From the NCBI GenBank assembly GCA_016617855.1, contig JAECUM010059219.1, positions 39,425-103,424 of the forward strand: 64,000 nucleotides of DNA, written 5' to 3'. Positions within the stretch are counted from its first letter, which is position 1, and each line of letters starts with the position of its first letter. Below are positions 1-64,000 of the stretch, piece by piece. The position numbers and the translations under genes were made by a program. The notes under the pieces are model-generated. The model was not told the origin of the DNA, did not search any database, and saw nothing but the letters and a program-made list of their open reading frames with translations. The stretch comes from Megalonaias nervosa (Eukaryota > Mollusca > Bivalvia > Unionida > Unionidae).

Positions 1-111
1 ACCCTGAACAACATCATCTAATCCATCTCCGTAGGTCGTTTTGTATACTGGTAATCGTGAATTTATTACCCTGACTATGGTTGGTCTACGTTGAGTACTA
101 TGTACGATCAT
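1..111 (-). CDS. pVI-like minor capsid/core protein, N-terminal part (partial)
   Basis: Reading the minus strand from an ATG at 111 gives the start of a protein that closely matches the complete homologue in element B (40745-41251). It includes the conserved stretches VRVINSRLPVYKTTYGDGL and a following hydrophobic amphipathic region, where the window ends. In Polinton-type viruses, small proteins of this kind, with a Gly-rich amphipathic N-terminal segment, are usually seen as minor capsid or membrane-active proteins comparable to adenovirus pVI; that role is inferred here. It lies directly downstream of the 385-aa-family gene on the same strand, as in A and B. Confidence 0.6.
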   Translation of the reverse strand, partial: MIVHSTQRRPTIVRVINSRLPVYKTTYGDGLDDVVQG

Positions 112-142
112 TTTATTATAGTAACTGTATCTAATTACATAC

Positions 143-1271
143 TCAATAGTCATCGGCAATTTCATTAATGAGAGACCGATACACATTAATATCCATGATA
201 CCGCCTGTAAATAATCGTTTACAAATATCAGCTGCTTCATTAATTATTTCTGGAGAATTATTACCAGCTCGTTTTCCTCCGATGAGGATTTCCAGTCGTT
301 CAACATCGGCAAGGACGTTATTAGGGCAAGTAATAAGGCCACGTCCCTGTTTAATAAAGCCTTCTCCAGTTGAGCTGTCAGAAGAGATGCTTGACGGCCA
401 ATATTCTTCTTCCTCCTCTTCCTTTTTGCTTGGTTTCTGTTGTTTTGGAGATTGTGGCAATGGTATTCGTGATTTTGGAGATTGTGGCAATGGTATTCGT
501 GATTTTGGAGATTGTTGTTTTTGTTGTTGTCGTCGTTGTACTTGCTGTAGTATTTGTTGCGTTGATGGTGGTGATACTTGTTGTTGTGGTGGTGGTATTG
601 ACAATTGTTGTCGTTGTGCAATATAGTTATCTACCTTATTTTTATAATTAATATATCTTGGATCGCTGTTTCGAGCTTGATTAATGTCATAGTATATGCG
701 AAATATCCATTTGTGCCAATTATCCTCACTCAAGGGATCATCAGCGAAGTCAGATTTTGAAAATTGTTTTCGATCATAATAACTTCTTGCAGCAATCTCA
801 ATTAATTTTAAATCTTCGGCTTCTCTAATAAAATTAATAGCTTCTTCGGTAAACTTATCGACCAGATTAACCCTGGCTCTTGCTTCTGATTCTTTTTCTG
901 GTTCCGGTATATGATCTTTTATATCACCTATTTCAGCACGAGCTTGGTCAATACCTTCAAGTATTTCTTGCATTGGTTGAGCAGCAGCTATTTCGGTTGG
1001 AAGTTCTCGTAGAATCTTCTTTGTTTTTTTTTTTGGTTCTTTCTGCTATTTTTCCAGTTGCTTCAGCGGTTTTCTCTAACGTTAGAAGAAGACCTTTAGT
1101 GGTTTCTGTAATAGGTTTAAATAATTGTTTTGTATCTTCTTCAAATTCAACTTGAGATTCCTGACGTGATTGTAGTTGCTGCTTGACAGAATCACGAACA
1201 GGTAAATATTTTTTAATTGCCTCTAATCGCTCTTGAGCTAATTTAGCTGAATGTGGTTCTCCAATATTCAT
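143..1271 (-). pseudogene. 385-aa-family Maverick protein (element D copy, frameshifted)
   Basis: Two overlapping minus-strand reading frames (1271-957 and 973-143) together match the uninterrupted 385-aa protein of element B. The frame breaks in a run of about 13 T at 1022-1034, next to a Lys-rich stretch. The N-terminal third is charged and predicted to be helical (coiled-coil-like). The middle is Gln/Pro-rich with a duplicated segment around SPKSRIPLPQ. The last 65 residues are the most conserved part, with CPNNVLADVERLEILIGG and a following AGNNS. I recall this C-terminal motif from invertebrate Maverick proteins of unknown role. The gene is terminal, next to the TIR, in all copies. Function is unknown; a structural or DNA-associated role is only a guess. 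Confidence 0.75.
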
Positions 1272-1305
1272 TATTGATAATATTTATAATAGTTGTTTAC
1301 TTTAT

Positions 1306-1574
1306 AGCAGCAGGCAGGGTGAAAAACAACCAAAATTGAGTGACCCGGCGAGTAAACTAAACACATTATAAAATAAAAACAAAGAGTCAACGATGGAATA
1401 ACAAAAATGAGCTAACCCAAACGATTTATTATCCGTTTTCAACAATACAGAAATAGTCTCGGTTAGATGGTTCGGTTTAGAATTATTGACATTGTTTTTT
1501 CAGCCTTCGTAGGAACGTTATATTTTAGACAAATGACGATTCAGACAAGTGGTCTGTTCACCCTGCCTGCTGCT
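1306..1574. repeat. Right terminal repeat of element D (composite TIR, 269 bp)
   Basis: The unit begins AGCAGCAGGCAGGGTGAA and ends with the reverse complement TTCACCCTGCCTGCTGCT, so the TIR carries its own short inverted repeat. The core contains TTCCTACGAAGGCTGAAAAA on the complementary strand, shared with the TIRs of B and C. The whole unit matches 49497-49765 (element C left TIR) in inverse orientation and has the same length of 269 bp. Confidence 0.9.
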
Positions 1575-1799
1575 AGAGGTTTGATGGTTTATCTAAAGAG
1601 GTCTAAGTATGTCATGATCTCAATTGGAGAGCTTGAAAAGACATACATTTATAATTAATAGGATCCTGTATCAATATCAGATGGCGAATGACCTTAGCTA
1701 GTTCTATTGATTTTCGATAGATGATATCTGATGCAAGTGAATGGGAGTTTGATTTGGATTTGTAACGATATTTGCAGTGTGGCAATTTATAGTGATGTC

Positions 1800-2030
1800 T
1801 AGCACTGGGGTATCATGCCGCAGACATGTAGCATGATGTCCTACCCAGTCATATTATTCTAATACTAGGCCGACCGGTACTAACAATGACTTCTTAATGC
1901 TGAGCACCAAGCGGGGCAGCTTTTATTATCATTTTTACAAGTCTTTGGTATGGCTCTGCCGGGGTTCAAACCCGCGACCTCCCGCATCCCAGGAGGACGC
2001 TCTTACCACTAGACCACTGGTAATGATGAC
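1800..2030 (-). repeat. tRNA-derived SINE
   Basis: On the minus strand from about 2028 there is a tRNA-like head with an A-box-like TAGTGGTAAGAGCGT and a B-box-like GGTTTGAACCC, spaced as in a tRNA. It is followed by an unrelated body that runs to about 1800. A free-standing tRNA gene is less likely because the acceptor arm does not close and a SINE-like tail follows. Exact ends and a target duplication could not be fixed by eye. Confidence 0.65.
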
Positions 2031-2039
2031 TTTTTAGAT

Positions 2040-5000
2040 TGACATGTTAGTGATATCTAATCATTCCTCAAGCACAATATTTCAGCTGGTAGAAACATCA
2101 ACATTACTCTCGAGTGTATGGCACTTCGCTTTCTACAAATTACGATAGCTTTCTGAAGCTAACACATGGGCACATATATACTGAAGGTAAACGAAATCAA
2201 GGCCCTTATCAGACTACCTGTATACTTTGCAATGTTAGAAGTCTATGGTCTTGAAAAATATAACAGGAAGAAGTTAAACTTATACATTTTTAAAAGTAAA
2301 AAACAAATTCATTGCTTTAAGTTACAAAGTCAAGGTTTAAGAGGAAATGAAAGTATTGTGAATTAAATCTCAGCTTAGTTTAATAGTAGCACAAGGCCAA
2401 AAGTATAGTTTTCCGAATTAATTCCAGTACTGAGTCTGATGATGTAGCAATAGCCTTTAATAGTCTGATGTACAAGCAGTCTTAATGTATCGCAAGGATA
2501 TAACCTTTTAAAAATGATACAAGTCAGGTACGCCATACATACTCTACCATCAGTCACGAACAAAAGTTGAGCCGTGTTTTTTTTATTATGTTGCTCAGCT
2601 TGCCACGTTGCAAAGACATGTATGGCTTTGTCGCCACGAAATGTAACTTTAGAGTCGCTGATGCGCGGACGGGCATCGACAAGCAAACATGTTGGAAACT
2701 TTACCGAAATGTAGAACTGATCGGTGAAGATAAAACCTTGAAGGTGCAACAACCGTTTCAATATGTGATAGTATTTCCTCCGTGGGGATAATGTACATCG
2801 GACAAGGAGTCTATGACTCCAACACCCTTGTCATAGTTAGCCTACAGCCACATTTTATATTGTATTGCAACACTCCGCGAGTCTAAAGCAGCTAGAATAA
2901 ATTCCACTCAAGACTGAGTGAAAAAAGCATGGATCCTGCATGGCATTACCTTAGTGTGGTTTCAAGTCTATTTTTTTCCGCTGTGAAAGTGACACAGGAC
3001 AATATTCGTTATCTTCTGAATGTTTTCAACACGATAATACGACAACAACGTTTTCTTAAATCAAGTTACGGCTCGTACTTTCATGGGATGCTGATTTGCA
3101 CTTAATTGTGCTTTCTTACTTCACGTTTCTTATGATTTTATCAGTATGACATTCGTATCTGTAGATCGGAACTTGATGCCACGTCCCAGGAAACAAGACC
3201 AAAACATCCAATAGGCATAATTATTCCAATCGCAAGCCACCAAGTAGTTATCCCTGAGAAAATATCAACACAATTTTTATAATTAAGAATTCTAACAGGT
3301 TCCACTGACGAATCCAATCTCTGTTACCATAAAGACTAATCTGTTATGTTCATTTTGAATGGTGTCTGTATTATCTCATTAGTCGGTTTGAAAAATATAT
3401 TCCATCATGTTTGCCGCTGATCTTTACACTCTAGGGCTTTATAAATAACTTATCATGAATCCAGCTTCTGTCATAATATTTGAATTACTAATTCTCGGAC
3501 CTAGCAAGTAATGCCGTTTGCACATATGTACAAACTGGGTGCACGAGACACTGACAAATCGATTAGGCATCGTCTCTTCCAGCAGCGTATTTACAGATAC
3601 GACATACAGCAGCTAGCAAACTCGCCAAAACACCTAAACGACACTTTGAGAATTTATATAAATTTGTAAAATGCATACATGATCACGTTGATGAATTTAG
3701 TACTTACTGCATTGATCTCGCATTGTTACAATTTCCTGAAGTAATTGTTTCTTTGCTTGCTTCATATATTAGTGAGTTGCATACTTATAGAAGCTACATA
3801 TAGACAGAATAGCGAAACAGCAGGTAGAAAACGCATGAATAGAGGATATCAAACGGGTATTGATTCATATTAAATTTATGTAATTCTTTGAATAATGTCC
3901 AGTTATTGCGAGTTTCATAACTTAAACATTACATCAATACCAATTTGATATTCTTTTTTATCACATAGTTCTATTGCAGTGGAAATTATTTAAAGAGAAA
4001 GAAGTAGGAATAATTTTGTTCATTCTGACAGATGATGCACCTTTCATTTGTAAAATATAGTCCCAAACAAAGTTGAACTAGTATTAACGTTTAGAAGTAG
4101 ATTATACTTTTCTTACAAACTGTAAGTCAAATAACATTTTACACAGACAAAATCATTTTTCAATACAGAATGTCCAATGCAGTACTCCTAAGTCTACGGT
4201 AGACAATCCATGTTTACGTAACTTAACGTGTCACTTTCAGAACTAAACATTACATTGTTGCAATATTCAGGTGAAAGAAGGTATAATGGGTGAAGAAATT
4301 CCCATACTAACTGTAAAGTATAAGGGACCGGATATTTGCATTACTTGACGTGGTACAATAGACTACACAATATGTAAACACATTGAGTTTGAGACGGAAA
4401 TGCATCACATATCTACCGTGCAAATATGCGGTGATTGCACAAACTTCTGTCAGTATGGAGACCGGTTTATGTCCACCATCTCCTGTGAACAGTGGTGAGT
4501 TTATCTACTTCTGTAAGTTAACATTTAAACCACGCTCGTATATAGGGTGGATTGCATACTACAGGTTTACACACCCGCTATCAACTGAGCAATAATCTTA
4601 GTTTTACTTGTTGTTGTTGTTCTTGTCTTGAGGCTTTAGCCAGTTTCATATTACGATATTTTATACAAGACATAACAAGCCCCTATGGCAGTAAGCTGGC
4701 CGTATTAGACAGACGAGACCAATTTTCCACAATTCCTTTCTTGAATCGAATCAAAAAAGTGGCCGCTAAAAGGCCCATTGTAAACAAAAAAATTCCAGAA
4801 GGCGGGGCGACAAAAGTTTTTCAAGGTTCACGGCCAATTTGTAAAGCGAACACTGCACAATAATTTCATGGGCTTATTTGGACCAATCAGAATCACATAA
4901 AGTGATATGTTCACATGTTATAATACCAAATATGAAACCGCACACACTATAGGCAAAGTGTACCGACTAATTGATAAACATGGTTATGAGATGGATACAT

Positions 5001-6263
5001 AATCCACAAAGTAATATCTTTAGATCGCCGATATTTTATTTTTGTGAAAATGTCTGTCAAATATGTTCTTGCTTTATCAAATTTTGAGGAAGATGTATAT
5101 GGATACAGCGTATATTCCATATGATGAGAATGACATAGTGTGTATCTATCTACTCGCTGTACAGAACGGTCAAGGCTTGTGAGCATAATTTATGATAGAT
5201 TCAACATAAAAATTATTAACGTCTATTCGAGTATGTCAAGTTCTTATTTCAATGCGTCCCTGTTTTCATCTTTATTTTCTACAGACATTTATTATTTCTG
5301 CATAGATCAATCTTCGAAGCGTAGATAATCAAAATATTCAAAATATCCCAGCAATCCATTTTAAAACTATTTTACAAAAAATTGACAAAAATAATACTTA
5401 ATAGGAGAATCTATACATTTTTGGTACATTCTTATAATTGTACCTAATGTATATCCCAATATTTCCTTTCAATTTAGTTTTTGTTTTATTTATAAAGTTT
5501 CAAGGTAAAAAAAAAACAAATATTTTTTTTTTTTTAAAAAAATAAAGATATCAAAGTTCCATTTAGAAAACTGGAGGATCAATCCGTACATCCATGATCT
5601 GCAACTTGATGCACACAAGTGACAATGGCATTGGTGATATGCCCAAAATTACAAGTTCTAATAAAAATATGTTTTATATCATCTTTCATCCCATATATTT
5701 CTTAACGATAGTTTCTGACTTGCATATAGTAACAATGTTTAAATTATTTAGCATTTGTGACTTTTTTTCAAACAAAAAACAAAAACAAAAACAAATCCCT
5801 ATAGTACATGGAAAACACCATCCAAAAAGATCGTATCTAACCTTACATAAATATGATTGTCATTGCTATAACATTTACAACTGAATAAGACTTTTAATTT
5901 CCTTCTGAGATATAACTTTTGTATACTTATATGCATGTCAGTTCTCACCAGACATAGAAACACCTGTCATGTATAACTGAAAACATTATATCCTTGATAA
6001 ATACACCATATTCATGTTAAAAAGCATCCTATGTTAGCTTGCACAAACACTGAACGTGTTTTCTCTAAACCTCGTATGCAATACACAAAATGTCAAGAAG
6101 CACATTATCAAAAGCCGTACGTACACAAAAACGCGGACAACAAGGATACGGGAAAGATCAATGGACTATCAAACAGTCGTCATATAGTTCAACATACCAA
6201 CATATAACTGACACTAATGCAATGTTTACAGCAGGTTGATTGAGCCAATTCTATGGAAAATCC
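2040..6263. other. AT-rich host DNA without a supportable gene
   Basis: Only short reading frames without recognisable domains occur here. None has repeats, homology to other parts of the window, or an obvious splice structure. There are A/T homopolymer runs near 5500-5545 and an AAAAC-like run near 5770-5795. I see no RNA gene and no mobile-element termini in this stretch. Confidence 0.5.
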
Positions 6264-6274
6264 TGACTATATCA
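6264..6274. repeat. Direct repeat TGACTATATCA, left flank of element E (candidate TSD)
   Basis: TGACTATATCA abuts the left end of the inverted repeat. The same 11-mer occurs at 17770-17780, about 5 bp outside the right end. Eleven bases is longer than expected for a retroviral-type integrase, and a TTAAA filler separates the right copy from the TIR, so target-site duplication is only one reading. Confidence 0.5.
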
Positions 6275-7017
6275 GTAGTATATGGGGTCACCTTAGCGTC
6301 AATGGAAATCCAAGACAAAACGGTCGTGGGTCACTTTGGCATCAAGGTGAATTTAACATGGGGATATTTAACCTGGAGTGAATGAGGAATTTAACATAGC
6401 GACAAGGGATTGGGCCACTTTAGCGTCAATGGGTCCTTAACATTAAAAATGGGTATATCAAAATTGGCGTCAGTGAGAATTTAACATGGGAATATCACCT
6501 GAAGGTCAATGGGAATTAAACATGGGTGGCATCATGGGGTTTATAGGGTCAAAACTATTTACAGGGTGAAATGTACTTGTAGGGACAAAGGGTTGATAGG
6601 GACAAATATCGACATACAGAAACAAACAACTACACATCCAAGCACACAGAAAAGAGGACAGAGATGTTCCAAAGAAAGACTCAGAGACAGAATAGAGACT
6701 CCGATAAGAAAAGTCTATTGTATGGGTACAAAACATTTATTCAATTATATACATGGGCTCTCTGGCTTGTGCTATGGCCTAAGCACTATTCAGTTAATAC
6801 ATACAAATTTGGACATGGAACAAACCTATTTACAAGTTATTTAGTTATTGGTTCTAGTAAACTACTTTTAAAATTAAAGTTCATGCCTTCAAAAGACATA
6901 TGCAACGTAAATACATTTCATAAAAGAATGACATTTTTATTACTATAATTAATGTCCATTTTTGATAAAAAGCTAAAACAAAAGAATAGTTTGGAAGAAG
7001 TTAATTCTGCAGGTGTA

Positions 7018-7248
7018 CTAAACCCGAGACATACAGGAGCTCAAACTGTCGTGATACATAGATAGGCTCAAACGACCTCGATCTTTGATTTGACACTGAT
7101 GTTTGAGTTCCTGTAACAGTGAGTCGAATAAGTCCGCAATGAAACCTGCTGCTTCCTCGGCTGGAACGTCCGGCGCAAAGTCTTTAAATTTCACCGTGTA
7201 GGTGTAAGTTGTCGTCCTAAATTGTATCGAAGTCGTCGTCTGAGTCAT
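7018..7248 (-). CDS. Short ORF paralogous to the N-terminus of the element E polymerase (left arm)
   Basis: This 76-codon frame carries TYTVKFKDF followed by an LLQELKHQC and an SLSMYHDSL segment. These match in order TFTVKFKDF, LLTTLKRQC and LSIQHDSL at the start of the element E polymerase (11665-11300). It lies downstream of the polymerase on the same strand and is also present, still open, in the right arm (16791-17021). It therefore looks like a separate small gene derived from the polymerase N-terminal domain, or the stump of a second tandem polymerase. Function is unknown; the matching domain is of unknown function in PolB. Confidence 0.55.
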   Translation of the reverse strand: MTQTTTSIQFRTTTYTYTVKFKDFAPDVPAEEAAGFIADLFDSLLQELKHQCQIKDRGRLSLSMYHDSLSSCMSRV

Positions 7249-7386
7249 TTGGGTGATAAATACTCCTTTAGGTCAAATGAATCTTTTTCATTCTTGGACG
7301 CACTTTGCTGTGACGGTATGGTGGTGAAAGAAGCGAATGATGTTTGTTCCTTCTTTATTTTTCATCTACGTAGAGTGACTCATCGT

Positions 7387-7674
7387 TCACGGCGTTTGTC
7401 CTCGCAATGAAGTGTCGTTCTTAGTAGTCGTTTCTTTTTTATACTGGGCGATATCAGCATGTCCATAAGTTAAAGTCTTGTAGTCTGGAGGTTTCACTGG
7501 TTGCACGTAGTTTACCATGACGTTAGTATATAAACAACTAAGATGTGGTACTGCATTGGTGGGGTGATCGTGAGGCGCAGCATCGCACTCGAGTTTCTCG
7601 TTGGACTTGAGTTTACGCTCGATACTTGCTGTTTGAAAGTTTTCATCTTTCTCGTTTGGTGTTTGTAGTCGCAA
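7387..7674 (-). CDS. ORF with a polymerase-tail-like C-terminus (element E, left arm)
   Basis: This 95-codon frame lies just downstream of the polymerase stop. Its end contains TYGHADIAQYKK, which resembles VPYGHVDIGQHIK at the very C-terminus of the polymerase (near 7700), so the ORF end and the polymerase end look like a duplication. The first half is charged and unrecognised. The equivalent stretch in the right arm (about 16394-16650) is broken. Together with the N-terminal-like ORF at 7018-7248 it could be the remains of an internally deleted second polymerase copy. No function can be assigned. Confidence 0.35.
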   Translation of the reverse strand: MRLQTPNEKDENFQTASIERKLKSNEKLECDAAPHDHPTNAVPHLSCLYTNVMVNYVQPVKPPDYKTLTYGHADIAQYKKETTTKNDTSLRGQTP

Positions 7675-7678
7675 TGAA

Positions 7679-10600
7679 TTATCGGCCTTGGACGTTGTTC
7701 CTTTTTATATGCTGGCCAATATCGACGTGACCGTACGGTACAGTGAAGTGGTTGGGAATCCTAACTCGCCTTTGGTACACGATTTGATAAACTTTTTCCA
7801 AGGGTCGACTGACGATTTGGTGTGTGGGTAATCGTACAATCTTGTGCGGTTCATCGGTCGTCACTTTAAAATTGCCACCCTGTCCAGACTGCAAGGCTTC
7901 TTTCAAGACTCCAAAGTTCACCAGTCGACTGGTGCGATAATTGAGAGTCCATCCTTTCACTTTACACTCGGTGTTCACTTCTCCTTGTGGGTCACGGTAT
8001 TCGTAGTCGTAATGTTTGGAACCGCCACTTGCAAAACTTAGAATCTTGTCGACGGGATGCTCGTCCGTCCAGGCTCCTAAACGGTCTCCTTGGATGTTAG
8101 GGTGCTGCTAACCTAGATGATCGATGTATATGCAACTGTCCGTATCAAAATACAACACACGATCTCCTAACAGTTCTAAAGCTTCGTACAGTTTTAAGGG
8201 AGCATGGGCTGTTACGCAAGCCACAATGATGACATTTCCAAATTCGTCGGCTTCTACAAAGTCCAGTTCTTTTTTAGTAATTGAATAAGATCAAGTCCTC
8301 ACGAAGGACGTCTACGTGTTTCATGTATTTAGTTTTGTTGTGAATCATCTAGAAGTAGCGGGAAGGTTCTGTCGAATACTCCGTCTTGGGAAAACACGGT
8401 CGTTGTGCCATTTTTCCTCACAAGCAATTCAAGATCACTTTGGCAAATGATCACCTTTCTTCCTTTTTCTCGACGTGGTCTAAAGAGATGCCTTCCTGCT
8501 CCCAGTATTTCGTTTTGAATTTATTTTGGTCTTCGGGAGTTTGGCACCAGTAAGGATAGCCGCTGGCTTCTTGTTTCAGTTTCAAAAAGACATTCACGTA
8601 GTCTGCTAAAATGCCTTTTGATTCTCGTCGCCTTTGTGGTATTTTTCTGTCTTGGGAAAGTAGTAAATTTCGTACACTTATAACAGTTGGTACACCAGGT
8701 CCAGAGCTTTAAACAATTCCACGCTGACCCACGTTCCCGTTAAGGCATGTTCTTCCTGAGTGTGCTGACAAGGTTGATCTTGGTTGCACGTTTCGATACA
8801 AGTACGTCACAAGGGAGACATCAGTTTTCCTTGGCAAAGGTGAGGAAAAACGGGATGGTACAAGTGCGTGGGAGGCAAGACTTTGCACTTGATCAATCCT
8901 TCGTATTGTCGAATGTTTTCCACGTCGATCTGTTCTGTTAGCAATTGCAGGTGCCCTGTTGGAAAGTGACAATATTTGCACACGTACAGATACAGAGAAC
9001 ACACGTCCAAGTATTTGATTTCTTCCCCTTTCTCCTCGACCGCTTGGTACAGCAAACAGGTGGCATTCGTCCGTCCTCCGTACAAACTGTCCCGTGGGTT
9101 CAGTGGGTCCACCAGCTTGTAACTTTCTTCGATGCGCTTAAACTCGGGATCGGTTTTCAATCGGTGATCGCACTCATGTTCCCACATTTCTGCCACTTGG
9201 TATCCTTGCTCTTCTAACTTCAATCGTCGCTGACAAGTAGCCTCGTACAAGTCTTCCATGGTCCGTTGTAAAAACTGGTTTTTAGTGTCACGTTGAGGGT
9301 AGCAGATGGGACATCCGTGAAATAAGCACCGTTAAATTCGTACACGATCTGAGGGTTTTTTAAGTCCCAGCCATCCACCGAATACCTTACGATGGTCTTT
9401 TTGCCTCCTCTGTTGCGGGCATGTTGGATCCATTTGTCTTCCTTGTCGCACAAGGAATGTAGTCAGCGTAGAGCTTTGACCGAGTATTGACGTTTGACAA
9501 AATTGCTCGTTTTGGTGCTTATGACAGCTAGGGTATTTTCGGGCATGAATCGTTGGCGGTCCACTAAGGAACATGCTTTGTCAACGGTGAAGGCTTCTTT
9601 CAAAGGATCGATCCCTCCGTGCTCAATGAACAGTTCTCGAAATTTTCCACAGCAACGCCGTAAAATGTCCACGTCAGAACTACAATATTTTAACATTTCT
9701 TCCTGAAAGTCGAAGGGTTCCGAGCAATGAGTCTGGTACCAAGCGTAGAAAGCTTCTCGTTGTTCGGTACGCATGTTGTCGGGGTCGTAGTAGTGCGCCT
9801 CAGGCAAATGGGACAGAACGGCGTGTTGATTGGCTTCAGTATTGAAAAAGTGCGGAAAATAGCCTTTGGCTTTTTCTGTCATTCCAAACGTTTTAGGCAT
9901 GCGACTGAAAGGTATGGCCAAGTACCTCATTGAATCGTTAAACTGTACTTGTCCCACTTGCATGGAAATGATTTTGGCTCCGTTCAAGTAACTTTAGAAC
10001 GTTCGGTACTTTGTTCCATATAGTATCTCAAAAGAAACTGCCCATCGTATCCCGAGAAATTGCGAGCCATTACCGTGGTATAGCGATGGCAATCTCCGTA
10101 ACGTTCGATGTCTTCTTGGTTCCACGTCTCGTCGATAGGGTCTAAGATCCATTAGGCGAAATCGGCCAGGGTGTTCGGTCCCCGAAAGATTTGTTCCCGT
10201 CCTCCAGGAATGTTGCTGAAGTGAGAGCAATGTCTAAAGATAGGCTCTTGGATGCACTTCTTGCACGCTCGGTGAGCCACACAGAAATTAGAAATGTGAA
10301 TACCGGTCTCTTGCATACATTCGAAATCGAAAAAGATGAAATTGCCTTTCTTCTGGTCATCTTCCTCTTGATGTTTGGAACGATATTTCTGAATGTAGCA
10401 TTCGTGTTCCAAGTCCACGTTTTGGCGACAAATGTGACATCGTTTCTTTCCTGGCCATACGTGAGTCTTGGTGCAATTGCTACGTATGCCTTGTCCACAA
10501 GTAGGGCACAATCTCAGGAGTTGACATGCACTTTTCCGCTGTGAACCTTGCGTCTTCAAATGTTGTTGGTAACAGGTTGGACTGATAAAAGTGCGCTGAC

Positions 10601-11665
10601 AAGCTGGGCAATGCACTCGTTCTTTTCCTTCGTTCAGACAGGGTTTAGAGGCCAAACATCCCTCACATTTCGATCCGCAATGCTTGTGTTGCTCTCGATT
10701 GTTATAGCCATAGTCACATTTCTCACAATAATATATGTATCCCAGGAATACAGTGGCACTGGTAATGGTATCAAAATGTTCATCATGATGATAGACGTGC
10801 ATGTACTTTCCGTCTTTAAAATCTCTGCCTCGAAATAAAAGAGGTCCACGCACTTCTTGAGGGCGCACTTTCAAGGTGTAGCGTGGAGCCAAGACGTCTT
10901 GCAACTTTTGCATTTCAGGAATGCCGCAGGGTGTGTCTTTGAATATCCCCGCTTGCTGTAACAGGAGTTCTGGTTCTCTTTGTTGTTTGGCTCGGTCCGA
11001 TTGTTGAATAGTTTTCCAGGCTCTTGTCCATTCTGCCGTGTCGTTCTTGTCGGCATACGTTTGTCCCACCACGATGGCACGGGCTAAACACATCTTGTCT
11101 TGAGGGTTGTTAATTTGGACGAGGCTCTTTTTGGTGCCGCGAGGTTCGTCTACCAATAACACCTTTTTGCGTCCTGACCCTTGGGGAAGAGACACGTGGG
11201 TCATTATCAGTGTAGCTTTTCCACCGTTGATGTGAAACGTGTCGTTGGATTGTTGCACGTATTGAATCGTGTCGATGACTTTGGAAGGTGTCAATTCTGC
11301 TGGGCTGCGAAACTCGATCCAAACGGGTGACTTCAAACTGTCGTGTTGAATGGAAAGTCTCAAGCAATCATCTTCTTTGGCTTCACATTGCCTTTTAAGT
11401 GTGGTTAACAATGAATCCCACACATCGGTGATGAACCCCTCTGCTTTTCCAGCTTTACGTCGGACTTGAAATCTTTAAATTTCACCGTGAACGTGTAGGC
11501 AGTGGTTTTAAATTTTCTAGAGGAGCGTTTGGCCGTTTCTCGAATGTGGTAATACTTTTTGGGTGATGCTGGTGGCCTTTGGTTTGGAATAGACTCTCTC
11601 GGTCTGGTCGCAGACGTGGAAGGTGTATGTTCAGGTTCGCTCATGTCTTTGATTTGAGAGAACAC
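7679..11665 (-). pseudogene. polB: Family-B DNA polymerase, Polinton/adintovirus type (element E, left copy)
   Basis: A protein-primed-type DNA polymerase would replicate the element. The minus-strand frames read in order: an N-terminal region; a long open segment (11423-10152) with several Cys/His clusters (CEKC, CPAC, CPTC, CHIC) and the Exo I motif FDFE; an Exo III-like KYCSSDVDILRRC near 9660; the palm motif A region LDVCSLY near 9010, where the proline after SLY is Leu in this copy; and motif C FDTDS near 8135. An in-frame stop at about 10152 and several later frameshifts and stops show it is dead. It is a large PolB typical of Polintons and clearly different from the polymerase in elements A-C. 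The part upstream of 10152 exists only in this copy. Confidence 0.85.
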
Positions 11666-13290
11666 TTCTTTTCGTGTGTGAGGCGATAAGTCACGTCGCT
11701 GCCTCTTACCTTCTTCTTCTCTCGCAACTGAAATCGTGCGATCGTTTCATCTCGATTGCTGATTCAGAAATGATTTAACCAAGTTCCTTCTCTCTGTTTA
11801 TATACCCCTCTCTACCTCTTGTTGTGACAATGGCTTGGTATATTTCACAAGGGCAAGTGAAAGTCCAACAGTTAGGAAACCCTGGCTGACTTATGAGAAC
11901 AACAATGCCTCATGCATTTTGATGACCCTTCGATTCAAACCCTACCGCGAAATAAAAGAGTTGCTAGAAAAAAAAGCCAGATAGTCGGTGTCATCAAGAG
12001 AACTAGAAACGGTACTGTGCCGTTGGGACACGTACTTACTCCCGAAAACCACGCTACTTGACTACGATGTCTCATTCTCTGTGTCACTTCTACTTTGTCG
12101 TTGACCACGATGTCTACCAACCCTGATTTAACACACGTTTTTCTTCATTTGATATTTACAAAAACAAATACTAAACCCATTTTTAAAAGAACTACTCTTC
12201 TTCGACATCAGCGACGATGTCTCCTCCTGCTCTTACAACTGTTGCTGCACCTATAATGGCGATCTTTCTTAAGACCAAAGTATGAGACAGAGCAAGTAAG
12301 TTGTGAAGTTGAGCGGAGGTGTCTAAACAACAACTGTCAAGCCCCTATGTTCCAGTTCTGTTTGTGGTAATAACTTGCGATGCTTCACATTTTCTAATGT
12401 GGAAATGTTTACAAGCCGTACAAAAGTTATGTGACTTTAGCTTTTGACACTTCCATAGATTCTTCACTTCACAAGTGTCACGAGAAAAATATGTATCCGA
12501 TTTTTACCATTTTCCAAAACACGCACACACTTGCAACTTGACCTGAAAACCTATACTTCTTTATTTGTGGATATCCCTCAGACCAGTCCCAGCATATATA
12601 GCTGGTTAAGAACTGTAGTAATATCCCCTCATTGTTTCCAAAATATCAAAGCTTTTATGTGTATTTGTTCCTGTTCCACTATTTAATAGTGGTTAGGTAT
12701 GTTCCCTAAAGACACGAACAATTTTGAAAAAAAAAATTATTTTTGAATTAAGGTTTCTCTCTGTTTATACATCTGTTTCAAGTTGTTGATGCATGGCAGA
12801 TTACATCCAAATACCTTCTCAAAGTGATTTCTACACATGACATTGCATTTATTAAATTCGGTTTTGTTGGTTAGTCATCATTATTCTTTACTTCTATTTT
12901 TTGATGTATTTCTTTTTTATAGAAGCTGTAAGATTGTTTATTGTTCTAACAGAATTTATGTTGTTTAATCTGTTGCTGCAAAAGAAATATCTACAGCAAA
13001 GTGCTTAAAGTTCAGTTTTATTTCAGGCTCTACAAAAGGTACCAAGTTTGTCTTGCAAGGGGATTGAAACTTTAAGTTACGCGGACGTGAAGGAAAAAGG
13101 TACCTTTGTTAGTACAGTTTGCTGTCTTTGTGCTCATTCTAATCATGCTTGCCTTATATTTTTGTGTATTATAGGTCATATTTCTTCTTAAGTAAATACA
13201 TGCATCAATAGACAGACAGCTAGTGTTATCATTCTTGAAGTTCACTGTAATTTAGTTTGTTTACTTCGCACAAACCCCAAATTCACTAGT
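11666..13290. other. Element E spacer, no supportable gene
   Basis: This region upstream of the polymerase start contains Arg/Lys-rich codons just before the gene (to about 11750), which may be an extended N-terminus. Beyond that it is AT-rich DNA with only short frames. I see no RNA gene and no second TIR. Confidence 0.4.
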
Positions 13291-13587
13291 TTGAAAAAAC
13301 TACCACTCAGTACTATACCATTTCTCTCTCTACCTATGCGAACCTGTGTATGTCAAAATGTCCAAGTGAGAAAATATTTTCTTCATCAGTTTCAAAACGC
13401 AAACAATAATGGTACAGTTAATTATTTGATGTGGCAAGAAGATATGTTACGGTACACAATACAGGATTGTAAGTTCACACTCCAGTCCGTCTGTACTGCA
13501 ATGGTACAAATGCAAGAGTTTGGGCAAAACAATGCGTCAGTCGTTAGAAGTAATTTTATTGGCTACACCTATTTCCTATCACGTTAG
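13291..13587 (+). pseudogene. Possible PolB exonuclease fragment in the element E spacer
   Basis: This 98-codon frame includes EDMLRYTIQDCKFTLQSVC. In spacing and character that resembles the Exo III region EEMLKYCRSDVDILRRCC of the polymerase copies in the arms. The rest is not recognisable, and the key Asp context (YxxxD) is only partly kept. It could be a relic of a third, diverged polymerase or a chance match. Just downstream (13560-13800) two imperfect copies of a sequence ending in AGATCAGACGTGTT lie about 170 bp apart. Confidence 0.25.
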
Positions 13588-14095
13588 CTTCGAATCTCCT
13601 TCAGTCGCGCTTCGCACAGTGACAAGATCAGACGTGTTATTCTGCCCCTGACCACTACACTACCTGCCTTGAATTTAGAACCAAACAAATGAGTCACTCA
13701 TTGTAAGTGACTTCATTGGCTGACCGATATTTTACACCGCCTTAACTTCAAATCGGTTTCAGTTGTTATTCGCGTAGCGAGAAGATCAGACGTGTTTTTC
13801 TATACCTGTCAGTCAGTCACTTTACAAACAATAAAACTAATGCACAAACAATCGTACCATGGGTGACTCGTGTAAATTTCAGTCTTATTGCAAAATACAT
13901 CAACGCACATTTGGATGTACTATTCTGTGAGAAATTTACATCGACGTTTTTGACAATGGTTTTAGTAGGCTGTCTCCAATTCATTCTTCTGATATTTTGC
14001 AACAGTGGGTTTTTCCAATAGGAGCAATTATTTCAGTGACATGTGTGTTTTTAAAATTTCGTAAGGAAAATATGCCATACAAATGTAAGAGTCCA

Positions 14096-16361
14096 ATGGA
14101 TCTTAGACCCTATCGACGAGACGTGGAACCAAGAAGACATCGAACGTTACGGAGATTGCCATCGCTATGCCACGGTAATGGCTCACAATTTCTCTGGATA
14201 CGAAGCCAATCAACACGCCGTTCTCCCCCATTTGTCTGAGGCTCACTACTACGACCCCGACAACATGCGTACCGAACAACGAGAAGTTTTCTACGCTTGG
14301 TACCAGACACACGCCTCAAACCTCTTCGACTTTCAGGAAGAAATGTTAAAGTATTGTCGTTCCGACGTGGACATTTTACGGCGTTGCTGTGGAGAATTTC
14401 GAGAACTTTTCATGGAGCACTGAGGGACAGAACCTTTGAAAGAAGCCCGCACCATTGCCAAAGTGTGTTCTTTAGTGTACCGCCAATGATTCGTGCCCGA
14501 AAACACCCTAGCTGTAATAAGCCTTAAAACGAGCAATTTTGTCAAACGTCAATACTCGGTCAAAGCTCTAAGCTGGCTACATTCCTTGTGCGACAAGGAA
14601 GACAAATCGATCCAACATGCCCGCAACGGAGGAGGCGAAAAGACCATTGGAAGGTATTCGGTGGATGGCTGGGACTTAGAAAACCCTCAGATCGAGTACG
14701 AGTTTAACGGGTGCTTATTTCACGGATGTCCCATCTGCTACCCTCAACGTAACACTAAAACCCAGTTTTTACATCGGACCATGGAAGACTTGTACGAGGC
14801 TACTTGTCAGCGACGATTGAAGTTAGAAGAGCAAGGATACTAAGTGGCAGAAATGTGGGAACATGAGTGCGATCACCGATTGAAAGCCGATCCCGAGTTT
14901 AAGCGCATCATGGAAAGTTACAAGCTGATGAACCCACTGAACCCACGGGACAGTTTGTACGGAGGACGGACGAATGCCACCTGTTTGCTGTACCAAGCGG
15001 ACGAGGAGAAAGGAGAAGAAATCAAATACTTGGACGTGTGTTCTCTGTATCCGTACGTGTGCAAATATTGTCACTTCCCAACAGGGCATCTGCAATTGCT
15101 GAAGGAACACATCGACGTGGACAAGATTCGACAATACGAAGGATTGATCAAGTGCAAAGTCTTGCCTCCCACGCACTTGTACCATCCCGTTTTTCCTCAC
15201 CTTTGCAAATGAAAACTGATGATTCCCCTGTGCCGTACTTGTATCGAAACGTGCAACCAAGATCAACCTTGTCAGCACACTCAGGAAGAACGCGCCTTGA
15301 CGGGAACGTGGGTTAGCGTGGAATTGTTTAAAGCTCTGGACCTGGAACACCAACAGTTAGAAGTTTATAAAATTTACCACTTTCCCAAGACAGAAAAATA
15401 CCACAAAGGCGACGAGACTCAAAAAGGCATTTTAGCAGACTAAGTGAATGCCTTTTTGAAACTGAAACAAGAAGTCAGCGGCTATCCTTCCTGGTGCCAA
15501 ACTCCCGAAGACCAAAATAAATTCAAAACGAAATCCTGGGAGCAGGAAGGCATCTCTTTAGACCACGTCGAGAAAAAGGAAGAAAGGCGATCATTTGCCA
15601 AAGTGATGTTAAATTGCTTGTGAGGAAAAATGGCACAACGACCGTGTTTTCCCAAGACGGAGTATTCGACAGAACCTTCCCGCTACTTCCAGATGATTCA
15701 CGACAAAACTAAATACATGAAACACGTAGACGTCCTTCATGAGGACTTGATCTTAGTCAATTGCGAAAAAGAACTGGACTTTGTAGAAGCCGACGAATTT
15801 GGAAATGTCATAATTGCGGCTTGTGTAACAGCCCATGCTCCCTTAAAACTGTACGAAGCTTTAGAACTGTTAGGAGATCGTGTGTTGTATTTTGACACGG
15901 ACAGTTGCATCTACATCGATCGTCTGGGTCAACAGCACCCTAACATCTAAGGAGACCGTTTAGGAGCCTGGACGGACGAGCATCGCAACGATAAGATTCT
16001 AAGTTTTACAAGTGGCGGTCCCAAACATTACGGCTACGAGTACCGTGACCCACAAGAAGAAGTGCACACCGAGTGTAAAGTGAAAGGATGGACTCTCAAT
16101 TATCGCACCAGTCGACTGGTGAACTTTGGTGTCTTGAAAGAAGCCTTGCAGTCTGGACAGGATGGAAATTTTAAAGTGACGACCGATGAACCGCACAAGA
16201 TTGTACGATTACCCACACACCAAATCGTCAGTCGACCCTTGGAAAAAGTTTATCAAATCGTGTACCAAAAGGCGAGTGGGCTTCCCAACCACTTCACTGT
16301 ACCGTACGGTCACGTCGATATTGGCCAGCATATAAAAAGGAACAACGTCCAAGGCCGATAA
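14096..16361 (+). pseudogene. polB: Family-B DNA polymerase, right-arm copy (element E, 5'-truncated)
   Basis: Homology to the left copy starts at the polymerase exonuclease region and runs to its C-terminus. Visible are Exo III KYCRSDVDILRRCC (about 14350), motif A LDVCSLYPYV (about 15040, with the proline the left copy lost), a motif B region near 15610 and motif C FDTDSCIYID (about 15890). It lacks the N-terminal third and about 205 bp within the exonuclease. Stops (for example near 14423, 14842 and 15212) and frameshifts break the frame. Because each arm keeps residues the other has lost, the two copies have decayed separately. Confidence 0.85.
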
Positions 16362-16790
16362 TTCATTGTGACTACAAACACCAAGCGAGAAAGGTGAATA
16401 CTTTCAAACAGCAAGTATCGAGCGTAAACTCAAGTCCAACGAGAAACTCGAGTGCGATGCTGCGCCTCACGATCACCTCACCCATGCAGTACCACATCTT
16501 AGTTGTTTATTTACTAACGCCATGGCAAACTACGTGCAACCAGTGCGACTTCCAACTACAAGACTTTACCTTTTGAACATGCTGATATCGCCCAGTATAA
16601 AAAAGAGACGACTACCAAGAACGACACTTCATTGCGAGGACAAACGCCGAGAACGATGAGTCACTCTACACAGATGAAAAAAGAGAATTAACAAACATCA
16701 TTCGCTTCTTTCACCACCATACCGTCACAGCAAAGTGCGTCCAAGAATGAAAAAGATTCATTAGACCTGAAGGAGTATTTTAGCATCCAA

Positions 16791-17021
16791 ATGACTCAGA
16801 CGGCGACTTCGATACAATTTAGGACGACAACTTACACCTACACGGTGAAATTTAAAGACTTTGTGCCGGACGTTCCAGCCGAGGAAGCAGCAGGTTTCAT
16901 TACGGACTTATACGACTCACTGTTACAGGAACGTAAACGTCAGTGTCAAATCAAAGATCAAGGTCGTTTGAGCCTATCTATGTATCACGACAGTTTGAAC
17001 TCCTGTATGTCTCGGGTTTAG
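16791..17021 (+). CDS. Short ORF paralogous to the polymerase N-terminus (element E, right arm)
   Basis: This is the right-arm counterpart of 7018-7248 and has the same 76-codon length. It differs by a few substitutions and carries the same TYTVKFKDF and SLSMYHDSL segments. It has stayed open in both arms while the neighbouring polymerases collected many breaks. That may reflect short length alone, or later selection before insertion. Confidence 0.5.
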   Translation: MTQTATSIQFRTTTYTYTVKFKDFVPDVPAEEAAGFITDLYDSLLQERKRQCQIKDQGRLSLSMYHDSLNSCMSRV

Positions 17022-17769
17022 CACACCTGCAGAATTAACTTCTTCCAAACTATTCTTTTGTTTTAGCTTTCTATCAAAAATGGACATTAATTATAGTAAT
17101 AAAAATGTCATTCTTTTATGAAATGTATTTACGTTGTATATGTTTTTTGAAGGCATGAACTTTAATTTTAAAAGTAGTTTACTAGAACCAATAACTAAAT
17201 AACTTGTAAATAGGTTTGTTCCATGTCCATATTTGTATGTATTAAATGGACAGTGCTTAGACCATAGCACAGGCCAGAGAGCCCATGTATATAATTGAAT
17301 AAATGTTTTGTACCCATACAATCGACTTTTCTTATTGCAGTCTCTATTCTGTCTCTGAGTCTTTCTTTGGAACATCTCTGTCCTCTTTTCTGTGTACTTG
17401 GATGTGTATTTGTTTGTTTCTATATGTCGATATTTGTCCCTATCAACCCTTTGTCCCTACAGGTACATTTCACCCTGTAAATAGTTTTGACCCTATAAAC
17501 CCCATGATGCCACCCATGTTTAATTCCCATTGAACTCCAGGTGATATTCCCATGTTAAATTCCCACTGACGCCAATTTTGATATACCCATTTTTAACATT
17601 AAGGACCCATTGACGCTAAAGTGGCCCAATCCCTTGTCGCTATGTTCTATTCCTCATTCACTCCAGGTTAAATTTCCCCATGTTAAATTCCCTGTCACAC
17701 CAAAGTGACCCACGACCTTTTTGTCTTGGATTTCTATTGACGCTAAAGTGACCCCATATACTACTTAAA

Positions 17770-17780
17770 TGACTATATCA
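17770..17780. repeat. Direct repeat TGACTATATCA, right flank of element E (candidate TSD)
   Basis: This is the same 11-mer as at 6264-6274, in the same orientation, about 5 bp beyond the end of the right arm. See the left copy for reservations. Confidence 0.5.
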
Positions 17781-18473
17781 TAATATCTGTTCTTACTATT
17801 TCTATTTCGCAGTCATTGTAGATATCTCATTTAAATATACCGATTTAAGATCACTTGTTATTTGGGAAATTTGAAATTGAAATAAAAAAGTTAACATGAA
17901 ATAAATAAGTTTATTCAGGTAGATTTTCGAAATGTCATTTTTAATATGCAGGGTACATTTTCGTGCTTTTTTTTTCTTTTTTGTCATGTGAAAAAACTAC
18001 CACCAGGAGTGATAACTGAGACACCAAAGAAAACGCAATTAATTGCATATGGTCAAAATGAGTAAACGCTGATACTCCTTCTCGTTATGATTTCTGGAAG
18101 TAATGCTCACCTAACCAACTGTTAATGAATTACACCCGAATATAAAATAGGGGAGGGGTGTAGGCTTGGAAGTGAGACTTCCTCTAGAAAACTATTATAA
18201 AAACTAAGCATTGATTTAGATATATATTGGGCCTTAGTATCATTCTAGACCTAAATAAAGTCTACATTTATTTTCTTTTGAAACTTGAAATGTAATATTA
18301 GGAGGTAACTGTTAAAATTTCAAACAATATGGAACAAAGAAAGTTATCAGTCTCTCACAAAATACGTAGCTTTTTTCATGCAAAACATTTATTGAAATTA
18401 AATCCTAAGTTTTACGAGTTATGAGATTCATTCCACCAACAGTTTCATGTCATTTACGTTGGTGTTTTAAGAA

Positions 18474-18512
<39 letters not shown>

Positions 18513-19752
18513 CAAAAACGCATTTTTTCTACTATTGCACAACATTTACTTTTCTTTTCGTGACGTTTGAATTTCCAATTTTTACCGCTAATCAACATTA
18601 TGATTAAATATTCCTCTGAAAATTTAACGTTGTGTGCCATTGTAACAGCTGCCGATTTGGAGAAAGTTGTCGGCCCTATTCATAATACTACATTCCCCAT
18701 TAACACCGTTGGAAGCAACCTTGAAGAACAGACCAGCCATACATGGGATCGGGTCACCATTCAAAGCGTACCACAGGTTATCAAAATCCTCCAAGGCTCC
18801 CACTCAATAATTACAAGTACCGGAACCTGAAAGAACATTCAGTTACCTCAATATCTTTGAAACTGTAGAAAAAAATCTTTTTTTCGATTTTGTATTTAAC
18901 GATAATGACACTACCAGATTCAACAAAAAGTTATATAAAATATTGTCCTGGTGTTAATATTTTAACTTTTTCGCTAACTTGTCAGTTTCACTTTGCAAAA
19001 GTCCCACCTCAGTATCGAAAATGCTTGCCTCTTGGAATAGCACATAGCATAAAAGCACATACAAACTGACGGGCGGGGGTGTATTGTGGTGGGCGAGAGG
19101 AACATTTCATACTGCAGATATTTTTCTATGCTAAAGTATTTTCCATTCAATATTGACGAGTCTTGCAATAATCATAAGTGTCTCAAAATGCGGATGTCCC
19201 ACAAGAGGCCAGCTCCTGTATTAAATATGTGTAACCTGCATAAATATGTGTGTTGGCAAAGCGGATCCATCTCCCTTTTTATTTGTCTTTCTTCAGCTTT
19301 TTCTCACATTAGATCCTTCAATCCTTCCTTGGAAACTTTTTATATTTTTATGGCCGACAATTTCAACCTATCTTGTTGTGCTTGTGATCTGCTATATACG
19401 TGACCAGATTTATTTAACTATAATGTCTTACAAACTCATGATTTGAACATAAATATTATTGTGTCAAAATCCACGTTCAGATCAACTAAGCTATTTGGTC
19501 AGTAACGAACAATGTAATTGCCAGAGACTAATTCGTTTTCACCGCATGAGCTAACATTAACGTGCCGGTAAGATGTAACTGTTTGCGACTGTTTGTGATT
19601 GCCTTCGACTGTTTTGAGAGTAATGTTCATGTTTATAAACATTCCAAAATGAGGAATGGAAAGATATATATCTCGATAGTGTCGACCTAAACACAGATTC
19701 TGTCATTCTCAATGTTTCTATTGTTCCGGACACAAAGAGACAAACAAATAAA

Positions 19753-19859
<107 letters not shown>

Positions 19860-20117
19860 GGACATTATTGAATTACGTTCTCTTATATACTTGTAATTTT
19901 GTAATTTTATTTAAGACAAAGGCATGTCTAACTCATTATATCTTTTCAACGTACACCGTAGTATTAGTTATACATAAAATAAGGTCCATTGTGAATTTAA
20001 ATTATTAGCAAATGCATGATATAGCATACGGTTGTACGTTTCAACTAATCTTCTGTTCTTCCTTATAAAAATAATGTACATAACACTTTTACAAACCAAA
20101 GTTTACACTGTTCGTTG

Positions 20118-20235
<118 letters not shown>

Positions 20236-20397
20236 CAGATTATTCCTTGTTCATTTTTCTTATTATTTTCTAAATACCTAACTTTGTTAACAAAGCTTTC
20301 TAGGCGATGCTTTCATCTGGGAAAATGAATGAAAGTTAATTGGGGTATTAATGAATCTTATCAGCAGCTTATTTTAATTCTGAATACCATATGTATC

Positions 20398-20650
20398 AGA
20401 AGCAGAGATGATGAACCGACTAGAATTTCAGACCAAAATAAAGCTACCTACGGAGGGAAAAAAAATACAAGCGTCTATAACGCTAAATCCGGGATGATAA
20501 ATGGACTAAGTTTTCAGACCGAAATAAAACTTTCTACGGAGAATGAAAAAATACAAGATTCAATGAGACTTCTAATCGGGTTATATTTTTGTGCGTCAAA
20601 TATATTTACCTGGATCGCCCATCCCCCACCCTCTGAGTAACGGTCTCTCA
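20398..20650. repeat. Left terminal inverted repeat of element A
   Basis: It begins AGAAGCAGAGATGATGAAC, which aligns to AGCAGCAGAGAGGGTGAAC at the inverted right end. Core blocks such as TTTTCAGACCGAAATAAA and TCGGGTTATATTTTTGTGCG are shared in inverse orientation with 45588-45820. Unlike the B, C and D TIRs, I cannot see the inner short inverted repeat in this subfamily. Confidence 0.88.
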
Positions 20651-20703
20651 GCCAAAAAATTTATCTAGACCCACACGATAGATCGACCGAGAATAATGTA
20701 AAT

Positions 20704-21316
20704 TTATCGTGACAAATCAATGAGGAATCCCTTGCGCGTGCGAAAGAAGTTTCTTAATTTAATCATATCCGTGTCCCCTGAATACCAAGTCTGATGAATG
20801 TTTCGCAGTGTATGTGTATCGGCTCCAATATACACAACCAAAAGATTACAATTGTCTCTGATCACTTTAGGTATTTGTATATATCGCTGAGTAACATAAA
20901 TCACGTCCGTGTTTTTGTGTCTGCCTCGAAAAAATATCCAAGCTGGATTTGATTGTTTGTCTTGCATCATATCATCGTAAACTAAAAGATTATTAATACA
21001 TCCATCGAGATCATCCACAGATAGAGCATCATCATTATTGGTGATAAAGTTAATAATATTATTACCGTCCCCGTCCAACAACTTTGCATTTCATTAAAAT
21101 CTTTGAGCACGTTGTATCATCGCTGATCATCTGCAGATGGTACCACTAAATATAACTTATCCTACTTAAGCCATCTCATTATCAGGTTAAGCAACAATTG
21201 CGTCATACCAGACCCGGATGGACCTATGATAATTGCTCTAATAGAATTTGATAGCGCTGGATGATGTTTGACTGGTACTTGCTTTCGTGTTGCTGAAAAA
21301 TCAATGATATCCAAGT
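20704..21316 (-). pseudogene. A32/FtsK-HerA-type genome-packaging ATPase (element A copy)
   Basis: It is homologous to the intact 221-aa ATPase of element B. Packaging ATPases of this family pump viral DNA into the capsid. The Walker A region reads GPSGSGMT, so the catalytic Lys is Met. The Walker B region LLVYDDMM and the downstream DVIYVTQR motif are still legible. A stop follows the WLK segment near 21160 and the frame shifts near 21080, splitting the gene in two. The C-terminus is also altered near 20710. It lies at the left end next to the TIR and diverges from the PLA2 gene, as in B and C. Confidence 0.85.
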
Positions 21317-21337
21317 TGTACAAATATAATAAATAAT

Positions 21338-21775
21338 ATGAATTTGTATTGTGCTCGGAGTGTATTAACAACAATAACGACGAAGAATTAAAATCGTGCA
21401 CTTACAGGCAAATGTATAAAATGTACAAAAAAAATACAAATTTATCTCTAATAAAACAGGTGGAGATATCGCTGCTTCACTAGGGAAATTACTAGAAGCT
21501 CCATGGGCTAAGTATCCTCGAACCCATCTTGATATCCGACTCGACGAGAAAAATCAACAAAGACCTGGAGAATATCCAATAAATGCGATTGATCAAGCAT
21601 GCCACATTCATGTTGTTTCATATAAAAATAAAGATTTACAACAATGACATATTGCGGACGTGATTTACTCGTTAAATTCAATTTTTTTTAAAAAAAATCT
21701 CTCACAGAAGCACTTGCTCGTTTAATAATAAAATCTGCGATGAAAGGTAAACTAATGCTAGGAGCCGGTAATTAA
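21338..21775 (+). pseudogene. Zinc-ribbon/phospholipase A2 protein (element A copy)
   Basis: Alignment to the intact element B gene (35947-36447) shows the same start region, the TTKN motif and the C-terminal AMKGKL and LGAGN segments. The part encoding the Ca-binding loop (about 45 bp) is deleted, the His-Asp catalytic pair reads HV, and there are several stops and a frameshift at a poly-T/poly-A run near 21690. The gene is therefore dead. The divergent start next to the ATPase is preserved. Confidence 0.8.
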
Positions 21776-21794
21776 TCATTCGATTATTATAATA

Positions 21795-22768
21795 ATGGAC
21801 TCGATTTATTATAGCCCAAGATGAAATTGGAGGAATACATCAGTGATTAGTAAACTTGCTGATGAAGCAGGTGTCGCGCGTTCTGTTGCTGCAGATTGGT
21901 TATCACGACAGGCATTATGGCAAATTTATCTAGCGCCACCTAAAAAAATTCAGTACGCACGTTTTGATGTCAGCACTCCCAATGAGGTTCATCAAGCATA
22001 CATTTTGTTTTTGCCACGTGATGCTATTAAAACTGATAGACATCAATCAAGTACATACAAATACGCGTTGACTGTCGTTGACGTTGCAAGTAGATATAAG
22101 GAAGCAGAGCCGCTATCAACTAAAACATCAGCGGAAGTTGCATCTGGGTTTGAACGAATTAATCAACAACGATCCGGACCACAAGGTGGTCTACGACGGC
22201 CACAGTAGCTACAGGTTGATCCTGGCAAAGAGGTTTTTATTGCAGTATCATCTTTGATGAAACAACATATTGTCAAAATCAGACGAGGACATACCGCAAT
22301 TCATCGCTATCAGGCAATAGTTAATCGAAAAATTGCTGAGCGGTTGTTTAGATACCAGTATGCGCAGGAAAATCCCTGAACAAAGTTCAGAAAGACATGA
22401 GATCTCGTGATCAAGTGTGATAGCTGCGTTAAATAATGAAATTATTCGTTCAATTTCTATGAAACCCATCAATACGATCACAAAAATACATATACCGATA
22501 CAACGAAATGACTACTTCTAAACCATCAGTATTGGGTAATGTGGCTGTAAGATATTTATATGGACATGGCGAACTTGAAGGTGGTAAAAAAGAGTAACTG
22601 ATCCTATTTGGAGTGTGACCACACATAAAATTTCCAGTGTGGTTAGATCCACAGGTAGACCTACTTTTTGCAGACTGGATTCAACTGCTCCTCAACGTGG
22701 ATTTGTACGTGAACAATTACAAGTAATTCCTGAAGATACACAATTACCACCGCCTTCACTTTTGAGAA
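21795..22768 (+). pseudogene. Retroviral-type integrase (element A copy)
   Basis: A homologue of the element B integrase. The best-preserved frame (21843-22208) covers the N-terminal helix-turn-helix-like region and the first part of the catalytic core. The first catalytic Asp (HQAD in B) is Tyr, and the catalytic Glu of the D,D-35-E triad is replaced by Asn near 22325. Stops occur after the start, near 22208, and through the C-terminal third. The SH3/chromo-like C-terminal domain (CDHT to PEDTQLPP) is still readable to about 22768. Element A's 5-bp target duplication shows that an active integrase acted at insertion, so either these changes came later or the enzyme was supplied by another copy. 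Confidence 0.85.
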
Positions 22769-25700
22769 AGCAATGCACCAGCGCCCCGACGTCGATTACA
22801 TTCAAGACAGGTCAGCATCACATTTTCGCGTGTGTGACAAAGACTACTATTAATTCTATCCACGGTGAATTTTGTTTTTTTGAATACTGCCACAACATTA
22901 CTGTGTTACAGCTCGCACAATGATTATTCTGTCGCTGTTTCAGTGTCATGATAAATTCAGCGTCGAGATCAAAGTCGTGCTTATCTTTTTATCACATCTC
23001 TAATAACTAGCTAATTTTTTCTCACTACATCATCGCCATTGACGGTAGTTTGATTATTATTTACTGTGCAGTCTATGATAACCCTCCGTAGATGAGACAT
23101 TCTTCTGACTCGGGACACTGCCAGAGAAACAAAATTTACCATTCAATACGATCATCGACAATCCAAATATTTGTATCGGAAATAGTTAATCCTTAACGTG
23201 CTCTCAACAGCATACACAGGAACTAAAGCAATTTTATTTAGTACAAGATTTTGTTTGTCATCAATTCCAGGAATGTCAACATCGATACTCTGTCGTCAGA
23301 TATATACTGGGCGATAACACAATGGTACAGGTAGATTTGAACATTTTTCTTTATGTAACAGAAATAATTGTTGTTGAAGTGTATCACGAACTATATTTCT
23401 ACTTACAACTATCAAATCAGCAGGACTCCATAAATTCCAAAAATCATTCATAGAAGTTTCTAGAATTACTTTTCGCGCTATTTCACAATGAATTTTAACA
23501 GGCTAGAGTCTTTTTATTTTTTGTAACTCCCTTAAGTCTGGATCAAGCCCTCGGTAATCATTATTTATTTCCTCATAATAATCTGCAACGTTTCTAGCCA
23601 TTCATGCGGATATGATCCAACAAAAGGTGGCGGTTGACGATGATCGCAGTATTCCGATTCAATAACCAGTCCAGAAACGTTTTTGTTTTTTTTTTTTTTT
23701 AACATATCTAGCGACACTGTGCATATTTCATCCAAATAATGATCTTGGGAATGTATTTTTCGAACATTCGTTCAGGAGTCCATGCATCTCATTTCCATCT
23801 AAAGTAACTGATAAGTTTGAGATTTAACTCCATGTTCGATAATTTCTCTGGCGAGCCGATGAGTTGGAGTTAACACAACCATATCTGAACAGTTTTTCAG
23901 AAATAATTCAATCGCACTCATTCTTTTACGAAAACCACCAAACCCGTTACGATAAACAGTTTTATGTCTAGCTACGGGATCATATACCGATGGTGCGGAT
24001 GATAATAATGACATTTGATTATTCTTCTGGTATATATCCTGTTACGTATAGACTCGTTTAAAAGTAACAAAAGAAAAGAGCGAAGACAACAAGCTTTGTA
24101 CGTTTTAACAAAAGCAATTTATTTCCCTAGAAAACAAGGTGAAATGGTGAAAATATGAAATAGGACTTACGGTTTGTGAAGCAAATACAAACATTTATCT
24201 TAGAATTGTGAAAATATATAAGTCCTTTCAATAAACAATTCTAACCGAATCCAATTTGAATCTCAAGTTGGTTCCAAGATGGAGGATGATGACGTCAGAC
24301 GAAGTCTTTACACAAATGTCCAGAATTTCACGTTGAACCACAATTTGTACTGTTCTGTTCCAATTTAGAATCAATTTCACTGAATGTGTTTGTCCTAAGC
24401 CACTTGTGTAGTTCTCCAGGGAAAATAATTCTTATTTATAAAGTAGATGAACTCCTATAGCTGCCATCTATGACAAGACACATCTCGAGCTCTACAGATG
24501 TAAGAAAAATAAACTCTCTCTAGCACAAGAAAAATAATACCTTTTTCTCAAGGTATAAGAACGACTCTGACTATTTCACAGGGATCTAAGTGTTTATAAA
24601 CCGAACTAAAACGTCATTTCATGCATGCGCACGAAGAACGCATGGTTATTTCACTATCTTAACAATCGCAGTACACGATATAATCACATATACTTAGAAA
24701 ATTACCTTGGCCACAACCAATAGTTTACGCCGGTTGTTTATCCAGTCGGCAATCTAAAATAATGCTTATGCAAGCCGAGAGTCATATTTACGTTCTAAAT
24801 AAAAACGACGTTTCTTTCAAAATATCAGATCCTGTGCACATAATCATCATCATAATATAATATAATGATACAAAAATGAAATAAAAAGAATTCAAATTTT
24901 AACACACAAGTAACTAAATTACATGGTCGTAACAATCCTTAGATTCAAAGTCTAACTGAGTATCTTTTCTCGCTTTATTCTCCATTCGCCCCATGATGCA
25001 TCGATACCAATCGTTAACAAATACGCATATTTTGTATTTACATAAAATGAATCTGTGGCAACTCTAACCGCGGAACCAGGAAATCTGTTTATCATTGATA
25101 ATAAATTTATCAAAACATTCGCTAACATCGAAGATATTAAATGAGGAAACTGTGGTGAGTCACCATCAATATAGCTCACAATTGTACCTAATTTAGTTCC
25201 ATTCTATAAGTAAGCATTATTCCGGCTTATAAATGTGCCTTTCACTGTTGTATCAGTAATTATGACATCGAGTTCGGCATCGTTGATGATTAGTCGACAA
25301 CAATGTCGTTTATTATCACATGAACTACCCTGAGTAAATTTACCCATTATTATTCTGCGGGATCCTTTGCAGTGTTATTTTCATATTCAATTTCATCAGG
25401 ATGAAGTTCAAAGGCTTCGTGGAGAACTGATCTCTCAACTTCAGGTAACCAGACTTGTTTCTGTGGAAGATACGATATTATTGCTTCACTTACAGTTAAT
25501 GATACTAAAATTTCAGCATCAAGCATATATCGTAACAGCAATATTGGAGCCCAACATTTTTCTGAAAAATGACGACCAAACCAAACATAAACAATCGGAT
25601 GGAGATTTTCCGTGAACGAAAACGATTCAATACATGCAAATCCAGTTTAGTCAAAATCTGATAATTGTCCATTTATTGCAACTCTGGTCATCGCTTGTGT

Positions 25701-26524
25701 TGGATGTCCAAATCTCTTAAAGTATTCAGAACACTCTCCCATTCCAAGAAAACTTCCAGGATAACATGCAACCATATCAACTGAGATAACATCCTAATAA
25801 CCGTATTTGGTATTCCACAATTCTCCATGTCGGTATTCGATAGAGCTTAGCTGCACATCAACAAGAAATTCCGATCTTGTCAGCGAACGTGAATTTTTCG
25901 CCTGAGCAAAGTGAGCAGCAACTGAAGGAACGGTAAAATAAGTACTGAGTAATTGTTCAGCAACATCGGTTTATTTCGAGGCAAGATTTTTCATTTCCGA
26001 GTGGAGAAATTCTGCACGGTAAATATCTCCATTAGGTCGTACAAACTGATCAAAATTTCCATATTCGTAACTTTGAAACAACCATACAGATACAGGATCG
26101 CTTTTACTAATTTTATTTTTAAAATCAAAAATATAACCATCATAAATTTAACAGTTCTATCTCGTGGAAATATTGGTACATCCATCGTCCACGCGTGTGC
26201 ATAACGATCAATGATCTCTATCGAAGTTCCTTTCGATTTATATTTTGATTTGTACAAAATCTCGCTGGTTATTGTTTTCACCCTTATCGGAAATTTTAAT
26301 TTCTTTTCAAGCTCAGTTACATCATTGATCGTAGCGCCATGCTCCTTGACACGCTCATTTCACTCATTTGTTCTTTTTTTGCGTCATAAATCCGTCAAAC
26401 CATTTCCACGTATCGCGTTTATAAAATGTTCTGTGACTCGCTAAGCTACACAATTCAACGCCGAAATTTTCATCCGTTTGAGATCATCAGCGCAAGGTTT
26501 TTTATCATTTAGCGGATATACCGA
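22769..26524 (-). pseudogene. PolB-SF1 helicase-HNH fusion (element A copy, 5'-truncated, LTR-interrupted)
   Basis: Minus-strand fragments match the element B/C fusion gene in order: part of the N-terminal region (26440-25991), palm motif A DMVACYPGS near 25770, the motif C region VRVATDSFYV near 25050, the helicase start SAPSVYDPVARHK near 23990 with a destroyed Walker A (GFGGFRKR), helicase motifs to about 23100, and an HNH region at 22770-22960. An 895-bp insertion (24040-24934) separates palm motif C from the helicase. The 5' end is lost at about 26524, where unrelated sequence begins. Numerous stops and frameshifts are present, including a TAG at 25794-25796 just before palm motif A. Confidence 0.85.
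24040..24934. mobile_element. Probable solo LTR inserted in the element A polymerase gene
   Basis: The inserted block starts TGTTACG and ends CGTAACA, giving TG..CA termini with a short perfect inverted repeat. It is flanked by ATCC on both sides (24036-24039 and 24935-24938). Comparison with elements B and C shows the polymerase/helicase reading frame resumes on each side. The length of 895 bp, the 4-bp target duplication and the absence of coding sequence fit a solo LTR of a gypsy/Ty3-type element. A non-autonomous DNA transposon is the alternative. Confidence 0.7.
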
Positions 26525-27510
26525 CGAAGGAGAAAACTCTGTCGTGGAAAGGTAGAGAGGTTGAAGAGTAACCTCGCTTGTATTTTACAATAGTATTCGC
26601 TCATAAATGAATTATATTTTTTGGTTGGTTTTTTTCACATCATGTCGCAGATAAAATAACCAGATCGGCATTTTCAAAGAAATGCAAACAGCGAATAATA
26701 TTTCAGTATTTCTCTCCTGAAGTAAGACAGAAAACACTCCTATCGTAAAACAGATTAATTCAACGTCCACAGTGAAGGGAAATAGCTCTGTCAGCGAAGG
26801 TTGAGTGATTTAATTGATTGTGTTTTACAATAATAAATAAAGTACCTTTTTTGGCTGGATTTAAAAAAAAAAAAAAAAAAAAAACCATTATCTTTATTTT
26901 TCTGACTTTGACAGGCTTCTTGCTTTCTTTAGATTTTGTCAGGGATAAGAATTTAAAACAAAGAGAAAAACGGGCAGCGAATAAGCCACGCCCGTTGTGT
27001 GAGCTATTCCTGGATTTACGAGATTCGAACACCTTATATAGGTTCTGATCCATATTACTGTAAGTGAGCTCATGTAACAGTGGCAATGTTCTGACAAAGA
27101 TTGGCCAATGAGAACACTGCGCTGTAAGTGAGACAAAATGAAAGTGTATATTGCATTCCCGCAATTAGGGGTGCCAGAATTATATGTAAGTGCCGTCCTT
27201 AGAGATGAAATCCAACATGATGTATGTCATCGAACTGTGCTAATTGCCTGACTAGAAATCAGAGGTCCGTTCGCTCGGATCCCCCTTTGGACCTGCAAGA
27301 ATGTTGTTTGATAATGGGGGTTGTGTCTGCGCTTAAATTAGCACTGATCAATACAGACGCTTGTTGGACGTAAAATTGTATATACTGCATATAATAGTTG
27401 AGATTGTATATATACTGTAAATATGTGTTGTGCCATCCTTATATACTGTAAATACATTCCTGGTTGAGGAATACAAATATTTTCTTTATTTTAAAGAGAT
27501 ATTTATTATA
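26525..27510. other. Rearranged, gene-free segment of element A
   Basis: This segment replaces the 5' end of the polymerase gene. It holds two diverged copies of a motif (CTCTGTC..., TTTTACAATA..., TTTTTTGGYTGG) about 250 bp apart, a poly-A run at 26861-26883, and a stretch near 27290-27345 that matches element C 56930-56985 in inverse orientation. No coding sequence is supported. Confidence 0.5.
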
Positions 27511-27912
27511 TAATGAATTTTTAAAATAATAATGCTATTATTTCTGCTATTGAGAAATTACATTATGATATTATCTGATAAATTTGATCCTGAAAAAATT
27601 ATTTGTGACTTTGAAGCACTGCTGGAACGAAGATGCTAAGGTTGATATACATTACGTTTCATTAAATTACTCCAACAGTCAAGGATACAATTTTTGGCTA
27701 CCGTCGATGATACACAAGTTGAATAATTTGTTTCACTTGCACACACGATTGAGAAAATTAGATTAGAATTGTCTCACGAATACGAAACAAAAAATGCTCG
27801 CGAATGCGCGTGTAAGACAGTTGAAAATATTATGTCCGATTGTGAACCCAATGACTTCGTCATCGACTATGTCAAGGCCAAAGTCATTGGTGAAAGTGAA
27901 AGTGATTGTAAC
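27511..27912 (+). pseudogene. 135-codon small gene of lineage 1 (element A copy, inverted orientation)
   Basis: Read on the plus strand, the fragments NAIISAIEKL, FDPEKIICDFE and TIEKIRLELSHEYETK match, in order, the element C gene at 56407-56813, which lies on the minus strand. Several stops and a frameshift break it. Its orientation relative to neighbouring genes is thus reversed compared with element C. The protein is helical and charged, with no recognised domain. Confidence 0.7.
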
Positions 27913-28409
27913 AGCTAAATACAGTGACAAAGTCACTGGTGAATGTTGTAACGGATTGTGCAAGTGATTGTAACAGCTAAACAAACTGAAAGTGTGAAAC
28001 AAGGGGAATAATTCGTTTCTGACTATATTTGAAAATATTAATTTTTTTAGTTCTGAATCAGGATATTTTTTTGTTCTGAATCAGAAAATTTTAAAACTTA
28101 TCAAATTTAAGGCAAGAATGTGCATAATTCAGAATCTGATTTCTATCACATACAAATGAAATTATATGTTTTCGCTGCAGTTCATTTAACTGTTCCTGCG
28201 TTAACAAAAGTTTTCATCGTATATTAACACTAAAGTTTTCTGTGTTGGGAAGTGTCAAGGTTGTTCTGACTGCACTTTCGAGTACCTCTTTGCTGTATAC
28301 AAAATTCTCGCTTGTTGGTAGATTATATAATACCACATAAATAATTGTTCGTGAGTTTGTAGAACTTCGCGTTTGTGAAACGTCAAGTTCGTATCCCTGC
28401 TAGGCCTGA

Positions 28410-29307
28410 CTGGATATTTCAAGATCTACATGATAGCTGCCATCGATTGCATCACATACAAGGTTAACTGCTATCGTTATGTGATCGCGACAACACCTGG
28501 TGAAATATGACTACCTCCACCGTGGGAATCATTGTTGTGCTTGAGGTTGTTTGCCGGTAGGGTTATTTTTCTCTATGATTCTAATATCGCTGGAAAATAT
28601 TCATCGATAATATCATTGACGTTTTTCTTCAGCTCATCGTCGTTAAATCCGGAAATACAAATCTTGGTAATTCTTCTTCTGTAATCATGTAGTGTCTTAC
28701 AAAAAACTGTTTGAGTGTTATCGTGTTGGGGGATGGAAAATCAACGAATTCACTATCACTGGCAATCACTATTTCGACGATAATTTTATTGTTTTACTTG
28801 ACGTCTATGCAACCTAGTTTAGATGTATCGTTTTAATGATCTGTTGATTTATATCTTCGTTGTAATATTGTGCAACACTGGAAAATAAATTTTGTAGTTT
28901 GCTGCTTAATTTTTTTGGTGTTCAGACTCAATATCGTTGAAAAATGATAAAAGCCTCTTCGTTGAAGATCGGCTTGACATCATCAAATCTAACTAAGGGG
29001 AAGTATAATCTAGGAGGTTCTGAATCATCAGAGGCAGTGAAAGTAGTTACTTATCAACCATTATATCAATATCCCTCTCCACACCAAACCTCCATGGATG
29101 TTCTTTTCGATAATTGGGAAGTTTTAAAAATAATCGTTTGTCTGAAACATAATCACCGCGTTGAAGCTGCAGCGGAGTCGAGGACGCCGCAAGTTGTGCT
29201 TCTGATCATCATAACACAATTTTGATCGACAACTGATATATATATATGCCAAACCTTATATATATATATATACTGCTATATATATATATATATATATACT
29301 ACTATAC

Positions 29308-29348
<41 letters not shown>

Positions 29349-29768
29349 CGCTGTAGTCACCCGTTGATATTTCTATCGCGGCTGATAACGTTGGTTCATG
29401 AACCGTGCTAGCTATTTTTGATTCTTTTCCTGTGATAGACTTGATTCTGCGTTGGAATTCATCTTTGATTTGTTCAATCTGATAACTGCCCGGCGGTATG
29501 CTCACAACATTCCAGTCTCGTGTTCCATAGGGTTTATTGTTACGCGCAAATATCAGTTAATTATTTGCTTGCAACCCACCGAATGACTGTGATCTATATT
29601 TGGCCAATCATGATACACTTGTAATTGTGCTAGTGCTATTTCCTTAGCTGGAGTCGCAGTTGGAAAGCTAAAGTTGAACTCAGGATTGGTTGAGCTTGCT
29701 GATATCATCGTGGTTTTTGACAGAGTTGTATTAGCGAGGATCTGTTGTATTAGTTCTGATGACGACAT
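28410..29768 (-). pseudogene. Putative virion surface/penton-position protein (element A copy)
   Basis: The first 60 residues (29768-29590) and a later block (29505-29345) match the element C gene at 59115-60628, including STNPEFNFSFPTATPAKEIAL and GSYQIEQIKDEFQRRIKSITG. A TA-repeat expansion (29236-29345) has destroyed the middle. Fragments near 28400-28720 still align to the C-terminal half (the HGGG-like and DGSYQ-like regions). The last 130 or so residues are missing. See the element C entry for what the protein may be. Confidence 0.75.
29236..29345. repeat. Interrupted (TA)n microsatellite inside a virion gene relic
   Basis: TA runs broken by CTGC and CTAC lie within the reading frame of the element A surface-protein gene and are absent from the element C homologue. 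Confidence 0.95.
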
Positions 29769-29775
29769 TATTATT

Positions 29776-30285
29776 TTTTAAATCGGAGGTTTAATATCAT
29801 ATCGTTTTTCGTAGGTTCCATCTTGTCTCCTGACACAGTCATAGACTCATATTAAATCTTAATCATTTCTTTGAATTCCTGATCTGATATTGTTACATCG
29901 TTGAGACCTGATGATATCAACGAAGATAATTTGGTGTATGTTAGCCTCGCCGTATGCAACTTTATTGTATATTCGTGTAATTTATCAACAGTGCACTTGG
30001 ATATTTTATTTCGATGATATTAAGAATACCACCAACACTGTTTACAACTGAAACACCAATTCCTATCACTGGCGCTATCACGTACGTGGCTGATAAATGC
30101 GCCGATGGCAGTTACTATTCCAGCAATGACCGCAGATGCAGAGTAATCAATTATATCAGTAACAACAACACGTCTGCAGTATTTGTTTGTTTTACTGTAT
30201 ACTCGTCGATGATATAGTTTAGTTGGGTACGCCGAAAACACACTTGCTCGTATCTAAAACATTGAACGTCGTTTGGGGAGTTCAT
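29776..30285 (-). pseudogene. Small membrane protein of lineage 1 (element A copy)
   Basis: From an ATG at 30285 the frames give a charged N-terminus (SPNDVQCFRYEQVC), a hydrophobic segment around SASAVIAGIVTAIGAFI, a second weaker hydrophobic segment, and a C-terminal LSSLISSGLNDVTISDQEFKE-like helix. The same layout appears in element C (60621-61213). The conserved ending with ISDxEF is familiar from invertebrate Maverick membrane proteins of unknown role. Frameshifts near 30150 and 30050 break it. Confidence 0.65.
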
Positions 30286-30304
30286 GATATAAATTATAAA
30301 AATT

Positions 30305-30607
30305 TTAAGTAGGTGGTAGTTTAGCGACGAATTCAATACACCAATAGTAAAGCACTCCGAGGATATTTTCTTCGGGTTCCACCACAAATATTCCCTGGTC
30401 AGTTTGATCCAATATCACTAAAAGAGATCCAGGGGAGCCAATAACTGGATAACGCCGTGAAATTGTAGTAGATATTGTAAATGTCGTAGTGCCGAATATT
30501 GAAAATCTGTATATGCCGGTAACCTCAGCTCGATGTTTGATGGATTTATTGATTGGTGACCATAATACTGATCCAGACGCTACTGTATATATTACACTGT
30601 CCGTCAT
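30305..30607 (-). CDS. Conserved 100-aa lineage 1 protein (element A copy, open)
   Basis: An open frame from ATG at 30607 encodes 100 residues. It shares VIYTVASGS near its start, AEVTGIYR in the middle and YYWCIEFVA near its end with the element C homologue (61237-61533). It looks like a beta-rich small protein without signal peptide or membrane segment. It lies between the fibre and membrane-protein genes in the virion block, so a capsid accessory role is possible but unproven. It is one of the few element A genes without a stop. Confidence 0.6.
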   Translation of the reverse strand: MTDSVIYTVASGSVLWSPINKSIKHRAEVTGIYRFSIFGTTTFTISTTISRRYPVIGSPGSLLVILDQTDQGIFVVEPEENILGVLYYWCIEFVAKLPPT

Positions 30608-30627
30608 TATTTTTAATGTCAGAGAGT

Positions 30628-31359
30628 TTAATGTCGATGACTGCTGGACTTACAAAAAAAATCATTAACTACTCTATTTATGTTTCTACGAAAATTTACA
30701 AACGCGGCTACATGATTAGTATATTCAGATCTAAATGTGGTCATTCCATCATTGATTGTCATTAATGAGGCCATCATTGGGATGTTGCTATTGTCGACGT
30801 GTTTTTTCGTTGCAGTGTCATCGTTTGATTCTGGTTCATCAAGACCAGTAATTGTATCATTAGAAATTATGAGAGTACCAGTCATTGTATCACATGCGGA
30901 TAGTAAACAATCAGCGATCTCAGTTCTGAGCCTGTTGTTGTTACTGTCTACGTATCTTTTTGTTCCCATATCATTGTCTGAGTTTGGTTCTCTCGCATTG
31001 AGAATTGTATTTTTGCTCATACTGAGATAGCCAAACGTAATATTTCCAATTCTTCTGAGTCCATCAACCTCTACCATGACTGTTAAAATTTATTCCTCAG
31101 AGTTTTAATTTTACCGCTTTTAGCAAACACCACTAAGTTATCTTCCGTCCCTTTGGAATCCGCAGAAAAATATCTGTCAGCGTGATATTATTCGTCTTTA
31201 ACCGTCCTTGCTGATCCTGAAAAGCAACTACTTCATTTTGGTCCACATTTGCGAGACTCAAAAGATCAGCGAGTTCATTCTTGACTCGTTATGGGTTGCA
31301 TCTTTAGATAAGTCGCCTTGAGGTTTTCCTCGAGCAGATATCCTGTAAATATCTACCAT
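30628..31359 (-). pseudogene. Fibre-like protein with phage-tail-fibre repeats (element A copy)
   Basis: The gene starts at an ATG at 31359 (DIYRISARGK) and continues in a second frame from about 31077. It contains repeated units of the form (E/D)PxSNDDTATKKHVD and NSDNDMGTKRYVD, the same DxxxT(K)xYVD pattern that marks trimeric phage tail fibres and collar fibres. After these comes a helical C-terminus (VNFRRNINRVVNDFF). In an adenovirus-like particle this would be a receptor-binding spike; that role is inferred from the repeats. At least one frameshift occurs near 31090-31280. Confidence 0.7.
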
Positions 31360-31365
31360 TTTGTT

Positions 31366-31530
31366 TCACTAAGACCTGTTTAAAACGACAGTGGACGGTT
31401 ATACCGTCTGGTGGTATACTCGTGCACGACTATGAGGCGGCATCGTTGACGATGACACAGCGTCGAGCACAGCAAGCACTTCACGGCCACATATTGGTGG
31501 ATCAGTTATTCTCTGTGTTGGTAATGTTGA
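31366..31530 (-). pseudogene. Adenain-like protease, C-terminal part (element A, separated by LINE insertion)
   Basis: The minus-strand frame contains PPICGREVLAVLD, matching the C-terminal Cys region of the element C protease (62319-62732); this Cys is the likely nucleophile. The N-terminal part lies at 34428-34666 on the other side of a LINE. About 30 bp of the element C sequence is missing at the junction. Confidence 0.7.
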
Positions 31531-34427
31531 ATAATAATAATCATAATGAGGACTTTGTACAGCGCCTACTCTTTAGAAGCTCTAAGCGCTTTACAATATT
31601 TGACAACACTTTAAAAACATATATCATGATATAATTACAAATATAAAAACAAACACCAGGAAATTAGAAAACAGAAAACATGCATAAATATTTAAGGTAA
31701 GGAAACATTATTAGGATTTTAAGTCTGTTCGTGCAGTTGAAATAGGTGAGTTTTAAGAGCGCTCTTGAATGAGATTGCTGTGTCTTTGTGTCTACATTCA
31801 GAGGGCAATTCGTTCCACGTTGTTGGGTCCCTGGTATGCAAAAGAGCGTTGTCCATATGACTTCATTTTCATTGTGGAAAAAATAAGAATACGAGTGTCA
31901 GAAGAGGAGCGTAAGTATCTTGTTGGTGTGTACAGGTGGGTGAGGTCGGATAATTATGTTGGACCGAAGCCCGTCAGTGAAGCGTAGCACAGTGAACAAA
32001 TTTCGTGTTTAATTCTGGATCGAATGGATAAAACGTGTAGAGTACAAAGCAGGGGAAGGCGTGCTCTAACCTGATAGTGGGATTCTAAGGATGATCCGAG
32101 CAGCTGTGTTTCGAACTTTTTGAAGTTTCTGGAGTAGATATTGAGACGAACCAGACAGAATTGAGTTACAATAGTCTAGTCTTGAAAGTACTAAGGAACA
32201 CACAAGTGTTTTAGGGGCATCAACTGAAAGATATTTGCGAATCAAGCTGATGCAGCTCAGCTCTAGATATGCAGCCTTGCATATGATCATGACATGTTAG
32301 TGCAATGAGAGAGTACTATCGAGAGTAACACCTAGGTTTCGTATTGACTGTGTGAATTTGATGTTGATGTTGCTGATATTTATTGTTTAAGGTAAGGATG
32401 TGAAAGAGAAAGCCTTTGTGTTGTAATCAGAATGTCTTCAGTTCTATCATCATTCATCTGCATCTTGTTACATGTCATCCATGATTTCACATCGGAAATG
32501 CATCTTTCTACACCTTGGATAGTAGTTTCAATTTCAATTGGGTGGGTACATTTGCATATTTAGGTGTCATCAACGTACAATTGGTGAGACATTGGATGAT
32601 AATCTATGACACTTGAGAGTGGCTGAGTGAATAGAATGAAGAGAACAGGTCCAAGAACAGACCCGTATGGAACACCACAACATAGATTAACTGGGCTGGA
32701 GTGTTTTACATTTGCGGACACAATTTGTGTCCTCTTGTCCAAGTAGGACTTGAACCATAGTAAGGCTGTATCGTGAATGCCAAATACATGCTGGAGACGG
32801 TGAAGTAATATATCATGGTCTATTGCGTCAAATGTTGCAGACAAGTCAAGGAGTGTGAGGAGTGTGATCATTCCGCTATCCAAAGCAGACAGAAGGTCAT
32901 TAACTACTTTCAGAAGAGTAGTTTCAGTACTGTGGCAAGGGCGATATGCAGACTGTACATTGATAAAAAGACTATTTGAATTCAGATGAGACACAAGTTG
33001 GGATAGAACAACTTTTTCTAAGATTTTGTGTATGAATCGGAGATTAGAAACTGGGCGGTAGATCTTTAAATCATTATGGTCGAGTTTTGGTTTCTTCAGC
33101 GGAGGTTTTACAATCGCAGTTTTGAAAAATGATGGGAATTCCCCGGATGAGAGAGAGGTATTAATAACATCAGCTAGTGAAGGCTATATTGGATCTAAGC
33201 ACTCAAGTAGCAGTGATGTCTTAATCGAAACAAGTTCACATGACTTTGGTGCACTCTTCATCACGATTGTACGTACTAAATCCATAGAGGCAGGTTCAAA
33301 TGCTGCTAACGGTTGCCGCTGAAATTCTAAATCGCAATTGTATGATGAGGAGGAGTCAAGTGAAATTGTGTTGTCAAGTTTATCTCTAATGATTTGTACT
33401 TTGTCACGGAAGAAATCTGCAAACAGGTCCGGAATGGCGACTGGAGAGAAGGTAGTTGGAAGTGGTGTACATTTGTTCCCTGACATTAGCTTGTTAGTAA
33501 TCTCGAATAGCCCTTTGCAGCTGAAACTTTCCGTGATCTTAGTACCGTAGTGGGCTAATTTTGCTGCATGGACTGTTTGTGACATTTTTTTTAGCGGCTT
33601 CATAGATTTGTTTATGAATAGTGAGTCTGATGGAAAGCCAAAGCCTCTTAGCTTTATGACGGTCTCTTTTAGCAGTGCAAAGCTGGTCCCTAACACTGCT
33701 ATACCACGGAGAACATTTTTGAATTGATACTCTGCACTTGGAGCATGTTTGTCAAGCAATGAACGGAGGCAGTTACCAAGTTGTTCTGTGTAGGAAGTAA
33801 CCAAGTTTTTAGATTTGCATGGATGTCATGCATTAGTCGGGTTCTTTTTATCATACTGATTTTTCTCTTGGTAGCAAATAAAGGTGGAGGTTTAGGGACT
33901 GATACGTCTAGATGGTACATAATGCAGAGGTGATCTGATGCAAGTTCGTGGGACACCAGGGAGGACTGTAGACTATTATCATCAGGTCTATAAAGAATTC
34001 AGTCTAAAATGGGACCATGTTTATGGGTGGGTTGGCTAACTGACTGTTTGAGGTTGAAAACGTGAATGGAATCTAGGACTTTTGATGAGTATGGGTTTCC
34101 AGGATAGTAAAAGTAAACGTTGAAATCTCCAAGAATAATCAGGTTGCCACCTATCTAATTTCCATAGTCCAGGAGATTCGGAAACTGCTCCAAGATGAGA
34201 GATCCAGTCAGCTTGTTTTTTCTACTAGGAGGAGGGCGGTAGAGGCAGAAAAAAATGGACTGACCTTTGTTCCAGTGTGAGTGTGGATTATTCTAGTTCA
34301 AACGATGTGTGGTAGAAATTGAAGGTTGTAGTGTGGTTAAGACGGTTGATCATGGAGTTCTTTGCGATGACAGCAATTCCACCTCCGCTAGAGGACAGGA
34401 GTTTGGCGCGGAGTGCTTTGCACTCTG
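31531..34427 (-). mobile_element. CR1/L2-like LINE (5'-truncated) inserted in the element A protease gene
   Basis: A minus-strand non-LTR retrotransposon. From 5' to 3' it has an endonuclease C-terminal fragment (SSGGGIAVIAKN near 34370), a linker region (33956-33184), a reverse transcriptase with AYRPCHSTETTLLKVVNDLL, LLDLSATFDAIDHDILLHRL, GVPYGSVLGPVLF and a YVDDT box in place of YADDT (32994-32560), and the C-terminal segment LDYCNSILSGSSQYLLQKLQK (32290-32066). The 3' end runs into an ATTATT-type microsatellite tail at 31530-31545, as in CR1/L2-clade LINEs. Frameshifts and stops show it is dead. The flanking protease halves define its ends to within a few bases. Confidence 0.85.
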
Positions 34428-34666
34428 CCGACGTATTTGAAAAATTCTTTTAGTGGTGCCAACCCATATGAATCGAAATAAACAACTCCACGTGGATCAA
34501 TCGCGTATGCAACCCAATGAGTACCTGGACCAGAACTTCCATCGAGATTAATGATACCAGTTTCCTGGATATTTGGTTGTTTTGGTAATTGATCACACAT
34601 AAAAACACCTCTGAAGTTTTTGATGTTTAAATATTTAGTGGCATCAAGTAAATCAAAATTGGACAT
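34428..34666 (-). pseudogene. Adenain-like (C5-type) protease, N-terminal part (element A)
   Basis: From the ATG at 34666, MSNFDLLDATKYLNIKNF opens a frame that reaches GTHWVAYAID (catalytic His) and VVYFDSYGLAPL (acidic residue and substrate-groove region). It is then cut by the LINE at about 34427. Adenain-type proteases cleave capsid precursors during maturation. The gene overlaps nothing and lies between fibre and pX-like genes, as in element C. Confidence 0.8.
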
Positions 34667-34688
34667 AGGAAGTATCAGCGAAGTGTCC

Positions 34689-35075
34689 CGGGGAGTCTTA
34701 GACCTCGACCGTACTTAGACCTTTTTATTTTATTGGAAGTTTTTATTCAGTGACCTGTTGCTTTCTTTAATGCCATCCCATTAGCAGTCCCAACAGCACC
34801 AAGTGCATCTGCTTTTGCAACAGCTGGGGCTTCAGCAGCTATCAACACTGTAATAACTACAAGAAGTGGAAATATACCACCCGTCTTGACTACGTCTTTA
34901 ATGGCACCAGCAGAAAGATTAAGTCCAACCCCGGTCTTTGATCACTTGGCGTCATTGAAGTGCCTGGTTTGACGTTCTTTCAGTGATAGTTTGTTTGAAC
35001 CACCTGCGATCTGTTCTGGTTTCAGCAATATTTTTATTCCACAGTTCCTTTTTTATACTGATTGTAGCTTTTTAA
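34689..35075 (-). pseudogene. pX-like minor capsid protein, C-terminal part (element A, interrupted by element B)
   Basis: It aligns with the element C gene at 62741-63301: LxLTERQFRxFNEA, an Ala-rich hydrophobic segment, and an Arg/Gly/Pro tail. The 5' end of the gene is on the other side of element B (42642-42679). Additional small indels break the frame. Confidence 0.75.
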
Positions 35076-35080
35076 TCTGA
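35076..35080. repeat. 5-bp target-site duplication TCTGA, left of element B
   Basis: TCTGA directly precedes the element B TIR and recurs at 42637-42641 directly after it. The undisrupted homologous site in element C (63256-63268) contains TCTGA once. Confidence 0.9.
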
Positions 35081-35261
35081 AGCAGCAGGAAGGGTGAACT
35101 CTACAACTTTGTAGAGACCCTATTTGTGAAATTTAAGGGTTCCTACGAAGGCTGAAAAAAGTTTTTGCCTTAACAGTAAAAACTTCTCTAATTGACCAGA
35201 TTTTTTCTGATTTTTTCACGTGCTGGTCACTACGCGTATGTCGTTCACCCTTCCTGCTGCT
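35081..35261. repeat. Left composite TIR of element B (181 bp)
   Basis: It begins AGCAGCAGGAAGGGTGAAC and ends GTTCACCCTTCCTGCTGCT, so each TIR is itself bounded by a perfect 19-bp inverted repeat. The interior includes CTACAACTTTGTAG (a small palindrome) and TTCCTACGAAGGCTGAAAAA. It pairs inversely with 42453-42636. Confidence 0.95.
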
Positions 35262-35268
35262 ATGGTTT

Positions 35269-35934
35269 TTATCCAAAAATTGTCTCAAGTCCGTTACGAT
35301 ATCTTGACCTCGGATCATGTAAATTTATTGTTACAAAACCAAAGGGAGCAGCTTGTGCTTTTGAAAAGAAATTTTTAAATTTGTTCATATCCATGTCCCC
35401 AGAACACCAAGTATAATAAATATTTTGCAGAGTATGATTATCAACTCCGTTGAACACAACTAAAATGTTACAGTTATCCCTGATCACTTTTGGAATTTGT
35501 GTATAACGCTGTGTAACATAAATCACGTCTGTGTTTTTGTGACGGCCTCGTGAAAATATCATAGCTGGATTGGATTGTTTGTCCAGCATGACATCATCGT
35601 ATACCACGAGGTTATTAATGAATCCATCCAGATCATCCACAGATGGCGCTTCATCAATATCAGTAATAAAGTCTATGACTTCACTGTCTTCATGCAACAA
35701 TTTTGCATTTTCATTAAAATCTTTAAGTATTTCGTAACATCGCTGATCATCTACAGATGGCGCTGTTAAATATAATTTATCCCACTTCAGCCATCTCATT
35801 ATTAGATTGAGCAATAATTGCGTCTTTCCACTTCCGGACGGACCTATTATAATCATTCTGATAGAATTTGGTAGCGCCGGGTGATGTTTTACTGGCTCTT
35901 GTTTTCGTGTCGCAGAAAAGTCAATTATATCCAT
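35269..35934 (-). CDS. A32/FtsK-HerA-type genome-packaging ATPase (element B, intact)
   Basis: An uninterrupted 221-residue ATPase, expected to drive viral DNA into preformed capsids. Walker A GPSGSGKT is at residues 31-38, Walker B NLVVYDDVM at 108-116, and SRGRHKNTDVIYVTQRY at 128-144 carries the sensor-like region typical of A32-like packaging ATPases of Polintons and large DNA viruses. The length is normal for this family. The ATG at 35934 is chosen because the same start is conserved in element C. It diverges from the PLA2 gene with only 12 A/T bases between start codons. It is the first gene inside the left TIR; its stop is 8 bp from the TIR. Confidence 0.92.
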   Translation of the reverse strand: MDIIDFSATRKQEPVKHHPALPNSIRMIIIGPSGSGKTQLLLNLIMRWLKWDKLYLTAPSVDDQRCYEILKDFNENAKLLHEDSEVIDFITDIDEAPSVDDLDGFINNLVVYDDVMLDKQSNPAMIFSRGRHKNTDVIYVTQRYTQIPKVIRDNCNILVVFNGVDNHTLQNIYYTWCSGDMDMNKFKNFFSKAQAAPFGFVTINLHDPRSRYRNGLETIFG

Positions 35935-35946
35935 ATAATAAATAAT
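35935..35946. promoter_or_regulatory. 12-bp all-A/T divergent spacer between ATPase and PLA2 genes
   Basis: The bases between the two divergent start codons read ATAATAAATAAT. The matching spacers are ATAATAAATAAT in A, just left of 21338, and ATAATAAATAGC in C, at 50439-50450. A TATA-like bidirectional core promoter is possible, but the space is too short for two conventional 5' UTRs, so transcription starts may lie inside the opposite gene. Confidence 0.4.
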
Positions 35947-36447
35947 ATGAGTCTATATTGTGTTCGATGCAGAGCACCTACGCCTACTACTGAATTAACG
36001 ACAATAACAACAAAAAATAAAAGACGCGCACTTACAGGTAAGTGTGTGAAATGTGGCACCAAGAAATATAAATTTATTCCAACAAAGACAGGTGGTGATA
36101 TCGCTGCTTTATTAGGAAAATTACCAGGAACTCCATGGACTAAATACCCTGGTGAGAAACATTTACCCGGATATAATTATTGTGGTCCAGGAACTCGACT
36201 TGATATCCGACTTAACGAACGAGATCAACCAAAACCAGGAGAGTATCCAATAAACGCAATTGATCAAGCGTGTCACGTTCATGATGTCGCGTATAAAAGT
36301 AAAGATTTGCAGCAAAGACATCTCGCAGATATGAAATTGATTCACGCATTAAATTCTATACCTAATAAATCTCTCAGAGATAAATTCGCTAGTTTTCTAA
36401 TAAAAACTGCTATGAAAGGTAAACTAGAGCTAGGGGCTGGCAATTAA
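35947..36447 (+). CDS. Zinc-ribbon (DUF5679-like) / parvovirus-like phospholipase A2 fusion protein (intact)
   Basis: This 166-residue protein has two parts. Residues 3-43 form a zinc ribbon (C5xxC8 and C33xxC36 around TTKNKRRALTGKC), resembling the DUF5679 family. Residues 68-135 form a secreted/parvoviral-type PLA2 core: the Ca-binding loop YCGPGT (78-83), then IDQACHVHDVAY (105-116) with the catalytic His112-Asp113 pair, and a following helix. In parvoviruses the VP1 PLA2 breaches the endosome during entry, and adintoviruses are known to carry similar domains; the same role here is inferred. The start at 35947 gives a frame conserved in A and C. The integrase start follows 17 bp after the stop, suggesting joint expression. 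Confidence 0.88.
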   Translation: MSLYCVRCRAPTPTTELTTITTKNKRRALTGKCVKCGTKKYKFIPTKTGGDIAALLGKLPGTPWTKYPGEKHLPGYNYCGPGTRLDIRLNERDQPKPGEYPINAIDQACHVHDVAYKSKDLQQRHLADMKLIHALNSIPNKSLRDKFASFLIKTAMKGKLELGAGN

Positions 36448-36464
36448 ATTATATAACTATCATA

Positions 36465-37456
36465 ATGGAATCTGTTTATTATTCCCCGAGAGGGTATTGG
36501 AGAGGTAAAGCAGCGATTAGTAAACTCGCCGAAGCAGCAAAAGTTTCACGTGATGTTGCTGCATCATGGTTGGCACGACAGGCAATATGGCAAATCTTCC
36601 TGAGTCCACCTAAAAGAATTCAATACGCGCATTTTGATGTTAGCGTTCCTAATGAAGTTCATCAAGCAGATATTTTGTTTTTACCACACGATACCATTAA
36701 AACACGTAGACGTCAATACACGTATAGATATGCGTTAACTGTCGTTGATGTTGCGAGTAGATGCAAAGAAGCGGAGCCATTATCAACAAAGACAGCATCT
36801 GAAGTTACATCTGCGTTTGAGCGCATTTATCAACTTGGTGGTCTACGATGGCCACGGTTATTACAAGTTGATCCTGGTAAAGAATTTCTTGGAGCAGTAT
36901 CATCGTTGACGAAGAAACATAACGTTAAAAATCAGACGAGGACATACTGAAATTCATCGTGATCAGGCAATCGTTGAACGATTTAATAGAACACTTGCTG
37001 AGCGGTTATTTGGATACCAATATGCAAAGGAAATATCTACTGACTTTAAGGATAGATCTCGTGAATGGGTTGCAAGATTACCGAGTGTGATAACTGCATT
37101 GAATAATGAAATTATTCGTGCAACTTCCATGAAACCTTCTAATGCGATCAAAAAAAAAATATATATACCCCGTAGCAATGGCTACGGACAACGACGTGAA
37201 TCTTTCTCTCAACCAGTATTAGGTAATGTAACTGTAAGATATTTATATGAACCTGGCGAACTTGAAGGTGGTAAAAAAAAGAGCAACCGATCCTATCTGG
37301 AGCTTGACTACACATAAAATTTCTAGCGTGGTAAGATCCACTGGTAGACCTCCAATCTACAGACTAGATTCTACAGCCCCTCAACGTGGATTTGTACGTG
37401 AACAATTGCAAGTAATTCCTGAGGATACGCAATTACCACCAAGCTCAATTTTGTAA
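36465..37456 (+). pseudogene. Polinton integrase, one frameshift (element B)
   Basis: A retroviral-type (rve) integrase that would insert the element into host DNA. There is a helix-turn-helix-like N-terminus (about 15-45), then the catalytic core with D69 (HQADILFL), D136 (LLQVDPGKEF) and, after a one-base frameshift in an A-run near 36926, the Glu about 35 residues on (VERFN). A C-terminal SH3/chromo-like region ends the gene (TTHKISSVV to PEDTQLPP). Of the three copies only this one retains all three acidic residues. A second frame change occurs near 37270. Its stop overlaps the convergent polymerase-fusion gene by 12 bp. Confidence 0.88.
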
Positions 37457-39840
37457 ACGTCCAGAGCCTCGACGTCGATTACACTCAAGACAGGTCAGCA
37501 TCACATTATCACGTGTATGACCGAGATCACTATTAATTCTGTCTACGGTAAATTGTCTTGGATTAAAACACTGCCATGACATATTACAGTTGCAACTTGC
37601 GCAATGATTATTCTGTTGTTGTTTTAGTGTTATAATAAATTCAGCATCAAGATCAAAGTCACGCTTATTTTTTTTGTCAAACTGCTTATAGCTGACTAAT
37701 TTTTTATTGATATCGACATTGTTAGTGATTTCTTCAGTTATTACGTAATCTACAATAACCCTATGTAGTTGCGATATTCTCCTGACTCGAGATACAGCGA
37801 GATAGACTAAATTCGACCATTCAATACGATTATCTACAATCCAGATTCTAGTATCAGTTACAGTTAATCCCTGCGACGAGTGAATTGTTATAGTATATCC
37901 TAACGTCCATGGCGATTTATCCATGTTCAACGCGCTCTCAACAACATCAACAGCAACCAACACGATATCATTCAAGACAAGATTTTGTACCCTTGGTGGA
38001 ACCAAGGCACCTGGTATTTCAACTTCAATATTTTGTCGTCGAGTATCTGCTGGGCGATAACACAAAGGTACGGGTAGATCCGGAAAGTTTTCTTTATGTA
38101 ACGTAAATAATTTCTTTTGCAGTTCATCACGAACTATCTTTCCACTCGCGACTATCAAATCAGCAGGTCTCCATAAAATCCAAAATTCATTCATAGAAGT
38201 TTCTGCAATTACTTTACGCAATATCTCGCATTGTATTTGATCTGGCTGAAGTCTGATTAATCTTTTAAGTTCTTTCAGCGGTTCATCAATAGCTCTATGG
38301 TCATCATTTATTTCTTCGTAATAATCTACAAATGTTTTCAACCATTCATGTGGAGACTGTCCAACAAAGGGTGGTGGTTGACCATGATCGCCACACATAA
38401 TCACAGCAGTATTCTTCAATAACAACCAATCAAGAAATGTTTTTAGTGTTTCTAACGACACCGTGCATATCTCGTCCCATATAATATACCTAGGTATATA
38501 TTTTTCACCCATCCGCGATGGGGTCCATGTATCTCCGCACCATCTAAAGAAACTATGATATGTACATGATTTTACTCCTCGTACTTTTATTTCTCTAGCA
38601 AGTTTATGTGTAGGTGTCAAAACAATTATATGTGAACTATTATTCATAAATAAGTTAATCGCACGAGTTGTTTTAACTGAACCACCACACCCATTAAGAT
38701 AAACGGTCTTATGTCTAGATACAGGATCGTATACAGATGGTGCAGATGACTTTGATATTTGATTATTATTTTTGTAATATGTCTCCGCAATTTCAACATC
38801 GGCAGATTCAGAATAACTAAGTATATTTTCTTGTTTTATCCTCCATGTCCCCCATTCACCATTACCGAGTTTTAATAAATCTTTATATTTTTTGTGTACA
38901 TAAAATGAATCCGTAGCAACTCTAACAGCGTAACGAGGAAATCTATTTATCATCGACAATAGATTTATCGAAACATAAGCTAACATCGAAGATCTTAAAT
39001 GAGTAAATTGTGGTGAGTCGCCATCAAGATAGCTCACAATGGTACCTAGTTTTGTTCCATCTGATAAATAAGCATCGGTTTATAAATGTGTTTTTCTCCG
39101 TTGTATCAGCGATTATAAAATCTAGTTCAGCATCGTCCATAATCAATCTTGTACAATGTCGTTTATAATCGTATGAACCACCTTAAGTGAACTTACCGAT
39201 TATTTTTCTACCAAGATCTTTTGCAAGTTTTTCATCGTACTCGTTCCTGCATTTACTTATTTTAATGACATGATCTTCATCAATATCAGGGAATTCTTTC
39301 CTGGCATCATCGATATTAAATCTGTCCGGTTCTGGTAATCAAACTTGCTTCTGTGAACTATACGATATAATCGCTTCAGTTACTCTCAACGATATTAAAA
39401 ATCCAGCATCAAGCATATATCGCAATATTACTATCGGAACCCAACATTTTTCTGAAAAATGTTTTCCGAACCAAATATAAGTAATCGCATGGAGATCTTC
39501 TCTAAACTCGAATGATTCTACGTGAGCAAATCCTGTTAAGTCAAAATCTGGTAAGGGTCCGTTTATTGCAACCCTGGTCATGTCATGTGTAGGATGTCCG
39601 AATCTCTTAAAGTATTTAGAACATGCTCCATATCCAAGAAAACTCCCAGGATAACACACTATCATATCAACCGAGATAACATCACTATAATCCTATTTGG
39701 TGTTCCATAATCCACCGTGCCCATATTCTATACAACTTTTCTTGACATCTTCAAGAAATTCCGATCGTGTCGTTTTCCATGAATTTTTCTCCTGAGCGAA
39801 ATGAGCAGCGACTGACGGAACAGTAAAACAATTATTCAAT
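37445..39840 (-). pseudogene. PolB-SF1 (Pif1/RecD-like) helicase-HNH fusion, 5'-deleted (element B)
   Basis: One uninterrupted frame of 530 codons (39037-37445) carries the polymerase palm motif C (VRVATDS, residues 39-44), then an SF1 helicase (Walker A GCGGSVKTT at 117-124 with the invariant Gly changed to Val; DE at 188-189; CGDHGQPPP at 215-223; TIHSSQGLT at 384-392; VYLAVSRVR at 411-419), then an HNH-type zinc domain (C479xxC482, FTVDRI, C516xxC519). Upstream, palm motif A DMIVCYPGSF (about 39660) and a motif B-like region near 39190 are split by stops and a frameshift. The 5' half is deleted and joined to capsid sequence at about 39840. The same fusion is open in element C. Confidence 0.88.
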
Positions 39841-40367
39841 AATTGTGCAGAAACACTTTGCTGAGAAGCTATTTGCCACGTAAATAAACCATTAACAGCG
39901 TTATCTACGGCATCTGTGGTCATAGTCAACCATAACAACGTTGATTTACCGCCTTGACTCATAAAAGATAGCAACCGGTCTTCTTCAGATATTGACGGAG
40001 TCATCACTGGCATCCACAGCGAAAGTTTTGTTAGTACTACTATGCCAGCATCACCAGCGGGTCGCCATATTGCATCATTATCATTGCCTTTTCGTACAAG
40101 TACAACCGTATGTTTGGCTCCGAAAATGACTTTTCTAACATTTCTACAGAATCCAAAGATATGTGACAGTGGAATTGCACATGAAAATACTCTTCTATTA
40201 CCCTTTAAAATCGCTCGACGTGATCTAAATCCTAAGTCGAAATCTGGATCTACATTAATAATCATTCTCTCTACGTCTGCTGCGGCGTTTCTGACAAAGT
40301 TCTGTGGTCGTCCTATTTCATATTGTTGGTACTCTGGAGAATTAGAAGTATCGTTCACAAACATCAT
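39693..40367 (-). CDS. Chimeric ORF: capsid-protein segment joined in frame to polymerase segment (deletion scar)
   Basis: This open frame of 224 codons starts within the major capsid protein and continues to FTWQIASQQSVSA. It then switches, without losing frame, to LLNNCFTVPSVAAHF, which belongs to the polymerase N-terminal half (compare 54191-54496 in element C). In elements A and C these two segments are about 9 kb apart. The junction near 39840 lies in short similarity (TGTGCAGAAAC versus TGTTCAGCAAC). It is a scar of the internal deletion and not a natural gene, although it is transcribable in principle. Confidence 0.85.
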   Translation of the reverse strand: MMFVNDTSNSPEYQQYEIGRPQNFVRNAAADVERMIINVDPDFDLGFRSRRAILKGNRRVFSCAIPLSHIFGFCRNVRKVIFGAKHTVVLVRKGNDNDAIWRPAGDAGIVVLTKLSLWMPVMTPSISEEDRLLSFMSQGGKSTLLWLTMTTDAVDNAVNGLFTWQIASQQSVSAQLLNNCFTVPSVAAHFAQEKNSWKTTRSEFLEDVKKSCIEYGHGGLWNTK

Positions 40368-40736
40368 TGATGGACCAGCTGATCTTGAGTAATCGTCGCT
40401 GTATCTTGCAAGGCCTAGTATTGTCTAGGCAACGTCGACGTCTTTCTGAATTGATTCAATATATTTTCATGTATGTAGCGCTATCAAACAACGCCATAAT
40501 ACCATTATTAACAAAACCAACACTAACATCAGCGGCGTATTCGGTATTATCTGTTTTAAAAATTTCACCTTCGACTTCAATAAATGCTTCAGCGGGTAAG
40601 AAATATCTACTTGTATCCTGAACCTGTAGTTCGATTTTCGTGCGTCATAAGAATAATACTGATAATCGCGCACAGACTCATCTTTGAGAACTGGTGCATC
40701 CATGTCAAACGCGGGGTCAGATATACGCTTAAACAT
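39841..40736 (-). pseudogene. Major capsid protein (double jelly-roll type), N-terminal two thirds (element B)
   Basis: From ATG at 40736 (FKRISDPAFDMDAPV) the protein matches the element A copy and leads into conserved stretches such as CAIPLSHIFGFCRNV, DNDAIWRPAGDAG and LWMPVMTPSISEEDRLL, which element C also shows near its C-terminal half. By position, length and the IPLSHIFGF region I take this as the Polinton major capsid protein, which forms the icosahedral shell. Frameshifts lie near 40605 and 40460, and the C-terminal third is deleted. The identification relies on recalled family resemblance and should be treated as probable. Confidence 0.7.
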
Positions 40737-40744
40737 CTTTATTA

Positions 40745-41251
40745 TTATCGTCTTCGTCTAACACGAAGACCACTTCGGGAAGTGAGACCACTTCCTGCTA
40801 TCAGACTAGCGGTTATATTTTTTTCTTTGTCTGACATCGGGACATCAGCCAACTCCGCTAGTTTTTGATTAGCGGCTTGATTTATTATTTTACTTACACT
40901 TGCGGGCATCACTTCAGTGCTGACCAATTTCACAGGTTGAGGTCGGGTCGCTTGTGGTTTGCGTATTAATCTTGATAGTCTATCTTTGATTGCTGAGAAT
41001 GCTTTGCTAGCAATATTACCAACAGCGCTTATACCTTTTTCACGAACAACATCAATAGCTTTCATTCCTAGTTGCTTTGCAATCGGTATTGCTTTTGGGG
41101 CTATTCTTCTAAACAGACCCTGAACAATATCACCTAGTCCATCTCCGTAGGTCGTTTTGTATACCGGTAGTCGAGAGTTTATTACCCTGACCATGGTAGG
41201 TCCACGTTGATTACCATGCACGATCATTTTGTTATTAAATGACTTTATCAC
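40745..41251 (-). CDS. pVI-like minor capsid/core protein (element B, intact)
   Basis: An intact frame of 168 codons; the start is probably the ATG at 41227, since copy D starts at the matching position. After a basic N-terminus (MVRVINSRLPVYKTTYGDGL) comes an amphipathic, membrane-active-looking stretch (DIVQGLFRRIAPKAIPIAKQ). Further helical repeats follow, then a very basic tail ending GLRVRRRR, as expected for a DNA-facing minor capsid protein. The order with the capsid gene resembles the adenovirus pVI/hexon pair; homology is inferred from layout and character, not shown. The gene is 8 bp from the capsid start and 9 bp from the 385-aa gene. Confidence 0.7.
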   Translation of the reverse strand: MIKSFNNKMIVHGNQRGPTMVRVINSRLPVYKTTYGDGLGDIVQGLFRRIAPKAIPIAKQLGMKAIDVVREKGISAVGNIASKAFSAIKDRLSRLIRKPQATRPQPVKLVSTEVMPASVSKIINQAANQKLAELADVPMSDKEKNITASLIAGSGLTSRSGLRVRRRR

Positions 41252-41260
41252 TAATTGTAT

Positions 41261-42418
41261 CTAATCACTATGGTAGTCATCGGCGATTTCATTATTGAGA
41301 GACCGATATACATTAATATCCATGATACCGCCTGTAAATAATCGTTTGCAAATATCAGCTGCTTCATTGATGATTTCTGGGGAATTATTACCAGCTCGTT
41401 TTCCTCCAATGAGGATTTCTAGTCGATCAACATCAGCAAGAACGTTATTGGGACAAGTAATAAGACCACTCCCTAAACCACTTCCAGTTGCGCCAGGATC
41501 TTGATATTCTTCCTCAGTTATTTTGACTGGTTGTTGTGATTCTTCTTCTTGTTGTTGTCGTTGTAGTAGTGTTTGCAGTCGTGGTATTGGTTGCTCTGGT
41601 GATGGAAATTTGAGTCGTGGTGATGATATTGGTGATAATTCAAATTGTCGTGATGCTTTTTTACTTGGTTTCGATGGTGTTTTGAATGATTCTGGATAAT
41701 CACGAAGTGATTGCTCAAATGGTTTTGGAGATTGTTGCCTTTTACGTTTTTTTCTTTCCATTTCTTCTTCTTGTTTTCTTAATTGTTTTAATTTATTAAT
41801 TTTCTTATCATAATCCTTATATAATGGATCATCATCTCTAGCTTGTTGAACATTCATGCGTATGCGATATAAATATTTTTGCCATTGTTCACTGCTTTTA
41901 ATATCTTTAGCGTGTTCAGGTTTCATTAATTTACCTCTTCGACTAAAACTATCCACAGCAAACTCAGCTAGTTGATCTTGGTTCAAGTTATTAATTACCT
42001 TAATAGATTCTTCATCAAATTTATTTAACAGTTCAGCATTAATTATAGGATATACTGATTTTGGTTCAGGGGCTAGTGCTTCAGCAACTTCAGGTTGATC
42101 TTCATCCTCAGGTATTTCCGGGACTGGCATCGCAGCAGCTATTTCGGCTGGAAGTTCACGTAAAATATCTTTTGTCTTTTTTGTTCTTCTTGCTATTTTT
42201 TCAGTTGCTTCAGCTGTTTTCTCTAACACAGGTTGAATACCTTTAGTTGTCTCAGTGATAGGTTTAAATAATTTTTTTGTATCCTCTTCAAATTCAACTT
42301 GAGATTCCTGACGCGATAGTAGTTGTTGCTTAACAGAATCACGAACAGGTAGATATTTTTTAATTGCCTTTAGTCGCTTTCGAGCTAATTTAGCTGAGTG
42401 TGGTTCTCCAATACTCAT
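41261..42418 (-). CDS. 385-aa lineage-1 protein with coiled-coil N-terminus (element B, intact)
   Basis: An intact 385-residue protein, the reference for the broken copies in A and D. Residues 1-110 are charged and helical, with SAKLARKRLKAIKKYLPVRD near the start. Residues 210-310 are rich in Lys, Gln, Ser and Pro (low complexity). Residues 319-385 form the conserved end, CPNNVLADVDRLEILIGG followed by AGNNS and a helix. There is no signal peptide or membrane segment. It is the first gene inside the right TIR and is transcribed toward the capsid genes. I do not know its function; a core, scaffold or tegument-like protein is possible. Confidence 0.8.
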   Translation of the reverse strand: MSIGEPHSAKLARKRLKAIKKYLPVRDSVKQQLLSRQESQVEFEEDTKKLFKPITETTKGIQPVLEKTAEATEKIARRTKKTKDILRELPAEIAAAMPVPEIPEDEDQPEVAEALAPEPKSVYPIINAELLNKFDEESIKVINNLNQDQLAEFAVDSFSRRGKLMKPEHAKDIKSSEQWQKYLYRIRMNVQQARDDDPLYKDYDKKINKLKQLRKQEEEMERKKRKRQQSPKPFEQSLRDYPESFKTPSKPSKKASRQFELSPISSPRLKFPSPEQPIPRLQTLLQRQQQEEESQQPVKITEEEYQDPGATGSGLGSGLITCPNNVLADVDRLEILIGGKRAGNNSPEIINEAADICKRLFTGGIMDINVYRSLNNEIADDYHSD

Positions 42419-42452
42419 TATTGATAATATCTATAATGGCTGTTTAATTTAT

Positions 42453-42636
42453 AGCAGCAGGAAGGGTGAACGACATACGCGTAGTGACCAGCACGTGAAA
42501 AAAATCAGAAAAAATCTGGTCAATTAGAGAAGTTTTTACTGTTATGGCAAAAACTTTTTTTTCAGCCTTCGTAGGAACCCTTAAATTTCAAAAATAAGGT
42601 CTCTACAAAGTTGTAGGGTTCACCCTTCCTGCTGCT
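42453..42636. repeat. Right composite TIR of element B (184 bp)
   Basis: This is the inverse copy of 35081-35261, with a few single-base and homopolymer differences. It again carries the 19-bp inverted repeat at both its own ends. Confidence 0.95.
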
Positions 42637-42641
42637 TCTGA
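42637..42641. repeat. 5-bp target-site duplication TCTGA, right of element B
   Basis: This is the second copy of the duplicated target; the interrupted pX-like gene of element A continues immediately after it. Confidence 0.9.
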
Positions 42642-42679
42642 CCAGGAGTCAAGCTGACACTAACATGATGACATGACAT
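42642..42679 (-). pseudogene. pX-like minor capsid protein, N-terminal stub (element A)
   Basis: From the ATG at 42679 the codons give a short VSVSLTPGQ stretch, the start of the protein whose remainder is at 34689-35075. The gene was split by insertion of element B after about 13 codons. Confidence 0.75.
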
Positions 42680-42701
42680 TATAATATCATGAGCGATTTA
42701 A

Positions 42702-44027
42702 TTACATGTTCTCCACTAGGGCATCAATGACTCTTATTCGAAAACTAACACCTTTAAGCAACACCGCTTTATCTGAGAATATAACAGCGACTGCTCTATA
42801 ACCACTAGGAATAGCTGGTGGACCACGTATGGCAGCAGGTACATCCTTCTACATGAGCTCGGAAATGTATGTCAACGGCTGATTGTCTGAGCAAATCCAA
42901 GTGTTCCAGTAAGAAATAATAGATCCCATATAATGTTGTGAAATCGCGCTGATATATCCGGAAACCAGAATCCACATTCGGATCACGCCCCATAAATGTC
43001 ATCAATTGTTGATAAGCACGTGCAACATGATTGTATTCAAAATTCAATAATATATCTTCAGAAGGCTCTTGATGTCCATTTAACCTCAAAAAAATTCATT
43101 AACTCCAAGCGTGTCAGACACCATTGGATTTCATTCCTGCGAATTTACTCTGGCATTTTCCTGAAACGCGATGAATATATGTCGTGGTGCTGACACTCCC
43201 TGCTGTGATGCTATCTGCTATGTGAATAACCCAGAAACATTACTTTGAATACTGTCTGTGGTCATCGTCAACCATGACAATGTTGATTTACCACCTTGAT
43301 CCATAAACGAAAGTAACCGTTGTTCTTCGGTTAGTGATGGCGTTATTACCGGCATCCACATCAAAAGTTTTGTCAGTATTACTTTACCTGCATCAACGGC
43401 AGCATCACGCCATATTGCATCATTGTCGGTGGCTTTTTCTGTCAAGTACCACTGTGTGTTTAGCACCAAATATAACTTTTCTAACATTTCTACAGAATCC
43501 AAGTATATGTAATAGTGGATTCATCGCAGTTCAACATTGATCGACGTGATGCGAATCCCAAGTTGAAGTTTACATTCATTGATGCAACTTCAGTTCCAGC
43601 TGCATGGAATGTTACGTTTCTGCTTTCTGGATGATCAGTTGTATCCTTTGCAAACATCATTGATGGACCAAATGATCTCGAGTAATCATCGCTGTATCTT
43701 GCAAGGCCAGGTATCGTCATGACAACATCGACATTTTCCAGGCATGATTAAATATTTCGTCCATCGATGCTATATGTGGCACTGTTAAATGTCGCCATGA
43801 CGCCATTATTAACAAAACAGCTCGATCACTAATTCTGTATGCTGTATCAGCTGCTTTCAAAAGTCTGCCTTCGATCTCAATAAATACCTCAGCGGGCAAG
43901 AAATATCTACTTGTATCCTGAACTTGCAAGTCGATTCTTCCTTGTGCGTTCGGTGCACGTGCGTCATAAGAATAATACTGATAATCATGTCGAATGTGGG
44001 ATCAGATACACGTTTAAATATTTTATT
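42702..44027 (-). pseudogene. Major capsid protein (element A copy)
   Basis: Fragments in successive frames (44020-43720, 43720-43490, 43502-43218, 43089-42805) align along the capsid proteins of B and C. Among them are FKRVSDPTFDM at the start, GPSMMFAKDTTD, LLMWMPVITPSLTEEQRLL, MDQGGKSTLSWLTMTTD and LNGHQEPSEDILLNFEYNHVA. The initiator codon is altered and there are at least five frame breaks. The protein would be about 440 residues, short for a Polinton capsid protein but the same in C as far as visible. Confidence 0.75.
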
Positions 44028-44039
44028 ATGCTTCATATC

Positions 44040-44491
44040 GTCTAACACGAAGACCCAAAGACCACTCCCCGCTATTAGACTAGCAGTTTTTTTTCTGAAC
44101 TGGGTACACCAGCCAACTCTGCTAGTTTTTGATTCGCAGCTTGATTTATTATTTTACTAACATTTGTTGGCATAACTTCTGTGCTGGGTACTTTTGCTGG
44201 CTAAGGTCGGACCGCTTATGGTCTGCGTATTAATCATGCTAGTCTGTCCTTGATAGCTGAGAATGCTGTACCGGCAACATCGCCAACAGGACCAATACCT
44301 TTATTACGAACAACGTCATTAGCTTTCATTCCCAGTTGCTTGCAATCGGTATTGCTTTTGGGGGTTATCCTTCTGAATAGGCACTGAACAACATCACCTA
44401 GTCCATCCCCGTAGATCGCTTTGTATGTAGGTAATCGTGAATTTATCACACTGACCATTACAGGTCCACGTTGAATATTATGAATGATCAT
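44040..44491 (-). pseudogene. pVI-like minor capsid/core protein (element A copy)
   Basis: ATG at 44491 opens a frame matching the element B protein (VINSRLPTYKAIYGDGLGDVV, then KQLGMKAND). A stop after AIKDRLA near 44234 and further stops downstream break it. The downstream part still aligns (STEVMPTNVSKIINQAANQK). Confidence 0.75.
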
Positions 44492-44525
44492 ATTATTTTC
44501 TTGTCACTGATCAAATTGCATACCC

Positions 44526-45535
44526 TCAATCACTGCGGTAATCATCAACGATTTCATCAATGAGGGACCAATAAGCATTAATGTCCATGATACCGCCTGT
44601 GAATAATCTCTGACAAATAGCAGCTGCTTCATTAATGATTTCTCGGGAATTATTGCTGGCTCGTCTTCCTCCAATCAGAATTTCTAATCTATCTACGTCA
44701 GAAATTACGTTATTGGGACAAAGTTTGTCAGGCAACGGAAGGGTTTTTACACTGCCAGTAGTAAGACCTTTTCCGGATTTTTTGCCTGGTTTTTGCAATG
44801 CTGGCTGTGGTTGTTTGTTTTTGTCGTTGTTGCAATTGTGGTTGTTGTTGTAATTGTTTTCGTAATTGTCGTTGTTGTAATTGTGCGAGATAGTTATCTA
44901 TCCCATAGATATATGCAATATATTTTGTATCATTATTTCTGGCCTGATGAACTCCGAAGTGTATGCAATATATCCATTTGTCCTAGGCTTCACGACCTAC
45001 AGCATCATCAGCGTATTCGGGTTTCAAAACTTTTTCTCTATTATCATAACTTTGCACGGTAAAGACAGGTAATTCTTCCACGCTGTCAAGATTTTTTATG
45101 AAGGCAATATAATGTTCGGTAAATGTATCATTCACTTCAGTTCTAGCTCTTGCTTTTTCTGTTTCTGGTTCTGATATAAGATCCTTTATGTCGGCTACTT
45201 CAGAACGAATCTGGACAATACCCTCAAGTATTTCTTGTGTTTTGTGGTTGTGCAGAAGGTTATTTTCACCTGGAAGTTCTCTTAGAATCTTTTTTATTTT
45301 TTAGTTTTTTCTGCTATTTTTCCAGTAGCTACAGCGGTTTGCTCAGTTGCTTTAGCGCTTTGCTTCAACGTAGGAAGAAGACCCACGGTAGCTTTGGTAA
45401 CTGGTTTAAATAATTGTTCTGCACCTTCTGTAAATTCCACCTGGGACTCCTGACGCCCTTGTAATTTTTGTTTGACAGAATTTTTTAATTACCGCCAGTC
45501 GCTGTCTAGCTAGTTTAGTTGTACGAGATTACATG
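44526..45535 (-). pseudogene. 385-aa-family protein (element A copy)
   Basis: The conserved C-terminal end (44798-44526: CPNNVISDVDRLEILIGG, NNSREIINEAAAIC) is open. The N-terminal part up to 45535 aligns in pieces with the copies in B and D, including a Gln-rich stretch near 44800-44880 and a VNDTFTEHYIAFIKN-like region near 45110. Several stops and frameshifts are present. Confidence 0.75.
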
Positions 45536-45587
45536 TTTAGCGTTATTATTGATATAATAATGATTTAATTACACCATCAAACCGTTA

Positions 45588-45820
45588 CCGTTTCCACACC
45601 CATGTAGGGGCGGGGTATTTTTGACGCACAAAAATATAACCCGATTAAAAGTCTCAGTGATGCTTGCATTTTTCATTTTGCGTAGGAAGCTTTATTTCGG
45701 TCTGAAAACTTTGTATATTTACCATCCCCGACTTAGCGTTATTGACGCTTATATTTCTCCGCCCTTCGTAGGAAGCTTCATTTTGGTCTGAATATTGGTC
45801 TGTTCACCCTCTCTGCTGCT
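45588..45820. repeat. Right terminal inverted repeat of element A
   Basis: It ends GTTCACCCTCTCTGCTGCT and contains CCTTCGTAGGAAGCTTCATT, related to the TTCCTACGAAGG core of the other TIR subfamilies. It pairs inversely with 20398-20650 and is followed directly by GTATC. Confidence 0.88.
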
Positions 45821-45855
45821 GTATCGTTTGATTGTGACATATGTATTGTCTGATT

Positions 45856-45911
<56 letters not shown>

Positions 45912-46040
45912 TAATTAGTGATATATGTATTGTTTAATTAGTGACATATATATTGCTTAATTAGTGACATATGTGTTGTTTAATTAGTGACATATGTATT
46001 CTCTAATTGGTGACATGTGTATTGTTTAATTGGCGTTCAT
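45821..46040. repeat. 23-bp minisatellite (TATTGTTTAATTAGTGACATATG units) with a TA run
   Basis: At least six imperfect 23-bp units lie at 45906-46040, and one or two more at 45826-45860 before a (TA)n run at 45859-45906. Element A inserted inside this array: the left flank at 20386-20397 (ACCATATGTATC) has the same unit sequence. Confidence 0.85.
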
Positions 46041-46589
46041 TAGACATTACCGCAAGTTGATTATAGTGCCAATGTCTGAAGTAATTGGTACAATAGAAAA
46101 ACAATCTTTTTATGCTGCCACAGGTGTTATAATAAACAATCAATGTCACTTTGTCATTTGGCTAAGCAACAGGCTGCATTATGCCAAGTATACTATAGCG
46201 GATAATCAAATGATGCCTTCATTGTTGACTTTCCTTTATGACTCACCTAAAAGGGCAGTAGAAAGAAAATAGAGAAATATAAACAATGGCTGAATGAGCG
46301 GATGAAGAACTCGAAAGATATCAGCGTGCAAGGTCGCTACTAAAATGAGTTTTAAGACTTACGATTTTTGTTTGTTGCTGTTGTTGGAGAAGCTATGATA
46401 AGAATGAGAAGACCTGAAATAGAAAAGTGGACAATGGTACATCTATGCTTAATTTCAACAAAGCACAATGAGTAAATTGTATTCAAGAAGTGCCAATGAT
46501 CAGATATCGAGTATTGATCATTACAGTCAAATTATACTGCGCATAAACAAGGTTGTTGGAGTTTGTGGAAGACCACGTTTGCATGATAT

Positions 46590-46922
46590 TATACCTATCC
46601 ATCTATTGACCTAATGAATAAAGTTAAAGTTTGTTTACAAAACCATGTTTCCTAGATAGCACCTACCCATCTATTGACCTAATGAATAAAGTTAAAGTTT
46701 GTTTACAAAACCATGTTTCCTAGATAGTACCTACCCATCTATTGACCTAATGAATAAAGTTAAAGTTTGTTTATAAAACCATGTTTTCTAGATAGTACCT
46801 ACCCATCTATTGACCTAATGAATAAAGTTAAAGTTTGTTTACAAAACCATGTTTCCTAGATAGTACCTACCCATCTATTTACCTAATGAATAAAGTTAAA
46901 GTTTCACAAGACCATGTTTCCT
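46590..46922. repeat. 68-bp tandem repeat, about 4.8 copies
   Basis: The phrase CTATTGACCTAATGAATAAA recurs with exact 68-bp spacing (46603, 46671, 46739, 46807, and 46875 with one change). Units are nearly identical, so the array is young or homogenised. Confidence 0.95.
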
Positions 46923-47095
46923 CACAGACAGGAGAACATTAATTTGCAACCTTACTACTAACAGACAGGATAGCATTAATTAGCAACCTTACTACTCACA
47001 GACAGGATAACATTACTGAGCAATCTTCCTACTCACAGACATGATAACATTAATTAGCAACCTTGCTACTCACAGACAAGATAACATTAATATGT
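46921..47095. repeat. 37-bp tandem repeat, about 4.7 copies
   Basis: Units start CTCACAGACAGGATAACATT and follow each other at 37-bp spacing, directly abutting the 68-bp array. Confidence 0.9.
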
Positions 47096-49496
47096 CCGAT
47101 GTTTTTGATGACTGTGAGACAAAAATCAGACACAAACATTGCCAGATTACAGAAGCATTTAGTAATGTGGTTTAGTCGTCGTAGATGTACGAGGATTGAC
47201 AAAATAGGGCAGAATGGAATATTTGTATTGATACTTTAGTATTTAAGAAAACCAAATCAATAGTAACTAACAGCAATCATCTAGTTCCATTATTGACAGC
47301 CGAGAAAAGTTATTCAATTATTTATATGCCGAATGTTACAAATGAAAGCCATTTTGGACGCATATTAATTGCGATCCTGACAAAATGAATTTCACAATAT
47401 TGTATCATTGCTAGAATACCTGTCTTTAAAATCTAGTGTAACTAAGATTGGTTGGTACGAATGTCTACACAGCAGACAAACTGGATCTTAAAGTACAACT
47501 ATTTTTTTAGCCAAAATCACTAATAAAACCAACGAGAAAGGGCTTGTGCTTATTTTCCTCAATTCTTTTCCACCAGCGAAAGCGTGAAAAATAAAAATGG
47601 CTTATGTTCAAGTCTCTGTAATAGATGCAAATGGATAAAAGGAAGGAAATATCCGGTACATTACAATATACACAGGATATTTAACAACGAGCATGAGGAT
47701 ACAAAATCTTATTAGGCATTTAAATAAGATGTGGAAGAAATTCAAACCGTGTCCTTGCTCGAACTCTTCTTGCTTATCATTTCAGACCTGCTCAACGAGA
47801 AACAGTAAGCATAATTATAACTCCCACATGTTTACACTATTAATTTAACAATTTAGCAACTGAGCAACTGACAGTTGGTGCAGCAGACAGACACAATGCA
47901 GAAAAACGCACGTGATATTACAATATCTACAGTTCGTTTAGAAACAATAACGAGGTACAAAATCTATCAGCCAATTGAATAGAATATTGTCACCAAAATC
48001 TCAGGAATGGTGATACATGGGCTTGAAGAACGGAAAGGTTCACATAACCGTTGTCGGAAACATATTACCAAAACCATGAACAAACTTCTATGGAAACAAT
48101 TTACGAATGAATACATGTCAGGCAGTCGGACACACGTTTGGAATATTTTTGTTTGCCCCACCATATTGATAAGTACCTAACAAATAAACGTGCAAGAAAA
48201 TCTAAATCTAGAAATTATAGAATCACTTAATCGGATGAACGTCAACGTACGAAAAATTCACATGAGAATATTTCGGCGACAAACAACAATACAGATGACA
48301 CTTGATACTATGTATGATGTATGTAGGTAGGTACGTAGGTAGGTAGGTAGTAGCTAGGTAGGTAGATATGTTGTAGGTCGGTAGGTAGGTTAATACGTGT
48401 ATAGATAGTCATGGATGAATATAAAGAATTAGGTACCACATTTAGAGAGATGAAAACCCATATAAACAGGATTTTAGCGTTCTTCATATATATCTGTTAA
48501 AAGATATTCTAATACTGTTATTTTGAATTTATTTTAGTATTCATGTATTCATTTCCATTCGTGTCCACCAAAATTATTAATTTGTCATTGTCGTACATAT
48601 GGTAGAAATTAAGTTTTAAAATTTCCCTTAATTCAAATTGACTTGATTTTTAATATTTTACCAAGATGTTTATTTACTTCTTACAGCCAATATTATATAT
48701 TCATAAATTTCAGCCTGAAACCAAATATAAATATACACAGAGGGAGGTGTTAACATAAGAGTAAAGAGTATTGGAGGCAAAACTAGGTAAATATGATTGA
48801 TAGAGAATAAGTGAGGCAGATAGACAAACATGGGCAGTAACTCTGACAGAGTAGAAAACGAAACTAGTCATAGAACGGTTGGACAACGAACAGACTGATA
48901 GATAGAGTAGACCACAAAAATGAGGCATAAGAACAGATGGATAGTGAACAGACTGATAAATATTATAAATCCTCACAAAAAAGCTTGAAAGAGCAAAATA
49001 CGAACACAGGGAGTAGACGATATACAAACATTCTCATACAGAGCCAGATTTACAGAGAGTCAGGGAAAGAGTTGTAGAAGGTTTTCAGTTAGAGGTGTCG
49101 AATAAAACATACCAAAAATACCACCAAATGCTCCAAATCCTCCTCTTATACCACTTACTAGAGGCAACAAGAATCCGCCTGCTAGGTCAAACAGTGTATG
49201 GGATAGAAATCCAGTTTGTACCAGTTTCATGATTAACTTAGCAAATACATAAGACGATAAAATGATTTGGAAACACATTTAGTAAAGGAGTTAGGCACTA
49301 ATTTTTGCATATTATCATCGGATTGTTATGATGGCTGCATATCAATATGTTTTGTCTAGCTATACATTTATGTACATGCCTAGGTTTTTTTGTTTTATGT
49401 TGGAGTTCTAGTATTTGCATTAATTGACTAAAACTATTTAAATGTATAATGAGCGGTCACTTAGTTTTTACTTATCGGTTTTATTTTCTTTCTCCA
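47096..49496. other. Host DNA before element C, no gene seen
   Basis: Only short unsupported frames occur here. A GTAG-type tetranucleotide repeat occupies 48322-48391. A frame at 49060-49278 has hydrophobic and Gly-rich codons, but without a homologue or context I do not call it. Confidence 0.5.
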
Positions 49497-49765
49497 AGCA
49501 GCAGGGAGGGTGAACAGACCACTTGTCTGAATCGTCATTTGTCTAAAACATAAGGTTCCTACGAAGGCTGAAAAAATAATGTCAATAACGCTAAACCGAA
49601 CCTTCTAACCGAGATTATTTCCACACGGTTGAAAACGGATAATATATCGTTTGGGTTAGCTCATTTTTGTTATTTTATTGTTGATTTTTTGTTTTTATTT
49701 TATAGTGCGTTTCGTTTACTCGCCTGGTCACTCAATATTGGTTGTTTTTCACCCTCACTGCTGCT
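49497..49765. repeat. Left composite TIR of element C (269 bp)
   Basis: It begins AGCAGCAGGGAGGGTGAAC and ends TTCACCCTCACTGCTGCT, with TTCCTACGAAGGCTGAAAAA inside. It matches 1306-1574 over its whole length in inverse orientation. Confidence 0.92.
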
Positions 49766-49769
49766 ATAA

Positions 49770-50438
49770 TTAACCAAAGATTTTATCCAGACCTATACGA
49801 TATCTGGGTCTTGGGTCATGTAGATTTATTGTTATAAATCCGAACGGAACAGCTTGTGCTTTTGAAAAGAAGTTTTTAAACTTGACCATATCCATATCCC
49901 CTGAACACCAAGTAAAATAAATATTTTGTAGGGTATAATTATCTACTCCATTAAACACGACTAAAATATTACAGTTATCTCTGATCACTTTTGGAATTTG
50001 TGTCTATCGCTGAGTAACATAAATCACGTCAGTATTTTTATGTCTACCTTGAGAAAATATTCTAGCTGGATTTGATTGTTTGTCCAGCATAACGACATCG
50101 TACACCACTAAATTATTAATAAATCCATCTAGGTCATCTACAGATGGGGCTTCATCAATATCGGTAATAAAGTCAACAACATCATTACCGTCTTCATTCA
50201 GCAATTTTGCATTTTCATTAAAATCTTTAGGTACTTCGTAACACCTCTGATCGTCTACAGATGGTGCTACTAAATATAGTTTATCCCACTTCAGCTATCT
50301 CATTATTAGATTAAGCAATAATTGTGTTTTGCCTGATCCAGATGGGCCTATTATAATCATTCTGATAGAATTCGGTAACGCTGGATGATGCTTTACTGGT
50401 TCCTGTTTCTGTGTCGCAGAAAAGTCAATTATATCCAT
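49770..50438 (-). pseudogene. A32/FtsK-HerA-type packaging ATPase (element C copy)
   Basis: Full-length homologue of the element B ATPase, same start and same stop position. Walker A GPSGSGKT is intact, but the second Asp of Walker B is Val (VVYDVVM). Two TAG stops interrupt it: one after LIMR near 50295 where B has Trp, and one after VTQR near 50005 where B has Tyr. Apart from these it is colinear, so inactivation is recent. Confidence 0.9.
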
Positions 50439-50450
50439 ATAATAAATAGC

Positions 50451-50951
50451 ATGGATTTATAATGCGTTCGATGTAGAGTACCTACAACTACTGCCGAATT
50501 AACAACAATAACAACGAAGAATAAAAGACGTGCATTTACAGGCAAGTGTGTGAAATGTGGTACAAAAAAATATAGATTTATTTCATCAAAGACAGGTGGA
50601 TATATCGCCGCTTCATTAGGGAATTTACCAGGAACTCCATGGGCTAAATACCCCGGTGAGAAACATCTTCCTGGATATAATTATTGTGGTCCTGCAACTC
50701 GACTTGATATCCGACTTGATGATCAAGATCAACCAAGACCAGGAGAGTATCCAATAAAAAAGATTGATCAAGCGTGTCATGTTCATGACGTTGCGTATAA
50801 AAGTAAAGATTTACAACAACGGCATCTCGCAGATGTAAAATTGATACATGCGATAAATTCTATACCTAATAAATCTGTCAGAGAAAAATTCGCTAGTTTC
50901 CTAGTAAAAACTGCCATGAAAGGTAAAATAATGTTAGGGGCTGGTAATTAA
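50451..50951 (+). pseudogene. Zinc-ribbon/phospholipase A2 protein (element C copy)
   Basis: Colinear with the 166-aa element B protein. The fourth codon is TAA and is the only stop; the rest of the frame is open to LGAGN. The Ca-loop (YCGPAT) has one glycine replaced by Ala, and the HVHDVAY catalytic pair is kept. Whether an internal start at 50550 could still give a PLA2-only product is unknown. Confidence 0.88.
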
Positions 50952-50967
50952 TTATATAACTATTATA

Positions 50968-51949
50968 ATGGAGTCTGTTTATTATAGACCAAGAGGATAT
51001 TGGAGAAGCAGAGCAGCGATTAGTAAACTTGCTGAAGCAGCAAAAGTCTCACGTTCTGTTGCTGCAGCGTGGTTAGCACGACAGGCAATATAGCAAATTT
51101 ATCTACCACCACTTAAAAAAATTCAGTACGCACATTTTGATGTCAGCACCCCTAATGAAGTTCATCAAGCATATATTTTATTTTTACCACACGATACTAT
51201 TAAAACACGTAGACGTCAATCACGCACATACAAATACGCATTAACTGTCGTTGACGTTGCAAGTAGATATAAAGAAGCTGAACCATTATCAATAAAGACA
51301 GCATCTGAAGTTGCATCTGCGTTTGAGTGAATTTATCAACGTGGTGGTCTACGATGGCCACAATTATTACAAGTTGATCCTGGCAAAGAATTTCTTGGTG
51401 CAGTATTATCGTTGATGAAGAAACATAACGTTAAAATCTGACAAGGACACACTGAAATTCATCGTGATCAGGGAATCATTGCACGATTTAATCGAACACT
51501 TGCTGAGCGGTTATTTGGATATCAATGCGCAAAGGAAATATCCACTGACTTTAAGTCCGGTGAGAGATCTCGTGAATGGGTTGCAAGGTTAGCAAGTGTG
51601 ATAGCTGCATTCAATAATGAAATTACTCGTTCAACTTCCATGAAACCTTCTAATGCGATCACAAAAAAATATATACCAATACAACTCCGTGAATCTTCCT
51701 CTCAACCAGTATTAGGTAATGTAACTGTAAGATATTTATATGAACCTGGTGAACTTGAAGGTGGTAAAAGAAAGAGTAACTGATCCTATCTGGAGTGTGA
51801 CTACACATACAATTTCTAGCGTGGTTAGATCCACTGGTAGACCTGCAATCTACAGACTTAATTCTACTGCTCCTCAGCGTGGATTTGTACGTGAACAATT
51901 ACAGGTAATCCCTGAGGATACGCAATTACCACCACATACAATTACATAA
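50968..51949 (+). pseudogene. Retroviral-type integrase (element C copy)
   Basis: Colinear with the element B integrase. The first catalytic Asp is Tyr (HQAYILFL), as in element A; the second (LQVDPGKEF) is kept; the catalytic Glu is Ala near 51489. Stops occur at 51091 (where B has Trp), 51328 and 51441. The C-terminal SH3/chromo-like domain is open (51740-51949). Confidence 0.88.
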
Positions 51950-54900
51950 CCAGAACCTCTACGTCGATTGCATTCAAAACAGGTTAGCATCACATTATCA
52001 CGTATATGACCAAGATCACTATTAATTCTGTGTACGGTAAATTGTCTTTGATTATTATTCGAATATTGCCATAACATTACTGCGTTACAGCTTGCACAAT
52101 GATTGTTTTGTTGTTGTTTTAGTGTTATAATAAACTCAGAATCGATATCAAAATCACGATTATTTTTTTGTCACATTGTTTATAACCAGATAGTTTTTTT
52201 CTTATTATGCCATTATTAACAGTTTGATCATTATTTTCTGTAAAATTTATAATAACCCATGTAATTGAGATATTTTTCTAACCCGAGATACTGCGAGATA
52301 AACTAAATTCGACCATTCGATTCGATCATCTACAATCCAGATATTTCTATCTGATATTGTTAACCCCTGTGAAGAATGTATCGTTATAGCGGATCCTAAC
52401 ATCCATGGATATTTATTCATGTTTAATGCACTCTCAACAACATTAATATCGACTAAAATAATATCATTCAAAACGAGATTTTGTACCCCACCACCAGGAA
52501 TTTCAACTTCAATATTTTGTCGTCGAGTATCTGCTGGGCGATAACATAACGGTACAGGTAGATCTGAGAATGTTTCTTTATGTAACAGAAATAATTTCTC
52601 CTGTAGTTATTCACGAACTATCTTTCCAATTGCAACTATTAAATCAGCGGGATTCCATAAACTCAGAAAATCATTCATATTACTCTCTGGAATTACTTTA
52701 CGCATTATCTCACATTGTATTTTATCTGGCTGTAGTCTGATTGACCTTTTAAGTTCTTTCAGCGGTTCATCAATAGCTCTATGGTCATCATTTATTTCTT
52801 CATAATAATCTACATTATTCTTCAGCCATTCATGTGGTGACTGTCCAATAAAGGGTGGTGGTTGACCATGATCACCACACATTATTACAGCAGTATTCTT
52901 TGTTAATAACCAATCAAGAAATGTGTTTAATATTTCTAACGACACCGTGTCTATCTCGTCCCATATAATATATTTAGGTATATATTTCTCACCCATTCGT
53001 TCAGGAGTCCATGTGTCTCCACACCATCTAAAGAAACTTTGATATGTACATGATTTTACTCCTCGTTCTTTTATTGCTCTGGCTAATTTATGTGTGGGTG
53101 TCAAAACAATTATATCTGAACTATTATTCATGAATAATTTAATCGCACGTGTTGTTTTACCTGAACCACCACATCCGTTAAGATAGACGGTTTTGTATCT
53201 AGCCACAGGATCATATACAGATGGTGCTGATGATCTTGATATTTGATCATTTTTGTAATATTTCTCAATAATTTCAACGTCGGCAGATTCAAAATAACTA
53301 AGTATATTTTCTTGTTTTATTCTCCATGATCCCCATTCACCATTACCAAGTAGCGGTTTTAACAAATCTGTATATTTTTTATGTATGCAAAACGAATCCG
53401 TAGCGACTCTGACAGCATAACGAGGAAATATATTTATCATAGACAGTAGATTTATCGAAACATAGGCTAGCATTGAAGATCTTAAATGAGTAAATTGCGG
53501 TCAGTCACCACCAGTATAGCTCACAATTGTACCTAGTTTGGTTCCGTCTCACAAATAAGCATTACATCGGCTTATAAATGTGTTTTTTTCCGTTGTGTCA
53601 GCGATCATAAAATCGAGTTCAGCATCGTCCATAATCAATCTTGTACAGTGTCTTTTATGACCATATGCTCCTCCTTGAGTAAATTTACCAATTATCTTTC
53701 TACCGAGATCTTTTGTAACTTTCTCATCATGTTCATCTCTGCATTTACGTATATTATTAGTAATTTTAATAATGTCATCTTCATTGAGATCAGGAAATTC
53801 TCTCCTGGCATCGTCGATATAAAATCTATCCGGTTCTGGTAACCAAATTTGCTTCTTTGACCGATACGATATAATTGCCTCATTTATCTTTAATAATGTT
53901 AAAATTCCAGCATCAAGCATATATCGTAATAATACTATTGGAACCCAACATTTTTCTGAAAAATGTCTTCCAAATCAAGCATAAGTAATCGGATGGAGAT
54001 CTTCTGTAAACTCGAATGATTCTATATGGGCAAATCCGGTTAAGTCAAAATCTGGTAAGGGTCCGTTTATCGCAACTCTGGTTATCTCGTGTGATGGATG
54101 TCCAAATCTCTTAAAGTATTCAGAACATTCTCCGTATCCAAGAAAACTTCCAGGATAACATGCTACCATAGCAACTGAGATAACGTCGTTCTACTTGTAT
54201 TTAGGATTCCATAATCCACCGTGTCCATATTCTATACAACTTTTCTGGATATCTTCAATAAATTCTGATCGTGTCGGTTTCCATGCATTTTTCTCCTGAG
54301 CGAAGTGAGCAGCAACTGATGGAACTGTAAAACAATTATTCAGTAACTGCCTAACTTTGACATCGTCAGAAGTATATTTCAGCGCAAGATGTTCCATTTC
54401 TACATGAAGAGATTCTGTACGATAAATATCACCATTAGGCCGTACAAACTGATCATGATAATCATATTCTGAACTTTGAAATAACCAAACAGACACAGGG
54501 TCACTTTTACTGATATTTTTTTGATAAAATCAAATATATGACCATCATAAAATTTAAACGTTCTGTCTCGTGGAAATATTGTTACAGCATTAGTCCATGC
54601 ATGTGCATTGTGATCAATAATATCTATCGAAGCTCCTCTTGATTCATATTTCGATTTATATAAAATCTCTCCTGTTAACGTCTTTAATGTTATTGGAAAT
54701 TTTAATAGCTTTCCCAACTCAGCAACATTTTTAATAGAAGCTCCAGTATCCTTGACTGATTCTGCCCACGTATTTATTTTTTTTCGTCGTAAATCTGTTA
54801 AACCATTACCACGTATCGCGTTTGTGAAATGTTCTGTAACTCGTTCAGCTACACAGTTTATTCTTGACTCTGACAGTCTCATCGGTTTGAGATCCGCAAC

Positions 54901-55395
54901 GCTAGGTTTATTATTCAGCGGATATATTGCATATACAACCGCAGTCACAGGGTATCCACGTTCATAAAACGGTTTGTCAATACCAGTCAGTATTCCGGGT
55001 TTGGATTTATTACTCAAGATGACAATATTATTTCCCGACTGCATACGGACTGGATCACGCTTGTCACGAATAATCCAAGTATCGTCGTCTGTCCTTAAAA
55101 TAAATTTTATTAAAATAAAATATTTTTGAACATCAAGGTGGTTAATAATCATTCTTCCTCGTTTGTCATTCATTATAGTATCGACAATATTTCCGATCCT
55201 AAATGTTGACCACACATGAGCCGCACCATTGTCACGAAATTCCTTCTTGGCTTCACGGATACGTTTGGTTATATCCTCATTTGTTAAGGCTAGATCTTGC
55301 ATCGAAACACTAAATTTATATTCTGATAGTCTGTCAAGATCAAATCTAGTTCCCGCTGAGACTGCGGAAGGCTCAATGATGGATAATTCTTCCAT
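51874..55395 (-). pseudogene. PolB-SF1 helicase-HNH fusion, full length (element C)
   Basis: The most complete copy. From ATG at 55395 a 331-codon frame forms an N-terminal region without an obvious 3'-5' exonuclease motif. Then come a GHGG-containing block (54496-54191), palm motif A (MVACYPGSF, with the usual Asp replaced by Ala two residues earlier), a motif B-like KFTQGGAYG (53690) and motif C VRVATDS (53400). The same frame continues into the SF1B helicase with Walker A GCGGSGKTT (about 53170), IWDEID, CGDHGQPPP, TIHSSQGLT and LAVSRVR, and finally an HNH-type domain (TVHRINSDLGH, 52050). Four or more stops or shifts interrupt it, including TAG at 54191-54193. Palm and helicase are joined in one open 288-codon frame (53473-52607). 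Confidence 0.9.
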
Positions 55396-55427
55396 TATAA
55401 TTAAGACAAATATTTAAATTAAATTTT

Positions 55428-55428
55428 A

Positions 55429-55502
<74 letters not shown>
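55428..55502. repeat. (TA)n microsatellite upstream of the polymerase start
   Basis: A TA run of about 75 bp lies 33 bp upstream of the fused polymerase gene's ATG, between it and the divergent zinc-ribbon gene. Confidence 0.97.
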
Positions 55503-55594
55503 TGATTCAAACAAAGAATCGATGTATTTGGCTCAAAATCGGATATACTTCTCCTTGTAACAAAGCATGCGTGAATGAATTCTGCTGCTACCAT

Positions 55595-55747
55595 ATGCAA
55601 AGCGTTAAAAATGGTAGTCTAGGACCAAAACCGTGTGTGCAATGTGGTGTTGGAGTCAGAGGAAAAACTCAGTTATGTGTAAAATGCGGCGGTAAAAAAT
55701 ACAGAGAATTAAAACGATATTATGACAAAAAAAAAATAATACTTTGA
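55595..55747 (+). CDS. Small zinc-ribbon protein, 50 aa
   Basis: An open frame from ATG to TGA with two CxxC knuckles (C14-V-Q-C17 and C28-V-K-C31) and a basic tail (KKYRELKRYYDKKK). It is a single zinc ribbon of the type fused to the PLA2 in this lineage, but here it stands alone. It diverges from the polymerase fusion and precedes the HNH gene by 89 bp. It may bind nucleic acid; no more can be said. I see no copy in element A. Confidence 0.6.
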   Translation: MQSVKNGSLGPKPCVQCGVGVRGKTQLCVKCGGKKYRELKRYYDKKKIIL

Positions 55748-55836
55748 CATCGTCAGGTAAATCTCCTATAAAAACCGTAGAAGATTATCTGGTCAGATTT
55801 CAAAACAATGATTTAAACAAATAATATTATGTATAA

Positions 55837-56319
55837 ATGGAGCAAAAAGAATTTGTGGCACAGCCAATCATTAAAAGTTATGAGGCGTCTCGAGATGGTG
55901 TAATCAGACACTGTCGATTAAAAAAACCAGTCGGTAGTGTTAATAAATTTGGTTATTTTAAATTCAATACCAGTGTAGATAAACATTATTTATCTCATAG
56001 ATTCATATTCGAATGTTTTTATGGGGTCATCAAAGATGGACTTGTAATTGATCATATTGATGGAAATCCCAAAAATAATCGGTTATCTAACCTGCAGGCT
56101 ATTACACAGAGAGAGAATACTGCACGTGGAAATACTGGTAAATATCCCAAGATCCCGAGATTTGTTATATCCATGAATACAGAAACAGGCCAAGAAATAA
56201 CTTTTCCATCAATTAGTGCAGCTGCAAAACATTTTGGCACACATCCACAATCAGTACAATTTGTTGCAAATAAAACATACAAATCTGCATTTTCAAAAAA
56301 AAATATAATCAGCCGATAA
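55837..56319 (+). CDS. HNH homing-type endonuclease (NUMOD/HNH family), intact
   Basis: An intact protein of 160 residues. An N-terminal NUMOD4-like segment (YEASRDGVIRHCRLKKPVG) is followed by an HNH core: SHRFIFECFYG (52-62), then LVIDHIDGNPKNNRLSNLQ (69-87), with H54, the DH at 72-73 and the Asn residues placed as in phage and organelle HNH homing enzymes. The C-terminus has a NUMOD1-like FPSISAAAKHFG (123-134) DNA-binding helix. Such enzymes nick or cut DNA and spread their own gene. It is absent from the equivalent place in element A, so it is probably a later passenger. Its frame is clean although the neighbouring viral genes are broken. Confidence 0.88.
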   Translation: MEQKEFVAQPIIKSYEASRDGVIRHCRLKKPVGSVNKFGYFKFNTSVDKHYLSHRFIFECFYGVIKDGLVIDHIDGNPKNNRLSNLQAITQRENTARGNTGKYPKIPRFVISMNTETGQEITFPSISAAAKHFGTHPQSVQFVANKTYKSAFSKKNIISR

Positions 56320-56406
56320 TATTTGAATATATCAGATAATTCTGTACTCTTAACAAAAAAACAGAATAAATAAACATTTTTTTACTGTATAGTTCAACTC
56401 TGTTAA

Positions 56407-56813
56407 TTATTCCCAATCAATCAGGACACTTTCACCGTCGCTGCTCTCAGTGTCATTGACATAATCAAATAACATAAACTTTCTTAGTTGCGTTGCATGA
56501 TTATCTACAATCTTCTTTTTCTCGTATTCACGAGAAAGTTCAGATCTGATATTTTCGATCGAACGTGCAAGAGGCGCAAATAATTTTACCTCTTTGTCAT
56601 TTACTCCTGCCAAGGATACCAGCATTGATTGATAAATCAGTTTCATGAATCTGTACTCAGATGTCAGTGTGTATTTACCCTCGGTTTTTCGTTGTTCCAA
56701 TTAATTAAAATCGCATAATATTTTCTCAGGATCGAGATTATCAGAGAGATTTATTCCTTCATGTTGTATTTTTTTGATAGCAGAAATAATAGCATTAATA
56801 TTTTCTCGGTTCA
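56407..56813 (-). pseudogene. 135-codon small gene of lineage 1 (element C copy, one stop)
   Basis: From ATG at 56813 (NRENINAIISAIKKI) the frame runs to 56407. One TAA lies near 56702, after a DPEKILCDF segment also seen in element A. The second part, 97 codons, is open and helical with an acidic end (DTESSDGESVLIDWE). Homologous fragments occur in A at 27511-27912 on the opposite strand. No recognised domain; it may be regulatory. Confidence 0.7.
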
Positions 56814-58129
56814 TATATAATAATTATTTCTTCAATATAAAAAATATTTACAAAACATATAATCACAACACAACCACATATGAGCTCCTAGATTGCCAAA
56901 CAACATTCTAGCAAGCTCAGAGGCATTCGAAATTAGACGAAACACATTTATACAGACTCAACCCCCATGTGAACCCCTAGGTTGGCAAACAACATCCTAG
57001 AATGCTCAGAGGGTGATCCGTAATTTTATTAACGACACAAACACAACAAATAAACTTATCCTAATGAACATATGATTGTATGATCATGATTATATATACA
57101 TATGATTATGATTTTGATTTTTTGCAGACAGCACAAACATAAACTTATCCTAACTTATCCTAATGAACATATGATTGTATGATCATGATTATATATACAT
57201 ATGATTATGATTTTGATTATATTTTTTGCGGACGGCACAAACACATAAACTTATCCTAATGGACGGCACAAACACATAAACTTATCCGAATGAATATATA
57301 ATTGTATGATTGTATGAATATAATACATGCAATAGTGATGACGAGGGAATCTTGTCTACGTCCAACAGATTTTATACACTCTCCTCCCATACAAAACCCC
57401 GGGGAGTGCAAAAAGTACACCCACCACAAGGGTGTATGATAGGAGAGTGTATTTTGTCTGTTGTGGATTTCGAGGAAATTCTCCGGGTTCCCCCAATTTA
57501 TAGCATCCGTCGCCGAATGCAAGATAATATATCTTTAGCATTTTTGGAGACTCGAACACACAGAGAGTCTACAGAACTTGATCTACGTGCAAACGCCTTA
57601 ACACCTCGGCCACCGCATCTCTTATGAATATACAGTTAAATTTAAGTATATAACTATTTCCACTGTCTCACATGTGATTACTCTGGACTTGTATTTACTA
57701 ATAGAATAAAATCGGTTATTGTAGAACTGTAGCGTGAATTTACTTCAATTTTTCAAACATAATTCATAAAATAATCGCATATTACATTTTCTGCATGAGT
57801 TATCGTTCGTTAGGTCAAAATACATGTGTTATAAGAGCTAAAAATAACTCTGATTTGTAATTCACCGCACTTGTATAAACGGACGTGAATTTAAGGTTAT
57901 CAGAGTCAAAAAATGCATCAATATCCCTCTCTGTTACAAATTGCTGCTTCACTAACAACTAATTGCTTACAGAGAACAAATAAATCACTAAATAATTAAC
58001 GAAAACAAGATATATTCGTTGTCTATAAATCAAACGTAGTAGTAAGGGAGATAACCGTTTAATTTGCTCTGCAGAGAGAGAGGGCAGAGTTATCTCGTTT
58101 TATGATATGTACAATTGCCTCACACATAT
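56814..58129. other. Non-coding part of element C with short duplications
   Basis: There are two related segments (56885-56930 and 56965-57010) containing CAAACAACATYCTAG, and three copies of an ACTTATCCTAATGAACATAT/ATGATTATATATACATATGATT block at 57050-57300. A SINE occupies 57323-57622. The remainder to 58129 shows no coding sequence. Confidence 0.6.
57323..57622 (-). repeat. tRNA-derived SINE (Leu/Ser-like head) with 10-bp TSD
   Basis: On the minus strand from 57622 a tRNA-like head shows A-box-like GTGGCCGAGGTGTTAAGGCG and B-box-like GTTCGAGTCTC, separated by a long variable-arm-like spacer as in class II tRNAs (Leu/Ser). An unrelated body and tail follow. TATGAATATA flanks both ends (57313-57322 and 57623-57632), a convincing target-site duplication. 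It inserted after element C. Confidence 0.85.
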
Positions 58130-59070
58130 TATTCAGATTTTAATGATTTGAGTATTGTTCAACCCATCAGATTGAAGAATTTGTAACAATTTTATTAATC
58201 AGAGTACCATTTAGCCCATCAGAATGAGAAAATTCTGATTATTTTATGAAACAGAGTACCATCTAACCTATTTGATTAACGAATCTGTAGATTTCACGAA
58301 TCAATATCAATATAAAGTTGATAACAGTATAATAATATTGTTTGATACATCTGTAGATATTTCATAAAACAGAGTACCATCTAACTCATCTGATTAAGAA
58401 AATTCTGATTATTCCATGAAACAGAGTACCATTTAACCCATCTGATTAAGAAATCTGTAGATATTTCATGAAACAGAGTACCATCTAACCCATCTGATTA
58501 AATATTTCATAAAACAGAGCATCATTTAGCCTATCTGATTAAGAAAATTTTGAATTATTTCATGAAACAATATTATAACAGAAGGTTGGTTAACGAGTAG
58601 TTATAATAATATTGTTTGATAAATCTGCAAATATTTCATGAAAGAGAGTACCATTTAGCCCATCTGATTAAGAAAATTTTGAATAATTCGTGAAACAGAG
58701 CACCATTTAACCCATCTGATTAACAAAATTCTGATTCTTTCATGAAACAGAGTACCATCTAACTCATCTGATAAAGAAAATTCGTGAATATTTCATGAAA
58801 CAGATTAAAAAATCCGTAAATATTTCATTGAATCAGATTAGCAACTCCGTGATTATTTAGTGAAACAGAGTACCATCTAACTCATCTAATTAAGAAAATT
58901 CTGATTATTTCATGAAACAGAGTATCATTTAACCCATCTGATTAACAAATCTGTAGATATTTCATGAACAAGAGTACCATTTAGCCCATCAGAATGAGAA
59001 ATTTATAATAATTTTATTAATCAGAGTACCATTTAGCTCATCAAAATGAGAAAAGTCAGTAAAAAAAATA
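58130..59070. repeat. Degenerate minisatellite of about 50 bp units within element C
   Basis: The phrase ATTTCATGAAACAGAGTACC followed by CATCTGATTAAGAAAATTCT-like sequence recurs about 16 times with irregular spacing near 50 bp. The array lies immediately downstream of the surface-protein gene stop, in the space between the replication and virion gene blocks. I saw no comparable array in element A. Confidence 0.9.
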
Positions 59071-59114
59071 ATTATATTATTTCAGAATCAGATTATTTTT
59101 TTCCCTTCATTATA

Positions 59115-60624
59115 TCAGGAAATATTTACTCGGACGTTCAAAGAGCATATATATAGATTTATAATTAAAACCTCATTTCTTAAATCCAAAATGTGTCCTG
59201 TCTGGTCAGTAAGCTTGAAATTTATTCTTGACAATAATGGATTATGTAGACGTAGATAAACTGGATTAATTGGCTCAGATACAATTAACCACTCGGGCAG
59301 CGCTTGAGGGCTAAATGAATATAATATATACCCTTGTTGAGCTTGAGTGGATTTTTCAAGATATACTTGATAGCTGCCATCAATTACGTCACATACTAAA
59401 TTGACTGCGATCGCTGATGTCATATTAACAATATCAGGAGAAATATGACGACCTCCACCGTGTGGATCATTATTATATTTAAGAATGATTGGTGTAGGTA
59501 TTAATTTTTTCCATGAATCATATATTCTTTTTAAGTGTTCATCAATAAGATCATTAACTGATTTCTTTAGCTCTTCAGAGTTAAATCCCGGAATTACAAA
59601 TGTTGCTAGCTGTTCTTCTGTAATTCCATAATGTTTAAGAAACACTGTTGTAAATAAACGTTTATGACATACACGTTGAATTGGGCTGTCTTCATTAACT
59701 ATGTAAGTATTAAGAAATCTATCTGCCGGTGCGTTTAATGATTTTTCTCTGTCAACGATAGCCTTATTTACATATTCTAAGTCTGATGCAACTTGATTCA
59801 AATGTTGTATTGTTTCAATTATTTGATTTTTTAAATCATCGTCATAAAAAGTGTTGGTGCTGGAAAATAAATTTCTTAGATCATTAAGTACACGTCCATG
59901 TTCAGATTTAATTGGTCTTGATTTTGAGTTAATTTCTTCAACGTTAATTGTTGCTATTCTTGCTGTACCTTTCTTACCCTGAATGAAATCTATAAAATGA
60001 GTATAATGTTTATAACCACGATAAGCATCCGGATTCTCTATAAATGGATACGTTTTTCGATATTCTGGGATTTTTATAAATTTTTTAACATTTATAACGA
60101 AATTAGATCGTTGTCGTTCTGGTGGGCCTTTATAAAGTGGTTCAACTTCAGGCCAACCTAATACTGATCTAATCAAACTTTGATAAATATCTACAGAATA
60201 ATCAGGGGAATTTATTTCAATCACCGCTGATAATGTTCGTTAGTAAACAGTAATTGCTATTTTGGATTCTTTTCCTGTAATAGATTTAATTATGCGTTGG
60301 AACTCATCGTTGATTTGTTCTATTTGATAAATGCCCGTTGGAATACTAACTACTTGCCAATCAGGAGTTCCATCAGGCTTATTCTTATTAGCGAATGCTA
60401 ATGAATTATTGGCTGTAGTCCACCAAATGGTTTTGATCTAATATTTGGCCAACTATAATAAACTCGTAGTTGTTCTAATGCTATTTCTTTTGCAAGAATT
60501 GCAGTTGGAAAGTTAACGCTAAACTCAGGATTGGTCGAACCTAATGAGATCATCGTAGTTTTTGACGGGGTTGTATTAGTGACGATCTGTTGAAGTAATT
60601 CTCTTGACGCTGCCGAAGACTCAG

Positions 60625-60628
<4 letters not shown>
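59115..60628 (-). pseudogene. Putative virion surface/penton-position protein (element C copy)
   Basis: ATG at 60628 starts a roughly 500-residue protein. The N-terminal 70 residues (STNPEFSVNFPTAILAKEIAL) and the next block (GIYQIEQINDEFQRIIKSITG) are conserved with element A. The open stretch 60224-59115 is 369 codons, with a helical middle and a C-terminus reading NFKLTDQTGHILDLRNE. I recall this LTDxxGxxLDLRxE ending in Maverick-associated proteins of unknown role. It heads the virion block and could be a vertex or spike protein; this is a guess from position. A frameshift near 60405 and a TAA near 60240 break it. Confidence 0.6.
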
Positions 60629-60697
<69 letters not shown>

Positions 60698-61213
60698 TAT
60701 TATTATTATTATTTAATTCGCCTTGGTTATTGTGAGTGACTTTATCACCAAAATCACTAGCGATTCTGAATGCTTCATCGTAGGTTTTCATTATGGTTGC
60801 GAACTCCTCATCAGATATTTTACCATCACTGAGGTACAAGGAAATATATGACGATAATTTAGAATAGGCTGTTGTTGCTATATTTAATTTTATTATATAC
60901 TAATGTAATTTAGTATTTGAACATGCAGATGTCTTCTTAGCTATAATACTGAGTATACCTGCGACAGTCGTTGAAGTTGAAACGACAATTGTTACAACTG
61001 CAGGCGCTGTCATTGTTATTGTTGATAATAATAATCCTGCCTCAGCAACAATAGCAGAAACTGAATAAACAATTATATCAATGACAACCATACGTCTGCG
61101 ATATTTTGTTTACTTTTACTTTATAATCGTCGATTATATTTTTTAATTCAGTCTGACATTTACATACTTGATTATATCTGTGACGTTGAACGTCGATTGA
61201 GGTTTGATCCATT
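60621..61213 (-). pseudogene. Small membrane protein with poly-Asn tail (element C copy)
   Basis: ATG at 61213 gives a charged N-terminus (DQTSIDVQRHRYNQVC), then in a shifted frame a long hydrophobic stretch (IVYSVSAIVAEAGLLLS and APAVVTIVVSTSTTVAGILSI), probably two membrane segments. The conserved helix YLSDGKISDEEFATIMKTYD follows. The last 30 codons are almost all AAT, so a microsatellite has become a poly-Asn tail. The frame overlaps the next gene's start by 8 bp. Breaks near 61095 and 60900. Confidence 0.65.
60629..60712. repeat. (ATT)n microsatellite at a gene end (reads as poly-Asn)
   Basis: About 26 ATT units with two single-base changes lie in the 3' end of the membrane-protein gene, abutting the ATG of the surface-protein gene. 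Confidence 0.97.
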
Positions 61214-61236
61214 ATGCAATGACGTTACGTAATTAA

Positions 61237-61533
61237 TTAAGGAGTTTCAGCTACGAATTCCAGACACCACCAGTAACGTCTCGGAGGCATTTCCGTTGAT
61301 GTCACCGCAAATATTTCTTTAGTGTTTTTATTTAGCATCACCAGCAGAGGATTATGATATACATTCTGTGATGACGAAGTGGCCGTAGTAATTTCCAAAC
61401 TATTCATGGACAGCCTGTATAACCCAGTTACTTCTGCGGTATGTTCGAGAGTTTTATTTTGCGGTGTCCATGTTGATGATCCCGATGCTACTGTATACAC
61501 AATATTTTTAATCTGTCCGTGTGGAATTTTAAT
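61237..61533 (-). CDS. Conserved ~90-100-aa lineage 1 protein (element C copy)
   Basis: The frame is open through YTVASGS, TAEVTGLYR and RYWWCLEFVAETP, as in the element A protein at 30305-30607. The initiating ATG of A is not preserved here, so the start is uncertain and the gene may be dead. No recognised domain; a short, probably beta-rich virion-block protein. Confidence 0.55.
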   Translation of the reverse strand: MKIPHGQIKNIVYTVASGSSTWTPQNKTLEHTAEVTGLYRLSMNSLEITTATSSSQNVYHNPLLVMLNKNTKEIFAVTSTEMPPRRYWWCLEFVAETP

Positions 61534-61611
61534 CAGATTAGTTTTTGAACAATATTAGATATTCCACTGACAATGTCGTTGAGTTTCATGTTAACGTCGG
61601 CTAGTTTTATG

Positions 61612-62310
61612 TCAACGGTTGGTTGTTCCCCCCAAAAAATCTTTAATGGTTTTGTTTATATTTCGACGAAAATTTAAGAACGTTTCTACATGTCTAGAAA
61701 AAGTATTATTGAGTGTAGTCATTTTGTCATTGATTGTTTTTAACTAAGTTGTCATATGAATTTCCTTATCATCGACGTATTTCTTCGTTGCAGCATCAAA
61801 ATCTAATTCTGGTGTTCTTAGATTATTATTATTAATACCACTGTTATTCATGTTGAGAAATGCACGCATTATACCGCCATTGACTAATACATACTTAGAT
61901 TCTTGATCACCGACATAATTTTTTGTTGCGGCGTCTGTATCTGCGGCTGGGTTTCCAAGGTCTATAACTTTATTTTGATTCATAATAATGTAACCCGTGA
62001 ATGAGTCACCAGCTTTCTTGATATAATCGTTGACTGACGTACCGGAATCTTGTATTTTACCCTCATCAGTAAAAGTAACGATATTATCAACAACCGCATT
62101 AGGAACTCGTATGAGTACATCTGGCAGTTGTATATTACTCGTCTTTAATGGTCCTTCTTTATCCTGAAAAACAACTACCTCATTTTGATCCACACTTGTG
62201 ATATTTAATTAATCGTCAATCTCATTTCTGAGCTGATCAAGGGTTGCATATTTAGATAAATCAGCTTGCTGCTGAGCTTTGCGAGAAGATCTTCCGTAAA
62301 TATCTATCAT
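61612..62310 (-). pseudogene. Fibre-like protein with phage-tail-fibre repeats (element C copy)
   Basis: From ATG at 62310 the frame is colinear for 233 codons with two in-frame stops (near 62210 and 61745). It contains NPAADTDAATKNYVGD, ELDFDAATKKYVDD and a similar preceding unit, i.e. the DAATKxYVD repeat common in phage tail and collar fibres, plus a beta-rich N-terminal half and a helical end (FLNFRRNINKTIKDFL). A trimeric receptor-binding fibre is the natural reading. It is 8 bp from the protease stop, so the virion genes are tightly packed. Confidence 0.78.
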
Positions 62311-62318
62311 TATATTTA

Positions 62319-62732
62319 TTAATGTCTGTTTAAATGTGACAACGTAGTATATTCATGCACGACTTTATGAGGTCGTTTTGTTGATTTTGATACAACATCA
62401 AGTACAGCGAGTACTTCACGACCACATATTGGCGGATCAGTTAACGTTTGTGTTGGTAGCGTTGAATACCATATTGGCGTACTTTGTATGTTGCTAACAT
62501 ACTCTAAGAATTATTTTGGTGGAGCTAGTCCATATGAATCAAAATAAATAATTCCACGTGGATCAATTGCATATCCAACCCAATGAGTGCCTGGGCCAGA
62601 GTTTTTATCGAGATTAATAATACCAGTTTCAATATTGTTTGGTTGTGTTGGTAATTGATCACGCATAAAAACGCCTCTGAAGTTTTTTATTTTTAATTTT
62701 TTAGCAGCATCGAGTAAATCAAAATTGGACAT
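62319..62732 (-). pseudogene. Adenain-like (C5-type) maturation protease (element C copy)
   Basis: A 138-codon frame from ATG at 62732. His is in SGPGTHWVGYAID, an acidic residue in IIYFDSYG, and the likely nucleophile Cys in PPICGREVLAVLD. A single TAA near 62511 interrupts the frame shortly after the acidic motif. At about 137 residues it is shorter than adenovirus protease (about 200) but keeps the His, acid and Cys order. It would cleave capsid precursors. It lies between the pX-like and fibre genes. Confidence 0.85.
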
Positions 62733-62740
62733 AGGCAGAA

Positions 62741-63301
62741 TCAATGAACTGTCCCTGGTAATTTCAGACCCTTTCCGTACCATGAATACGGGGTCCCTGG
62801 TAATCTTAGACCGCGACCGTATGCTGGGCCTGATAATCTTAGACGACCCGGCTGTGGCACGTTTGGTGCTCTTAGACGTCTTCCGTGTTGTTTTGCCCGT
62901 GACCTTTCTTTTAAGCTTTCTGCGTGCATGATTCCCTGACCCGTTGCTTTCTTTAATGCCATTCCAGCAGCGGTTCCAGCGGCACCTAATGCAGCTGCTT
63001 TTGCAACAGCTGGGGCTGCAGCGGCTATTAATGCTGGTATAGCAGCAAGAAGAGGAAATATACCACTCGTCTTAGCGATGTCTTTGATAGCGCCCGCAGA
63101 AAGATTAAGTTTTATACCTTTATTTGATGTTTTGGCTTCATTGAAGTTTCTGAACTGACGCTCGGTCAGTGATAATTTATTTGCACCGGTCATTTGTTCA
63201 TTTTTAACGATTTTTTTTATTCCACAGTTATTGTTTGATGCTGATTGTAGCCTTTTAATCTGACCAGGAGTCAGACTAACACTAACGTGATTATATGACA
63301 T
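62741..63301 (-). CDS. pX-like minor capsid protein (element C, intact)
   Basis: An intact protein of 186 residues from ATG at 63301. The N-terminus is VSVSLTPGQIKRLQSA, followed by LSLTERQFRNFNEAK and a GIKLNLS segment. Then comes a long Ala-rich hydrophobic stretch (IFPLLAAIPALIAAAAPAVA), and finally an Arg/Gly/Pro tail with repeated G(R/K)GL(R/K)LPGT units. Polintons commonly carry a protein of this layout, compared with adenovirus pX or pVI and thought to bind membranes and DNA. In element A the same gene is the target into which element B inserted. Confidence 0.78.
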   Translation of the reverse strand: MSYNHVSVSLTPGQIKRLQSASNNNCGIKKIVKNEQMTGANKLSLTERQFRNFNEAKTSNKGIKLNLSAGAIKDIAKTSGIFPLLAAIPALIAAAAPAVAKAAALGAAGTAAGMALKKATGQGIMHAESLKERSRAKQHGRRLRAPNVPQPGRLRLSGPAYGRGLRLPGTPYSWYGKGLKLPGTVH

Positions 63302-63324
63302 TATAATATTCATAAACGATCTAA

Positions 63325-64000
63325 TTACATGTTTTCTACTGGAGCATCAACGACTCTCATGCGACCACCAACACCTTCAAGTAGCATTGATTTATCGCTG
63401 AGTATAACGGTTATGGCTCTGTAATTAGTAATTTCTACAATATTTCTGTTAACCCGAGCTCGAAAGTGTATATCAACTACTGACTGTCTGTATAAATCCA
63501 GATGTTCCAGCGAAAAGTAATAGATCGGATACAACGTTGTAAAATCCAATTGTGATATTTGTAAACCGGTGTCAACATTTTGATCACGACCCATGAACGT
63601 CATCAGACGATGATATACACGTGCTACATGATTTTGATCGAAATTCAGTAAAATATTCTCGGATGGTTCTTGATGTCCATTTATCCTCAGAGATACTTCA
63701 GAAACACCAAGATTGTCGAATATCATTGCATTATGTTCTTGAATATTTACTCGTGCAGCACTTTGAAACGCAATAAATATATGCCGTGGTGCAGAAACAC
63801 CCTGCTGAGAAGCTATCTGCCACGTGAATATCCCGTTAATATTACCCTGAACAGCATCTGTGATCATTGTTAACCATGACAACGCTGATTTACCGCCTTG
63901 ACCCATAAAAAAAATTAGTCTTTTTTCCTCTTCGATAGATGGAGTCATCACCGGCATCCATAATGAAAGTTTTGTTAATACTACTTTACCAGCATCAACA
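63325..64000 (-). CDS. Major capsid protein, C-terminal part (element C, runs off the window)
   Basis: The frame is open from the window edge to the stop at 63325 (about 225 codons visible). It contains LWMPVMTPSIEEEKRLI, MGQGGKSALSWLTM, FTWQIASQQGVSAPRHIFIAF, LRINGHQEPSENILLNFDQNH and a C-terminal AITVILSDKSMLLEGVGG. It overlaps B's capsid fragment up to QQxVSA, which is how the B deletion junction was recognised. Probable double-jelly-roll capsid protein by context and recalled similarity. Confidence 0.72.
   Translation of the reverse strand, partial: VDAGKVVLTKLSLWMPVMTPSIEEEKRLIFFMGQGGKSALSWLTMITDAVQGNINGIFTWQIASQQGVSAPRHIFIAFQSAARVNIQEHNAMIFDNLGVSEVSLRINGHQEPSENILLNFDQNHVARVYHRLMTFMGRDQNVDTGLQISQLDFTTLYPIYYFSLEHLDLYRQSVVDIHFRARVNRNIVEITNYRAITVILSDKSMLLEGVGGRMRVVDAPVENM

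Follow-up and report, generated by a model that had tools for sequence, protein, structure and literature searches.

A polymerase palm, SF1 helicase and HNH-type domain in one frame in polinton-like elements of Megalonaias nervosa

The fusion gene carried by polinton-like elements in a stretch of Megalonaias nervosa DNA (contig JAECUM010059219.1; the window, 64,000 nucleotides) very probably encodes the replication protein (~1,150 aa) of an endogenous Tlr1-type polinton-like virus (PLV). The protein would comprise a TP-position domain, a vOTU-like protease, a protein-primed PolB (pPolB) palm without a full exonuclease domain, a Pif1/RecD2-type SF1B helicase, and an HNH-type zinc domain.

The fusion gene in the window and in the genome

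The window is eukaryotic DNA in which polinton-like elements are densely packed, and three of these elements, A, B and C, contain a copy of the fusion gene (Table 1). Element B sits inside element A, and a paralogue at 63250-63275 shows the site without the insertion. An RVE integrase, a parvovirus-type phospholipase A2 (PLA2), and an A32-type ATPase accompany the fusion gene in A (where they are broken), B, and C, and the integrase gene of B is also present in all four of the other loci inspected. Pfam matches to a double jelly-roll capsid protein are found in B and C, with homologous fragments in A.

Table 1. Positions of the elements, the fusion gene copies and accompanying genes in the window
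Feature	Position	Strand	Remarks
Element A	20427..45792		inverted repeat arms 20427-20550 and 45669-45792, 85% complementary; ~17.8 kb without B
Element B	35081..42636		~185 bp terminal inverted repeats, 96% identical; 5-bp target duplication TCTGA on both sides
Element C	49497..64000		left terminal repeat at 49497; extends past window end
Copy A, same domain order	22771..26524	-	five broken pieces, residues 178 to 1158 of homologue P0115 with gaps
Copy B, fusion frame	37445..39079	-	544 aa, stop-to-stop; palm motif C, SF1B helicase, HNH-type domain
Copy B, broken palm piece	39072..39842	-	residues 369-593 of P0115; 5' end fused to capsid-protein fragment
Copy C, fusion pseudogene	51949..55395	-	three stretches in different frames
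Copy C, N-terminal (TP-position) and vOTU-like domains	54400..55395	-	open frame, 331 aa from ATG
Copy C, palm motif C (VRVATDS) to first SF1B helicase half	52607..53500	-	open; AAA_30 6e-10
Copy C, HNH-type zinc domain	51949..52170	-	open, different frame, after breaks
B, A32-type packaging ATPase	35269..35952	-	Pox_A32 5.8e-12
B, parvovirus-type phospholipase A2 domain with DUF5679	35875..36447	+	profile match
B, RVE integrase core	36423..36950	+	Pfam rve 1.5e-7; 32.0 bits, cut-off 32.6
C, possible adenain-like cysteine protease, partial	62511..63071	-	Peptidase_C5 E 0.03, weak, below cut-off
C, double jelly-roll capsid protein region	63325..63999	-	DJR-like_dom 9.1e-7

The frame of copy B contains the motif VRVATDS, and its helicase is matched by Pfam AAA_19 (1.3e-8) and AAA_30 (8.8e-7), while its C-terminal HNH-type zinc domain (residues 465-539) is matched by PHROG endonuclease VII (8.3e-10). 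The N-terminal half of the protein is missing from copy B, which has a junction with a capsid-protein fragment near 39.84 kb. At 39693-40424, a deletion puts this fragment in frame with the stretch immediately ahead of the palm, an arrangement absent from 38 other genomic copies. The Walker A motif of copy B is substituted (GSVKTT), in contrast to the GSGKTT of 36 of the 38 fetched copies. In copy C, the vOTU-like domain has a Cys in INCVAE and a His in HNAHAW, while the palm and helicase lie in another frame than the N-terminal part and are interrupted by five in-frame stops. Copy A is collinear and heavily broken, with 19 stops across its five pieces. An earlier note on this DNA had described a single open frame from motif C through the helicase to the HNH domain in B, a frame from motif C through a complete set of helicase motifs with the HNH domain after breaks in C, and the same order in A; the frames and profile matches agree with it on all three elements. 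All three window copies are broken, and intact copies lie elsewhere in the genome.

Several further features were noted in the window. The PLA2 domain is joined to a DUF5679 domain at 35875-36447 and 50379-50951 and adjoins the integrase. A DNA_pol_B_2 match (6.4e-8) at 9463-9993 marks a polinton-type PolB fragment, whose region (8807-11474) is part of one arm of a large inverted repeat (6269-17770) with aligned stretches 91-97% complementary. A 374-aa open frame (59115-60239) without a Pfam match has a degraded relative in element A at 28385-28710 and adjoins a repeat array (58106-59066) with a period of ~52 bp. Two fibre-like frames (61744-62208 and 30628-31089) contain repeated ATKKYVD-type units, and one of the frames weakly matches a family of phage head fibres. 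A free-standing HNH_3 gene with a weak NUMOD1 match (55837-56319) lies near the replicase start of C on the opposite strand, and tblastn found no second copy of it in the window.

Across the M. nervosa genome (2.19 Gb), the fusion is present in at least 80 places, copy B included. At all 80 scored places, identity to copy B is at least 93%, the match begins no later than residue 9 and ends no earlier than residue 542, and the palm end is continuous with the helicase; 61 have no stop inside the match, and 13 have a stop-free open frame of at least 1,101 aa. When the 38 fetched copies were compared with a full-length natural copy, the match began at residue 1 in 36 (the reference itself included) and came in one to four pieces; in the other two it began at residue 419 and, at a contig end, at residue 487. 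Frames of 1,141-1,152 aa from the first Met are present in eight of the 18 copies fetched first, and natural copies of ~1,150 aa carry the N-terminal domain, the vOTU-like domain, palm, helicase, and HNH domain in that order. As read from their sequences, the intact copies encode the three domains in one frame, with no splicing needed.

Domains and homologues of the fusion protein

The palm is of the protein-primed PolB type, with motifs A and B present, and the SF1 helicase lies C-terminal to it in the same protein. Motif C lacks the first Asp: it reads VRVATDS in all 11 intact genomic copies, and in the 50 motif matches among 111 homologues the residue preceding TDS is A in 48 and V in two, with a pattern that allowed D. 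The space between the vOTU-like part and the palm leaves little room for a whole exonuclease domain, and the match to phi29 starts at phi29 residue 55. The TP-position domain was modelled with helices and strands and had no convincing match. The predicted folds support assigning the palm to a polymerase of the protein-primed type and the helicase to the Pif1/RecD2 type, both within a single chain, and a match in the viral structure library is a TvV-S1 protein. Furthermore, dN/dS, calculated in six segments for 11 intact copies (of 18 fetched, the seven shorter ones being dropped), is 0.26 overall, with purifying selection on every domain.

Database searches at E <= 0.001 returned 111 homologues with copy B as the query; P0006, a homologue of 920 aa, returned 125, of which 120 were listed. 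Among the 27 new top matches to P0006 (P0112-P0138), 23 are 1,130-1,275 aa long. Of the matches listed, the relatives with a named host, many of them partial, come from animals (the freshwater mussel Sinanodonta woodiana, the sea slugs Elysia crispata and Elysia marginata, and the coral Desmophyllum pertusum) and from mycorrhizal fungi (Diversispora, Gigaspora, Cetraspora, Racocetra, Rhizophagus, Ambispora, and Acaulospora). Further matches in 'Candidatus Thiodiazotropha' MAGs presumably represent DNA of the clam hosts of these symbionts. A quick tree of 47 proteins unites its nine fungal proteins with one further row in a single supported clade and places three copies from the window's genome with Sinanodonta in a supported clade of nine rows; some of its long-branch joins are uncertain, as are some incomplete rows, including Sinanodonta and Desmophyllum. 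The three-domain single frame is found in predicted proteins from independent sources, an observation of the kind that the earlier note had named as support for its reading.

The C-terminal zinc domain is shared with the phage endonuclease VII family (PHROG 1035; E 1.8e-14 for P0115), except that Arg replaces the usual His here. The zinc Cys are kept in 40, 41, 41, and 41 of 41 rows, the HNH Asp and His in all 41, and the Asn in 40. The usual D-H pair reads D-R, with Arg in 39 of 41 rows at the position that we take, by comparison with T4 endonuclease VII, to be that of the catalytic His; among the 11 intact genomic copies, one has His there and one is without the V-D-[RHQ] pattern. Because of this replacement, nuclease activity of the HNH part is doubtful.

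The HNH and GIY-YIG domains of Tlr1-like helicases are proposed to be homing invasions in PMC11071308. On this view, the HNH part here would be no working part but a homing endonuclease that had entered the replicase gene, or the decaying remnant of an intein, in keeping with the Arg at the usual catalytic position and with the free-standing HNH_3 gene that adjoins the fusion gene in C. We regard this reading as unlikely, since animal, fungal, and the most divergent homologues carry a C-terminal HNH domain. In particular, HNH distances (38 of 49 rows, kept for coverage) correlate with those of the helicase at r = 0.80, which is comparable to helicase windows of HNH length against the palm (0.76-0.89; palm windows against the helicase, 0.74-0.89), although the HNH-palm correlation is lower (0.72; helicase-palm, 0.87), and in 27 main-clade rows HNH-helicase and HNH-palm reach 0.89 and 0.82. 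Moreover, none of the other five segments has a dN/dS as low as its 0.19, although the jackknife ranges of the HNH segment (0.15-0.22) and the vOTU segment (0.16-0.25) overlap. The sporadic presence and separate history of a homing insert are not seen for the HNH part. These are signs that the HNH part has been inherited and selected together with the protein in this lineage, against the homing-invasion reading.

Kinship with described elements

The earlier note knew of no described virus family with this fusion, a claim that does not survive: pPolB-S1H proteins have been published for PLVs, Tlr1, and transpovirons (PMC11071308 and PMC12721341). The fusion belongs to this already described kind, and its architecture is not new. 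According to PMC11071308, the Tlr1-like helicases (pPolB-S1H) of PLVs and transpovirons are vOTU, palm, and S1H proteins, have a motif C (xTD) without the first Asp, are predicted to be active polymerases, and end in GIY-YIG in some PLVs and in HNH in others. PMC12721341 repeats the description and adds an inverse fusion in OmPLV. The helicases of many protist elements are, furthermore, fused to an unknown domain (PMC10120064).

The proteins here resemble Tlr1-like helicases in the order of the vOTU-like domain, pPolB palm with xTD motif C, SF1 helicase, and C-terminal nuclease-type domain, and the elements resemble Tlr1 in their RVE integrase. Four of the nine features listed for Tlr1-like helicases were found and none was contradicted; the assignment was made by described features and the structural match to the TvV-S1 protein. 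The differences are that Tlr1 ends in GIY-YIG (PMC12721341), whereas the proteins here end in HNH, that Tlr1 is said to be without an adenovirus-like protease, whereas element C has a weak trace of one, and that animal-type and mycorrhizal fungal sources supplied the relatives found here. The endogenous OmPLV of Oxyrrhis marina likewise has an SF1 helicase and pPolB in one protein, but with the helicase N-terminal and the exonuclease domain complete (PMC12721341), whereas here the palm precedes the helicase. Among cryptophyte PLVs, 16 Cryptomonas PLVs have an SF1 helicase with a C-terminal GIY-YIG, and HNH is fused to helicases, in one group adjoining rve-INT, but lies N-terminal to the helicase, unlike here (PMC12220804).

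The elements share an RVE integrase, A32-type ATPase, double jelly-roll capsid protein, inverted repeats, and short target duplication with animal polintons, Mavericks, and adintoviruses. To our knowledge, these three groups encode a stand-alone pPolB with an exonuclease domain and no SF1 helicase; the palm of the fusion protein, in contrast, runs on into the helicase. A new fusion of a polinton pPolB to a cellular-type helicase, convergent with Tlr1-like helicases, would fit the polinton-like integrase and capsid genes, a comparison in which no Tlr1 sequence was aligned, and the separate fusion of opposite order published for OmPLV (PMC12721341). Such an independent origin seems improbable, since the domain order, missing first Asp of motif C, vOTU-like position, and C-terminal HNH match Tlr1-like helicases as described in PMC11071308, the viral structure library yields a TvV-S1 protein, and Tlr1 likewise has an RVE integrase. 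An assembly or gene-prediction artefact, in which separate polymerase and helicase genes were joined by a chance deletion in one copy, could appeal to the capsid-palm deletion of copy B but is refuted by the scored places, the fetched full-length copies, the 13 long open frames, and many database proteins with motif C, helicase, and HNH in one stretch; chance is excluded because both searches returned so many homologues (111 and 125), all 80 places match copy B, and 36 of 38 copies match from residue 1.

Replication and host range

In a Tlr1-type replicase, the N-terminal domain would prime synthesis at the inverted repeats, the palm would extend with strand displacement, and the fused helicase, presumably moving 5'-3' on the displaced strand, would drive the fork. 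A 5'-3' helicase on the displaced strand would move along with the polymerase copying the other strand, which fits strand displacement assisted by the protein's own helicase. The vOTU domain may free the primer protein by cleavage, the HNH domain may act on branched or terminal DNA, and the RVE integrase is the likely enzyme for inserting copies with 5-bp duplications. The earlier note had suggested that synthesis, unwinding, and nicking in one polypeptide allow a mode other than simple strand displacement. It is plausible that replication proceeds with built-in unwinding, and this agrees with a published proposal. The nicking activity is doubtful: the domain keeps its zinc Cys, Asp, His, and Asn, but D-R replaces D-H in nearly all rows.

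No report of this protein in animals or mycorrhizal fungi was found in the literature searched, of which the coverage is incomplete and leaves key papers outside, and host range is tentatively the novelty here. The elements form a new and wide branch, probably in animals and fungi, of a kind already described; intact copies occur in it, and its HNH part is conserved. We tentatively picture a Tlr1-type PLV lineage of animals (molluscs, corals) and arbuscular mycorrhizal fungi, amplified here to at least 80 places with intact replicases, in which the HNH part may now be a vertically inherited, selected part of a polymerase-helicase-nuclease machine, perhaps for endonuclease VII-like debranching or end-processing, and not a homing element.

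The pPolB-S1H replicases, which the literature consulted describes from ciliate, algal, and giant-virus-associated elements, are thereby extended to animal-type and mycorrhizal fungal genomes. In an animal-type genome, these replicases are accompanied by polinton-like gene sets, and intact frames persist. With a polinton-type PolB fragment in the same window, the spread of two replicase kinds can be compared in one host, and the conserved HNH part makes the published homing-invasion idea testable.
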